Shown here: positions 1-64,000 of the stretch, piece after piece
How the letters are laid out: every line of letters begins with the position of its first letter
How positions within the stretch are numbered: position 1 is the stretch's first letter
Assembly (NCBI GenBank): GCA_902728285.1
Contig: CACVBU010000895.1
Location: 62,001-126,000 of the forward strand
Length of the DNA: 64,000 nt
Direction: 5' to 3'
Source of the DNA: Clytia hemisphaerica
Lineage: Eukaryota > Cnidaria > Hydrozoa > Leptothecata > Clytiidae
Position numbers and translations under genes: made by a program
The notes under the pieces: model-generated
What the model was told of the DNA's origin: nothing
Seen by the model: only the letters and a program-made list of their open reading frames with translations
Databases searched by the model: none

Positions 1-34
1 TGTCCCACGTGTTCTAAATTAAATTTTATAAATT

Positions 35-1519
35 TTGTTTCATGTGCTAGGCCCATGCAACACGAAACCAATTTTTATGCAAATGCAACAAATCTTTTTT
101 TATTGCAATTGCATAAAAACTGTTTCCGTGTTTTCAGGATCAAAGAAGGATCCCTCAAAATACAGGGGACTCAGTATCGGGTCCACTGTCTGCAAACTTG
201 TGGTTAATATCATTCTCAACAGACTCCGTGAATGGTATGAGAAACAGCTTTCAGACGAGCAAAATGGGTTTCGTTCAAATCGTGGTACGACAGACGGGAT
301 CTATACCGTTAAAAGGGTACATCAAATCAGCCACCGTAAGAAACAGATTGTATTCCTATTATTCGTTGACTTGTCTGCTGCGTTCGATCATATCCCACGT
401 AAATGGTTATTTGATTCAATAAGCTTACGATTTCGCAACAGTCAATCTCCAATATTGCTCAAAATTCTTGAAAAATTGTATCACCATACATCTCTATTAT
501 ACGAGGGAAAAGTTTTCGCAACCACATCCGGTGTTCGTCAGGGTGGCCCAGAAAGCCCTTTTCTCTTCAATCTGTACATAGACTTTGTTATGCGCCTGAT
601 GATCGAGAAAAGCCGTAACGATCCATTAATCCAGTTCTTTGTCCACAAGTATCGCATAAATAGTCATTCAATCTCAAGAAATGAAAGGGTGATAATGCGC
701 GAGAAAGGCTTGAGTTCATCAGGAACATCGTTGTTACCTTGGTGTGGCTATGCTGATGACTTAGTTTTATTTCTACAATCAAAAACTGGTCTCCAGAGCG
801 CTACTGTTCTGCTTAATGAAGTCTTTACAAAATTTGGTTTATCCATTAACTCTCAAAAAACCGAAACGATGATACTCAACCATCCAGATGAAATACCCTA
901 CCCATCCTCAATTATTGATCTCGGCGAAAGTCAACTGTCAAACGTGTCAGATTTTAAATATCTTGGTGCTTATCTCAATTCGAATCAGCCTAATACTGGT
1001 GAAAAGGAGATCACTCACCGTATTCAATTAGCATCTGCAAAATTTTCACAAATGTCAAATCTTTTACAAAACTTTCATTTAAAGCTGAAAACGAGAGTTT
1101 TGTTTTTGAATTGTTTTGTTCGAAGTCGTCTTGTGTATGCCTGTCAGAATTGGAACCTTAATCAAGAACAGTTTAATCGTCTTGACGTGGCGTATCGAAA
1201 ATTTCTGCGTCGAATGGTACGCGGTGGTTTCAGATTTGTGAATGAGAATCAAAATGATTACAGATTTTCAATAAACAATGCGCAGCTCCATAGGATCTGT
1301 GGAACCTCTGATGTTAGCTATTTTATTCAATCACAGCAACATCACTATGCTGCACACGTCCTTCGTATGCCCTCTTCTCGTTCTTTGAAATTATTAACAT
1401 TTAATGATGACCAATACACGAGAAGAGGTCGCCCTGCCAAGTCTTTGTTGGATCAAGTTGTTGGTCATAAAATGATTTCTATTAGTCAATTTTGTTCTCT
1501 TGCCTTAAGCAAGAAGTAA
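35..1519 (+). CDS. LINE (non-LTR) reverse transcriptase, 5'-truncated copy
   Basis: Reverse transcriptase of a non-LTR retrotransposon, which would copy element RNA into DNA at a nicked target. Recognisable homology begins near base 137 (KKDPSKYRGLS), so the first ~34 residues of the open frame are probably not element protein. Motif A is intact (FVDLSAAFD), the GVRQGGPESPFLFNLYID stretch follows, and the catalytic box is YADDLVLF. A C-terminal HVLRMP...RRGRP segment resembles that of RTE/jockey-like LINEs. No endonuclease domain is present, so the copy is 5'-truncated although its RT frame is open over 494 codons. The sequence just before the homology, ending tgttttcag, looks like a splice acceptor, so exonisation or insertion next to an intron end is possible. 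The clade is not certain. Confidence 0.8.
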   Translation: MFHVLGPCNTKPIFMQMQQIFFYCNCIKTVSVFSGSKKDPSKYRGLSIGSTVCKLVVNIILNRLREWYEKQLSDEQNGFRSNRGTTDGIYTVKRVHQISHRKKQIVFLLFVDLSAAFDHIPRKWLFDSISLRFRNSQSPILLKILEKLYHHTSLLYEGKVFATTSGVRQGGPESPFLFNLYIDFVMRLMIEKSRNDPLIQFFVHKYRINSHSISRNERVIMREKGLSSSGTSLLPWCGYADDLVLFLQSKTGLQSATVLLNEVFTKFGLSINSQKTETMILNHPDEIPYPSSIIDLGESQLSNVSDFKYLGAYLNSNQPNTGEKEITHRIQLASAKFSQMSNLLQNFHLKLKTRVLFLNCFVRSRLVYACQNWNLNQEQFNRLDVAYRKFLRRMVRGGFRFVNENQNDYRFSINNAQLHRICGTSDVSYFIQSQQHHYAAHVLRMPSSRSLKLLTFNDDQYTRRGRPAKSLLDQVVGHKMISISQFCSLALSKK

Positions 1520-1546
1520 TGATGTGAATTTGAATTTAATTAGTTC

Positions 1547-1651
1547 GACATGGGAAAATACCTCTAAGTGAATAGGCCTCACGGTGAGATACCTTCCCAT
1601 GTCCAACCATGTCCAGTAATGGGCGGTTGTAGAATTTTATTATTATTATTA
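1547..1651 (+). other. LINE 3' UTR stem-loop and (TTA)n tail
   Basis: Downstream of the LINE stop codon, GACATGGGAA (1547-1556) pairs with TTCCCATGTC (1594-1603). A (TTA)n run follows at 1637-1651. A 3' hairpin with a short simple-repeat tail is typical of LINE 3' ends, and this probably marks the end of the element. Reverse-transcriptase recognition of the hairpin is inference. Confidence 0.45.
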
Positions 1652-1654
1652 TGT

Positions 1655-2485
1655 CCCCGAAGCTTAATAGCTTGAACTCAAAAAAGACACGAAAGTCAAC
1701 GCTGTTAAACACCTTCAAGATGCTACGTCATAATTGCCTGATTATGATATAAAAAGCTAGAATAAATTTTAAAAATAGAAAAACAGTATCAAAAGTCTCA
1801 AGGAACTACGCAAAACACTAATGATTTGAGACGCTACGCTGGAGAAAGAAATAGAGAGCTAAATTAAACAGTGTTTCTTCAACTCCGAAAAATATCTTTC
1901 CGGCATATATATACTAATAATGTATCCTGTGCTTAGGTTTCTGTTTTTTAAGATTTATCAATGTTGCAATTCCGTCTGGTTTCTGGTTTCTTCATTAATC
2001 AGCATTTTTTGAGCTCTTTTAAAAAGTTATTTGCTGGTACGGCTACTAGAAATAAGATAGCCAGATGTAATTTTAAAAATCAATCTTAAGACTTACGCTT
2101 AGTTTCCGTCATGTGTTAGAATAATTTTGATTTCCAAAACTATGCAATTTCTACATGGTTAAAATTCCGTCAATGTGAGAAATAATTAGACATTCCATTA
2201 CTTTTTACTCCGAATAATTTGATCCTGGGTTGAATTTTTGGATCTTATTCTAACTAGATTTTTGTTTTGCTGGAATGTCTTAGAAAACAGCAAAAGATTA
2301 AAAAAATTGTTTCAATTATTTGAAATACGTTTTTCCAGCATTCTCTTATATATTACAGACGTGTACATTTTCTTTACTAAAACGTGATTGCTGGTGTTAT
2401 AGAAACGATTCTTTTCCAGCAATTGCTGATTTTCTTTTTAAACTTTAGGTGCCGATTTAACTGGTTTTTCATTTGAAACTATGAT
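1655..2485. other. AT-rich stretch without a recognised gene
   Basis: No ORF or exon is recognisable. Scattered GCTGG/CCAGC words (about 2030, 2270, 2333, 2388 and 2416) lead into the denser palindrome cluster that follows. Confidence 0.5.
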
Positions 2486-2664
2486 GGCCGGCATTTGCTG
2501 GTGTATTTAGTGACAAGTATTTGCTGCTGTCTCTATAAGATTGTGTCGCCAGCATTTTCTGGTGTTTTTGAAAAATTGTGTCGCCAGCATTTGCTGGTGT
2601 TTTTACAATGTGGTCAGCATTTGCTGGTGTCTCTATAAGATTGTCTCGCCAGCATTTTCTGGTG
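2486..2664. repeat. cluster of degenerate CCAGCATTTGCTGG palindromes
   Basis: Five copies of a 17-nt core (variants of GCCAGCATTTGCTGGTG) lie at about 2487, 2549, 2582, 2613 and 2648, embedded in a diverged tandem repeat with spacers such as TCTCTATAAGATTGTGTC. Each core is itself palindromic (CCAGCA-TT-TGCTGG). Overlapping ORFs on both strands are by-products of the repeat. A tandem repeat by descent or an array of dimeric protein-binding sites would both fit. Confidence 0.6.
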
Positions 2665-3579
2665 TTTTCCAACAAGTTAGGATGTATTTTGTTTCTTGAT
2701 GGACGTTCTAAAATTTCCAAAAGCACAAAGTTCATAAGAAGCAAATCAAGCGTGTTCAATTTAAGCTTGCAAACAATAGGTCTTTTGTTAAAAAAACAGC
2801 ACGTTTATACATGTTTTTTTATCATTTAGTCCAAATCCTATAAAAAATTAAGAACATGACCAGGCAGAAAGCAAGAAAATGGGACATTTTAATAAATTTA
2901 GACTTCTCTTTTCACAAAACTGGATAAGTATGTATGTTTTGACAAGATTTCAAATTTTCCAAAACAATGTTGGTTTAATCAGGTTTGATTTGTCCAGATA
3001 TCGAAGAGATGTCAAAAGACTGACGTAGTGACGTAATTGATTTTAAAATCTAAAACTTTGATAAGAAGGTCTTAGGCTAATATTTGCTGAAAATAAGCAC
3101 ATAGGCTAAGGCAGATTTCATAATAAAATATAAAATACTGTGTATTCAGTGAAAGACCTGAGGAAGATCTACAGATAATGAACATATAGTAATATCTTTA
3201 GTTTGTAAAACTAAGATGTATTTCACAAGATTTTACTATTTGATAAATTTAATAAAATAAACGATAACTACATATAGGCTTGCTATAAATTTTTAGCGGT
3301 GAGAAAGGTATTTCAAGTTTTGGCAGGAGTTCGAAAAGCATGGCAAATCGTTTAAGTACAGGTTGTACAGAGTGGTGACAAAATGACGTTTTTACTATAT
3401 GATTACAATGAAAAACTATTCAAATGGTTGTCAGTAGTAGTTGCCCTCTAGTAACGACTTCCGGTTAGCTTGACGCAAAAAACCTTGACCAATAATAAGT
3501 TGTCAGTGCTCAGTGCTCAGTGGTCCTTATTTCTCATTACGCTTTACGACCGTGAAATTGCCTATATTAAAGGTTAAAC
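2665..3579. other. intergenic, no gene seen
   Basis: AT-rich sequence with no convincing ORF, exon or repeat, ending at the TA that flanks the next inverted-repeat element. Confidence 0.5.
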
Positions 3580-3581
3580 TA

Positions 3582-4858
3582 GGTCACAGTGTGGATCTAA
3601 ACCACACTGAAACGACCGCCTTCCATCACGCTCGCGAATGAGCGCGCGCACATTATTAACGCACATATAACGTACATGTCATCTCCAGTACATTTTAGAT
3701 TATTCATTGAAAACAGATTACAATATAGTCATTTTTCATGTCTCGATTATTCAATTCCGAATAAAAGACATTCAGCGAAAAAAAAGAGAAACACCTGGGT
3801 AATCTAGTTAAAAAAACCGAAAGTAAATGGTAGACGAAGTAATGAGCCAAGGCAAAACGAGATTAGCGTACCACTATGAAAGAAACCGCCTCCGGCGGTC
3901 GATTATACATCTAGCCTCATCTCTTTAAATTCCTTGTATTTCTTACGTAGATATTCCCGATGTGACTTGGTCAGGACGTCGTTGATTAGTGTAAACCCCT
4001 ATAAAAAATGACGCTTGCTTTTGGAATCCAGCCATCTCACGGTATCATCTTGTGCCTTTTGTCGTTTGAATAGAGCATATGAGGAACCCATTTCTTATTC
4101 CAGCTTCCCTTCCAATAATTTACTGTACTCTCACTTGATTTTCCTCAACGTCGATCATCTTCCCTAAGAAATCAAAAGGTTGATATCAATAGATGAAATA
4201 TGTAGGTCGGTAATCAATCGAGTCACTTATCTAGCGGAGCCCAGTGAAAGAATACAAGTATTCTAAATATTTACCTATTGTAGGTTGTGTTTGGCTATCA
4301 ATCAGCCATATTGCCGCACCATCTGTCCATATTCCATTTTTAGCTCCGATACTATTTCCACTGCATTTCCCTTTTGCATGTCTTGCTTGTATGCTCCCGT
4401 GTATTCCTTAAAAGAATTTAAGTTTTAAATAGAGTTTTGTTTGTAAAAAATTGTTGTTTCGTATTACTTCGAATAAACATCCCTACACGCCTCTCAAGAG
4501 GCAAATTACTTCTCCTCCTCGAAGTGTCGATATTATCGACCGCCGGAGGCGGTTTCTTTTATAGTAGTACGCTAATCTCGTTTTGCTTTGGCTCATGACT
4601 TTGTCTACCATTTACTTTCGGTTTTTTAACTAGATTACCCGGGTGTTTTTCTTTTTTCTTACCCCTGAATGTCTTTTATTCGGAATTGAATAATCGAGAC
4701 ATGAAAAACGACTATATTATAATCTGCTTTAAATGAATAATCTAAAATGTACTGGAGATGACATGTAGGCGTTAATAATGTGCGCGCGCTCTTTCGCGAG
4801 GGTGATATGCGTGATGGAAGGCGGTCGTTTCAGTGTGGTTTACATCCACACTGTGACC
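3582..4858. mobile_element. non-autonomous TIR element with ~322-bp arms and TA target duplication
   Basis: The left arm (3582-3903) is nearly the reverse complement of the right arm (4535-4858). The termini are GGTCACAGTGTGG...CCACACTGTGACC. TA lies immediately outside both ends (3580-3581 and 4859-4860), consistent with a Tc1/mariner-type or other TA-specific insertion. Both inner arm ends contain a GC-rich palindrome around ACCGCC/GGCGGT. The ~630-bp interior has no transposase ORF, so it is non-autonomous. Confidence 0.75.
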
Positions 4859-4933
4859 TAGTATCGGAAAATTATCTATTTTCGCAGTTGTATTATAAAA
4901 CTATAATTGATCATACATTTTAGTATGATAAGT

Positions 4934-5783
4934 TCATGAGGTATAGTCCCGGCTATAGTAGGAGCTATGTCTAACTTCAAATGATTCTTTATTATGATTC
5001 AATACCTGTGGAGCTTCACCATGGTCCATATCGTATACTGTACGAGCGACTTCGATTCCAGGCACCTCGGTATTGGCGGTGAAGTCCGTTGAATAGGTCT
5101 TTTCCAACAATTTCGGAAGCCCCCATTGAGTTTCACCTTTGTATTGGTACAACTTACTCTCGATATTCAAAAGTCACTCCACTCCTCTTTCAGTTCGCTC
5201 TTGAAAAGACGAGATCCTCGGTAGTACTTTCCAATATCGTTCTTCAGGCGTGCAAAGTCTTGGCAATCTTTGTTAACTGGCACAAGCTTCGGTGTGATTT
5301 GAAGGTTGATGTTTTCCTCTTATATGAACAGTAAAAATAGAGTTTCACAAAATTGAGAATACCGGGATCTACAGTTATTTTATTTTTACCTCCGTATGTC
5401 TCATGATCGCAAAACCACGGATATATAATGAACATTTCTTCTCGGAGGCAGTCTTTATGGCAAATCTTTCAAATCATATAGAAGTCTGCAGTCCGCAAAT
5501 CAAAATGTCTCACGTAGGGTCCACACCTTTATTATAACGATACTGTAAGTTGATGATTATATCACTTACATTTAAAATTTTTAGTGTCTCGTCAAGTGGC
5601 AACCATTCTTTGTCGTTCGCCCAGTTTTTGTATTTCATTTATACCACACCGTTGGACTTAACGATCTTGAAACAGTGCGGATACACAATATTGTGAAGGC
5701 CTTTCATCATTGGACCCAACCATTCCCGAATATCGTAAATGTACTCCATCAATGATATTTCAGGCATTGGCTTGTACGTTTCC
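4934..5783 (-). pseudogene. unrecognised multi-exon gene, decayed (last two exons)
   Basis: Two minus-strand exons are readable. The upstream exon (5783 to 5390) follows an acceptor gttttcag, encodes segments such as MEYIYDIREWLGPMM and VRHFDLRTADFYMI, and ends at donor G|GTAAAA. A 71-nt intron (5389-5319, ending ATAAG) leads to the last exon (5318-4934), containing KDCQDFARLKNDIGKYYRG and TVYDMDHGEAPQVL, then a stop. The phases match across the intron. Lesions: TAA near 5640, a 1-nt frameshift near 5511, TGA near 5477 and a 1-nt frameshift at the T run near 5172. Further 5' exons are likely but not resolved. I do not recognise the family; a host gene relic and a transposon protein are both possible. 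Position between two inverted-repeat elements suggests an old TE-rich locus. Confidence 0.5.
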
Positions 5784-5980
5784 CTGAAAACACGCATAAG
5801 ATCTAAAATGAGATTACCGAACCATTATCTTCAAATATTTCTACCCCACACCGCGGCATAAGCGAGTTTATGTATCTACCTTTTGTCCTGAAACGATTTT
5901 TGACTCGCAAAATCGATTACGGGAAAAACGCTGATTTACCGTAGTCCTCAGCAGAGAAAAATAAAAAACTAACCGTCGCC

Positions 5981-6550
5981 CAGGGGGGGGGGTCAGTACT
6001 AAAATGTAAGACATACATGAGTACTAAAAGGATTTTCGCTAATTTTTGACATACCCCCACCTATTTTTCGAAAATGTTATTTTAGTACACATGTACTAAA
6101 ATTATTTTGAGCAATTTAACATAGGTACCACCCATTTTTTGCCCTTTTACGGCTTTAAATTTATCAAAATGAAGTCATTGTTACAAACCTAGTCGAATTT
6201 AGTGCATCAAATCTGCAAAATAATATAATTTTATTACTAAACTGTGCTGAACTGTACATAAAAATATTTTTAAAAAATATTTAAAAAATTGGAAAAATTC
6301 TGAAAGATTTCTGAAGATTTTTTCGAAAATTCCTGAAAAAAAAAAAATATTTTCCAAAATTGTTAAAAAATGCTCCATTTTGGCTGATTTTAGAACAAAA
6401 TAGTAAGATTTTTCAGAAATTTCTTTAAGGGACCACCCTTTTTGGTATTTTAGTACACATGGTACTAAAATTATTTTTGAGCTTTTTTGCAGTACCACCA
6501 CGTCACTAAATGTCATGATGTCTGAGATTTTAGTACCGACCCCCCCCCTG
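5981..6550. mobile_element. hAT-like MITE with 7-bp target duplication
   Basis: The ends are CAGGGGGGG...CCCCCCCTG, with ~35-bp terminal inverted repeats (poly-G followed by GTACTAAAAT). CGTCGCC is repeated exactly on both sides (5974-5980 and 6551-6557), a 7-bp target duplication. Inside, a ~32-bp direct repeat (TTAGTACACATG...GAGC) occurs near 6082 and 6450. There is no transposase; the long minus-strand ORF here is low-complexity AT-rich sequence. CAG/CTG ends suggest hAT, although the usual duplication there is 8 bp. Confidence 0.7.
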
Positions 6551-6557
6551 CGTCGCC

Positions 6558-7472
6558 ACCATCGAAAATACGGGAAACATAAACTCGCTATAGATTGTTT
6601 TCTGGTGAATCAATGATAGGTATTGATTATCTGAGATAGAGTGCTGACTATTTGGTGGCCTAAAAAATACACAACTATTCTGGCCCCATATCATTTGACT
6701 ACAAGATTTTCATTGTTCTGACGGTACCAAAAGGATCGTTCGAGTTAAGGAGACATTATTGAGACTACTGCATTTCGCGCATACTGGTGAAATTCTTTTT
6801 ATTGGAAAAGTATTTTAAAAATTACCAACGTTCAGGGTGATCCCCACCACTCCCAAAATTAACGAAATCGAAATTATTTACCATTTATGTACACTGAACC
6901 CAAACGTTGGTTGAAATCCGTGAAAAGAATTAATCAATGTGTATGTCTGAATGGTATTGAAAAAGAAAATGCTAGAAAAGGACAAGACTTAATTCTAGAG
7001 TGACTTTCGGCATCTTATTAGTATATAACCAAAGAGAATTTCTTTTCAGCTCACAATTTAATTATAAAGCCACTATATTCGCTCCAAAAATAACTAAATA
7101 AGAACGATTTAGTCAGTTTTGGATTAGGCTACTAGCTAGCAGTCATTTCATAGACAAATAATAATATATGAAATATCCTTACCCTTTCATCATGAAGTTC
7201 AACTTGATCTATAAATAAGACAACATTTTAGTCAGGTAAGAACGCAAAACATATATTACAAATCCAAAAAAACATTTTTAATCGAATAGAGGATAATTTC
7301 TACAGCTTTTCATAGAAAACGAAAAAAAAAACAATACCCCATACCTTTTTGGAGACTTCAAGATGGACAAGAAGCGCAAGGAACCATATATGACGTATTG
7401 GTTTATACATTCACGGTATCAGTTGTCCATTTGGAGATAAAGGTTGTCCGGTAGGCTAGTTCGTCAGCTAAA
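6558..7472. other. intergenic, no gene seen
   Basis: AT-rich and without a recognisable ORF. AGCGAGTTTATGT near 5863 recurs inverted near 6580, so the MITE may be nested in an older inverted-repeat element. This is weak. Confidence 0.4.
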
Positions 7473-7749
7473 TGGGCTTTTCCAGAAAAATACCGTATAC
7501 CCCTGTTGAGGAGGTCCATCATTTTGTGGCTAGAAATGCTGCAACCCCCTGGAATTCCAGGCAATTTCAGGCTTAAACCCCTCTGGAATTCTGAATTTTA
7601 GTAGGATTTAAAAGGCTACCGCCATGGAATTCCAGTTATTTTTGACAGACTTTTGTATCTCCCTATGGAATTCCGCCACATACCAAACCCTTGGAACAGA
7701 AATGGACCTCCTCAACAGGGGGCATACGGTTATTTTCTGGAAAAGCCCA
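7473..7749. mobile_element. 277-bp inverted-repeat element with EcoRI-like palindromes inside
   Basis: Arms 7473-7519 and 7702-7749 (~47 bp) are near-perfect reverse complements starting TGGGCTTTTCCAGAAAA. The interior carries four or five TGGAATTCC-type palindromes (about 7550, 7580, 7625, 7669 and 7690). No target duplication could be fixed. A MITE is the simplest reading. Confidence 0.55.
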
Positions 7750-8339
7750 ATATCAGAACAGAATGTTCAATTTCAATTCAAGATTGAATCATGTGGCCAC
7801 TGAAACAGATCGAGCTTGCGAATGGTTTCTGCCCATGGTCGAGCGCTCCATTCAAGTGCGTTTTGAGTTTATCAATTAGTACCGACACCGGTATTAAAAC
7901 AAAAACCAAATTGACCAACATCAAATCCAAAACATTAGATTTGTTGGAAAGAGTTAATTGTTGTTGCATTGGTATTATTGGTATCATTGATCATTTCGAA
8001 ACAAGGTAAATCCACAATATGATTATTTTTATTGAAACGATAAGCATATTGAGCTTATATTGTCTTTGTTATTTTTAAGTAATTAAATAACTTTGCTAAT
8101 ATTCCCAAAACACTAAGCACAGTTTGGCTATGAGGTAATTATCGTAAAAAGATCGTAAAATGTGTTATAATATATGATTGAAAAACTGTTTTATCATCGC
8201 TACCCCCGTTTTTATTTTTAAAATTAGGAGATTTGATGTTTCACAGAAAAGTGCTACCAAGGGGTATTTCGGGTCCCATATCTTCCGAAGGACTTTAATA
8301 AAATTATTAAAAAAGATTTTTATTGCTTTATAAAAAAGA
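7750..8339. other. intergenic, no gene seen
   Basis: Only short overlapping ORFs on both strands, with no family resemblance. Confidence 0.45.
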
Positions 8340-8800
8340 AAGTTAGAGAATAATGAAAGACAAGATAGTTTTGTATACATAGCCAACGGAAAACATATCT
8401 TTGTGGAGCAAAAACTTTTAAGAGTTTGATCAAAATTCTTTTCAAAGTTTAAGTCTTATGAATTATCTTAACCCTCAAAAATAAAAAAATGTTGACAGAA
8501 ATTTTTAGAAGTTAGTAATTATTAATAAGATTATTTAAAAATTTGTTCATTGTTTTGTAACAAAAGATAAAAGGAAAATGGAAAACAAGATACTTTAGTA
8601 TACATAACCAACAGAAAAATGTTCTTGTGGAGTAAAAATTTGATCAAACTGTTTTCAAAGTTTAAGTGTCGTAAAATTATTTAACCCTATAAAAACAGAC
8701 TAAAATTTGTCATAAATGTTTAGATTTTAGATAAAACTTTGTTTGCTTTGCTGTAAGAAAAGGTCGAGGAAAAATGAAACAGTCATTCTTAACAAGTCAA
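8340..8800. repeat. diverged tandem duplicate, ~227-bp period
   Basis: A segment starting near 8353 (GACAAGATAGTTTTGTATACATAG) recurs near 8580 with substitutions. Both copies run on through a CTTGTGGAG-type word and a TTCAAAGTTTAAGT word. A third partial copy may begin near 8770. It abuts the 406-bp satellite and may be an older array. Confidence 0.5.
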
Positions 8801-8974
8801 CAGCCAAGTTGGATTTTAGATAAAAGATCTGTAAAAGTTTTTCTCTAAACAAAAACAAAAATGATTGTTAAAAATCTAACTTCGCCGACTGAACTTCAAA
8901 GAAAACTAGAATAACATTTGATAGGTGAAACTATACAGTCATTGAACCCTGATATGCATGATTTCTTTGAAATC

Positions 8975-11900
8975 CAGAATGAAAAATCTCAGTTACTTTC
9001 TTTTATTTTATTTCATTTATTTTATTTCATTCTGTTAATTTTGCTTGAAATGAAAAAGATATTTTAAAGGAAGTTTAGTTTAAAAACAAGATTTTAATGA
9101 TCATTAAAATTAGCATAACAATTACCATATTCAACTATACAGTAAAGTATTACGATATGTTACTGGTCTTGACATGAGAAAAAAGAGATTAATTTTTGTG
9201 TACATGATGAGCTGATTCACATAAATTTTGCCAAGTGTTTGATCCAATGCATTTTAAAGTATTATTAGAATTTAATTCTTGCCAATACACGTTTTTTTTT
9301 TTATAAGGAACCTTAACTTTGCTCTGAGCCTGGAGTTCCTTATTTTTACAGAGAATTTCAGTCTCAAAGTTCCTTATCGAGTTCCTTACTACATAGGAAA
9401 TTTTGAACTTTTTGACCCTTGAAAGATCAAAATTTGGTCAAATTAGTCCCAATAAGGTACATTATTTTCAAATCCACTTATTCTCAGCCTGAGCAGTTCC
9501 TTAACAATTCCTTATTTTTTGAAGCATTTTCAGCCTCGAGTTCCTTATAAACGTGTTCCTTATAAAAAAAAAAAACGTGTATAACACTTAAAAAATAGAT
9601 TTGACATCAATTATACCAAATTTGATAAAGGTGTTAAAGAAAATATCCTTATCCATCTCTTAAAGAAAACTTCAAGGTAAAAGAGAACTTTCATTGATAA
9701 CAGGTTAACAACTGAAAAATCGAACTTTAAATGAAAATCTCTGTAAATTTTGCTCAAAATGAAAAAGATATTGTAAAGAGAGTTTAATTTAAAAACTAGA
9801 TTTTAATGATCATTAAAATTATCATAACAATTACCATATTCAACTTTACAGTAAAGTATTACGATATGTTACTGGTCTTGACATGAGAAATAAGAGATTA
9901 TTTTTTTTGGAAATGATGAGCTGATTCACATAAATTTTGCCTAGTGTTTGATCCAATGCATCATAGCTTTTCATTAAAATTTAATTTATGCCAATATAAC
10001 CATCAAAAAATTTTTTGACATCAATTATGCCAAATTTGATAAAAGTGTTAATTAAAATATCGATTTCTTAAAGAATACTTCTAGGTAACAACTGAAAAGT
10101 CAAACTTTAAATGAAAATCTCAGTTAATTTTGCTCCAAATGAAAAAGATATTGTAAAGAGCTATACAGTTAAGCATTAAGATCTGCTACTGGTGTAGAAA
10201 TGAGAAACAAGAGATTACTTTTGTGTGAATGATGAGCTGATTTAGATAAAATATGCCAAGTGTTTGATCCAAGATATTATAAGTTATCATTAGAATTCAA
10301 TATAACCATCAACAAAAGATTTGAGATCAATTTTATCAACTCTGATAAAGTGTTAATTAGAATATCCATTTCTTAAAGAAAACTTCAAGGTATAAGAGAA
10401 CTTTCATTGATAATAGGTTAACAATTGAAGAGTCGAACTCTAAATGAAAATCTCTGTAAATTTTGATCGAAATGAAAAAGATATTGTAAAGAGAGTTTAG
10501 TTTAAAAACTAGATTTTAATGATCATTAAAATTAGCATAACAATTATCATCTTCAGTTATACAGTTAAGTACTACGATCTGCTACTGGTGTAGAAATGAG
10601 AAATAAGAGATTACTTTTTGTGTGAATGATGAGCTGATTTAAATAAAATATGCCAAGTGTTTGATCCAAGGCATTATAAGTTATCATTAGAATTCAGTTC
10701 ATGCCAATATAACCATCAAAATAGATTTGAGATCAATTTTATCAACTCTGATAAAGTGTTAATTAGAATATCCATTTCTTAAAGAAAACTTCAAGGTAAA
10801 AGAGAACTTTCATTGATAACAAGTTAAGAACTGAAAAGTCGAACTTTAAATGAAAATCTCTGTAAATTTTGATCGAAATGAAAAAGATATTGTAAAGAGA
10901 TTTTAGTTTAAAATCTAGATTTTAATTATCATTAAAATTAGCATAACAATTACCATGTTCAGTTATACAGTTAAGTATTACGATCTGCTACTGGTGTAGA
11001 AATGAGAAATAAGAGATTACTTTTTGTGCGAATGATGAGCTGATTTAAGTAAAAAATGCCACGTGTTTGATCCAAGGTATTATAAGTTATCATTAGAATT
11101 CAGTTCATGCCAATATAACCATCAAAAAAGATTTGAGATCAATTTTATCAACACTGATAAAGTGTTAATTAGAATATCCATTTCTTAAAGATACCTTCAA
11201 GGTAAAAGAGAACTTTCATTGATAACAGGTTAACAACTGAAAAGTCGAACTCTAAATGAAAATCTCTGTAAATTTTGATCGAAATGAAAAATATATTGTA
11301 AAGAGAGTTTAGTTTAAAAACTAGATTTTAATGATCATTAAAATTAGCATAACAATTACCATGTTCAGTTATACAGTTAGGTATTACGATCTGCTACTGG
11401 TGTAGAAATGAGAAATAAGAGATTACTTTTTGTGTGAATGATGAGCTGATTTAAATAAAATATGCCAAGTGTTTGATCCAAGGAATTATAAGTTATCATT
11501 AGAATTCAGTTCATGCCAATATAACCATCAAAAAAGATTTGAGATCAATTTTATCAACTGTGATAAAGTGTTAATTAGAATATCCATTTTTAAAAGATAC
11601 CTTCAAGGTAAAAGAGAACTTTCATTGATAACAGGTTAACAACTGAAAAGTCGAACTCTAAATGAAAATCTCTGTAAATTTTGATCGAAATGAAAAATAT
11701 ATTGTAAAGAGAGTTTAGTTTAAAAACTAGATTTTAATGACCATTAAAATTAGCATAACAATTACCATGTTCAGCTATACAGTTAAGTATTACGATCTCC
11801 TACTGGTGTAGAAATGAGAAATAAGAGATTACTTTTTGTGCGAATCATGAGCTAATTTAGATAAAATATGCCAAGTGTTTGATCCAAGGTATTATAAGTT

Positions 11901-14900
11901 ATCATTAGAATTCAGTTTATGCCAATATAACCATCAAAAAAGATTTGAGATCAATTTTATCAACTCTGATAAAGTGTTAATTAGAATATCCATTTCTTAA
12001 AGATACCTTCAAGGTAAAAGAGAACTTTCATTGATAACAAGTTAAGAACTGAAAAGTCGAACTTTAAATGAAAATCTCTGTAAATTTTGATCGAAATGAA
12101 AAAGATATTGTAAAGAGATTTTAGTTTAAAATCTAATTTTTAATTATCATTAAAATTAGCATAACAATTACCATGTTCAGTTATACAGTTAAGTATTACG
12201 ATCTGCTACTGGTGTAGAAATGAGAAATAAGAGATTACTTTTTGTGTGAATGATGAGCTGATTTAAATAAAATATGCCACGTGTTTGATCCAAGGTATTA
12301 TAAGTTATCATTAGAATTCAGTTCATGCCAATATAACCATCAAAAAAGATTTGAGATCAATTTTATCAACACTGATAAAGTGTTAATTAGAATATCCATT
12401 TCTTAAAGATACCTTCAAGGTAAAAGAGAACTTTCATTGATAACAGGTTAACAACTGAAAAGTCGAACTCTAAATGAAAATCTCTGTAAATTTTGATCGA
12501 AATGAAAAATATTTTGTAAAGAGAGTTTAGTTTAAAAACTAGATTTTAATGATCATTAAAATTAGAATAACAATTACCATGTTCAGTTATACAGTTAGGT
12601 ATTACGATCTGCTACTGGTGTAGAAATGAGAAATAAGAGATTACTTTTTGTGTGAATGATGAGCTGATTTAAATAAAATATGCCAAGTGTTTGATCCAAG
12701 GAATTATAAGTTATCATTAGAATTCAGTCCATGCCAATATAACCATCAAAAAAGATTTGAGATCAATTTTATCAACTGTGATAAAGTGTTAATTAGAATA
12801 TCCATTTTTAAAAGATACCTTCAAGGTAAAAGAGAACTTTCATTGATAACAGGTTAACAACTGAAAAGTCGAACTCTAAATGAAAATCTCTGTAAATTTT
12901 GATCGAAATGAAAAATATATTGTAAAGAGAGTTTAGTTTAAAAACTAGATTTTAATGATCATTAAAATTAGCATAACAATTACCATGTTCAGCTATACAG
13001 TTAAGTATTACAATCTCCTACTGGTGTAGAAATGAGAAATAAGAGATTACTTTTTGTGCGAATGATGAGCTAATTTAGATAAAATATGCCAAGTGTTTGA
13101 TCCAAGGAATTATAAGTTATCATTAGAATTCAGTTCATGCCAATATAACCATCAAAAAAGATTTGAGATCAATTTTATCAACTGTGATAAAGTGTTAATT
13201 AGAATATCCATTTTTTAAAGATACCTTCAAGGTAAAAGAGAACTTTCATTGATAACAGGTTAACAACTGAAAAGTCGAACTCTAAATGAAAATCTCTGTA
13301 AATTTTGATCGAAATGAAAAAGATATTGTAAAGAGAGTTTAGTTTAAAAACTAGATTTTAATGATCATTAAAATTAGCATAACAATTACCATGTTCAGTT
13401 ACACAGTTAGGTATTACGATCTGCTACTGGTGTAGAAATGAGAAATAAGAGATTACTTTTTGTGGGAATAATGAGCTGATTTAAATAAAATATGCCAAGT
13501 GTTTGATCCAAGGAATTATAAGTTATCATTAGAATTAAGTTCATGCCAATATAACCATCAAAAAAGATTTGAGATCAATTTTATCAACTGTGATAAAGTG
13601 TTAATTAGAATATCCATTTTTTAAAGATACCTTCAAGGTAAAAGAGAACTTTCATTGATAACAGGTTAACAACTGAAAAGTCGAACTCTAAATGAAAATC
13701 TCTGTAAATTTTGATCGAAATGAAAAAGATATTGTAAAGAGAGTTTAGTTTAAAAACTAGATTTTAATGATCATTAAAATTAGCATAACAATTACCATGT
13801 TCAGCTATACAGTTAAGTATTACAATCTCCTACTGGTGTAGAAATGAGAAATAAGAGATTACTTTTTGTGCGAATGATGAGCTAATTTAGATAAAATATG
13901 CCAAGTGTTTGATCCAAGGAATTATAAGTTATCATTAGAATTCAGTTCATGCCAATATAACCATCAAAAAAGATTTGAGATCAATTTTATCAACTGTGAT
14001 AAAGTGTTAATTAGAATATCCATTTTTTAAAGTTACCTTCAAGGTAAAAGAGAACTTTCATTGATAACAGGTTAACAACTGAAAAGTCGAACTCTAAATG
14101 AAAATCTCTGTAAATTTTGATCGAAATGAAAAAGATATTGTAAAGAGAGTTTAGTTTAAAAACTAGATTTTAATGATCATTAAAATTAGCATAACAATTA
14201 CCATGTTCAGCTATACAGTTAAGTATTACAATCTCCTACTGGTGTAGAAATGAGAAATAAGAGATTACTTTTTGTGCAAATGATGAGCTAATTTAGATAA
14301 AATATGCCAAGTGTTTGATCCAAGGAATTATAAGTTATCATTAGAATTCAGTTCATGCCAATATAACCATCAAAAAAGATTTGAGATCAATTTTATCAAC
14401 TGTGATAAAGTGTTAATTAGAATATCCATTTCTTAAAGAAAACTTCAAGGTAAAAGAGAACTTTCATTGATAACAAGTTAAGAACTGAAAAGTCGAACTT
14501 TAAATGAAAATCTCTGTAAATTTTGATCGAAATGAAAAAGATATTGTAAAGAGATTTTAGTTTAAAATCTAGATTTTAATTATCATTAAAATTAGCATAA
14601 CAATTACCATGTTCAGTTATACAGTTAAGTATTACGATCTGCTACTGGTGTAGAAATGAGAAATAAGAGATTACTTTTTGTGCGAATGATGAGCTGATTT
14701 AAGTAAAAAATGCCACGTGTTTGATCCAAGGTATTATAAGTTATCATTAGAATTCAGTTCATGCCAATATAACCATCAAAAAAGATTTGAGATCAATTTT
14801 ATCAACACTGATAAAGTGTTAATTAGAATATCCATTTCTTAAAGATACCTTCAAGGTAAAAGAGAACTTCATTGATAACAGGTTAACAACTGAAAAGTCG

Positions 14901-15412
14901 AACTCTAAATGAAAATCTCTGTAATTTTGATCGAAATGAAAAATATATTGTAAAGAGAGTTTAGTTTAAAAACTAGATTTTAATGATCATTAAAATTAGC
15001 ATAACAATTACCATGTTCAGTTATACAGTTAGGTATTACGATCTGCTACTGGTGTAGAAATGAGAAATAAGAGATTACTTTTTGTGTGAATGATGAGCTG
15101 ATTTAAATAAAATATGCCAAGTGTTTGATCCAAGGAATTATAAGTTATCATTAGAATTCAGTTCATGCCAATATAACCATCAAAAAAGATTTGAGATCAA
15201 TTTTATCAACTGTGATAAAGTGTTAATTAGAATATCCATTTTAAAAGATACCTTCAGGTAAAAGAGAACTTTCATTGATAACAGGTTAACAACTGAAAAG
15301 TCGAACTCTAAATGAAAATCTCTGTAAATTTTGATCGAAATGAAAAATATATTGTAAAGAGAGTTTAGTTTAAAAACTAGATTTTAATGACCATTAAAAT
15401 TAGCATAACAAT
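8975..15412. repeat. satellite array, 406-bp period with A-B-C higher-order pattern
   Basis: The landmark CTACTGGTGTAGAAATGAG recurs at 10582, 10988, 11394, 11800, 12206, 12612, 13018, 13424, 13830, 14236, 14642 and 15046: eleven intervals, ten of exactly 406 bp and the last 404 bp. More diverged units precede it (landmarks near 9161, 9869 and 10186). Diagnostic variants (GTTAAG or GTTAGG; CTGCTA or CTCCTA; TTCAGT or TTCAGC) sort the units into types A, B and C. Many units carry the perfect 20-bp palindrome ATTTTAATGATCATTAAAAT, which A-type units break. There is no coding potential. The array stops abruptly inside a unit at 15412. Confidence 0.92.
9288..9579. mobile_element. 292-bp MITE inserted in a satellite unit, TA duplication
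   Basis: Termini CACGTTTTTTTTTTTTATAAGG are inverted at the other end. TA flanks both sides (9286-9287 and 9580-9581). Uninterrupted satellite units read GCCAATATAACC at this point, giving the empty site with a single TA. The interior carries repeated GTTCCTTAT words. No transposase is encoded. Confidence 0.8.
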
Positions 15413-16311
15413 CAATTGTAAAAGGGGTTACGCACGATACGAAAATCTCGTGTTCGCAAGCGAAAGGTTTTTTAAACGCCTTAAAATTTTTACGGAGATA
15501 TAAATATTTGGTAGGAGGCAAAAACCGAAAAATTCCGTAGTACCAATTATAAATATAGGGGGTTTGTACATTTACGAAGTGACGGGATGAACTCTTTTTA
15601 AATTCCGGTATTTGAACATCTAAAAACCTGTGTGACGATGATGTAATTTTTTTAAATTCCAGGATTAGAGGATTCAGCAAATATGATGACGGGAAAACGG
15701 TATAACAATCCCCATCACGATATCAACTTAGTGGTCGAAATAAAAAGGTTACCATTTAGATGTTGGGTGGTGAAAATAAAAGTCAATATGATAACTTTAA
15801 TGTTAGACGTCATATCTGAAAGATTTGTCCATAATACATAATTTGGAAATTTTATCTTTATACAAAAAATGTACATATTACTATAATTACTATTTTGAAA
15901 TTTGATACTGTATATGGTAAAATTTTTCAATAACATTATTCGGACAAGATGGCTTTATAAAAATTAATAGTGTTAATGTAATTTCTATTGAAAGAGTACT
16001 ATGAGGAACAGGAGGTAGCACGGGTGATAGACTCAATACAAATACGTAGCAAATACGTCTGCTTATTTCGAACATAATATATCTTCATATAGATCAGTAG
16101 GTAACGAAAGATAGTATTGTAAAGTAAATTTGAAAGATCAATAGTATAATATTTATAATTTGTAAAACTGTAAAATGATCATGGCTGCATATATCTATAC
16201 TTAATCTATCGTAAATCGTACGAAGGATCGAGACAAAAATACCATTAGATGCTAGAAATTTCCCTAACTATACTTAATCAGTGTAATTTTCAATTGAGGA
16301 GTAACTTTTGA
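15413..16311. other. intergenic, no gene seen
   Basis: Contains imperfect ~58-bp direct repeats (AATTCC...GACG words, about 15575-15700). Overlapping minus-strand ORFs of 61-98 codons lack recognisable domains and were not called. Confidence 0.4.
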
Positions 16312-16620
16312 CCAACAACAACAACAACAACAACAAAAAAATTTTTTTTGGTTTACATCAAAGGAGGGAAACACTCATGTCATCATCTGCTTCAAAGAAA
16401 TGAAGAGAGGAAGATGATGCAATTAGACAAAGGGGTCCACAGAGGTGGGCAAAAAATAGGGTGGCAGATGACTAATATGTAAATTCGAAGGCAAAGAAGA
16501 AGGCAAATCATCATCACCCAACATCAATGCTAAAGTTTGGGAATTGGTGTGCTAGTGGTATGCTATCTTATGATGCACCAAAGAAAAGAAGAGGCCGCAA
16601 AAATATAAAAAAATATTATG
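16312..16620 (+). pseudogene. inverted partial copy of the 16.8-17.9 kb gene
   Basis: This stretch begins with a (CAA)n run and is the imperfect inverted counterpart of exons 3 and 4 of the neighbouring minus-strand gene. Conserved words include MLKFGNWCA (MLEFGNWCA in the gene) and KAKKKANH. Several differences fall at third codon positions in that frame. In-frame stops and a shift after the HRGG equivalent make it non-coding overall. It has no counterpart to the intron between exons 3 and 4 (16933-17136), so it is either a copy of a spliced transcript or a copy older than that intron. With the gene it forms an imperfect ~1-kb foldback. Confidence 0.5.
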
Positions 16621-16785
16621 ATATAATATAAATAATAGGTAAATTGACATAGACAAAAGGTAATTTACCTCCTACACTATGTTTAAATTGTTTGATAAGA
16701 TATGATGAACTTTTCATCTTCCTAATACAACATTTATATAATATATTATAGTGTAGGTAGTAAGATACGTTTTGTTTATGTCAAT

Positions 16786-17949
16786 TTACCTGGAACTTTT
16801 TCTTTTGCGGTCTCTTCTGCTGCTGCTCCTTGGCACATCAAAAAACAAGCCACCACAGGCACACCAATTGCCAAACTCTAGCATTGTTGTTGGATGGCGA
16901 TGATTTGCCTTCTTCTTCGCCTTCGCATAGCGCTGAAATGCACGTGCTATTGAGAAAAGAATTATATATTGTAATTGTGATTGTTAACTCAATGTAGCCC
17001 TATATGTATTTGCATTTTGGTTTCAAAGTCAAAAACAGGGGAGGAGCATGTCAAAAATCACTTTAAAGATAATCAATTTAGATTCATTACAGTAAAAACA
17101 AGCTTTTCATTTGAAAATTACGAAATAATAACATACTTTTTGCATTATCTGCCACCCTATTCTCTGCCTGTATGTGAAAACCCCCTCTGTGTACCCACAT
17201 GCCAAAATGCATCATCTCCCTCTCCTCATCCCTTTGGAGCTGGTGATGACTGCTCCTACTCGAGTGGTTGTTGTTGTTGTTGTTGTTGTTGTTGTTGGGT
17301 TTCGTGGTCTGGTATTCATTGAACCACAATGCTGTAAATTTAAACAAATATTTTTTCATACATAAAAAGTGTTATATTGAACAAAAACTTTAGCAACGAA
17401 ATGTAACATAATGTCTACTATCACAATATTATAATTAAATGCTTCATAATTGACATGACAGAAATAAAGCTGATGATTTTCCTTTTTAGGCTACAGAAAC
17501 CTGGAAATGAGATCATACCAATTCCTTCTCTGTCATAGGCAGCAAGACTTAGTAAAATTTATGTGGCAATAGGCAAATTGATACTTACGCATTTGCTCGT
17601 TTGCCGCCTCTTCAAGGAGCTGCTCCCTTCTTTTGGCGGCGCGATCTCGTTCTCCTTGAAAAAAAAAATTATATATAAGTTATAATTAATCAAATCGGGG
17701 AAAAACTGTTTTCTACCCAACAGACACAACAGCTTTAAAAGTTGAAAGGAATGGTAAAAACATAAGGTCTTACAAAAATGGAATCTTGAATTTTTTTCAA
17801 AAAATTCCCAAATGTCTTTGTCTTTTAGGAAAAGAAATAATCAATGTCTCCAACCTCCACATATATGGAATGAACAAAAATTTTTACTTACTTTGCATTT
17901 GCTGCTGGATGGCTACTTCAGCAGCTTGCCTTTCTTGTTCTTCAGCCAT
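16786..17949 (-). CDS. unrecognised small four-exon gene (coiled-coil start, poly-Asn)
   Basis: Exon 1 (17949-17892) starts ATG GCT GAA GAA and ends at donor A|GTAAGTAA. Exon 2 (17654-17589), between TTCAAG| and C|GTAAGTAT, is charged (RERDRAAKRREQLLEEAANEQ). Exon 3 (17331-17137) follows TTTACAG| and holds ten Asn codons from an AAC repeat, then HHQLQRDEEREMMHFGMWVHR. Exon 4 (16932-16786) follows TGCATTTCAG and encodes KAKKKANHRHPTTMLEFGNW, a Cys/Gly patch and a basic tail. Phases of exons 1-2 and 2-3 fit exactly. The exon 3-4 junction is unresolved: the visible GTATGT donor would put exon 4 in another frame, which is also open for a while. The N-terminal ~45 residues look coiled-coil. Family unknown; an inverted relative lies alongside. 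Confidence 0.5.
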
Positions 17950-18407
17950 GGTTTATTACCTCTACCTCTAACTGTTAATAATTGAGTTTGATTGTTTAGA
18001 AGAACTTTCATTCTTTATATGAAGAACATTCTTAATTATCATATTCGAATATTCGAATTTCCATATAAGGTTAAAGAACTTACTAAAAATTGAATCTACT
18101 TTTCGAACGTAACGTATGACGTACATCTGACATCAGCTTTTACGCTGATCATACTTTAATAGTTGGTTATTGAAGTAATAAAAATGACGCGTTCTATAGA
18201 AAAAGTAATAACATTGTTTAATTACCGGTTAACGACCACTCGACCAAATCAAATAAGAGCTTGTAAAAACTCCATATCGTCCCGAAATTTCGGGTCGGGT
18301 TGAACTAACTACAGCCCCCCTACTGCCCTTAAGCGTTAAAGCGCTTGACATATGGTCTCAACCCATGGAAAGGTTTTCTTAGGGGAATTGCGTTACCAAT
18401 TTCCGTA

Positions 18408-18938
18408 CTCTCGGGTGCCTAATAAACGTACATGTACGTTTATTTTTTTTGTGTCAAGTTTCCCGCCTGTACGCACCTTATTAGGAACTGTACGTTTATT
18501 TATTCTGAAGAATTTTCCCGCCTGTACGTTTATTCCCCCCTGTACGTTTATTTATTTTCACCCAATATCGCCCAATTCATACTGCAAAAAATTTGTTATT
18601 TTTTGTTCAAGTAAGATATGCCGTTAATTACATTCGAACGTATTGTGGGAGATTTCGAGTGTTACAAGAGTAAATTTGAACGTTTTGCTTATTTAGTATT
18701 TGTCATTGATCTATAAGAGATATACCTATACTTAAGTCAGTCGTTTCGACCTGGATGTTCTACTTTTGAGAAATTGGTAGATTATTCCCTGTACGTTTAT
18801 TTTAGCCTGTACATTTATTTATTTTAGCTCTGATTTCTCGCCTGTACCTTTATTTCAGCCTGTACGTTTATTAATTCCAATTTTATTCTCTCCCCCGTAC
18901 GTTTATTTTGGACTGTACGTTTATTAAGCACCCGAGAG
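18408..18938. mobile_element. 531-bp MITE with CTGTACGTTTATT subterminal repeats, TA duplication
   Basis: Terminal inverted repeats start CTCTCGGGTGC and run ~25 bp. TA lies on both sides (18406-18407 and 18939-18940). Inside, about nine copies of (C)TGTACGTTTATT occur, mostly in one orientation and clustered towards both ends. The plus-strand ORFs reading through them are repeat translations. A Tc1/mariner-like or other TA-specific transposase is implied. Confidence 0.7.
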
Positions 18939-18940
18939 TA

Positions 18941-20272
18941 AGTGGTTCAAGCCCTATGATTTAGACGAACCGTTATATTCCCATGGAAAAGTACTTCAAT
19001 TTGATGATCTTCTGATGAATGTGTTCTACTAGTTTTTTAGAACCTTTTAGGCCGAAAATTCAGGTCCGGCACCACTATAAATTCTAAATTCATGGCAAAA
19101 AACCAAGTGTCAAAAAAGTGGCAAAGTTTCCCAGGTCTTGGGCCGCCAAATCAGGACCTGGACCCCTTACGGAAAAAAAATTTGCTGGCCGGGACCTCCG
19201 AAAACAGATCCTTAGAGTAATCAATTTCCTAATGTTGAGTGATTTTTTGGCTCCTAGGAGACCTACTCTGTACCAGAGTGTATCTCACGATTATCGTAGC
19301 GAAGTACATGAATTTTGAAATTAGCCGTAGAATCGGGTTTGTGTACAGACAATAGGAGACCGAGAAAAGAGGATAACCTCGGACAAATTAACAAGCTAAA
19401 AAAACTTGATGAGGAAATTAGTCCAGACGTGGATACTTTGCTCTTACTTTTCTATAATCTATCGAATATTCTTGCTGTAGAATAAATATTTTTTCTTGGG
19501 AAAATAATTGGAAATGACTTCAACCGAGTGTTTAATGGATTTTTCAATAAAAGATGAAAGACATATGTCATATTAAAGTATAAATCTCTTAAAGAAGAAG
19601 GATATTGTACATTTGTTAGAATATACTATATATTTTAAAATATCATTCGTTTTCCTTCTGGTCTTGTAGAGAATAGTCGATTGGGACCTGCAAGTAAAAA
19701 CAGGAAAGGTAAAAAGTAAATATCGCACATAATTAATTTTAGCAAGTAATCAGATTTTGCTTAAAATACACTTTAAAGTTTTGACGAAAATTTACAGGAA
19801 CTGTTACAAGTTATTCTTGGAAGAATCGCAAAAAAGATTTTTCAAACGCTGATAAGTAAAAATAAATCCGATTTACTATAAGTAATACCTGTTGTCTCGT
19901 GACGGGTGTATGTAGATAATGAAAATAAATAGGTAGAAAATAGGTAATGAAGTTCGGTATCCATCGTCAAGATTGATCTGCAGAAGTAAAATTAAGATAT
20001 AAAGTAGATAGCATTGGGTTTTAACCATTTACAAATCACATTTTGGAAAGTCCCACATAAGCAATAATAGTCATTAGAAATACTCAACTTGCTAATAGAT
20101 TAAAGCACTCGAAAACGATATAGCTAATTAATAAAGTTGAATTTCAAACTTTTGTGATTAGTTGATCTCCAGATGCATTCATCAATCTATGAACGAAAAA
20201 AAAAAAGAAGTTAAAAAGACATCAAAAGAATCAGTGTCAATCTTTTTTATTCAAAATGAGTTTGAAACCAAC
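18941..20272. other. intergenic, no gene seen
   Basis: AT-rich, with no exon or ORF of recognisable family. It probably contains the outside flank of the Helentron, but I could not fix the element's 3' terminus. Confidence 0.45.
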
Positions 20273-20345
20273 ACGAGTCATCGTGGCTGACCTCCCTACA
20301 CCCCTAATAGTCAGCCCATAACCACACCTTAGTACGATGACTCGT
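20273..20345 (-). other. nested stem-loop 3' of the Helentron ORF
   Basis: A perfect 12-bp stem (ACGAGTCATCGT at 20273-20284, ACGATGACTCGT at 20334-20345) encloses a 7-bp stem (GGCTGAC 20285-20291, GTCAGCC 20310-20316). It lies ~490 bp beyond the stop codon of the minus-strand Helentron ORF. Helitrons carry a hairpin near their 3' end, so this is a candidate terminator of transposition; an RNA 3'-processing role is the alternative. Confidence 0.5.
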
Positions 20346-20833
20346 AAGGCAACCATTCAAAATTTACAATAAGACATGGATTGCGAAGATTTACTTCATC
20401 AATACTAAGAGTTCCATCTACAGTCCTGCAAGAGGAATCTTTATTCCAGCGATAAGATAAGCTTGTAGTGCAGACAACAGTTGAGGAACTGTGTCAAAAT
20501 TGGGCGCCGTGTACTAATATTCCACTATTATGGCACAAAGCTCGTCTTGGTAACAACACAATGTAATGGTCAGTGTGTGTCATGGGATGGGCGCCGGGAG
20601 TCAGGTCCCTATTCGTCATGATGGCTGGAAAGTGATTCCAACTCGCTCATGCTTTTTTAAGTTGGAAATGAAATTCTATGCTCCTAGAGAGAAGTTCTTC
20701 AGGACATTATTATATATGATGATGACAATTCTGGAGTAACAAATAAGAGCTGTAAATTCATGTCATGTAAATTTTGAATGGGGACACGATTGTTTCGATT
20801 TTGTGTCCTATTCTTACCTATCCGATGGAAAAC

Positions 20834-23800
20834 TTATTGACGATGAGTTGATTTGCAAAGCAAACATGGACAGCTATCATTATTCCTTCTACAATCAGTG
20901 GAAATGATTCCATCATTACAAACAGAGTCAAATCGATTCAACAAGTTTATATAAGAATCGATGTCTTCCATGTAGTGAGAATATTGTGCGATGGTTTCGT
21001 CGGACATTGTATTCAATCTCTCTTCTTCTTCTCTTCTTCCTGGCATGGCAGGATGGGTATTTATGTATAGCAGACGGTCTTGGGGAATTTCTTCCACCAA
21101 GCACCATCTGCTATCAGTCTCTACCCTGCTGAGAGCAGTGTATGTCGTTCCAAGTGATAGGGCCTCCATGAAATTCTTTTGTTGAAGTTTTACTCTCATA
21201 TGAGTTGCCGGTTTACCCTCCCCAATAGTCATTCCTTGACTTTTAGCTATAGGAATACTATAAGCAGCAATCAATGGAAGACCGGTTCGAGTGCAGGAGC
21301 TGTGAGCATCACATAGTGTCTTCAATGGAACGATTGGGACCCATTTTGGATGATCATCTAACCAAGCAGGTCCTTTATAACCTTCAAAGTTAACAATAAC
21401 TGCATCAGGTGTTGAAGGTGGTCGGTGTCCTTCAGCATACAAAATCGCGATAACGGTACCAATCGCACCATTGTTTAAACCGAAGGTAGTTAAGGGACCT
21501 TGGTTCTTTGTAAGCATGACTGGACAACCAACAGCGAGGTATGATATGCCAGGTATTTGACCCATTTGTTTTTGGCCAGTTGTTTTATGGCATGTACCTC
21601 TTCCTTCTGTGCAAGGAATTGTGGCAATTGGGACACCCAATTCGGTAAGCTTCTCTCGGTTCTCGTCAAACACTTCTTGCCATGTTTCATTCAGGGTAAT
21701 GACGCGTCCATTTTGGAAATAAGCTTTTTGTTCTTCTGTCATATTCTTTTCATACTTTGCGTTGATATCCAGCCAATCTTGTTGAGTAATGTTACCGGAT
21801 CGAATTCGCATTAATCTTTCAAGAAGAGTCTTTTGATCAGGCTTTTGCCGCATTGTTTGGGTTAGAACAACGCATTGAGTGAAATTTTTATATATTCCAT
21901 GGCCTTTCAAATTTTCTGGTGTAACGTTCTTTGACGGATGGATATGTAGGTCTTTTCCTTCTATCGGACCAAGTTGTCCAAGATCTCCAAAGAAATTGAC
22001 AACTGGAATATTTCCAAAATCATGATTGAAATCTTCAGTCGCCTCCATAAATCTCTGGTTACACCACGCCAGCAACCTCGGAGAGTACATGGAACGTTCA
22101 TCCATATTAAGGGCGTACAAACCATGGCTTTTAGTTTCTTTGTTGAAATTAATCACTGTTTGTAACTTCTTCAACTTCTTGCTGTTCATAGTGTGATCAA
22201 TCATATTGACAGTGCTTCTTTCATTACGCGTCATGAAAGGAATAGGAGTGGTGCTGTGAAGAGTTCTTCCATCTGGGATCAAGGTAGATGCTGCACCAGT
22301 TGGAGCAATATTGAGGGCTGATCCATTTCGTCTGAATAAACGCCGAGCAATATAGGTAATAGCGTTTATTGTGAAACTTTTGCCTGTACCACCAAATCCT
22401 TGAACAAGGAGGCGTAACGGTTCTGTTTCTTCTTCACCGATGGCAACATCTAGCAGCTTTTCTAGGTTGATTGCGATAATAAGCCTTTGCTTAGGATTCG
22501 CCCATAAAAGATTGACATCTGGAAGGTCGTGGTTGTTAAGATGAGTGTTGATCATGTCTTCTGCCTCATCGTATTGGTCTTTTAACCATGTTTTGGTATT
22601 AGCTGGCCATTCGTTGGAACCGAAACATTCTTTGCCATACAGGTTCCAATCAAAGCCTGGTCCACCATCAAAGAGGTTTGCGTCACCAATAATGGCATCG
22701 AAATTTACATTATTGTTCAGTCTGATATCTCTCAACAATGCTTCTCCAAGTCGCAGGTCGTTATACACGGAATCTTGAGATGACTGTTGGGAGTCTTGGG
22801 AAAGCTGTATAGATGGTGGTTGACTAAGCTGCACATCCCGATTTTCTTGAATTTCATCTTGATTGACATTCCTATTTCTTCGCCTATCCCTTTCTACTTT
22901 CTTGTCATAATTTTGTTTTGATAAAGCTACGATTTCTTTTAAGAATTCTGGGCAGTCAGGACTGTCGTTGAGGAAATCAGCGAACGCATCAGAAAATTGT
23001 TCTTCTTCATCTTTCAGATCATCTGGTGTTCGCCACGTGCCTTTAGAGTGGATCATTAACTGACCTTTACAAAATTTTTCAGACAGTGGCCAAATTGGTT
23101 TGACATCTGTTCCAGTAAACAATGGAACATGGTCACGTCCACATGGAGGTTTACATCTGCATATTTTGGTATTGTCATAAAGAGTCCGATCAGGATCTTC
23201 TTGTCGTCGTGATTCACCCAGAAATTGGTCTAAGGGTGTTTCATTAGTAGCATTTTCGTCATTTTTCGGTCCTTTAGAGTTGAGTTGACGATAGCCACTC
23301 AGGCCAACTCGTTGAATCTTGTTTGTTGAATGATAGAGTTGACCACCAGCGTTGATAAAGTCTGCTGCTGCAGACGGGACATCCACTATGCCAACAATCT
23401 GCATTAAGAGTCGATGGGTAACATTCTTCACAGTTGTGCCAATTTCTGCAGAATCCAACAACTCTCGATAAATGGTGACAAAATCCTCTGTGCTGCACGC
23501 TCCTTTGCAGCAATAGGAACAAATGTACTTGACCAAATTCAACAGATCCTGATCGATCAATGCCTGGCAGTCACAATTGGCCTGCCAGGAGATGAGCAAA
23601 GTTTTAATGTGATTCAGCATTCGAGGGTGATCACGAGGTCCTTCATATCTTGGATGACCACCAGAAACGATGCGAGGTTCAAAGGGATGCAGTTCTTTAC
23701 CAGGTGTTTTCTTTGTTATTGGATCTTCTTTACCAAAATGGGAACGACAATAACGTGTTTTAGATTCCTTCTTCTTCTTTTTCAAACAATATCCATTGCA

Positions 23801-26800
23801 AGAGTGCAGTGCGACCATGTTGGCAAGATCTATGTGGAACTCATTCAAATCATCTTCGTTGGTACATGTTTCGAGAGCAGGTACTGCTAAAGGATCATAG
23901 TCAGGGGGGTCTCTTGTTCCTTCTGGAGGCGCCCATCCTTCTTTATTAGGATTCCATTCAAGATCTTCATTTTCTGTTAAAACCTCTGAGCCACCAGCAG
24001 GATGCAAACTCGTGAACATTGGTGAGAATACCCCATCAGAATTCTTAGATACAGTTTGAAGCCATTCATGTAATTCTCTTGCTCTTTGTTCTTCTCCACA
24101 ATCAAGACTCTCTTCTACCTCTTTGGCATGTTTTTCAGAAAAGATAACACCATGAGAATGGATTTGACCACGTCCTTTGGCAAACTCGAATCTGAACCAA
24201 AAGGAGTTTGTTTGAAGAAGTTTAGAGATTACAGTATTGTAATAATTGATGGTCCTGGCACTGAAGTAGCTTGTTACAATGTGCTGGTTTTCGAGCACTG
24301 TCTGTCTGAAGAACCTTGAATCAGTTGAAAGCCGATCATAATAGTCTTGCTGATTAATGCCGCATGATTGGGCCTTATACCTGGACAGTATTAAGGCTAG
24401 AGACGTCCAATGGAACTCCGCCATGGAGTTCGTATGGAAGTATGCGGGTAAATCACCAAACTCCTTTCTGCGATAGTGCATAAATGCTTCAAGCTCTTTT
24501 TTTCTTTCGACCCAGTAAGGGTGGGTATTGACAAGATTACCACCCATCTTTATGATCTTGAGTGGGACACTCTGATCATTGTTTTCATTCAGATTTGTTC
24601 TGAGTTCGTCAATTGTCAGATGTGCATCATTCAACTGCTGGGCGACCAAAAAGCTTCCATGGTCAAGTGCCTGTTGCCGCAATTTCAGGTTATGGAGAAG
24701 AAATTTCAGAAATGGATGCTTTGGAACACGATCTTCCCCAACAAAATAAATATGTTGTATCCATTCGTCGAGATGTACAGTTACCAACTTCTTGCAGGTG
24801 ATGTCACAACTTCCATTGACAAAGATGTCAGGAGCAACCATGGTAAAAAAACCAGGCGTTTTCAATTCCTTTATGGGAACTTCTCGAGTTCGATCCCAAT
24901 CAGCGGATGCAACACCGCCTTGATGTAGAATTTCTTCAGATCCAGTCATTTTTTGTATGATCATCTTGAGCTCCTTATCAGCATCCTGTGGATCGACAGG
25001 ACAGGTGATGCCTGACCCAGTAACACTGTCATCTCCCTCGTTGAATGGAATGAAAAATTGATTGGGAGCAGGTCCTTTTTCATCTTCTGTCATGTCCTCC
25101 TGTGTTTCAACAACTTTTAGTCCTGGCAGCTGAGCGGCCTCGTCTGGAAGTTGATTTATTCTATCTTGATGGATGACTGTGTCAGCATAATATGAATTGG
25201 GGAAGTATTGAAAGTATCTTCCATTCAGCTGAACACCCATACAGTTTGGCCCATCATATTTTTGGGTCTCAGGCTGTTCATCTTCATAGCCTCCATTTGG
25301 ATATCCAAAGCAAAGTCCATCCAGTGCTTGCTCAACTTTATGTCTCCTAACACCATATTGCTTACTGGTGATGTTTTGATTTTTCCTTTTCAAAATGATT
25401 ACACCAATCTCCTCTGGCAGCAATGGTAGGTGTTTAGCTATCGACATCTTGTTAGGGATGCTGACACTGTGACCTTTACTTGAGAGCATACCATAACGAA
25501 GTAGATGAATATTAGTACATACAGTGATTTTAGCAATCATCAATCTCTCAACCATGGTAAGGTGTTGAAGAAAAGGTGGCGTGGGAAGAAAATGCATTCC
25601 ATTGTGACGGATCCTGTCTGAAGATGGCCCCAAATCTTTATCATCAGTTGTAAGGTGTCCAGAAAACTTTGCAGGTTTCTTCAGGGATGCTTGTTTTTCC
25701 TTACCCTTGTTGGAGCTATTGTTCCTCTTGTTTATTCTGTTTGACTCAGAGGTTCTTTTTGTTCGATCCTTTCGACATCGATCACAAATGCCAGCTTTGT
25801 TAACCTTCCAGACCTTTATTTTGACACGTGCTTGAGCATTGTTATAGGATGGGTTGTATACTGGACGTGTTTCTCTGCATACTACACATGTCGCCACGCC
25901 ATGATTATTTTCACCCTCCAAAAAGTCAATAACTGATTGACCAACCTCAGGATTTGGGTGAAGAGAGTCAAACACATGGCCATCGGGCTGGACAGCATCG
26001 TTACCAGGTACAGGATTAATATCCACATCCATTGGAATAGGTGGGTTTTGATCCTCTATGATTGGGATATCTGGCTGTAAAGGATCCTCTTGTGAATTTT
26101 CAATAGGGACGTCAATATTGTCAGCAACATTGTCTTTTCGGCATTGTTGCAAATTGTTGAAGTCAGCTAAATCATCTTGCTTCTGCTGCTTTATTTTTCT
26201 TCTTTGATATTTGATTTTATTCTTTATCTTTTTTGTGCGTGATTTGGTTTGTTCGTCTGTTTCATTATTAGCAGGTTGAACATAGGGAACATTATTGTCT
26301 TGACATTGTTGAAGGAGTTTTTTTTCAGCCAATCGAGACTTTGAATGTGAAATATGGTGATGTTTGTAACGTCTTTGTTTACTATCAGACCCACTACTGT
26401 GTTTACCACGCGCAGATATACTAAAGTCCATTTCCATTTCATCACAATCATCAAAAAAGAAGATTGGTTGAAGACAGTTGCGTCCCTCAAAATGCAATAT
26501 TGTGTCATTTGTTGGTACTAATGACTGAAAATGGTCGTTGTTGGAAGATGCCAAAAACATCTCTATGCCAGAAGAAGCTGCAGGGTTCAAATCAAAATAC
26601 GGTCTATCTTGTGTGCTTGTTTCACAGGTGATGCAGATATTTACATCCAAATAATAGGCAGTTGCAAGACAGAGAATGTACTCAGCATAAACTGCATTCT
26701 TTTCTTGATTTGCCAAAAATATTTCCCATTGATCACCCCCCAGATTAATTTGGTTTTGCATAATGACGTTTTGTAATCCGAAATTCTGGACTATATGATA

Positions 26801-27643
26801 AAAGTCTGTATCAGGCTGCATGTCTTTAAGAAATTTGACAACTGCTTTTCTTAACTCTCCAATGTCTGTGTATCTTCGATCTTCAGGGAGTCCTTCATAA
26901 ACAGCACCTCGGTGTATTTGCTCTACGATGGCATGGAAAAAACAGTTACCATCTCCAGGGGTTGGACTGTGATGGGAGACATCAAGACCAATGAAGCGTG
27001 CTTGGGCAACCATATAATATGCTCTCTTTGCAATTCGTTCTTTTGGAGAAGGCACCCTTGTCATTTTAGAATTACTTGTTTGAAGGGAGTTTTCAACATC
27101 AAATGGTAAAACACTTTCTTCTGTTGAAGGTACGAGGGACTGAAATAGATTATAATCTGATGATGACAAAAACATCTGAATGCCAGAAGAAGCCCCAGGG
27201 TGCAATTCAAAATATGGAATGTTTTGAGTGCTTGATTGACTAGTGATCAAAATGTTGACATCTAAAAAAAAGGCAGCTGCAACACGAATAAGGAAATCAG
27301 CCTTGGTTTCGTTCTTCTCTTGATTAGCCAAATACATCTCCCATTGAGGGCCAGAGAAACGATTTTGATTTTGTTCACAATAATATTGGTAAAACGCCGT
27401 CTCAGGTGTCAGGTCTCTCAGGAATTCAATGACTGCTATTCTTAATTTTCCAATGTCTTCAAATCGTTTTTCCTTTGGAAGTGTGAAATAAACATTGGGC
27501 CGATGAATTTGCTCAAGAATAGCATGATAAAAGCAGTTACCATCAGTAGGTGTAGGGCGATGTAGCACCATGTCCAGTCCAATACTACAGGCTCGAGCTA
27601 CCAAAAAGTTTGCTTGTTCAGTCATATTAGATATTTGTGTCAC
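20834..27643 (-). CDS. Helentron-type Helitron RepHel protein with tandem OTU domains
   Basis: One uninterrupted 2269-codon ORF for rolling-circle DNA transposition. In order: OTU protease domain 1 (DGNCF, Cys37); OTU domain 2 (DGNCF, Cys234, with DHFQSLVP, His371); a basic linker; a Cys-pair zinc motif (CVVC near 585, CDRC near 622); a DUF6570-like region (~690-750); the Helitron Rep domain with HUH motif HSH (1162-1164) and a two-tyrosine motif YICSY (Tyr1373, Tyr1377); and a PIF1-like helicase with Walker A GFGGTGKS (1749-1756, Lys1755), Walker B DE (1848-1849), GDLGQL, QTMRQ and TALSRVE. In OTU1 the position matching His371 is Leu166, so OTU1 looks catalytically dead. I see no apurinic-type endonuclease domain. 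No stop or frameshift appears, implying recent activity. Ends of the element were not located with certainty. Confidence 0.93.
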   Translation of the reverse strand: MTQISNMTEQANFLVARACSIGLDMVLHRPTPTDGNCFYHAILEQIHRPNVYFTLPKEKRFEDIGKLRIAVIEFLRDLTPETAFYQYYCEQNQNRFSGPQWEMYLANQEKNETKADFLIRVAAAFFLDVNILITSQSSTQNIPYFELHPGASSGIQMFLSSSDYNLFQSLVPSTEESVLPFDVENSLQTSNSKMTRVPSPKERIAKRAYYMVAQARFIGLDVSHHSPTPGDGNCFFHAIVEQIHRGAVYEGLPEDRRYTDIGELRKAVVKFLKDMQPDTDFYHIVQNFGLQNVIMQNQINLGGDQWEIFLANQEKNAVYAEYILCLATAYYLDVNICITCETSTQDRPYFDLNPAASSGIEMFLASSNNDHFQSLVPTNDTILHFEGRNCLQPIFFFDDCDEMEMDFSISARGKHSSGSDSKQRRYKHHHISHSKSRLAEKKLLQQCQDNNVPYVQPANNETDEQTKSRTKKIKNKIKYQRRKIKQQKQDDLADFNNLQQCRKDNVADNIDVPIENSQEDPLQPDIPIIEDQNPPIPMDVDINPVPGNDAVQPDGHVFDSLHPNPEVGQSVIDFLEGENNHGVATCVVCRETRPVYNPSYNNAQARVKIKVWKVNKAGICDRCRKDRTKRTSESNRINKRNNSSNKGKEKQASLKKPAKFSGHLTTDDKDLGPSSDRIRHNGMHFLPTPPFLQHLTMVERLMIAKITVCTNIHLLRYGMLSSKGHSVSIPNKMSIAKHLPLLPEEIGVIILKRKNQNITSKQYGVRRHKVEQALDGLCFGYPNGGYEDEQPETQKYDGPNCMGVQLNGRYFQYFPNSYYADTVIHQDRINQLPDEAAQLPGLKVVETQEDMTEDEKGPAPNQFFIPFNEGDDSVTGSGITCPVDPQDADKELKMIIQKMTGSEEILHQGGVASADWDRTREVPIKELKTPGFFTMVAPDIFVNGSCDITCKKLVTVHLDEWIQHIYFVGEDRVPKHPFLKFLLHNLKLRQQALDHGSFLVAQQLNDAHLTIDELRTNLNENNDQSVPLKIIKMGGNLVNTHPYWVERKKELEAFMHYRRKEFGDLPAYFHTNSMAEFHWTSLALILSRYKAQSCGINQQDYYDRLSTDSRFFRQTVLENQHIVTSYFSARTINYYNTVISKLLQTNSFWFRFEFAKGRGQIHSHGVIFSEKHAKEVEESLDCGEEQRARELHEWLQTVSKNSDGVFSPMFTSLHPAGGSEVLTENEDLEWNPNKEGWAPPEGTRDPPDYDPLAVPALETCTNEDDLNEFHIDLANMVALHSCNGYCLKKKKKESKTRYCRSHFGKEDPITKKTPGKELHPFEPRIVSGGHPRYEGPRDHPRMLNHIKTLLISWQANCDCQALIDQDLLNLVKYICSYCCKGACSTEDFVTIYRELLDSAEIGTTVKNVTHRLLMQIVGIVDVPSAAADFINAGGQLYHSTNKIQRVGLSGYRQLNSKGPKNDENATNETPLDQFLGESRRQEDPDRTLYDNTKICRCKPPCGRDHVPLFTGTDVKPIWPLSEKFCKGQLMIHSKGTWRTPDDLKDEEEQFSDAFADFLNDSPDCPEFLKEIVALSKQNYDKKVERDRRRNRNVNQDEIQENRDVQLSQPPSIQLSQDSQQSSQDSVYNDLRLGEALLRDIRLNNNVNFDAIIGDANLFDGGPGFDWNLYGKECFGSNEWPANTKTWLKDQYDEAEDMINTHLNNHDLPDVNLLWANPKQRLIIAINLEKLLDVAIGEEETEPLRLLVQGFGGTGKSFTINAITYIARRLFRRNGSALNIAPTGAASTLIPDGRTLHSTTPIPFMTRNERSTVNMIDHTMNSKKLKKLQTVINFNKETKSHGLYALNMDERSMYSPRLLAWCNQRFMEATEDFNHDFGNIPVVNFFGDLGQLGPIEGKDLHIHPSKNVTPENLKGHGIYKNFTQCVVLTQTMRQKPDQKTLLERLMRIRSGNITQQDWLDINAKYEKNMTEEQKAYFQNGRVITLNETWQEVFDENREKLTELGVPIATIPCTEGRGTCHKTTGQKQMGQIPGISYLAVGCPVMLTKNQGPLTTFGLNNGAIGTVIAILYAEGHRPPSTPDAVIVNFEGYKGPAWLDDHPKWVPIVPLKTLCDAHSSCTRTGLPLIAAYSIPIAKSQGMTIGEGKPATHMRVKLQQKNFMEALSLGTTYTALSRVETDSRWCLVEEIPQDRLLYINTHPAMPGRREEEERLNTMSDETIAQYSHYMEDIDSYINLLNRFDSVCNDGIISTDCRRNNDSCPCLLCKSTHRQ

Positions 27644-28062
27644 TTTGATGATAACCTAGAAAATGTAAGAAAATAGATTATAAAACATTCATCACTATGA
27701 AAGGAAAATAGAGGCTGATGTATGGGAAAATTTTGGAAAATCTTCCCATAGTGGCTATTTGTTGCAGTAATGTAACAATAAGTTCTTTGAGAAAACACTT
27801 TTTAGTCAATTAATAGTCTAATTACCTTTAAGTTAATATTAATATAACATATGCATTGCTAATCAGTTACTTTTTTGAAGCAGGCTACACGGCTTTTTGC
27901 ACAATGCAATTGCGTTTTTTTGCATGACAACAAGCCTAAACTGCCCAGAATTTGCCCGTTGTTAGGAAAATTCATTGTGATGTCAGTTTTTTCTAAGGAA
28001 AATGAACACTGCGTTGACACCATTTGTCTAAATTTAGATTTTTTTATGTCAGAAATTAAAAT
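27644..28062. other. 5' leader region of the Helentron
   Basis: AT-rich stretch between the ORF start and the ~308-bp array. It probably contains the promoter and possibly the 5' terminus, but no diagnostic end could be read. Confidence 0.35.
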
Positions 28063-31000
28063 ATCAACACAATCGCAAGTGTATAAAAAGTATATAATTA
28101 TAATAATCACGCAGTTTGAGAAAATACTAAATACTTATGTGTCTGTGTAATCTTTAAGCTTACTTGGGTGCTTACTATTGAAATTTGAACGATTTCGGTA
28201 CAGCGGCAATAAAATATCAGTATCGGTATCGGTATGGGGTACAGCATCTCCATAGGAAAACGTAAACGCAAAACTTTAAAAAAAATTCTCTTAGAAGTCC
28301 CAGCAATATATTACAGATACAAATAACTACAAAAATGATTTAAAAAAAAGAGAAACCCAAAAGTATCAAAACAATCGCAAGTCAAGTGTATAAAATAATC
28401 ACGCAGTTTGAGGAAAAAACTAAATACTTATCTGTCTGTGTAACCTTTAAGCTTACTTGGTTGCTTATTTACTTGGGTACTTACTATTGAAATTTGAACG
28501 ATTTCGGTACAGCGGCAATTGGATATCGGTATCGGTATCGGTATGGGGTACAGCATCTCCATAGGAAAACGTAAACGCAAAACTTTAAAAAAAATTCTCT
28601 TAGAAGTCCCAGCAATATATTACAGATACAAATAACTACAAAAATGATTTAAAAAAAAAGAGAAACCCAAAAGTATCAAAACAATCGCAAGTCAAGTGTA
28701 TAAAATAATCACGCAGTTTGAGAAAAAAACTAAATACTTATCTGTGTCTGTGTAACCTTTAAAAGCTTACTTGGTTGCTTATTTACTTGGGTGCTTACTA
28801 TTGAAATTTGAACGATTTCGGTACAGCGGCAATTGGATATCGGTATCGGTATGGGGTACAGCATCTCCATAGGAAAACGTAAACGCAAAACTTAAAAAAA
28901 ATTCTCTTCGAAGTTCCCATATATTACAGATACAAAAAACTGCAAAAATGATTAAAAAAAAAAGCGAAACCCAAAAGTATCAACACAATCGCAAGTCAAG
29001 TGTATAAAATAATGATGCAGTTTGAGAAAAAACTAAATACTTATCGTGTCTGTGTAACCTTTAAAAGCTTACTTGGTTGCTTATTTACTTGGGTGCTTAC
29101 TATTGAAATTTGAACGATTTCGGTACAGCGGCAATTGGATATCGGTATCGGTATCGGTATGGGGTACAGCATCTCCATAGGAAAACGTAAACGCAAAACT
29201 TTAAAAAAAATTCTCTTAGAAGTCCCAGCAATATATTACAGATACAAATAACTACAAAAATGATTTAAAAAAAAAGAGAAACCCAAAAGTATCAAAACAA
29301 TCGCAAGTCAAGTGTATAAAATAATGACGCAGTTTGAGAAAAAAACTAAATACTTATCTGTCTGTGTAACCTTTAAGCTTACTTGGTTGCTTATTTACTT
29401 GGGTGCTTACTATTGAAATTTGAACGATTTCGGTACAGCGGCAATTGGATATCGGTATCGGTATCGGTATGGGGTACAGCATCTCCATAGGAAAGCGTAA
29501 ACGCAAAACTTAAAAAAAAATTCTCTTCGAAGTTCCCATATATTACAGATACAAAAAACTGCAAAAATGATTAAAAAAAAAAGCGTAACCCAAAAGTATC
29601 AACACAATCGCAAGTCAAGTGTATAAAATAATGATGCAGTTTGAGAAAAAACTAAATACTTATCGTGTCTGTGTAACCTTTAAAAGCTTACTTGGTTGCT
29701 TATTTACTTGGGTGCTTACTATTGAAATTTGAACGATTTCGGTACAGCGGCAATTGGATATCGGTATCGGTATGGGGTACAGCATCTCCATAGGAAAACG
29801 TAAACGCAAAACTTTAAAAAAAATTCTCTTCGAAGTTCCCATATATTACAGATACAAAAAACTGCAAAAATGATTAAAAAAAAAAGCGAAACCCAAAAGT
29901 ATCAACACAATCGCAAGTCAAGTGTATAAAATATTGATGCAGTTTGAGAAAAAACTAAATACTTATCGTGTCTGTGTAACCTTTAAAAGCTTACTTGGTT
30001 GCTTATTTACTTGGGTGCTTACTATTGAAATTTGAACGATTTCGGTACAGCGGCAATTGGATATCGGTATCAGTATCGGTATGGGGTACAGCATCTCCAT
30101 AGGAAAACGTAAACGCAAAACTTTAAAAAAAATTCTCTTAGAAGTCCCAGCAATATATTACAGATACAAATAACTACAAAAATGATTTAAAAAAAAGAGA
30201 AACCCAAAAGTATCAAAACAATCGCAAGTCAAGTGTATAAAATAATCACGCAGTTTGAGAAAAAACTAAATACTTATCTGTCTGTGTAACCTTTAAGCTT
30301 ACTTGGTTGCTTATTTACTTGGGTACTTACTATTGAAATTTGAACGATTTCGGTACAGCGGCAATTGGATATCGGTATCAGTATCGGTATGGGGTACAGC
30401 ATCTCCATAGGAAAAAGTAAACGCAAAACTTTAAAAAAAATTCTCTTAGAAGTCCCAGCAATATATTACAGATACAAATAACTACAAAAATGATTTAAAA
30501 AAAAAGAGAAACCCAAAAGTATCAAAACAATCGCAAGTCAAGTGTATAAAATAATCACGCAGTTTGAGAAAAAACTAAATACTTATCTGTCTGTGTAACC
30601 TTTAAGCTTACTTGGTTGCTTATTTACTTGGGTACTTACTATTGAAATTTGAACGATTTCGGTACAGCGGCAATTGGATATCGGTATCGGTATCGGTATG
30701 GGGTACAGCATATCCATAGTAAAACGTAAACGCAAAACTTTAAAAAAAATTCTCTTAGAAGTCCCAGCAATATATTACAGATACAAAAAACTGCAAAAAT
30801 GATTAAAAAAAAAAGCGAAACCCAAAAGTATCAACACAATCGCAAGTCAAGTGTATAAAATATTGATGCAGTTTGAGAAAAAACTAAATACTTATCGTGT
30901 CTGTGTAACCTTTAAAAGCTTACTTGGTTGCTTATTTACTTGGGTGCTTACTATTGAAATTTGAACGATTTCGGTACAGCGGCAATTGGATATCGGTATC

Positions 31001-31143
31001 GGTATGGGGTACAACATCTCCATAGGAAAACGTAAACGCAAAACTTTAAAACAAATTCTCTTGGAAGTTCCCATATATTACAGATACAAAAAAACTACAA
31101 AAATTATTTAAAAAAAAAGCGAAACCCAAAAGTATCAACACAA
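28063..31143. repeat. tandem array, ~308-bp period (302-314), ten copies
   Basis: GATTTCGGTACAGCGG recurs at 28191, 28500, 28814, 29116, 29426, 29735, 30038, 30346, 30655 and 30967. Unit length varies because of nested (CGGTAT)2-4 copy number, poly-A length and two sequence types: a long type with AGAAGTCCCAGCAATATATT, and a short type with GAAGTTCCCATATATT and CTTTAAAAGCTT. The unit at 30655 starts as the long type and ends as the short type. Identical 60-codon ORFs inside the units are repeat artefacts. The array directly precedes the Helentron. Confidence 0.9.
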
Positions 31144-31737
31144 TACCTGTTGACTTGAAAAACTTGAAAAACGAATGAGATTCTGTTTCTTTTGAAATCT
31201 TTTCAAATCAGCTTTGGCTTTTAACTTTTCTTTGCTTTCGTTGGGTTGTGGTTGTGACCAGTGTACGAAATGAACAGCTGGTTGCCGACGATACGCTTCA
31301 GAAACGGAAAACGTACAACTCTGAACAAACAGATTCACTTGAACCTACGCCTCATCAAAGACGTTCCGCAAATTGAATCAACGTATCACGACAAAAAAGC
31401 TAGTGCCTCGCTGTCTCACGCCTAAATGGTATTTGTTTGTTTTTGCGGAGTTGCCAAACAACAGACAGTCGGGTACAGGCGATAATTCTCCATATTGGGA
31501 CTTAAGACAGTTGCACACGACGACGAAATTCTGAATGGAAACGAGGCTTAAAAAGGGTAAAAATCGATTTTATCACCCCGCATATCAGCTATTTTTCCCG
31601 CGCTTTTGCCAAAAGAATCGCACTCGCTCGCTGCGCTCGCTCGTGCGTAATGACACTCAACATTGTAGGGAGGGGGAGGGGAGGGAAATGACAAGAAAAA
31701 ACCCTAGAATATGTAAAATTCCATTTACTTTTTGCCA
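31144..31737. other. intergenic with a G-quadruplex motif
   Basis: No gene is called. A CG-rich block (CGCTCGCTGCGCTCGCTCG, ~31626-31644) is followed at 31668-31685 by GGGAGGGGGAGGGGAGGG, a textbook four-run G-quadruplex motif. A 67-codon minus-strand ORF at 31338-31135 has a charged tail but no recognisable family. Confidence 0.5.
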
Positions 31738-33130
31738 GGATTGTAGATACTCGTGGAGTGTTCCTTAATATTTCCAAAACTTTTGACAGAGTTTGGCATG
31801 ATGGTTTAATTTTCAAACTTAAGTCATATGGTGTTTCTGGCTCCCTTCTTCTATTAATCCAGAATTTTCTTCACGCGAGACGGCAGCGGGTTGTTCTTGA
31901 TGGTCAAGCTTCTGAATGGACGGAAGTCTTGGCCGGTATACCTCAGGGATCTATTCTCGGACCTCTCTATTTTTTATTTACATTAATGACCTCCCTGAAG
32001 AAATCATTTCCATGATCAAAATGTTTGCTGATGATCCATTCTTGTTTTCGCTTATCCTAGACCATATTCGCTGGTCTCAAGAACTGAACAGTGACAGGCA
32101 GAAGATAAGTGAGTGGGCTCATCAATGGAAAATGTCCTTAAACCCTGATCCTTCTAAACAGGCAGTTGAAGTGTACCTTACCCGGAGGTTTAATCCAGCT
32201 GACCCCCCAGAAATTACTTTCAATAATGCAGCCATCGCAGTTCAGGATCATCAAAAACATCTTGGTCTCATACTTGATCAAAAGCTGGCTGATAAAAAAA
32301 GCTAATCAAGGTATTGGTCTTATTCGCAGACTTCGTAAATTTCTACCCAGGGATTCTCTTGTCACTATATACATAACCTATGTTAGACCACACCTAGATT
32401 ATGGAGATATCGTATATGATCGTCCTGGTAATTCTACATTTTCTGAAAAACTCGAGTCTGTTCAATATGATGCTTGTCTTGCAATTACTGGATACTTCAG
32501 AGGAACATCCAGAGAAAAAATTTACCTTGAGTTAGGCTTTGAAAGCCTGGCAGACAGGCGATTAATTAGAAGACTCGTATTTTTTTTACAAAATAATAAA
32601 AGGCTTTGCTCCTGCTTATGTTACCAATATTCTTCCTCCCCAGAGAGGAGAGGAAGAGCGCAATGCAGGGCGAAGGATAAAACCACTATTCGAGGTACCT
32701 TTCTGTAGAACTGAGCGTTATCGTGCCTCTTTCTTTCCCTTTTGCATAAATGAATGGAGTAACCTCGGAGATCATATACGAAATCTTCCCACTATTAAGT
32801 CTTTCAAGCAAGCTATTCTCCGATGTTGTTATTGTTCTCCTTAACCGATTAAGGGTTGGTTTCAGTTTCGTGAGCATAAGTTCAGACATAATTTTGCAGA
32901 CACATTTGACCCCTTCTGCAACTGTCGACAAAATTCAGTAGAAACAACACAGCATTTTCGGACGCATTGCTCTGATTACTATAACGACAGACTTTTGATG
33001 TTCGACAGCCTTCTTAAACTTGACACAACCTTGTTTCCATTTAATCCCAAAACATTGTGTAGAATACTCCTTTATGGCGACCCCAATTTTACCAATTATT
33101 ACCCAATTTTTATGATTTTGTCCAAAATCA
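31738..33130 (+). pseudogene. LINE (jockey/CR1-like) reverse transcriptase, frameshifted
   Basis: Fragments of one RT protein read in changing frames. RT motif A is FLNISKTFDRVWHDG, in which the usual catalytic Asp is Asn. GIPQGSILGPL follows, then motif C as FADDPFLFS in another frame, then the thumb/C-terminal region (RPHLDYGDIVYD, ACLAITGYFRGTSREKIY, ELGFESLADRR) in a third. A further shift gives RYRASFFPFCINEW, and a Cys/His-containing tail (LLYGDPNFTNYY) reaches ~33110. There are at least three frameshifts and no endonuclease. It is a dead, 5'-truncated copy unrelated in detail to the LINE at 0-1.5 kb. Confidence 0.8.
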
Positions 33131-34013
33131 TGATATATTGGGCATAAAGATAAAATCTATCTGTGATACAAGTCGTTTTGGGGGACCGTGATTTTAGTCT
33201 TTTACTCTAACTGCTCTCCTATCTCTTTTTGTTTTTGGTCAGCTTAAGCTGAGCATTCAAATAGGTAAAATTTTCTTCCATCATCATCATAAGACGGCAA
33301 AAAAAAAATCCGATTTCCCGATCTCACTTTGATTTCTAAGGTTTCTTCCGATCGGGTTAACTTTTTGGGTACTTTTAGCGTGTGTTGTTTTTACAGATCA
33401 TAATGTGGTGTTTCAAGATGGCGGCTTAAGCGATAAGTCGATAAAGTGTTGTTCCAAAGTAGGTATTTCCACTGTGAATCTGTTGCAAACTTCAATTTCT
33501 GTCATTTATTTTTTTAACTTGGCAAAACAAACACATGATTTTCATCAAGGGATTCTTTTTCTACATCTTGTGAAGGTTTAAATCCGTTTGCTCAAGTTTT
33601 TGTTTATGTTGAATTTCCTGATACTTTTTATTGTTGCTTTTTATTACAGTAGATTTTGCAATAAAAACATATTTTTCTTGTTTGACTCCAGAGGGGCATT
33701 GATGGTGTTATAATGTTATTGGAATTTGATAAAGTATACAAAAATTCATACAGCTACTGTCTAAATTTGATAAAAACTGGATGCACTCGTGTTTTTTTGG
33801 ACTTGGACGTGTTTGGCTTCAGACGACCCTGCCGATACACCAGACATTCCGGCGTTATTTTTTGTCTGGTGTATTCTTCATTAAATTTTCAAAAGGGCAC
33901 ACCGGACTACACCGGACTGTCTAGTACCGTAAATTGCTCCAACTTGGGACGAGTGTACGCAACATGGGACTTGTTGATATCTGGCCTGTATTTTCACTTA
34001 CTGTTAAAGTGTC
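33131..34013. other. intergenic, no gene seen
   Basis: AT-rich. A 118-codon plus-strand ORF at 33713-34069 overlaps the start of the DIRS-homologous sequence and has no recognisable domain. Confidence 0.4.
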
Positions 34014-35290
34014 TGATATATGTTTTTGTATATCAGGGTTTAGATGCAATTGGTTTGTTTTGGTCCTAATCCGGACTCTTGATTTAGCCTCACTTTCATG
34101 CCCCTTTTAAGGCCTCAGATTTTCCACATGGGCCTTTTTCAGTTCTTCAGTTCTTCAGTGCAGACTGCTGTTTTTTGCTGTTTTTACATTTATCTCCTGT
34201 TATACTGTTTATCCGTCAAAATGCTTGCTGAAAGACTATTCTTTACAATTCTCATGTTCCTGACTACTCCCACCAGTGAAGATAACAACTCTACTGGTAC
34301 CAGAATGAAGAAATGCCCTGGATACCAAAGAAGTCACGACTTAAATGATTTTGGTCATCCAGGCAAAAACTGCCAAGGTCCACCTCCACCGCCGTCTCCG
34401 TCTTCTTCTCCATCACAAAGTCGTCGCTCATCTGCTGAAAAGACAAGGAAAAGCCCCGACTTTCGTTCCTTCTCAACAGAGCAGATAGATCATTACCGCC
34501 AACACCTTCAAGACCTCAAAAATCAAGAAACTGAGCTTCTAGAATCAATCAGACGTGATAAGGAAAACCAACTCCGTGAAGAAGAAAACGTTTTAGTTGA
34601 GGAAATTAAACGTCAGACTGAAAAACTTCAACGTTTGAAAGACTTTAGAAGTCAACAAAATTCGTCTCGCTCCGCCCCTCCGCCCGATACAGGCAACGGT
34701 TCCTCAGGGGAAAACCATACTGCTCAATCCGCCATGTTTAACAATTTTCCTGCCGATTCAATGTCTACTTTGCTTCATCGCCCGCTCCTCTCTTCTCAAC
34801 AACAACAACAACAAACTTTGAATCCTGGCTCTTCGTTTGGTAATGTCCTTCCTTATTTGAATTCTGGCTCGAGCACTGAACCTTTTTCTTCTCGTCAGTT
34901 CACACAGAACGAACTTTTTCTTCGCCCAACACGCACCAATGACGTTACCAGAGGTAAAGCTTTACGTATAGTGGACTTTGTTTCTCGTATTTGACCTGCT
35001 GAGGATGAAAAAGTTTTGTCTTATGACAACAATTGTAATCTTGCCTTGATTTTACAGGACTCTAAACCTAAGCTTTCTAGTGTTACAATTGAACAACTTA
35101 ATATTGCTAATTTGAGAATTTTTTACGAGATTTCTGGGAAGCTTTCCACCCTTGTCCATGTACAGGAGTACCTTTCTTATGCGATTAAGGTCTTAGAGCT
35201 GACAACTAAGTACACATGGCAATCCGTGTTGCAATATGACGATGAATTTCGGATTTCGCAAAATACTTATGGGTTCTCGTAGAGTACTGA
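34014..35290 (+). pseudogene. DIRS-like retroelement: 5' region and ORF1 (gag-like)
   Basis: The likely start is Met (MLAERLFFTILMF) at 34221, because the inverted copy at 42 kb has the same opening. A Cys/His motif (KKCPGYQRSH...NCQGP; the second Cys is Tyr here) is followed by a Pro/Ser-rich segment, a predicted coiled coil (EQIDHYRQHLQDLKNQETEL onwards) and a Gln-rich stretch. TGA at 34992-34994 interrupts the frame just after FVSRI; the other copy reads Arg there. The protein then continues (PAEDEKVLSYDNNCNLALIL) to ~35280. Homology to the 42-kb copy includes ~200 bp of 5' leader from 34014. DIRS elements move through a tyrosine recombinase, which is not present in this truncated copy. 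Confidence 0.7.
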
Positions 35291-36557
35291 TCATAGCCAT
35301 CTACATGAGGTTGTTCTTATACCTCGCTGGACTGCAAAGCTACCTCGTGGGCTTGGGCATGGCACTGATATTTCCTCACCCAAGATTGATTTTCTCTCCT
35401 CAGGGTGACAGTAAGGTTTCTGGTCCTCCCACAATGACACATCTCTCGTCCGGCTCTGAGATTTTTCGGATGTTTAATTCAAGAAAAGGTTGTCAGAAGT
35501 CACCCTGTAGGTTCACTCGTGCCTTTAACCGCAAGGTTGGCTCTCAGGCTTGTGGAAAATCACATCAGAGTTTTCTGCATCCTGTGAATGAGGGTGGCTC
35601 TCAATGACTCTTTTCTTCTGAACCTGGTTCTTCTCCGCTTGATTCTGCACTTTGGGACAAAGAACTCCAAAATGATCCGGACCGTCAATTTTTATTTGAT
35701 GGTGTGGTCAATGGGTTTCAATTGCTCCCAGCAGATGCTTCAATCAGCCCTGCGGAGATGGATAACTACAATTCTGCTATTGACCAGGGTTCTAAAGCGA
35801 AAGTTGAAGCCACTATCCTTGGAGAACTTGCGGCTGGAAACTACATTATTGCTACTGAAAAGCCTGTGATAGTCAGCGCACTTGGAGCAGTTCAAAAGCC
35901 TGATTCTGAGGATCTCCGTTTGATCCATGACTGTTCAATGCCCCACGGTATGGGCGTTAATTCTTACATCGATATTGAGAAGCAACCTTTCCAGATCCTA
36001 GATGACGCCTGCAGGTTGATAGGGAAGGATTTCTTCATCGCTAAGATAGATTTGAGACATGCGTATAGATCTGTCCCAGTCCATCCTTCTAACTGAGATG
36101 CTCTCGGGTTGAAGTGGAAATTTAGTGGGGATAGCCATTACACGTATCTAAAAGATACACGTCTCCCTTTTGACGCACACAGTGCCCCTGGTATTTTTCA
36201 TCGTTTAACTCAGAGTGTCAGACGTATGATGCAGAGAAGAGGCTACCCTTTGATCATAGTGTATCTTGATGATTTCTTGGTCATTGGTAGAACTCAGCAT
36301 GAATGTCAAGCTGCCTTTGATACTCTTTCCTCCCTTCTGGTTTCCCTAGGTTTTACCATCAGCCCCTCTAAGCTTGTCCCACCATGCACAAGACTGGTAT
36401 TTCTTGGAGTTGAAATTGACACCACCTCTTTGACTCTCTCGCTCCCAGTCAAGAAGCTAGGTGATCTGAAAGATACACTACTATCTTTTCAGTCCCGAGC
36501 TTGTGCATCAAAGAGGCAGCTACAACAGCTTGCTGGCCGTCTTAACTGGGCTTCGAA
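35291..36557 (+). pseudogene. DIRS-like reverse transcriptase, truncated
   Basis: The RT follows ORF1 of the same element through several frame changes. Recognisable pieces are GAVQKPDSEDLRLIHDCSMP, motif A (AKIDLRHAYRSVPVH), a TGA near 36094, then TRLPFDAHSAPGIFHRLTQS, the catalytic YLDDFLVIG, and KLVPPCTRLVFLGVEID. The sequence changes abruptly near 36557 in RQLQQLAGRLNWASK, so the RNase H, methylase-like and tyrosine recombinase parts are missing. The break coincides with the left edge of the next element, suggesting truncation by insertion or rearrangement. Confidence 0.75.
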
Positions 36558-39500
36558 AAAACTAATTTTGGTCATAACTTTTATAGAATTTATTTTTTTC
36601 AAGTGAAATTTTACATCAGCATAAGAATAACCGTGTAGAACAACCCTAGTAGTTTAAAAAACATAAATAAGCTATTTTGGTGGCTGCATGAGTGTTTTTA
36701 ACCATAAGCACTAAATGTCAGCCATCATATTACTCCTTTGTATTTAAAAAAAATAAATCTGAAACTTCAGTAGTAGATAGATTTTGCTATCTAGTGAATA
36801 TTAAATGTACATGAATTGTCCAGATATAAAGATGCATTTTGATGGCTGACACTGACCAATTTCTAAGTTTTTAAAATCACGAATATTACTATGAAAACCA
36901 CCATTTTGGTCAAATTAAAAAAAAAATTAACACAATATCACCCCCTTGACCTAATTTTGAACAAAAGAAAACAAAAATATATAAAATGTACTATTTGGTG
37001 GCTTACAAGACCTTTTTTCCAATTTTTAACCGATAATTATAATTATCGATTAATTTTTCTTCAGAATAATTTTTTGGATCAGTTTAGCTAATCAAAAATA
37101 TGGACTAATCTTCTGGATAATCTTTTGAAAAAATAGAGAAGCTTTGGTGGCTGACAAGATGACAAAGCAATAAACATTGAACAAGACAATAAACTATGAA
37201 AATTGTTGTAACTTGAATATGAATGATAACAAAAATAAATGTTGGAACAATTATTAAGTTGAAAGTATAAGAAAGTAAAGTTATTAAAGATGGACATAGT
37301 TGTTTGTTTCAACATAGTTGATTATATCCATTAAGTCTGTCTTTTGTAATTCCAATGCCTTTTTGGTTTCTTTGATGTTAACAAATGGATAAATCACACT
37401 TTCTTTGAAGAAAAATGCTTAAAAAGAGTAGATGCTTGTTTTTCGTATAGCCTTTCCAAAAAGTGACCTTTGATAAAAGGAACACCTTGTGCTTCATCAA
37501 GTTGATCACAATCAATGACTTTGAAAAAGTATTCAAGACCCTCTCGGCTTTGAAACTTTTTGCCTAGAAATTCTACCATATCTTCTGATGCTTGAAAGAA
37601 GCTACCTGCAGCTACTTGTTGGCGAATAGCAACCTTGGCAAGGCCACCAACGTGATCTACCTAAAGAAGAAATGTAGATAACGGAATCAAGCTTGAATTG
37701 TTGTATTAAATCAATTGTATCTCAGAATGACACTTGGAGTGGAGTGATTAAAACACTGATATCTATTTGTAGGAAAAGATTATGAAAACAAATCTGCAGT
37801 TCTGGCCTCTTTGTAAACTTACCTCACCCTTCCCGTGCCCAGCTATGCCATAAATTCTAATGATATCTTTTTGTTATCTGTTGGAGAGATCCTGGATATC
37901 TTTAAAGTGCTTTGCAGACTTGTACTGTGCTCTGCAGTTGTCTGATTCAATTACTATAGCATCAAATGTACCTAAGTACCTAAGTTGGGAACCTCTTCCA
38001 ACATTTCATCAATCACGATTTTAACAGACACTTGGTCATGAACCTTGGTGTCTGAAAAGTATGGGTGGTAACTTTTGGTACCAGGAAGCTTCATAAGACC
38101 AGAGTGCACGGTGACTTGTTCATTTGACCAATGGAGGGATTGAGGCTCGTACTTTATAGGTACTGTGAGATTTTCGCTAAAATCTACATCAAGATAAACT
38201 GCATTAACATTTTCTGTGGCAGCTTTGACTGTGTTTCGATAGTGGCGCAACATATTTCGATGCCAAATTATTTTTGGCAAAAGTTTTTCTATGAAGTTTG
38301 TTAGAAAATCCATGTTCACTTGTTTCTTTAAGGCTTTAAGCCTCTCCTTCTGTTCTCCTTTCTTAGTCAGGTACGTTACCATTTCAAAATGCATAAAAGG
38401 TACAGTAATGTTGGGCTTGCAATTTTCGGTCATTTGTTTAAGTTTTTGCCAGTTTGACATAATGTCAGGGCACAGAGTGGTTTTATCAACACAGCATTCC
38501 CAAGAAATATACGTTGATAGGTCAGTCGAACAGTTGGATGTCAGAAAGCTGAAAAAAGAATCATAACCTGTCACTTCTTGTTTCTCTATTTCAATTTTTT
38601 GTAGCTTGCAACATTCGATAAACGAGCTGATGGACCATCGACAGTGTAGGTGGAGCTTACAACAGCACATTTCCTTCAACGAATTAGGCTTTATGTAGAA
38701 GGGCCTAAGAGCCAGAAATGTACCCCATGATACATGATCTTCTTCCTTGTGGCTCTGAATATATTTAACATACAGTTGTATGTAACCTGAACAGTTTTGC
38801 ATATGCTCTGATAGTGTAATCTGTTTCGTTGTCTGACAACTGACACAGTTTGTATAAAGTCTAAACCTGATTGAATTTTGCTCTTGTCAGAGAGCTTCAA
38901 CTTTGCGAGACGTGTTGTGTTAGTAGACTCTTGATTGTTCTCATGCCAATAACTCCACACTGCATTTCTAGTAGCAAGGGGTGCTAACTTTCGACCAGCC
39001 TTTGTTGGTTTTCTAATGAATTTCATTTGAACATATATTCCTAACTGCTTTAAGGATAGCGTCAACACTTCTACCTGATCCACTTTGGACAAGTCAAATT
39101 GCTGAATGTGACTAGTCACCTTTCCTGCCATATAACTCTTTCTCTGGCGGCTATTCGGCGAAAGTAATGGGGAAAGCTTCTCATCTGTTGGTGTGTTTCT
39201 TCCTGATAAACTTCGTTTCTGAAAAATATTAATTATTTTGCTCATTAAACTTGAAATAGTACTACTAAATTAGAATAGCAAGTTTACAATCACGCATTTG
39301 TAAATTAAAAAATAAGTAAGATTCAAAAAATTACCTTATGTAAAAATCTTGGTGTTGAAGGAGGAGTGGGAGTAGTTTCAGATTCTGAAGGTTCAGTGTC
39401 ACGGTTGTTTTCCTTGAGAAAAAAAATCATTAATTATCTAGTTATATCTCAATCGTACAATTTTTTATTATCCAATCTACGTAAAAAAAAATTGCTGTTA

Positions 39501-41286
39501 CCTCTGATGAAAAATCAGGTATTGGTGCTTCTTTCGCCAAGACATGGTCGTTATTTTCTTCAGTATCACTTTTTCCCTGATTAAATAAAGTTAAACCTAA
39601 ATTAAGTTGTGAAACTCGGGGCTCAATCAGACGAACAGCAAAGTCTCTTTTAGTCGATTTATCACTTTGTATTATGAAAAATTAATCAAAGAGAAGTTAA
39701 TGACAATAAAAAAGACAAAATCTGTGTACCTCAAGCTCTGATGAAAAAGCCATTGAGAGATCGGATAGTGTTACTCTTTCCATCTCAAAATCAGCTAATG
39801 GGAAAAGACTACCACCACTCTGTGTATTTTGAGCAGAGGATCCTTTAGCGATACAAGCAAGCCTGTGTGCTGTGAAATGGTCTTTCCTCTTGAATGATTT
39901 TTGGCAATGATCACAAGAAAAAAGCTCTTTGGGAGTGTGGGTCATCATATGACTCTCAGATTTGCTGGTCTGTTGAATTCTTTTCCACATTCATGATGAC
40001 CTTTACATCTTCCCTTTTCAAGGTGCTTTTTCAAGACATCTTTCCTTGCAAAAGTATTTCCACATCCCGCACATGGATAGTTAACATCAGTCTTTAGCCT
40101 TTGGGGACAGCTTAACTTTTCATGTTTAAACTTGCTTTGTCTGTGAGCAAACGTTTTCTTGCAAAACTTGCATTCTTGCATTCTTGATATTATATTGCTA
40201 TTACTTTAGTACTATTTTCTAAAATGAGAAGAACAACGATCTGCTTTATAAGTTAGCTACAAGGAGAACTGCATTCCGCTGTAACAAAAATTGAATGAAT
40301 AAATGAATGAGATCATAGTACATGATGAGATACAGAAAAGGAAAAAAACAAAACAAAAAGAGAAGAAAGAAAAAATGACGTAGAGAAGCAACATTTTTTT
40401 CTTCTTGCTATCCATTCATTCATTCATTTATTCAATTAGCAATTTTTCGAGCAAAGCATTATGTCAGCCACCAAAAGAACTGATATTATGTCAATGAAAA
40501 CACTACGATAACAAAATAATGTATGTGACATACGACAAAACATGACTTTAAAGCTGGTATAAATATCTGCTTTCAAAATGTGTACTGTAACCATTTTGTC
40601 TAATTGAAGCCGCCATATTTACTCAAACATGTCGCTATTTGGCATTTGTCAGCCACCAAATCCTCTAAACACTTTGTAAAAACTGTATTATTACAAAAAA
40701 AGATCTTTCATTGCTCATAAGTATGTATAAGTAAGTATCTCCTTTCATAAACTACCCTGAAACCCTAACTTTTAAAAAGTTCATTGAAAGCCACCAAATA
40801 GTCCCCACAACTAAAAAAAAACAAGAAAATATTAGTCTAAAGATATAGAACTATAATGATAAAAAAATATATGTCCAAAATAAGATAGTTTGATTTTAAA
40901 CAGCATGTTTGTCTTGTAAGCCACTTTTTTGTTCCCTTAATAATCTGTCAGCCACCAAAAAATTACATTTACCATAATAATGATCTGTCTGTAAGCCATT
41001 TCGATACTAAAAACGGTATTTTTACTGCAATTTATCAATAGACAGCCCATCAAGTTAAGACACTAAGTGTCAGTCACCAGGTTTGAAGCCACCAAAATGA
41101 CTCACAGTTTAGACTCTGTTTTCTGATGATATTGTCAGCCACTTTTTATATAAGTTATATCACTATAAAGCCAGATAATTTATCTATTTATCTAATTTAT
41201 CTAACCATGAATTTAGTTTAAAATGTCAGCCAACATTCGGTCTCATTTTATGAGCAAAAGGGTGGCTGATTTTTCAAACCTCACAT
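36558..41286. mobile_element. DNA transposon with inverted subterminal GTCAGCCACCAAA repeats
   Basis: This block separates two DIRS fragments and contains the transposase pseudogene described next. On the left side TTTGGTGGCTGAC-like words occur at about 36677, 36838, 36994 and 37143. On the right side the inverse, GTCAGCCACCAAA, occurs at about 40464, 40648, 40787, 40946, 41087 and 41132, with degenerate copies up to 41222. Oppositely oriented subterminal repeats at both ends are typical transposase-binding sites. I could not find exact terminal inverted repeats or a target duplication, so the edges are approximate. Confidence 0.6.
37284..40181 (-). pseudogene. five-exon zinc-finger/DDE-type transposase, decayed
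   Basis: Exons: 40181-39730, 39576-39502, 39412-39335, 39218-37823 and 37660-37284, each bounded by good GT/AG sites (for example GAG|GTACAC, TTTTTCAG|AAACG, GAG|GTAAGTTT, TTCTTTAG|GTAG). Exon 1 encodes about four C2H2 or C2HC fingers (CKFC, CAGC, CGKEF, CDHC). Exon 4 holds the core: a Cys-rich segment (CCCKLHLHCRW), YLDVDFSENLTVP, EPQSLHWSNEQVTVHSG, SDNCRAQYKSAKHF and GHGKGE; exon 5 continues VDHVGGLAK. The acidic residues in VDFSEN, ESDNC and the GHGKGEVD segment suit a DDE/RNase H-fold nuclease. Lesions: frameshifts near 39965, 38800 and 37405, and TAA at 37874-37876. The superfamily is not determined. The flanking subterminal repeats support a transposon. Confidence 0.65.
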
Positions 41287-42345
41287 TTAGGGGGGGTATT
41301 TTTGACTGGCATCTTTTGTGTCCTGTAAGATCAGAGCAAGTTTACAGTCATTATCGTAAGAGAGGATTTTCTCATCTTCAGCTGGACGAATTCGGGAAAC
41401 AAAGTCTATAATTCGTAATGTTTTACCTCTAGTTACATCATTTGCACGAAGAAACAGTTCACTTTGCGAGATAGGACGATTAATTAAAGATGAGTCTTGG
41501 GAATGTGAGTTTGACAAACCAAAATTCAACAATGGAGCAGCAGCAGAACCAGCAAAATTAAACAAAGAACGAGATGATTGTTGTTGTTGTTGCGAAAGGA
41601 GAGCTCGGTGGAGCAAGGTAGACATTTCGGCAGACGAACGATTAAAAATGGCGGAACGGTTTTCCTCTGAGTGGTTGCTTTGAGGTTCGGGCGGAAAGGC
41701 GGAACGAGAGGCATGGCTTCTTGAGGCTTTCAAGGGTTTCAAGAGATCCAACTTTTCTGTTTGCCGTTGTATTTCTTGTCTGAGCGACTCCTCTTCATTT
41801 GATAACTTCTCTTGGTCTACCCTAATGGATTCAAGAACCTCAGCTTCCTGACTTTTGAGAAATTCCAGATGTTGGCGGTATTGAAGAATTTGCTCTTCAG
41901 ACAATGTTCTAGAAGCTGGGTTTTCCCCTGAATTTTCAGGTCCGGTATCTTTACGACCAGTTTGGTCGGGAGAAAAAGATGGCGAGTGCGTAGGTGAAGG
42001 TGGACCTTGACAATTTTTGCTTGGCTGACCAAAGGTGTGTTTGGAGTGAGCTCTCTGGCATCCAGGGCACTTTTTCCTACGAGTACCATTGTCAGCAGGA
42101 GATTCATCATGGTCAGCATTTGAAACCGGTGTAATAGGAGGAGTTGTCAGGAACAATAGGATTGTCAGGTATAATCTTTCAGGAATCATGATATAAAAAT
42201 GTAATACAGAAGACAGCAACAGAACAGCAAAAAATACAGCAGTCAGCACTAAGAAATGAAGAACTGAAAAGGGGCCATGAGGAGAAACTGAGGCCTTAAA
42301 TAGGACATGAGAGTGAGGCTGATTCAAGAGTCCGGATAAAACCAA
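41287..42345 (-). pseudogene. second DIRS-like ORF1 copy, opposite orientation, truncated
   Basis: This is homologous to the ORF1 at 34 kb but open throughout. The likely start is MIPERLYLTILLFL, followed by an intact Cys/His motif (KKCPGCQRAHSKHTFG, NCQGP), a Ser/Pro segment, a coiled coil (EQILQYRQHLEFLKSQEAEV), a Gln run and TRGKTLRIIDFVSRIRPAED. It stops after KDASQKYPP where the neighbouring transposon begins, so everything downstream is missing. The homologous 5' leader extends to ~42395. It faces the 34-kb copy, and the transposase block lies between their 3' ends. Confidence 0.7.
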
Positions 42346-42395
42346 AACAAACCAAATGCATCTAAACTCTGATATACAAACATATATCAGAAACT

Positions 42396-43748
42396 AAAAA
42401 GTTGGGTCGTTCGGTCGGTCGGTCGAAAATATTTTTCTGTTAAAGAAGCAGCTACATCTTGTTGAAAGGGAATCCACGTGGACTGGTCCGAATTAAAAAA
42501 TTGAGAAACCGTCCATCAACCGTGGATAAACTAGTTTTCGGTTAACTCCCCTGTAAACACAGAGCGTGATGCAGAGGTTGACAGTGGGAACCAGCAAAGC
42601 AGCGGAAAAGCTTTCAGACTTACAGACTCTACATGCTGACCGTAAATCAGGGTCGGTCAGATGACGGTAACCAAATGATGACGATCACATCTCCTATTAT
42701 TGGACTTTCAAAATTATGACAAATGGTCTTTGGAATTTGATCAATTATATTGATTATATACAGTTTTTGTTGAAATTGATCAAATTATTTTTCACGCAGT
42801 TCGGAACAGCAGATTTTTCTGATCTTTGCGCACGTTATTGGCTTTAACTAAATGGTTGATATGGAATGAATGGCGACAAAATTATCCCTTTCACCCCTTT
42901 GACCCTCTAACCCTCTTAGCTCTTTTGACTGACCTTTCAGCCTCGGCTGGTTTATTGTTTTTTCATTTCTGTTAGTATTTATCCTCTGTAGTTAGTTTTT
43001 TTTTCTCCATTTATTAGTTTATTTGTAAAAATAATAATAAGAAGAGAAGTAAAATTGTTGAAAACAAAATAACCCAAAAATTTACTTCTCTTCTTGAAAA
43101 AATTACTTCTCTTCTGGATATTATTTTGAGAAGTGGAGAAACCTCGGGGCCATTGTAGCCCACAAAAATTAGTTCCCTGTGAATTTAGCATTACCCCAAG
43201 CTCAGAATTGAACTCTAGTACCTACGCAGAAAAAGAACAAATAAAGGGGTTGGTGTAATTTAAGATGCACGATCTAACGATTTACGATTCACGATTATTC
43301 CTAATAAATATCATAAAACTTAAATTATATAACATAATTCTAAAACAATGGCATAATCTTTTCTCGCTTTTGTTTAACACGGTAAATTCATGCAGCAAAA
43401 AATAAATAAGCAAGCGATGGAACTACTAGATTATGCTATAGTCTAAGACGAGTTTCAGCTAAGAGGAACAAACGTGAAGACGGGGATTTTTACGGGGGTA
43501 GCTGTTGTCTTAGACTATATCAATTTGGCAGAAAAGCGGAAATTTTGGATTTTGGTTAGCGGTGTGATCGGCTACAAGTTTTTACAAGTTTAACAAGTGT
43601 AAGTGTGATGCATTATTTTTCTTTATCAAAAATTGTTTAATTTGTCGTTTTCTTACAGGCCGCAAGCTAACGAAAAAAGAGGATCAGTTTGGTTTGCAAA
43701 AAAAAGAATGAATCATAACTATATATAATAAATTGTATTGTAAATAAT
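42396..43748. other. intergenic, no gene seen
   Basis: Begins with a (TCGG)n run (~42408-42424). No coding sequence was recognised. Confidence 0.45.
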
Positions 43749-43750
43749 TA

Positions 43751-43969
43751 CCGTGAGATTGGGTAACTTGCATCAGTGGAGGCTAACATGCATAGCCCTT
43801 AAATGAATGACCTGGCTGGTCATTGAAATAAACTATATTCAGCTCCGCTCGCAGCTCTACTCTACCATTTATGTTTTGATTTAACTTTGTATTTTAATGA
43901 CCAGACGGGTCATTCATTTGAGGGCTATACATGTTAGCCTCCACTGATGCAAGTTACCCACTCTCACGG
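43751..43969. mobile_element. 219-bp foldback MITE, TA duplication
   Basis: Arms of ~75-80 bp (43751-43828 and 43892-43969) are reverse complements with few mismatches, starting CCGTGAGA(T/G)TGGGTAAC. TA flanks both ends (43749-43750 and 43970-43971). There is no ORF. Confidence 0.75.
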
Positions 43970-43971
43970 TA

Positions 43972-44431
43972 GTCACTATACTAATAGTCACACATAGCAA
44001 TTTTTTTTTAAATCACCATGATATTTTGGGTGAATTTACCAGATTTAATTTTCACAATTGCAACTTTTTAAAGTGAATTATATGTGAGTTCACCCGAAAA
44101 TCAAGGTATATACTTTTTTAGATTTTTCCTGTGTGAATGATAGGCATTATAATTTTGATTTTTTAAATTATAAGTGCGGTCGGAGGCGTAAACAACAAAT
44201 CAAATTGGTCCCACCTTATGGTCTTCTAAAACCTTTCAAGTCCAACAAAGAAAAAATTTAGTTCATAACGCTAATTGGGTGACATTGAACGGTACAAAGT
44301 ATTGCAAAGAAACTATGGTAGCAGCATTTGTGCCTATTATAACTCGTGAAAATCCACTGCCTCAAATGGTGCAATCAAAGAGATATATATCATTGGTGAC
44401 TATGTTTATTTCGGTTTGGCGCTTATGAAAA
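43972..44431. other. intergenic, no gene seen
   Basis: Nothing recognisable; unique sequence leading into the tandem duplication. Confidence 0.4.
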
Positions 44432-45509
44432 CATCCCACTTTGAATATCACTGCAAGCGTATCATGTTGCAAACCAATATGAAAATAATGTTATAATACC
44501 ATATCGCTGTCATCAAGGCAAAAGGTCCAATCTCAAAATTAGTGTCTGAGGAAACTAAGAACTTCTCTGTTTTGCTAAGGCGAGGCCAATTCAATTTGTT
44601 GTTTTACGGGCCAAGCTACCCAAAAAAGAGGGTCGGTCGGTCGGCAAAAAAAAATAAAAATAAAAGTAGAATTTAACCTATATAAAATATCCTAGAAAGG
44701 CAACAAAAACTACTCCATCTTGACAAAAATGTGAAATAGAAAATAAAAAGGCACGAAAAGGTCGAATTCATGGATAAAATGGAAACTGAACGTAAAATTC
44801 TGAAAATCTTGGAAAAACTACCAGAATTTTGAAAATTTGAGAGTCTGTAAAGCAATGAATATCAGAAGATACTACCGAAATGAATTTTATTTTTATTTCG
44901 TTTTTTGGAGTTTTAGGGTCGGTCAGGCCCGTAAAACATCCCACTTTGAATATCACTGCAAGCGTATCATGTTGCAAACCAATATGAAAATAATGTTATA
45001 ATACCATATCGCTGTCATCAAGGCAAAAGGTCCAATCTCAAAATTAGTGTCTGAGGAAACTAAGAACTTCTCTGTTTTGCTAAGGCGAGGCCAATTCAAT
45101 TTGTTGTTTTACGGGCCAAGCTACCCAAAAAAGAGGGTCGGTCGGTCGGCAAAAAAAATAAAAATAAAAGTAGAATTTAACCTATATAAAATATCCTAGA
45201 AAGGCAACAAAAACTACTCCATCTTGACAAAAATGTGAAATAGAAAATAAAAAGGCACGAAAAGGTCGAATTCATGGATAAAATGGAAACTGAACGTAAA
45301 ATTCTGAAAATCTTGGAAAAACTACCAGAATTTTGAAAATTTGAGAGTCTGTAAAGCAATGAATATCAGAAGATACTACCGAAATTAATTTTATTTTTAT
45401 TTCGTTTTTTGGAGTTTTAGGGTCGGTCAGGCCCGTAAAACATCCCACTTTGAATATCACTGCAATCGTATCATGTTGCAAACCAATATGAAAATAATGT
45501 TATAATACT
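44432..45509. repeat. recent 505-bp tandem duplication plus a 68-bp third part
   Basis: CATCCCACTTTGAATATCAC starts at 44432, 44937 and 45441. The two full units differ at only a handful of positions. The join carries short homology (AAAACATCCC both before the first unit and at the junction), as expected of slippage or microhomology-mediated duplication. Identical 60-codon ORFs in the two units are not considered genes. Confidence 0.85.
44601..44937. mobile_element. 337-bp inverted-repeat element inside the duplication (second copy 45106-45441)
   Basis: The ends are GTTTTACGGGCC...GGCCCGTAAAAC, with GGGTCGGTCGG-like sequence next to both ends in inverted orientation. It lies within the 505-bp unit and is therefore present twice. 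No target duplication is evident. The GGTCGGTCGG word also occurs near 42409. Confidence 0.5.
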
Positions 45510-45963
45510 TTAGGGGTACAAACTTATTATCTCATAAAAAGCGTGACTTAATCCTTATTGATAAAAAGGTTTCGGTTATTTTCACTCGTCCTGGCGGCCA
45601 AAATTCCTTTTTTCAATCTTTTTTGAAAAATTGAAACGTCGGTATAAAGTTCAAATGGAATCGAAGTTTTATCTTAACGAACTCAAATTTTGCATAAAAA
45701 TAGGCATAGTTTCCTTCAGGGTCTGTTCCCCCATGCCTGAAATGAAAATTTTCCATTCCTCCCTTCAGTTTTCCCCCAATCTGACTCAAAATATTTTCGA
45801 GCCCCCCCCTCCCCCAGATCAACTCCCGGATGTAAAGTTTTGTGCCAATAATTTGCTTAAAATCAATACTAATGGCCTCAAGTTATTGTTTTTTTCCTTA
45901 CAAAAACTTTCCCATTTTTCTTTCTACCAATAAAAGTGAAATCTGACTTTTGTCCCTATAACA
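45510..45963. other. intergenic, no gene seen
   Basis: Contains a C-rich run near 45805. The sequence upstream of the Ty3-like pol shows no gag or protease, so the retroelement is truncated at about 45963. Confidence 0.45.
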
Positions 45964-48538
45964 ATGGAGCAAAATCGTCACCTCACAACATTCATCACAA
46001 CATATGGTAGATGGAGATACAAACGTGCTCCTCAAGGTTTCTTGTCATCTGGGGATGGTTACAACCGTCGCTTTGACGCTATACTCGCTGATTTTGATCG
46101 AAAAGAGCGCATTGTAGACGACACGTTGTTTTATGATAATGAGCTCCAAGAACATTGGTGGAGAACTATTGACTTTCTTATAACTGTCGGTAATGCTGGT
46201 ATCGTTCTTAACCCAAATAAGTTTCAGTTTGCCTCTCGCGAGGTAGACTTTGCTGGTTTCTGCATTACTAGTGAACGCATTGACCCACTTCCCAAATATT
46301 ACAATGCGATCAAGAACTTTCCTACACCTAAATCAACCACAGACATTAGAAGTTGGTTTGGGCTAGTGAACCAGGTTGCGAACTATGCTCAGCTTCGCCA
46401 GTACATGGAACCATTTCGTCCTTCTCTATCACCCCGCCATCCCTTCAAATGGACAGCTGAACTCAACAAGGCTTTCGAAGATTCCAAGCTGGCCATCGTC
46501 GAAGCCATTCGTAAGGGTGTTGAAATCTTTGACCTCGAGTTACCAACGTGCCTTCGCACCGACTGGTCGAAAAAGGGAGTCGGTTACTTCCTTCTACAAA
46601 AACACTGTTCCTGTCCAGAAACGACTCCAGACTGTTGCGAAGATGGATGGCGCATCACCCTAGCTGGATCACGATTCCTATCCCCTGAAGAGCAGAACCT
46701 TGACGAATCGATTGAAGGAGAGGCGCTTGCTATCGTTTATGCCCTTGAGCAGACTAAGTACTTCACCCTTGGATGTCACAACCTTATCATCGCAACAGAT
46801 CACCAACCTCTTGTCAAAATTTTCGGTGATAGAACACTTGATGAGATTTCTAATGAGAGACTGTTTAAATTAAAGAAAAGGATTCTACCATGGTACTTTA
46901 ACGTAATCTGGGTACCAGGTGAAGAAAATTCTGCAGTCAACGCAACTTCACGATACCCTTCTGCTGATCAACCTAACGATTGTGTTACATGGATGGAATG
47001 TCTGGCTGCCTCAGCTATTCAAAACGACACCCACAATCTCACATCGATAACATGGGAGACTCTGTCAGCAGCTACACGTACTGATCCTACATTTATCACC
47101 CTTCGAGAAGCCATTATTCAAGGATACCCTGAAGCCTATCGAACAGACCCGAAAACAGCTCCATTCTGGCGTTATCGCGACAGTCTCCACCTGGTCGAAG
47201 ATGTCATAGTTTACAATGACCGTGTCGTGGTACCATCATCTCTCCGACCTACTGTTTTGGACGTGCTTCATTCAGCCCACCAAGGAGCTTCCACTATGGC
47301 CCTTCGTGCCCGTGCTACAGTCTTTTGGCCTGGCATGACGGATGATATTGAACGTCGACGTCAATCATGCAGAGATTGTATCAAGAATGCACCTTCTCAA
47401 CCACGCCTTCCCAGCGAAGTGACCGCCCCACCCGCAACACTTTTCGAACAAACATTTGCTGATTTTTTTGAATGTGTCGGTCTACCTCGTCATCGGGGAT
47501 CGATTGTCTGGTTCGTCGGATGTCTTTCGCCCACCTAAAGGATCGCCACAAGCAGGATCAGAGGGGCTTATCTGCTGCCTTCGAAATTGTTTCGCCAGAT
47601 TCGGTGTTCCAGAAGAAATTTCTAGTGATGGAGGTCCAGAATTTGTCAGTAAAGCTACAGAAGATTTCCTTGCCAAATGGGGAGTTCGTCATCGCCTATC
47701 ATCTGCTTATAACCTGCAGTCAAATGGCCGAGCTGAAGTTACTGTGAAGACAACCAAACATCTCCTTCGATCAAACATATCTCCATCAGGAATACTTGAC
47801 AATGATCGCTTCCTCCGCGCAATGATGCATCTCAGAAACACTCCAGATCCAGACTGCAACAACTCACCTGCTGAAATCGTATTCGGTCGACAAATCTGTG
47901 ATGCATTTGCTTTCGTTAACAGACTGGAGAAGTTCAACAATGACAACATCAGCCCAGTTTGGCGTACTGCTTGGAAGAAAAAGGAGGAGGCCCTTCGACA
48001 ACGTTTCCACCGATCAGCCGAAGAACGCAACAACCACACACGACCGCTACCTCCTCTTCGTTTCGGCGATCGATGCTACATACAGAATCAAACCGGTCCC
48101 CATCCAGAACTCTGGGAGCGTTCTGGTACCGTTGTGGAAGACCATTGCCACAGTAGTTACACACTAAAAGTCGACGGAACTGGTCGCGTCACACGTCGTA
48201 ACCGTCAACATCTTCGCCGATTCCAACCTGCTTCAACAGAAATTGTCAGCAAGCAATCATTCGTCGGTCAGCCAATACCCGCTTCCATTAGACATGAATC
48301 TCCACCTCCCAAGGCACAGGAACCTGCACCGAGCATTCCTGCGACGTCCCCATCGTCAACGGTTCCTGCACCCATGAAAATCCGTCCCATCCCTGACGTC
48401 CCCATACAAGACGAACCATCCCATCCCGAAGATCAGTCACCTAACAAGAGTCCTCCCCCAGATGTGTCCACCCCACGACCACAACGCCAACGTCGTTCAC
48501 CTCGTCGTTATGAACCAGAAACTGGACATTGGAAATGA
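45964..48538 (+). pseudogene. Ty3-like LTR retrotransposon pol (RT-RNase H-integrase), truncated and frameshifted
   Basis: The frame opens inside the RT fingers/palm (HLTTFITTYGRWRYKRAPQG), so gag, protease and the first RT motif are missing. The catalytic box is VDDTLFYD. RNase H follows (LRTDWSKKGVGYFLLQKH, EGEALAIVYALEQTKY, ATDHQPL), then the integrase zinc motif (HSAHQG...CRDCI). A small frameshift at ~47480-47500, inside the integrase core just after FADFFECVG, moves the rest (DRLSG, SSDGGPEF, SNGRAEV, then a C-terminal domain and Pro-rich tail) into the frame that ends at 48538. The overlap of the two frames (47456-47538) reflects the lesion. Retroviral-type pol order is Ty3/Metaviridae-like. 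Confidence 0.85.
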
Positions 48539-48616
48539 TACGAACTGATACTTATGAACTGTACATAAACTGATGTTGTACTTCTTCCTATTGACTTGAT
48601 TTTGACTTCGTCAAAC

Positions 48617-48626
48617 TGGGGGGGAT
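48617..48626 (+). other. polypurine tract and possible 3' LTR start
   Basis: CTGGGGGGGATGAAGGATC lies ~80 bp after the Ty3-like stop codon. A G-rich tract immediately before a TG dinucleotide is the usual plus-strand primer site and LTR start. No matching 5' LTR exists in the window because the element is 5'-truncated, so the LTR end is not defined. Confidence 0.4.
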
Positions 48627-49056
48627 GAAGGATCATAGAAAGACATTAATATATTCTTTTGATTTATATTTCTAGATCATTAACATTCAATAGAAATATT
48701 ACTAAAACATATACATTGTTGGTATCAATTCTTTGGAGGATCTTTATTCAATTGTCTCGGGGACAAAATCAGCGTGTCTTTTGGGTATTTCTCTCACGTT
48801 TTGTCCCATGAAGCAAAAAAGAAACCATGGGACACACACCTTTTTCTTGTGTTGGTATGGGATAGAGCAAAAAAAACTTCTCGTGTTCCAAAGCCTTTAA
48901 CCCGAAGTAGATTCTCAACCTTTGAACTAAAAACAGTTCTTAAGCCAGATAACAGTTTTGAAATCATGAGAGTAATTTTCGCACTGGGAATTCTTTTTGG
49001 TTTGATGATAAGAACTTTAAAGTACGTCAATTTAATCTACAATGTAGCGTTTTAAA
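48627..49056. other. presumed LTR remnant and flank
   Basis: No gene is called. GTCCCATG near 48802 and CATGGGAC near 48826 form a short hairpin. The overlapping 93- and 78-codon ORFs on opposite strands have no recognisable domain. Confidence 0.4.
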
Positions 49057-50478
49057 TCAACAAAATCTAGCATAAACACGTATGCATTGTCTTCCAGTGT
49101 TATCATGTTCAGTAGTATTATGAAAATCTTCTCCGTACCATACTCTTAATTCTTCATTCTTTCGAAAATCCATCGGTTCATTTGCCGTTAACAAAAACTC
49201 TTTCCCATATTTATCCTGAGTCGAATCGTGTGTTTTCTGTATAATAATTTTGTTATTAGCATTTGAGATGATTGTTAGGAAATGGTTTTCGGGAAACGCC
49301 CAATGGTTGCAGCCCCACGTGCTTGGTTTTTTATTGATTGCTGGAGAAGAACAATAGATTGCCCCTGAAACGTGAACCAGCTTGAACGCCTTTACTCTGC
49401 CCTCACGTGAGATGATAAAGGATGCAAAGTCGTTGTCCCTTCCGGAATAGCATATCGGCTCGTTTGTTAGTAATTCAAATGGTGCTATAGAAAAAAGCGA
49501 AAATAGTGGAACATTAGGATTACTAAAATTCAACAACAGACTGTTGACAGCGTGAAGAAAGAATCGATTAACAATCCCCTTTTCGATAATAGTTCAGAAC
49601 ACTTAAAGCTTAATATCACTTATACAAATTTTTCTATAGACGCAATCGATTTTTTTTCTCGTTAAGGTCAATTCTAGTTTATTTTTAGGAAATTCTATAC
49701 TGTGCATAATATATGATAATTTTCTAAAAATTAAGTTCATTCAACCAGGTTTCCCCCCCTTCCCCCCTACTACAATGCTGGGTGCGTATTACTATACTAA
49801 CCCATCAGTTAGTATAGTAATACGCACCGCAAGGGGGAGGGGGGAGCTTGTTTCTCAGTAGTAATAATTCCAAAATAATCAATATATTATGCACGGCATG
49901 TACTTGAAATATTTATTATACCAATTATTAATTAACTATATATCCGTCACTTTATATCTACAATTTAGCGTATATTCCTTCCAGTGTTACCATGTTTATT
50001 TTAGAAATGTATGTTGGTTTTGTCTCTTTTTAATGCTAACCAAGGATAGCTCAAAAGGGGATATTAAGAAAACTTTCCTAAACAAAAAAAATCGAAAAGC
50101 AAAGGGGAACGGACTGTTTAGCAAAGTATCACAGTGTATGAACATTACAGCCGGCTCTGTTTTCTATAAAATGCTCAAAATGTCTTACTTACCCTTTATC
50201 CATGAGACTAACTCAGAATCTTCTTCTTCATTCGATATGCAATGCTCCTCGTTCGTACAATAACATCTACCATTTTGATCTCGTACTGATTCCATGCATT
50301 GATTTAACCCACAATGCAACACGCATTCTGTTATCGAGTTTGTTTGGATATTTTGAACATTATTCAGGCACGTTTTTGACGCAAGTTTTGAAACTTGATC
50401 ATAAAAATTGCAGTCGAGGTTAGATATCATTTGAAAGAATATTAGCCATTGTATTACACGCCTTCTTCTCAAACTCAT
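49057..50478 (-). CDS. secreted PAN/Apple-like protein, two exons
   Basis: Exon 1 (50478-50193) starts ATG and encodes a signal-peptide-like start (MSLRRRRVIQWLIFFQMISN) followed by a Cys-rich PAN/Apple-like stretch (CLNNVQNIQTNSITECVLHC, then CMESVRDQNGRCYC). It ends at donor G|GTAAGTAAG. Exon 2 (49484-49057) follows acceptor TTTTTTCTATAG| and joins in phase, giving a product of ~237 residues. The second half has ICYSGRDNDFASFI, STWGCNHWAFPENHF and a C-terminal EELRVWYGEDF...VYARF segment. It is probably extracellular, with adhesion or carbohydrate binding as the usual PAN role. No stop or frameshift is seen. It is the best candidate for an intact host gene here. The intron (49485-50192) holds a strong hairpin. 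Confidence 0.65.
49781..49828. other. perfect 21-bp stem-loop in the PAN-gene intron
   Basis: GGTGCGTATTACTATACTAA plus C (49781-49801) pairs perfectly with 49808-49828 around the loop CCATCA. Outside it, C-rich (49751-49767) and G-rich (49832-49845) runs extend the pairing imperfectly to a ~100-nt hairpin. It could be a pre-miRNA-like transcript or the core of a small foldback element. Confidence 0.7.
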
Positions 50479-50627
50479 TTTAATTGAAATGAAAATATGA
50501 TTGGAGACTAATTTCGTTCAAGATACACGTTGCATTCTATAATTTTCGAATTATATATTGAATGAGTTCATCATAGACTGAAAACTTTTCTAAAATATAA
50601 AATCTGTTATCCAACAAATACGTACTA

Positions 50628-50781
50628 GTTATCGCATGACTTCGAGTGCAATACGAGAAATATTTTACGAGTTCCGAGATTTTTCCGTAATATTTTTCCG
50701 AGCCTTTAGGCGAGGAAAAATATCGGTAAAATCTCGGAACGAGTAAAATATTGAGTATTGCACGAGAAGTCATGTGATAAC
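50628..50781. mobile_element. 154-bp foldback MITE, TA duplication
   Basis: The two halves are imperfect reverse complements (GTTATC(G/A)CATGACTT ends), centred near 50705. TA lies on both sides (50626-50627 and 50782-50783). No coding content. Confidence 0.65.
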
Positions 50782-50783
50782 TA

Positions 50784-51652
50784 ATTTATTGTCAACTCAA
50801 AAAAATTGTCCTCTTTTTGTTTTAAAAATTACTTCCGCCTTCTTCTGTTTCTGTGTAGATTCGAATGTTTTTATTCGAAAATCTAATTCGAACGTTAGAT
50901 TCGAACAAAAACATTCGATAACTTCCCGCTGAAAATATTCACACAAAAACAAAATAGAGAAACATTTTTCGATCATTTTCGATCCAGGAGTTTTGTTTTG
51001 AAGAGTTGCAGATTTTTCAGAAATGTATTTGAAAGTTTCTAGATTGATAATTCAAAATGCAGATGACAGTATTGTTTCGATAGAGAGGAAACCCTCCATC
51101 ATTGGATTAATCAGATTGATAACATTCAGTCTTTTTCTATGTTTTTGTTTCGATGACATGGCCATGGGAAAGAATAGCAGAGGAAAGGAAGTCCCACGAT
51201 GGAAATGTATGCTTGTAATAATGGTTAAAGAACAACATTTTTTCAACAGCAAAACAATTTGGATGCTTTCTTGATTATCGTCAAGCTCTAAATGTTTCGA
51301 ATTTTAGAAGAAAGATGTACTGTAATGATTGTTGAGTTGAAAAGTCAATGATGTACGTTGTTGTGGAGAACGAGAATTAGGAGAGAACTTTTATAAAAAT
51401 CACTCGTCATTTGGTTTAATACAAGACATTACACTTTCCTTGTTATGAGAAATTTTATTGCCAAATATTGAAGAATCTCAAGTTTTTTTGTATGCATTGA
51501 TAAAAAACTGTTTGGTTATCACACGGACAAATTTGCCAAAAGTTGAAAATATTTGGGTCGTGTCAAGTAGTTTTATAATTAATTCTTTGTTCATCAGATT
51601 TGATTTTAGTGTCTTTTATGGAAGAACTCCAAAGTAAAAGTTAATCTGAACA
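50784..51652. other. intergenic, no gene seen
   Basis: Contains repeated TTCGAA-containing words and a short inverted repeat at ~50865-50925 (ATTCGAATGTTTTTATTCGA versus its inverse). The 66- and 83-codon ORFs overlap on opposite strands and are not supported. Confidence 0.4.
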
Positions 51653-51662
51653 TATTTTTGTT

Positions 51663-52512
51663 CGGCAGGTACAAAATGCATAAAACATAATGCATATTGC
51701 ATAATGCATAATAGTATTGTGTAATTTAGAGAACGATTTTATATTCTCTAAAACTCTCCTTTGCAGAGGCTAAAACCACGAAAAACTCTTTAGAAGAGTT
51801 CCTTGTAAACATTCCAATCAGAGGGATTTCCCCAGACATAATATTTACTTTTCGAATCCGAACAGATCAGAACGAAAGAGGAAATATTCGAATCATAACA
51901 ACAAAGGGTTTTCCATCATCATGAATAATAAGAAGATGCAACAGATCAGATAAAAAAACAACATAAACATTCCAATACATTCGAATGTAAAAAGATTCGA
52001 AGTCTATTTTCTTTGATCTAGCTTCCGGATGAAGCTCTTTAATTTATGTATATTGGCTGGATATTGGCTTATCTAACAAAAAAGCATTCACATGGTTAAT
52101 GCTTTGTAAGAGAGAAAACCCGTTGAAATTTACTAGCAATTGTTCGAAAAGATCTCTGAGAAAACCCAGAAAGATCTTGCTATAAAATTTACGTTTTCGA
52201 GTTAGAAAAGTAACATACGGAGGAGATATTTTCGTGTTTTTTCTACATTATACTACGTTCTGTAAAATACAACTATGAAAATCAAAATGGCGACAAGCAT
52301 TTTCAGTGGATCATGGATTTTCTTCATCATTCAAAATTCAAATTTACAGCTTTCTACCCTTTATTTTCTGGTAGAAATTGGTATATTTGTTTTGTTGAAA
52401 GTATAATCTTTAAAATTCTCCTTATTATAGGCTCTAGAATTGACATTTTTCAAATATTATGCATTATGCATTATGCAATATGCATTATGTTTTATGCATT
52501 TTGGACCTGCCG
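51663..52512. mobile_element. 850-bp non-autonomous Mutator-like element, 10-bp target duplication
   Basis: Terminal inverted repeats of ~48 bp start CGGCAGGT(A/C)CAAAATG and contain repeated ATGCAT-like words. TATTTTTGTT is repeated exactly at 51653-51662 and 52513-52522. A 9-11-bp duplication is characteristic of Mutator-like elements. No transposase is seen; the 133-codon ORF overlapping the right end is partly terminal repeat. Confidence 0.75.
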
Positions 52513-52522
52513 TATTTTTGTT

Positions 52523-53630
52523 GCGTTTTTCCCTTTGATTCCCAGCCAAGTCCTGTTTTGTTTTGATTTTTCTCCCGCCGCTTACCCAGTCCCCCAAAGT
52601 CAACGCGGTCATATTTCCAGACTAAAGAAATATGAAATATCGCAAATATCTCGATGCTCTCGACCAATCAAAACGCTGATATTTTTTTGGGTCGGCAATA
52701 ATGCAAAATTCTGAATTTGCATATTTTTTCCAATGTTTATATTAAAAAATATCGTATCCTAAGTGTTGAAAATCACATTGTGATTACTTTTAATTAAATC
52801 TTTGTTTTACCTTTTTATCACCAATACAGGCAAATTGGAACGTAATTAAAAAGTTTTTTCTTCAAGCAGGTTTGTCCAAAGTAAAGATGATTTCTGAAAA
52901 TCTTCAATCCGCTTCAAACCTTAAAAAAAGTCCAACAATTAGAGTGAAACAATATTCAAACCCTTTTTCAAAATAACTCTTACAGATTAATGATGCATTA
53001 GGACCTGATTACGTAATAATATTAACAGTCAACTCAACACAAATTTTTATAATTTTTAGGGGTTATGTAGCATTTAACAATTGTTTTTTTCATAAAAATA
53101 AGCAGACAATTAAATATCTTAAGCTATACAGCCATACTAAAAGATACTACCGATATACTTGACCCGCAGACTTTATTTCTCTGACATGTCTATATTTAAT
53201 CTTTATTTAGGCTGCAATGTCTCCTCGTTTACTGAGATCATAATTTTTTCTTTAACCATCATTAATTCTCGCGAGATTTAAATTCGTGTTTCGCTTTTTA
53301 TGACCTTTTCGTAAAAATAAAACTCGTGAAATCGTGTGAGATCACTGGCTAGTGAAATTAAATCCATGGGAAATTTTTCAAAAGGCTGATCCGCGAAATA
53401 AACCGAGGAACCTCTATCGTAAAAAGCACAGGCCAAAATCATATATCGACCTGTGCCGACCAATCAAGATTCTATTCAACGCGAAATCAACGCAGAGAAA
53501 AGTAACCATGACGACAATCCAAGATCTTGGATTAAGTTCAAAGTTGATATTTTTATTCCCATCGTTAAAAACATTACTCAAAAATTTTATCAACGCTTTT
53601 TAAAAAGAGTCAGCGATAGAGAATCATACC
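52523..53630. other. intergenic, no gene seen
   Basis: AT-rich; no domain-bearing ORF, exon chain or repeat recognised. Confidence 0.45.
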
Positions 53631-53637
53631 ATGTATG

Positions 53638-53667
<30 letters not shown>
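53631..53667. repeat. (ATGT)n microsatellite, tail of the adjoining LINE
   Basis: About nine ATGT repeats. On the minus strand they follow AATAAA and the LINE 3' UTR directly, which fits a LINE whose 3' end is a short tandem repeat. Confidence 0.7.
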
Positions 53668-53668
<1 letters not shown>

Positions 53669-53745
53669 TAGTTTATTTCAAGTTGACGAACAGGTAGCAA
53701 CAAAGGCTAATAAAAGTCAACGCTACTTTACAATTTGTAAGGTGG

Positions 53746-54175
53746 TTACAAAAAGCCGACACCGTCAATATAGGTCCGGCAGTTTCTACACGGGCATGAT
53801 GTAGGCCTCCATTGCTTAATCTTTTCCTTAAAAATACTAAGATCGACTATATCTCTATACTCATCCGGGATTAATTCCCAAACTTTTGGCCCTAAAAATG
53901 AAAGTGACTCTAAACCATGAAAAACAGAGTTTATTTCTCTTGATCTGAAGTAAGGCGTTTTGCGATTTACTTTGATATTTTCATCATGTTTGAAAATTTC
54001 TTTAGTTAGATCTGATATGTTATTTTTACATTTGAAAAGTTGCTAACAGCTGAAGATTTTTATGGTGGAATTTGATGGCACCGTCTTTCTCTAAAAGCTG
54101 CTCAAAAGTAGATGTATGATCAGAATACACTATCCTCAAACATCTTTCGTGGAGGTGACCATAAAGATCTGTCTA
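53746..54175 (-). pseudogene. C-terminal fragment of a LINE reverse transcriptase
   Basis: The minus strand encodes LYGHLHERCLRIVYSDHTST, LLEKDGAIKFHHKNLQ, then after a frame break SVFHGLESLSFLGPKVWELI and CPCRNCRTYIDGVGFL before the stop at 53746. This is the typical C-terminus of a LINE family widespread in marine invertebrates. A 3' UTR with AATAAA and the ACAT tail follows. Only the last ~140 codons remain, with a deletion or frameshift near 54040. Confidence 0.7.
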
Positions 54176-54239
54176 TTATTTCGATTCCATTGAAGTAACA
54201 TTACCATAATTAATAGTTTAGTAGTTACTGTTATACATT

Positions 54240-55550
54240 TGGGAATCATGTAAAAGATTTCTTTCGAAAGAAACTCATTTCAATTTCACTTCGAGGTTTC
54301 TGGAGAATTCGTAAATAGTAAACTGCATACTGATACAGAGTGCTTTTTCACTACGCTAGATAGATAAGTGGTTCTCATCAACGGTGCTTTTCATAAATTT
54401 CTAAGGGTTGTAAAAAATATACAATGAAGATTTGTGCTTAACATCAGATTTTGATCGCTTCATATCAGCATTCCATATTTAACGTCGAAAATTGGTCATT
54501 AAACATTTTGTCATCCAAGAGAGGGGTAGACCTCTCTTGGCTTAATGACCAATAAAGCGAAAAAGGCAGCATAAATAAATTGGTTGCCATTAAAGTAGCA
54601 GAATGTGCAGAGAGATTCTTTTGTAAAAAATTGGCATAGGTCATATGGAAAAAGTGTTTTCCTTCCCGATAGAGTTGAAGAGAAAACTTTCATCTGTATT
54701 GATTTGATACAAAAGACGAGGAATCTTGTCACAGAAAATGTTCATTAGAAGGCTGTAATTCTAAATTCCTTGATATGCGAGTTGATGATTTTTAATAAGA
54801 TTTTCTTCAAACTCAAAGGGTTGTTAACGCTTTGACAACTGTTTTGGGAGTCAGTGATGTTTTCCTACCAATTTTCTTTGTTTCAGCTAATCGATTTTCG
54901 CCAGACAGTCTCAGTGAAAAAGCACCCACAGTCTGCTAGACATTAATATGGTAATATTCGCTTTTCATCTTTGATTCTTTCTACAGTGATTAGATTGACA
55001 CGTATGCGATAAAATTTTTATGGCTTTTTTTGGCTCGGGAAATCAATTCTCGCAAAAGATTTCCACTTAAATTGCTTTGAAGCCACCTGATTTGAGTTAT
55101 ATAAGGCTAATATGTGTACAAAATTTATTATAGATACTAAAGAGTAACATCAATGTAACAGCATCCTGAAATTTTTAAATAAACCCACGCGCATTTTCAG
55201 TGAAGACTTTAAGAAAGCTTGACACAGGTGCTCTAAGTTTTTTTTAAAGTTTTGGCAAGGCTGGAAAGGAAAAACAACTTCAATTAATTGTCTCCGATAA
55301 TATCTCTAAAATACAAATTCTTTTTAAATCTCTTTTCTATTCAATCGTTTCCCCTGTCTGAACTGTGAAAGAATTGCCAATTTTTCTCGACACCAATAAC
55401 AAAAATCTTTTCCGTTGTCATCATTTCTTCTTAAAAATTTCCTGCAAAACGATTAAGATAATCATTTTTTAAACAATACTTCCTCATGTCCCTCAATAGA
55501 GAACGAAAGGAGAAATATATCCTCCACTACTTATCACTCTAACTGTTTCG
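54240..55550. other. intergenic, no gene seen
   Basis: AT-rich; no supported gene or repeat. Confidence 0.45.
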
Positions 55551-55855
55551 GTCATTGAGTTTTAAGCCCAAAGGGCTAAGGGCGAGACTCCTGGATTGGA
55601 AATGAAATCACTTATTTTCAATCCAGAACACCCGCACTTAGTTTTTACATAAATGCCGGATTGAAACTAAAATCTACCGCTAGATTTCAAAAAATGTAGT
55701 CCTCTAAAACAAAGGAACCACTAGATATAATCCGTCGTCATGATTACGGAGCGTTCTAAGCGCGTTTTAGATGGGAAATAAGCGGCTTAAATTTCTCTTG
55801 CCTGAGAAGGGTTAAAGTTTTGCCTCTAGCCCTTCGGGCTTGAAACTCAATGATT
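55551..55855. mobile_element. degenerate inverted-repeat element (~300 bp)
   Basis: GTCATTGAGTTTTAAGCCC at 55551 is matched inverted by GGGCTTGAAACTCAATGA ending near 55853, with ~45-bp imperfect arms. No target duplication was resolved. There is no ORF. Confidence 0.45.
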
Positions 55856-56684
55856 TCGGTAAGTGGGTGCATTTTAAAGAGTAATAGGAAAAGTCGCTGA
55901 TATGACCAAGCCTTCAAATTTGGTCAATAAGCATTACTGGTTTGAGTTGAGGTGAGCTTTTGGGAATTGAAAAAGAATATAGAGTGGGAAAATCAAAAGG
56001 AACATCAATTCCAACTGGAGATGAGTTGTTTCGTTGATTAATTATACCACCTGTTAGAATCTGTTAGTTCAGTGGCTCTTGAGACACACCAAATGCTGAA
56101 AGTGGGTTAAAACTTGAGTATTATATTATTATAAAAACGTTTATGAAAAACAAGAATTAGACCGTAGCTAGGTTAGGAACGACATCACAGAACTTAAATG
56201 GATTTGAAAGATGTACCAAACTATATCAAAAAAGGTTACAACGTTCAACATTAATATTTCATTTTCCAGCACGTGCCATTTTTGGGTGATAGCCATAGAC
56301 TAAATTATTTCCGGAAATAACAGATAAACTTGGCCATAATCCAAAAAATTAAAAAAAAAGAGATAACCCCATTGAGCAATCCTTATTAAAATAAAGGACT
56401 TCATTTTCAGGTTTTTGTCTGGACATTATCAGCTAGCACAAACCGCTAATTTTCCCTTAGTTTTCTTCATAAAAATTGCTTACAATTTTGTTAAGTATTT
56501 CAGTGCAAAAAGGGGGAAGAAGAGGTAATGGGATAGACCCCAGGAATAGACCTTTTCATAAATTACGTCACATACAACGCTTACCCCATTTTCAAATTAA
56601 TATTACTATAGTAATTGATTCCCAGAAAATTCATAGCGGGAAGTTTACTCTTTTTTATAATAGTAACAAATGAAGACCTAAGGG
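55856..56684. other. intergenic, no gene seen
   Basis: AT-rich unique sequence up to the TATAAT that flanks the palindrome. Confidence 0.45.
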
Positions 56685-56742
56685 TATAATAGTAGTAAGA
56701 TATGGAGAGAGCTGGCACATTTTTGACACCTCCAGCAATGCC

Positions 56743-56855
56743 GAAAGTGAGTGACACTACAGAAAGTGAGTGACACTACAGAAAGTGAGTGACACTACAG
56801 AAAGTGAGTACACGATAGAACGTGATTGACACCTTACAGAAAGTGAGTGTCACCA
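56743..56855. repeat. subterminal 19-bp repeats, left arm (inverse at 62877-62991)
   Basis: AGAAAGTGAGTGACACTAC repeats three to four times in tandem, then degenerates (AGAAAGTGAGTACACGATAG, AGAAAGTGAGTGTCACCAC). It begins ~50 bp from the element end. The mirror copy lies at the other end. Possible binding sites for the replication or integration machinery. Confidence 0.7.
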
Positions 56856-57079
56856 CAGAATAAGTTTCAAGTGGTAAATAATTTTCTGGTTATCTATAAA
56901 AGCATTAAAGTCATTTTCCCTATCGGAAAAACCCGAAAACACCGGAATTTGACCAATGAGTGTTACTAAAATTGCAACACATGGGTCAAATTCAACACCT
57001 CCAGTACTATCTAAGAATAAGTTCCGAGTGGTAAATAATTTTCCGGTTATCTATTAAAGCACTGAGCTTCTTAGTCTAA

Positions 57080-57310
57080 TTATTCATAAATCATAAAAAT
57101 AAAACAATAACACCATCCATGTGAAAGATTTGATATATAGGTAATTTTATCAGTAACAGGAAACATATGCGAGATAGCAACAATTCTTATTAAAGAAAAT
57201 AACCAAGTCTTATTTCTAATTGTAAAAGATGAATTTGGAAACGTTCGTTTTTTGAAAGTCTTCAAGGCATTTGATTGAAAATTCTTTAAGCGTTTATTAA
57301 GCTTGTACAT
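57080..57310 (-). CDS. small basic ORF, left arm
   Basis: ATG at 57310 opens MYKLNKRLKNFQSNALKTF, a Lys/Arg-rich ~76-residue product (basic N-terminal half, hydrophobic C-terminal half). The right-arm copy is identical except for its last residues, which differ because of indels. Function unknown. A small basic DNA- or membrane-associated protein is possible, but so is chance. Confidence 0.3.
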   Translation of the reverse strand: MYKLNKRLKNFQSNALKTFKKRTFPNSSFTIRNKTWLFSLIRIVAISHMFPVTDKITYISNLSHGWCYCFIFMIYE

Positions 57311-57603
57311 TTTTTGAGGTAAGCAACACTGCTGCACTTGTAAAAATCGAGTCAGTATATAAACAAGTCTAGGTTGATGAATTAAGCAAATCTAAGTGAA
57401 ATTCTCAAATTGGAAGAACAAAAGAACATTAAATTTTGATGTTGAAAACTACTTTAATAAAGACAAGGAGGAATTTTTTATCATAATTCAACGACCCAAC
57501 ATTTGAATTCCAAAGAAAATTCGTGAAGGAGGCTCAGAGGAGTACCCAGAGTCAATTAAATTAGCACTATTGTCTAGCCACTGGAAACAAGTGTTCATAG
57601 AAG

Positions 57604-57756
57604 ATGGTTTTTCGAACTTCACACAAGTTGTTAGTGATAGGGAATCAAACGATATTTGTAATAGTACGCTGGATGGATGGAGAAATTGAGTATATAAAGT
57701 TGGAACTCTTAGCTGATGATCGATGGATTAAAAATCTAAGATTACAAAAATTTTAG
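57604..57756 (+). CDS. 50-residue ORF, left arm
   Basis: ATG GTT TTT CGA starts a 50-codon frame containing FVIVRWMDGEIEYIKLELLA and DDRWIKNLRLQKF before TAG. Its composition is protein-like for its size and it is intact in both arms. It could be the end of a longer spliced or broken ORF. Not recognised. Confidence 0.25.
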   Translation: MVFRTSHKLLVIGNQTIFVIVRWMDGEIEYIKLELLADDRWIKNLRLQKF

Positions 57757-58024
57757 ATTGTTAAATAGGGAATGAATGAAATAGTTTATTTGAGAAGAAA
57801 CAAAACAACATTGGTAACAAAATTGAACGTGGATACACCAAATAAAAGATGCGTAAAAGAATGTATTAAAGTTATTACTATAATCCAAAAACCCTATGTA
57901 ACACTACTTTGAGCTAAAATCGTAGAGGCAATAAAAAGAACTGAGAAAACAAAAATATTTATTGCTTGATGGTAATATATTTCTAGCTTATAAAAACAAT
58001 GTTATAATTTACAAGGGTCAAATC

Positions 58025-58450
58025 TCATTCTTTCATTGCATCATTTGGAATTTGTCGATTAATTAGAAAGCGACGTTTTTCAACAGCGAAATCTAATGCT
58101 TCTTCAAAATCCATATCTTCCTCATCTCTAACCCTTTGTAAAGTTTCCATCACAGATTTATGTGTTTTATCCTTTTTCATTGCTCGAAGAAAAAGGATTT
58201 TGTATTTATAAATCTCATGAATTGATAAGTCAGTCTCTTGACATTCGTTCAACATGCTCTCCCAAATATTAAATGTTTCTTTAACACCTTGAGATTCTTC
58301 GCTATCACTGGACATGGGCTCGCTGTCTGTAAAGTCTTCATCAGACTCTTGATCTTCTTCTTCAGATTCTTCAGGGTGGGCCTTTGCAACATGTCGATTA
58401 TAATTGCTTTTATTGGAAAAGGTCTTTTCGCAATCGTCGCATTCATACAT
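58025..58450 (-). CDS. C2H2 zinc-finger protein, left arm
   Basis: ATG at 58450 gives 141 residues. The protein begins with one C2H2 finger (CDDC...H-x4-H, residues ~4-25), then an acidic run (EESEEEDQESDEDF), Ser-rich DSEPMSSDSEES, and a helical C-terminal domain (FNIWESMLNECQE, KTHKSVMETLQRVRDEEDMD, DFAVEKRRFLINRQ). The frame stays open upstream of the ATG (FAYKFVSKDVTS) and contains GTAAGTAAG, so an extra 5' exon is possible. It reads outward, away from the core. The partner copy on the right differs at two residues. Its role is unknown; DNA binding is likely from the finger. A link to Polintons is inferred from its position in the arm. Confidence 0.65.
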   Translation of the reverse strand: MYECDDCEKTFSNKSNYNRHVAKAHPEESEEEDQESDEDFTDSEPMSSDSEESQGVKETFNIWESMLNECQETDLSIHEIYKYKILFLRAMKKDKTHKSVMETLQRVRDEEDMDFEEALDFAVEKRRFLINRQIPNDAMKE

Positions 58451-58949
58451 CGTGTTTCTTCCGCTGGCTTTAAACTTATTTGAAGAAGTAACATCCTTAC
58501 TTACGAATTTATATGCAAAACGCAAGAGTAATCCGATATCGGGTTTCTCTTTAGGAGCCTGGTTTCTCTCTAAGATCTTTGTTTCTTCCAGATTACCTAG
58601 TCTTTATTGGTCCACGTTCGTTTCTTGGTCCGGGACTAGCTTGAGAATTCTAGTCTTACTTGATCCTCTTTTGGGACTCCAGTAGTTCTTTACCTAGTCC
58701 TTGTTAGTCCCTTTTTTGAGACCAACCAATTCTTATTGGTGGCTGCAAAAGTAATCCCTTTTTGTGTCGACATAGTCCCTTTTAGACTTCTATTAGGACT
58801 ATCCGATTCCTGTTTCGGACTACTTAGTTTTGATAAATCGTTTTCGGAACTAGCTAAATCCTGTTTTGGATACCCACTTTAAGCTTCATGAGTATCTAAT
58901 CCTCTTTTGTATCTACATAGTCCTAGCTTAATTATCCTTAGGATTAACG

Positions 58950-59287
58950 GGATTACCTAATCCTTCTTTGGAACTAACTAATCCTTATTTGGGATTGCCT
59001 AATCCCTCTTTGGGATCAACTAATCCTCATTTGAGATTACCCGATCCCTCTTTAGGATCAACTAATCCTCATTTAGGATTACCTAATCCCTCTTTGGGAT
59101 CAACTAATCCTCATTTGGGATTACCTAATCCCTCTCTGGGATCAACTAATCTTCATTTGGGATTACCTAATCCCTCTTTAGGATCAACTACTCCTCATTT
59201 GGGATTACCTAATCCCTCTTTGGGATCAACTAATCTTCATTTGGGATTACCTAGTCCCTCTTTGGGACCAACTAATCCTCATTTGGG
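58950..59287. repeat. 42-bp minisatellite, left arm (inverse ~60452-60790)
   Basis: About eight copies of a 42-bp unit (ATTACCTAATCCCTCTTTGG...CCTCATTTGGG), itself built of two half-units. The period is a multiple of three, so one frame reads as a 14-residue repeat ([14 protein letters not shown]). It is flanked by ~95-bp direct repeats (58640-58733 and 59290-59384). No start context or domain supports translation. Confidence 0.75.
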
Positions 59288-59501
59288 GACTAGCTTGAGA
59301 AATCTAGTCTTACATGATCCTCTTTTGGGACTATGTAGTTCTGCACCTAGTCCTTGTTAGTCCCTTTTTTGAGACCAACCAATCGGAACTGCGTGATTCT
59401 AGTTAATCCCTCTTTTAGGATTACTTAATCACTAGTTGGATCCTTTCTTCCAATTCATATCAAGGGCTCATGGTATGTTGTTGTTGTTGTTCCTTTTTCT
59501 T

Positions 59502-59532
<31 letters not shown>

Positions 59533-59579
59533 CGCGTTTTTTGTTTGGTGTGGGATTTTATTATTTTGTTAGTTACACC

Positions 59580-59608
59580 CGTAAGTCCCGCCAAAGGCGG
59601 GGCTTACG
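59580..59608. other. GC-rich hairpin, left arm (inverse at 60131-60159)
   Basis: CGTAAGTCCCGCC-AAA-GGCGGGGCTTACG is a 13-bp stem with one mismatch, followed by CCCCGGGCCCCG. It lies next to a long poly-T run in otherwise AT-rich DNA. Possibly the 3' end of an older small insertion or a structural signal. Confidence 0.55.
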
Positions 59609-59666
59609 CCCCGGGCCCCGTCAGAAGTGCAGTGAAGGTCAAATTTAGGGATAAATATAAATCCGA

Positions 59667-59969
59667 TCAACTTTGACGTTTCAAGCCATCACTTTGTGAT
59701 AAACACCTTTGCAGATTGTTTTCCGATTTGTCGAACATTTCATCAAGATCGGCGGGCAAACCAATTACATTTTCTACGGTTGGAAAGTAGGACTTCAACC
59801 TTTCCAAAAGATCTTCCTGATGCTTTGTGAACAACCATACTATTCTATCAAACTCTTTATCGAAAACATCATTTCTGTATTTGATAAGATTTTGGGCAAA
59901 AACAGATTTCTCTGCACCTCTTAAACAGCTAACGAGTATACTAAAAGGATGCTTTAGCTTTACATCCAT
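59667..59969 (-). pseudogene. truncated packaging-ATPase-like fragment in the palindrome core
   Basis: ATG at 59969 opens ~100 codons beginning with KHPFSILVS and a degenerate P-loop (CLRGAEKS): the Lys-Ser remains, but the first and third glycine positions are Cys and Glu. A hydrophobic strand (DRIVWLF) and a YFPTVENVIGLP segment follow. Together these resemble the N-terminal part of A32/FtsK-type packaging ATPases found in Polintons and large DNA viruses. At 59685 the frame runs into the left arm and ends at a stop 19 bp later, so everything after about codon 95 is lost. It cannot be functional. Assignment is by motif only. Confidence 0.55.
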
Positions 59970-61282
59970 TGTTTAAATCATAGTTTTATTTCTTAGCAGT
60001 TGTTATGACTTTTACTGCATGAACGTGTTAGCTTCAAAGATGCTTATCAATGACTTGAAACGTCAAAGTTGATCGGATTTATATTTATCCCTAAATTTGA
60101 CCTTCACTGCACTTCTGACGGGGCCCGGGGCGTAAGCCCCGCCTTTGGCGGGACTTACGGGTGTAACTAACAAAATAATAAAATCCCACACCAAACAAAA
60201 AACGCGTAAAAAAAAAAAAAAAAAAAAAGAAAAGAAAAAGGAACAACAACAACAACATACCATGAGCCTTGATATGAATTGGAAGAAAGGATCCAACTAG
60301 TGATTAAGTAATCCTAAAAGAGGGATTAACTAGAATCACGCAGTTCCGATTGGTTGGTCTCAAAAAAGGGACTAACAAGGACTAGGTGCAGAACTACATA
60401 GTCCCAAAAGAGGATCATGTAAGACTAGATTTCTCAAGCTAGTCCCCAAATGAGGATTAGTTGGTCCCAAAGAGGGACTAGGTAATCCCAAATGAAGATT
60501 AGTTGATCCCAAAGAGGGATTAGGTAATCCCAAATGAGGAGTAGTTGATCCTAAAGAGGGATTAGGTAATCCCAAATGAAGATTAGTTGATCCCAGAGAG
60601 GGATTAGGTAATCCCAAATGAGGATTAGTTGATCCCAAAGAGGGATTAGGTAATCCTAAATGAGGATTAGTTGATCCTAAAGAGGGATCGGGTAATCTCA
60701 AATGAGGATTAGTTGATCCCAAAGAGGGATTAGGCAATCCCAAATAAGGATTGGTTAGTTCCAAAGAAGGATTAGGTAATCCCGTTAATCCTAAGGATAA
60801 TTAAGCTAGGACTATGTAGATACAAAAGAGGATTAGATACTCATGAAGCTTAAAGTGGGTATCCAAAACAGGATTTAGCTAGTTCCGAAAACGATTTATC
60901 AAAACTAAGTAGTCCGAAACAGGAATCGGATAGTCCTAATAGAAGTCTAAAAGGGACTATGTCGACACAAAAAGGGATTACTTTTTGCAGCCACCAATAA
61001 GAATTGGTTGGTCTCAAAAAAGGGACTAACAAGGACTAGGTAAAGAACTACTGGAGTCCCAAAAGAGGATCAAGTAAGACTAGAATTCTCAAGCTAGTCC
61101 CGGACCAAGAAACGAACGTGGACCAATAAAGACTAGGTAATCTGGAAGAAACAAAGATCTTAGAGAGAAACCAGGCTCCTAAAGAGAAACCCGATATCGG
61201 ATTACTCTTGCGTTTTGCATATAAATTCGTAAGTAAGGATGTTACTTCTTCAAATAAGTTTAAAGCCAGCGGAAGAAACACG

Positions 61283-61708
61283 ATGTATGAATGCGACGAT
61301 TGCGAAAAGACCTTTTCCAATAAAAGCAATTATAATCGACATGTTGCAAAGGCCCACCCTGAAGAATCTGAAGAAGAAGATGAAGAGTCTGATGAAGACT
61401 TTACAGACAGCGAGCCCATGTCCAGTGATAGCGAAGAATCTCAAGGTGTTAAAGAAACATTTAATATTTGGGAGAGCATGTTGAAAGAATGTCAAGAGAC
61501 TGACTTATCAATTCATGAGATTTATAAATACAAAATCCTTTTTCTTCGAGCAATGAAAAAGGATAAAACACATAAATCTGTGATGGAAACTTTACAAAGG
61601 GTTAGAGATGAGGAAGATATGGATTTTGAAGAAGCATTAGATTTCGCTGTTGAAAAACGTCGCTTTCTAATTAATCGACAAATTCCAAATGATGCAATGA
61701 AAGAATGA
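61283..61708 (+). CDS. C2H2 zinc-finger protein, right arm
   Basis: Mirror copy of the 58,025-58,450 gene, 141 residues from ATG at 61283, also reading outward from the core. It differs at Glu for Gln in the acidic run and Lys for Asn in the MLKECQE segment. Both copies are intact. It could be expressed from a promoter in the inner arm. What it binds is unknown. Confidence 0.65.
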   Translation: MYECDDCEKTFSNKSNYNRHVAKAHPEESEEEDEESDEDFTDSEPMSSDSEESQGVKETFNIWESMLKECQETDLSIHEIYKYKILFLRAMKKDKTHKSVMETLQRVRDEEDMDFEEALDFAVEKRRFLINRQIPNDAMKE

Positions 61709-61975
61709 GATTTGACCCTTGTAAATTATAACATTGTTTTTATAAGCTAGAAATATATTACCATCAAGCAATAAATATTTTTGTTTTCTCAGTTCTTTTT
61801 ATTGCCTCTACGATTTTAGCTCAAAGTAGTGTTACATAGGGTTTTTGGATTATAGTAATAACTTAATACATTCTTTTACGCATCTTTTATTTGGTGTATC
61901 CACGTTCAATTTTGTTACCAATGTTGTTTTGTTTCTTCTCAAATAAACTATTTCATTCATTCCCTATTTAACAAT

Positions 61976-62128
61976 CTAAAATTTTTGTAATCTTAGATTT
62001 TTAATCCATCGATCATCAGCTAAGAGTTCCAACTTTATATACTCAATTTCTCCATCCATCCAGCGTACTATTACAAATATCGTTTGATTCCCTATCACTA
62101 ACAACTTGTGTGAAGTTCGAAAAACCAT
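61976..62128 (-). CDS. 50-residue ORF, right arm
   Basis: Mirror copy of the ORF at 57604-57756, with the same start and stop. Not recognised. Confidence 0.25.
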   Translation of the reverse strand: MVFRTSHKLLVIGNQTIFVIVRWMDGEIEYIKLELLADDRWIKNLRLQKF

Positions 62129-62422
62129 CTTCTATGAACACTTGTTTCCAGTGGCTAGACAATAGTGGTAATTTAATTGACTCTGGGTACTCCTCTGAGC
62201 CTCCTTCACGAATTTTCTTTGGAATTCAAATGTTGGGTCGTTGAATTATGATAAAAAATTCCTCCTTGTCTTTATTAAAGTAGTTTTCAACATCAAAATT
62301 TAATGTTCTTTTGTTCTTCCAATTTGAGAATTTCACTTAGATTTGCTTAATTCATCAACCTAGACTTGTTTATATACCTGACTCGATTTTTACAAGTGCA
62401 GCAGTGTTGCTTACCTCAAAAA

Positions 62423-62641
62423 ATGTACAAGCTTAATAAACGCTTAAAGAATTTTCAATCAAATGCCTTGAAGACTTTCAAAAAACGAACGTTTCCAAAT
62501 TCATCTTTTACAATTAGAAATAAGACTTGGTTATTTTCTTTAATAAGAATTGTTGCTATCTCGCATATGTTTCCTGTTACTGATAAAATTACCTATATAT
62601 CAAATCTTTCACATGGATGGTGTTATTGTGTTATTTTATGA
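62423..62641 (+). CDS. small basic ORF, right arm
   Basis: Mirror copy of the ORF at 57080-57310. In this arm the frame is also open upstream of the Met (to ~62366) because of a 1-nt difference, and the last residues differ (HGWCYCVIL). Such arm-specific shifts at both ends weaken the case for a conserved protein. Confidence 0.3.
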   Translation: MYKLNKRLKNFQSNALKTFKKRTFPNSSFTIRNKTWLFSLIRIVAISHMFPVTDKITYISNLSHGWCYCVIL

Positions 62642-63047
62642 TTTATGAATAATTAGACTAAGAAGCTCAGTGCTTTAATAGATAACCGGAAAATTATTTA
62701 CCACTCGGAACTTATTCTTAGATAGTACTGGAGGTGTTGAATTTGACCCATGTGTTGCAATTTTAGTAACACTCATTGGTCAAATTCCGGTGTTTTCGGG
62801 TTTTTCCGATAGGGAAAATGACTTTAATGCTTTTATAGATAACCAGAAAATTATTTACCACTTGAAACTTATTCTGTGGTGACACTCACTTTCTGTAAGG
62901 TGTCAATCACGTTCTATCGTGTACTCACTTTCTGTAGTGTCACTCACTTTCTGTAGTGTCACTCACTTTCTGTAGTGTCACTCACTTTCGGCATTGCTGG
63001 AGGTGTCAAAAATGTGCCAGCTCTCTCCATATCTTACTACTTATAAT

Positions 63048-64000
63048 CACCTTGATAATGTTTTCAAAACAGGCAATCTGCGCGCAAAATAATTTATTAA
63101 AAGCCTATTGGTTTTGACTGTAAAGAAATTCCAGTGAATTCAGCGAAAAAATTTTAAATTTCTTCATGTAAATATTTCAATATCCTTTCCCTTGGTAGAA
63201 GTTTTTATGGAAAGAAGGCATGAGAAAAACTTCCCCAGAACCCTTTCATTTCCTGAAAAATCTTTGAAAAATAAAATTCAAAAGTTTCCCACCGGTTAGG
63301 TGGAAAGCAACCTATTTTTTGGTAGCTACGAGGGTTCCAGAAACCTCTTAGTTTTGGATATAGTCTATCAAAGTTGAGTGTGGAAAACTGAAATACTTGA
63401 AAAGATTACGAATCTGTTATCAATGGCAATTGTTTTAATCAAATCAGGTGTCTTTTTCTATTTCACAATATTTGCAGTAGCACAAAAGCGCGCAAAAGAG
63501 TGTCATGGATAATAACCGGAGAAATTGAATTTCTTAATGAATATTCTGTTGAAATTCAACGCAATCCATTCCATTAAACCGTGTTTCGACCTGTTCGGAT
63601 CCTTGTCAAGTTTACATTTTGCTAACGTGACGTCACAAAATCTTATCGGTATGACGACTTCCTTTTCCAAATTGAATTTCAAAGATTTTTCAGGGTTACT
63701 CATTAGGGAAGATTGCCTAAGATATTTCCTCAAATATGCACCGTGGCGCGAATGAACTTGGCGGCCGACGGGGAAGTTCCATTGGAGCTTGAAAAATTAA
63801 CAAAAGATTTAGAATTTAGCAAAAGATTTACCCTGTCAGACACGAAATATGGACCCGAAAAGGAATGAATGCAAAATGTCCTTGAGCCATCCTCATAAAG
63901 TCGTGGAAATAACTCCAAAATTTGACACAGCTATCAAAATTTAGTGTATTTGCGAATCTATTGCTTGAGAAAAGTGACTGGCTTCCATATCCCCGCACCC
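63048..64000. other. flank of the palindrome, no gene seen
   Basis: AT-rich. Two overlapping 76-codon ORFs on opposite strands (63503-63755) and a 62-codon ORF have no recognisable domains. Confidence 0.45.

What the first reader, a model, noticed from the sequence alone, without database searches (positions are those of the whole stretch)
56685..63047. A Polinton reduced to a 6.35-kb palindrome that inserted with a normal 6-bp duplication
Seen: ~2.99-kb inverted arms, a 368-bp core, AG/CT termini and exact TATAAT on both sides. Known: Polintons integrate with 6-bp duplications and AG termini, and replicate by protein priming. Inferred: a snap-back (foldback) genome, of the kind known as defective products in protein-primed replicons, was mobilised in trans and inserted. 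That would be an unusual non-autonomous Polinton class, with arms carrying genes instead of plain short TIRs.
Basis: partly seen in the sequence, partly recalled or inferred. Interest (0 to 1): 0.88.

Follow-up and report, generated by a model that had tools for sequence, protein, structure and literature searches.

The report
Mobile palindromic Polinton-derived element family

Summary
Confirmed and extended. The window holds a 6,351-bp palindrome (56691-63041) with (AGT)2//(ACT)2 ends and an exact TATAAT duplication. It is not a lone freak. In its own genome, 12 of 16 gap-free two-ended loci examined (window included) carry perfect 6-bp target duplications, all 12 different. Those 12 have arms of roughly 2.8-3.0 kb (L018 with an insertion). 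The core is the first ~86 codons of a packaging ATPase, in some copies partly deleted. Five loci with the near-complete ATPase carry the adjoining leader once. The palindromes carry it twice, inverted; one copy starts at the same base in 12 contigs, and a 21-base chimeric junction recurs in 10 of 16 loci. So the founder arose by one foldback-type inverted duplication and then spread. Arms within a copy are nearly identical (median 0.18% different, outer 2 kb) while copies differ by 3% on average; 115 private changes occur in both arms, 67 in one. The arms are re-templated from each other. A zinc-finger gene in the arms is under purifying selection (dN/dS about 0.1). A second, distant subfamily is also palindromic. 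Protein-primed snap-back replication and mobilisation in trans by Polintons are inferred, not shown.

The parts
56685..56690 (.). left 6-bp target site duplication TATAAT
63042..63047 (.). right 6-bp target site duplication TATAAT
56691..63041 (.). palindromic element, 6,351 bp, ends AGTAGT...ACTACT
56691..59714 (+). left arm
60032..63041 (-). right arm (inverted copy)
56743..56860 (+). subterminal 19-bp tandem array (about 6 copies), left arm
62872..62989 (-). subterminal 19-bp tandem array, right arm
58025..58450 (-). C2H2 zinc-finger gene, left arm (141 aa)
   Evidence: PF00096 on the near-identical right-arm ORF, 29.6 bits; tblastn with relative P0001; ORF length
61283..61708 (+). C2H2 zinc-finger gene, right arm (141 aa)
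58949..59287 (+). 42-bp tandem array, about 8 copies, left arm
60445..60783 (-). 42-bp tandem array, right arm
59471..59714 (+). left copy of the ATPase-leader/hairpin segment: the inverted duplicate
   Evidence: single copy in 5 of 5 near-complete ATPase loci of that type, inverted pair here
59702..59722 (+). 21-base stretch across the foldback junction (ATPase codon 86 joined to inverted leader), found in 10 of 16 two-ended loci
59712..59969 (-). codons 1-86 of a packaging ATPase (PF04665 family), P-loop residues altered
   Evidence: 87% identical to P0014
59970..60031 (-). 62-bp leader upstream of the ATPase start, contiguous with the right arm as in the near-complete ATPase loci

Best explanation
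The element is one copy of a palindromic, non-autonomous family derived from a Polinton/Maverick. SHOWN: a founder arose by an inverted duplication whose breakpoint joins ATPase codon 86 to a site 62 bp upstream of the ATPase start, so the ATPase 5' end became the hairpin loop and the leader with what lies outward of it became two arms. Palindromic copies then inserted at many places with 6-bp duplications. The two arms of each lineage are repeatedly made alike, and the zinc-finger gene in them is maintained by selection. INFERRED: the founder was a snap-back product of protein-primed strand-displacement replication (the new strand switched onto its own displaced arm and copied back to the end). 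A Polinton polymerase and integrase supplied in trans replicate and insert the unit. Because one strand of a palindrome holds both arms, replication through a hairpin or panhandle would copy one arm from the other in every cycle, which would explain the arm identity.
For: Perfect, all-different 6-bp TSDs in 12 of 16 gap-free two-ended loci. End motif (AGT)2//(ACT)2 with 6-bp TSD as in vertebrate Mavericks (PMC8097293). Core = ATPase 5' end, 87% identical to P0014, PF04665. Leader/hairpin segment once in 5 of 5 near-complete ATPase loci of this type (plus only a 28-nt local inverted match); inverted pair in palindromes, one copy starting at query base 56 in 12 contigs. 21-base chimeric junction in 10 of 16 two-ended loci and 0 of these 5 loci; native continuation in 5 of 5. 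Over the outer 2 kb the intra-arm distance is below the nearest other copy in 11 of 12; mean 0.0045 against 0.030 for random pairing, 0 of 10,000 as low. Private changes in both arms 115, in one arm 67. dN/dS about 0.1. Helper candidates: four loci with a 99% match to P0014 and nine more near-full-length, stop-free loci at 52-58%; a weak PF03175 PolB match (26-27 bits) 3.2-4.0 kb from a more distant ATPase on C8, C65, C224 and C835.
Against: 4 of 16 two-ended loci lack a perfect TSD: L024 imperfect; L020 and L022 have symmetric flanks of about 0.5 kb; L017 is rearranged. Over the outer 2.7 kb only 9 of 12 copies have arms closer to each other than to another copy (L011, L012, and L018, whose one arm carries an insertion); over 2 kb L011 still fails. 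L011-L014 have lost the junction by a core deletion. The ATPase-bearing loci have different genes beyond the inner 244 bp of the arm, so the direct parent was not found. None of the five loci used as the unduplicated state has a PF03175 match, and their ends were not reached. No integrase or terminal protein was tied to these termini. Arm identity could also come from gene conversion in the chromosome.
Confidence: 0.77

Rival explanations
1. Simple internal deletion: the parent Polinton already had ~3-kb terminal inverted repeats, and deletion from the left repeat into the ATPase gave the palindrome.
For: TIRs of hundreds to thousands of bp are reported for polinton-like viruses, with a search filter up to 8 kb (PMC12220804 passages); internal deletion is the usual origin of non-autonomous elements (general knowledge).
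Against: The arm's inner 244 bp is single copy beside the ATPase in 5 of 5 near-complete ATPase loci of this type. The left arm has no left-specific sequence before the breakpoint. Vertebrate Maverick TIRs are 46-1,447 bp.
Confidence: 0.1
2. The palindrome formed after insertion by gap repair: a break in an inserted Polinton was repaired by copying one end from the other and then end-joined, and arms stay alike by gene conversion.
For: Would keep the TSD and give a foldback-like junction; arm conversion gives concerted evolution (inference; no call tests it).
Against: The same junction occurs at 10 loci, 8 of them with different TSDs, so the palindrome moved as a unit after it formed. It remains possible for the founder alone, and for the arm homogenisation.
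Confidence: 0.15
3. Assembly artefact, or two chance insertions in opposite orientation.
For: L020 and L022 have symmetric flanks, as artefacts or chromosomal inversions can give.
Against: 12 separate loci with distinct flanks and matching hexamers; the window's arms differ by small changes, so they were probably read separately.
Confidence: 0.02

Closest known systems
Polinton/Maverick elements (vertebrate Mavericks, PMC8097293: passages and section 7 read)
   Same: (AGT)2//(ACT)2 ends, perfect 6-bp TSDs, packaging ATPase sequence
   Different: No ORF above 166 aa, and no polymerase or integrase match in the ORFs scanned; 6.35 kb instead of 12.7-24.6 kb; inverted arms of 3.0 kb instead of 46-1,447 bp, almost the whole element
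AAV snap-back (defective) genomes (PMC8235507: passages read)
   Same: Self-complementary molecule with one end duplicated, asymmetric ones with a loop; depends on a helper
   Different: Parvovirus; here a chromosomally spreading transposon lineage with its own TSDs and a selected gene in both arms
Galileo / Foldback-like Drosophila elements (PMC3573991: passages read)
   Same: Non-autonomous copies have the longest TIRs, some extended by inverted recruitment of internal sequence; internal tandem repeats
   Different: P-element superfamily, bounded by 7-bp sequences, TIRs up to about 1.26 kb; not Polinton-derived
Polinton-like viruses of cryptophytes (PMC12220804: passages read)
   Same: TIRs of hundreds to thousands of bp, 5-6 bp TSDs where an rve integrase is present
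   Different: Complete viruses; the authors kept insert sizes of 6-80 kb, which I take to drop palindromes such as this one

Membership tests
Polinton/Maverick (autonomous) | terminal inverted repeats with (AGT)2//(ACT)2 or similar ends | tested here: met
Polinton/Maverick (autonomous) | 6-bp target site duplication | tested here: met
   12 of 16 gap-free two-ended loci
Polinton/Maverick (autonomous) | protein-primed PolB | tested here: not met
   PF03175 search of the genome lists no match on C618; no PolB match in the 3 of 13 element ORFs (80 aa or more) that were scanned
Polinton/Maverick (autonomous) | retroviral-type integrase | tested here: not met
   no rve match in the 3 of 13 element ORFs scanned; no element ORF exceeds 166 aa
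Polinton/Maverick (autonomous) | complete packaging ATPase (A32-like) | tested here: not met
   only codons 1-86 with altered P-loop; relative P0014 matches PF04665
Polinton/Maverick (autonomous) | capsid genes | tested here: inconclusive
   no ORF above 166 aa in the element; no dedicated capsid search was run
Snap-back / foldback genome | inverted duplication absent from an unrearranged relative | tested here: met
Snap-back / foldback genome | asymmetric loop contiguous with one arm | tested here: met
   core contiguous with the inner right arm in the near-complete ATPase loci
Snap-back / foldback genome | arises during protein-primed or hairpin replication of free DNA | not testable with these tools
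   needs extrachromosomal DNA
MITE / internal-deletion derivative | shares its terminal repeats with a full-length parent | tested here: inconclusive
   ends of the ATPase-bearing loci not reached

The most novel reading that the evidence does not exclude
Palindromic elements form a self-sustaining satellite class of Polintons. A single strand carries both arms, replicates through a hairpin with one arm templating the other in every cycle, and encodes a selected zinc-finger protein (perhaps binding the repeat arrays in the arms) that lets it exploit Polinton polymerase and integrase. The state has lasted long enough for two palindromic subfamilies whose zinc-finger genes differ by dS of about 0.6-0.8.
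Probability: 0.45. Interest if true: 0.88.

Novelty: new variant of a known kind. Interest (0 to 1): 0.8.

Why it matters
Virus particles or extracellular forms of Mavericks/Polintons have not been observed according to two abstracts seen in a listing (PMC8097293, PMC7805220), so how they replicate is mostly inferred. A lineage of chromosomal palindromes with a mapped foldback junction, TSDs and arms that evolve in concert is a sequence record of template switching and, I infer, hairpin copying in that cycle. It also points to a satellite layer living on Polintons that insert-size filters would hide, and to a gene kept by selection inside a non-autonomous element.

Tried and rejected
IMG/VR showed no relative of the zinc-finger protein, its alignment, P0014, the 42-bp repeat or the terminus; GTDB contigs none of the alignment or of P0014; phage records none of P0014. 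The tools warn that records of the window's own genome may be left out there. PHROGs, Rfam (gathering threshold), tRNA, NCBIfam and solved-structure searches gave nothing useful. The unpadded ATPase fragment found no homologue. I first read the 7 bases CACTTTG at the left junction as an insertion; the ATPase-bearing locus L029 shows them ancestral and lost on the right. I first left internal deletion open; one search made it unlikely. Host identity was not determined. Paper searches on palindromic, non-autonomous, foldback or snapback Polintons showed no report of palindromic Polintons among the rows listed (not all hits were listed: for example 20 of 44); this library lacks most subscription journals, and Kapitonov and Jurka 2006 is not held. 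A search for palindromic defective adenovirus genomes gave mostly AAV and vector papers or nothing. Searches on linear plasmids and on gap repair were listings only and are not used. Passages were also seen of PMC2836005, PMC2871265, PMC6431247, PMC7805220 and PMC12721341.
Full report
OBSERVATION. The palindrome is real. Arms were found by inverted-repeat search. The element runs 56691-63041 (6,351 bp), begins AGTAGT, ends ACTACT and is flanked by TATAAT at 56685-56690 and 63042-63047. Two random 6-mers of this window match with probability about 0.0005. The arms differ by 5 substitutions, 5 one-base homopolymer indels and a poly-T length difference over the first 2,995 alignment columns. Including an imperfect inner stretch the arms are 56691-59714 and 60032-63041, with a 317-bp core.

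CONTENT. Each arm holds a subterminal 19-bp tandem array, a C2H2 zinc-finger gene and a 42-bp tandem array. The core carries the first 86 codons of a protein 87% identical to P0014, a 211-aa protein of the PF04665 (poxvirus A32) family; the P-loop residues are altered, and nothing of P0014 beyond residue 86 was matched beside it. That this family includes Polinton packaging ATPases is general knowledge; one paper passage labels PF04665 as the DNA-packaging ATPase of a polinton-like virus (PMC12721341). Of 13 proteins found with the zinc-finger query, 12 align to 75-85% of it and one to 37%.

FAMILY. The own-genome search answered: the window lies on C618 of a 417-Mb, 951-contig genome, and a 610-bp end query has 46 matches (40 of 201 candidates scored, so a lower bound). 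I fetched 20 further loci, leaving out C666 and C687. With the window that is 21 loci: 16 two-ended and gap-free, 3 with runs of N (L023, L025, L028), 2 with one end only (L026, L027). Of the 16, 12 have exactly matching 6-bp duplications, all different: TATAAT, GATAAC, TTCTAG, TAAGCT, CCCCAG, TATACA, AAATTT, GGACGA, AATAAG, TGCGAC, TGATTG, CAAATA. The other four: L024 is imperfect, L017 rearranged, and L020 and L022 have flanks that are themselves inverted copies for about 0.5 kb. These last two look like chromosomal inverted duplications or assembly faults and count against the simple picture. ATPase sequence was matched in the core of 15 of the 16 (all but L020).

FOLDBACK ORIGIN. Five loci of the P0014 type with a near-complete ATPase (L029-L033 on C248, C308, C792, C856, C730; the last with two stops) show the core contiguous with the inner 244 bp of the right arm. 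The leader/hairpin segment L029:2140-2430 occurs once in each of these five (besides a 28-nt local inverted match). In palindromic loci it occurs as an inverted pair: in 12 contigs one copy starts at query base 56, and its partner starts at base 1-11 in 11 of them and at 106 in C526. In others (C236, C597, C38, C129, two on C553, and C28) a copy starts at 88-94, and for C594 and C924 only one copy was listed (40 of 45 candidates scored). In the alignment the left arm edge is an inverted copy of the ATPase leader joined to ATPase codon 86; the junction is shared by 8 of the 12 TSD-bearing copies, while L011-L014 share a core deletion that removes it. A 21-base junction string occurs in 10 of the 16 two-ended loci (also L017 and L022) and 0 of the 5 loci. 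One inverted-duplication event, then spread, is the simplest reading. The inner left arm has no sequence of its own between its end and the breakpoint, as copying predicts and an internal deletion between long repeats would not.

CONCERTED ARMS. Over the outer 2 kb the median difference between arms of one copy is 0.18%, while arms of different copies differ by 3.1% on average. In 11 of 12 copies the two arms are closer to each other than to any other copy (L011 is the exception); random pairing never gave so low a mean in 10,000 trials. Over the outer 2.7 kb it is 9 of 12: L011, L012 and L018 fail, the last with an insertion in one arm. Of changes private to a copy, 115 are present in both arms and 67 in one, 45 of the 67 in L011 and L012. 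Since the shared junction shows that palindromy predates the copies' divergence, mutations must have been copied from arm to arm. I infer that this happens when the element replicates, because a palindrome's single strand holds both arms and can fold; conversion in the chromosome is not excluded.

SELECTION. Of 24 arms, 16 keep a zinc-finger frame of at least 130 aa, and 11 of 12 copies keep at least one. I computed 12 chosen pairs out of 136 possible. Within the window's family dN/dS is 0.09-0.14 for four pairs (for example 6 synonymous and 3 non-synonymous changes) and 0.42 for the closest pair (1 and 2 changes). Between subfamilies it is 0.11-0.14 at dS 0.59-0.79 (4 pairs). Searching the genome with P0001 gave 131 matches (150 of 200 candidates scored); merged they make 105 gene copies, of which 72 form 36 divergent pairs within 6 kb, against 1 convergent and 1 same-strand neighbour; 33 are unpaired.

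SECOND SUBFAMILY. C108:442987-449141 (6,155 bp) is a palindrome with a spacer of about 40 bp, AGTAGT...ACTACT ends and AAAATC on both sides. It shares the zinc-finger gene and related 42-bp repeats with the window's arm; its outermost parts do not match that arm, and C108 is not among the ATPase matches. A locus on C769 is equally symmetric over the 3.4-kb pieces seen. Of two unpaired zinc-finger loci fetched, C781 shows no inverted repeat in 5.5 kb and C300 several short ones. Whether palindromy arose twice or the core was replaced is open.

HELPERS. P0014 has four 99% identical loci and nine more near-full-length loci without stops at 52-58% identity. On C8, C65, C224 and C835 a weak PF03175 DNA-polymerase match (26-27 bits, just over the family cut-off) lies 3.2-4.0 kb from such a more distant ATPase, in the opposite orientation; the C835 ATPase frame is broken and the C65 one is split. 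So Polinton-type elements that could help probably exist in the genome. None of the five loci used above has a PF03175 match. I could not reach their ends, and no integrase was tied to them. On C248 the genes beyond the leader differ from the palindrome's arm, so the direct parent is not identified.

KNOWN AND NEW. Vertebrate Mavericks have (AGT)2//(ACT)2 ends, 6-bp TSDs, sizes of 12.7-24.6 kb and TIRs of 46-1,447 bp (PMC8097293). The element meets the end and TSD tests and fails the gene tests, so I file it as a non-autonomous Polinton derivative, not as a Polinton. It works like the snap-back defective genomes described for AAV (PMC8235507, passages), but has become a chromosomally spreading family. 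Drosophila Galileo elements show TIR extension in non-autonomous copies (PMC3573991, passages). My searches (listings) showed no palindromic Polinton family.

Noticed in passing
L020 (C717:147398-153881) and L022 (C276:554384-561795): Inverted symmetry continues about 0.5 kb into the flanks (as far as fetched), and in L020 no ATPase fragment was matched: chromosomal inverted duplications or assembly faults around palindromic elements.
   Followed up: partly
C108:442987-449141; similar pairs on C769, C128:1807418, C793, C824, C771: A second palindromic subfamily with a different outer arm and a spacer of about 40 bp; only C108 was checked to its ends (TSD AAAATC), C769 in part, the others by match positions alone.
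   Followed up: partly
59712-59969: Three of the 11 residue differences from P0014 fall in the eight P-loop residues (my reading of the alignment), though the rest of the fragment is well kept.
   Followed up: no
20834-27643: 2,269-aa open frame with PIF1 helicase, DUF6570 and OTU domains; Helitron-like by recall.
   Followed up: no
10162-15412: 406-bp tandem array, 13 copies, G+C about 27%.
   Followed up: no
28160-31144: 309-bp tandem array, about 10 copies.
   Followed up: no
45964-48538: Reverse transcriptase/RNase H and integrase frames, Gypsy-type by recall.
   Followed up: no
44428-45508: About 504-bp direct repeats, nearly identical, two to three copies.
   Followed up: no
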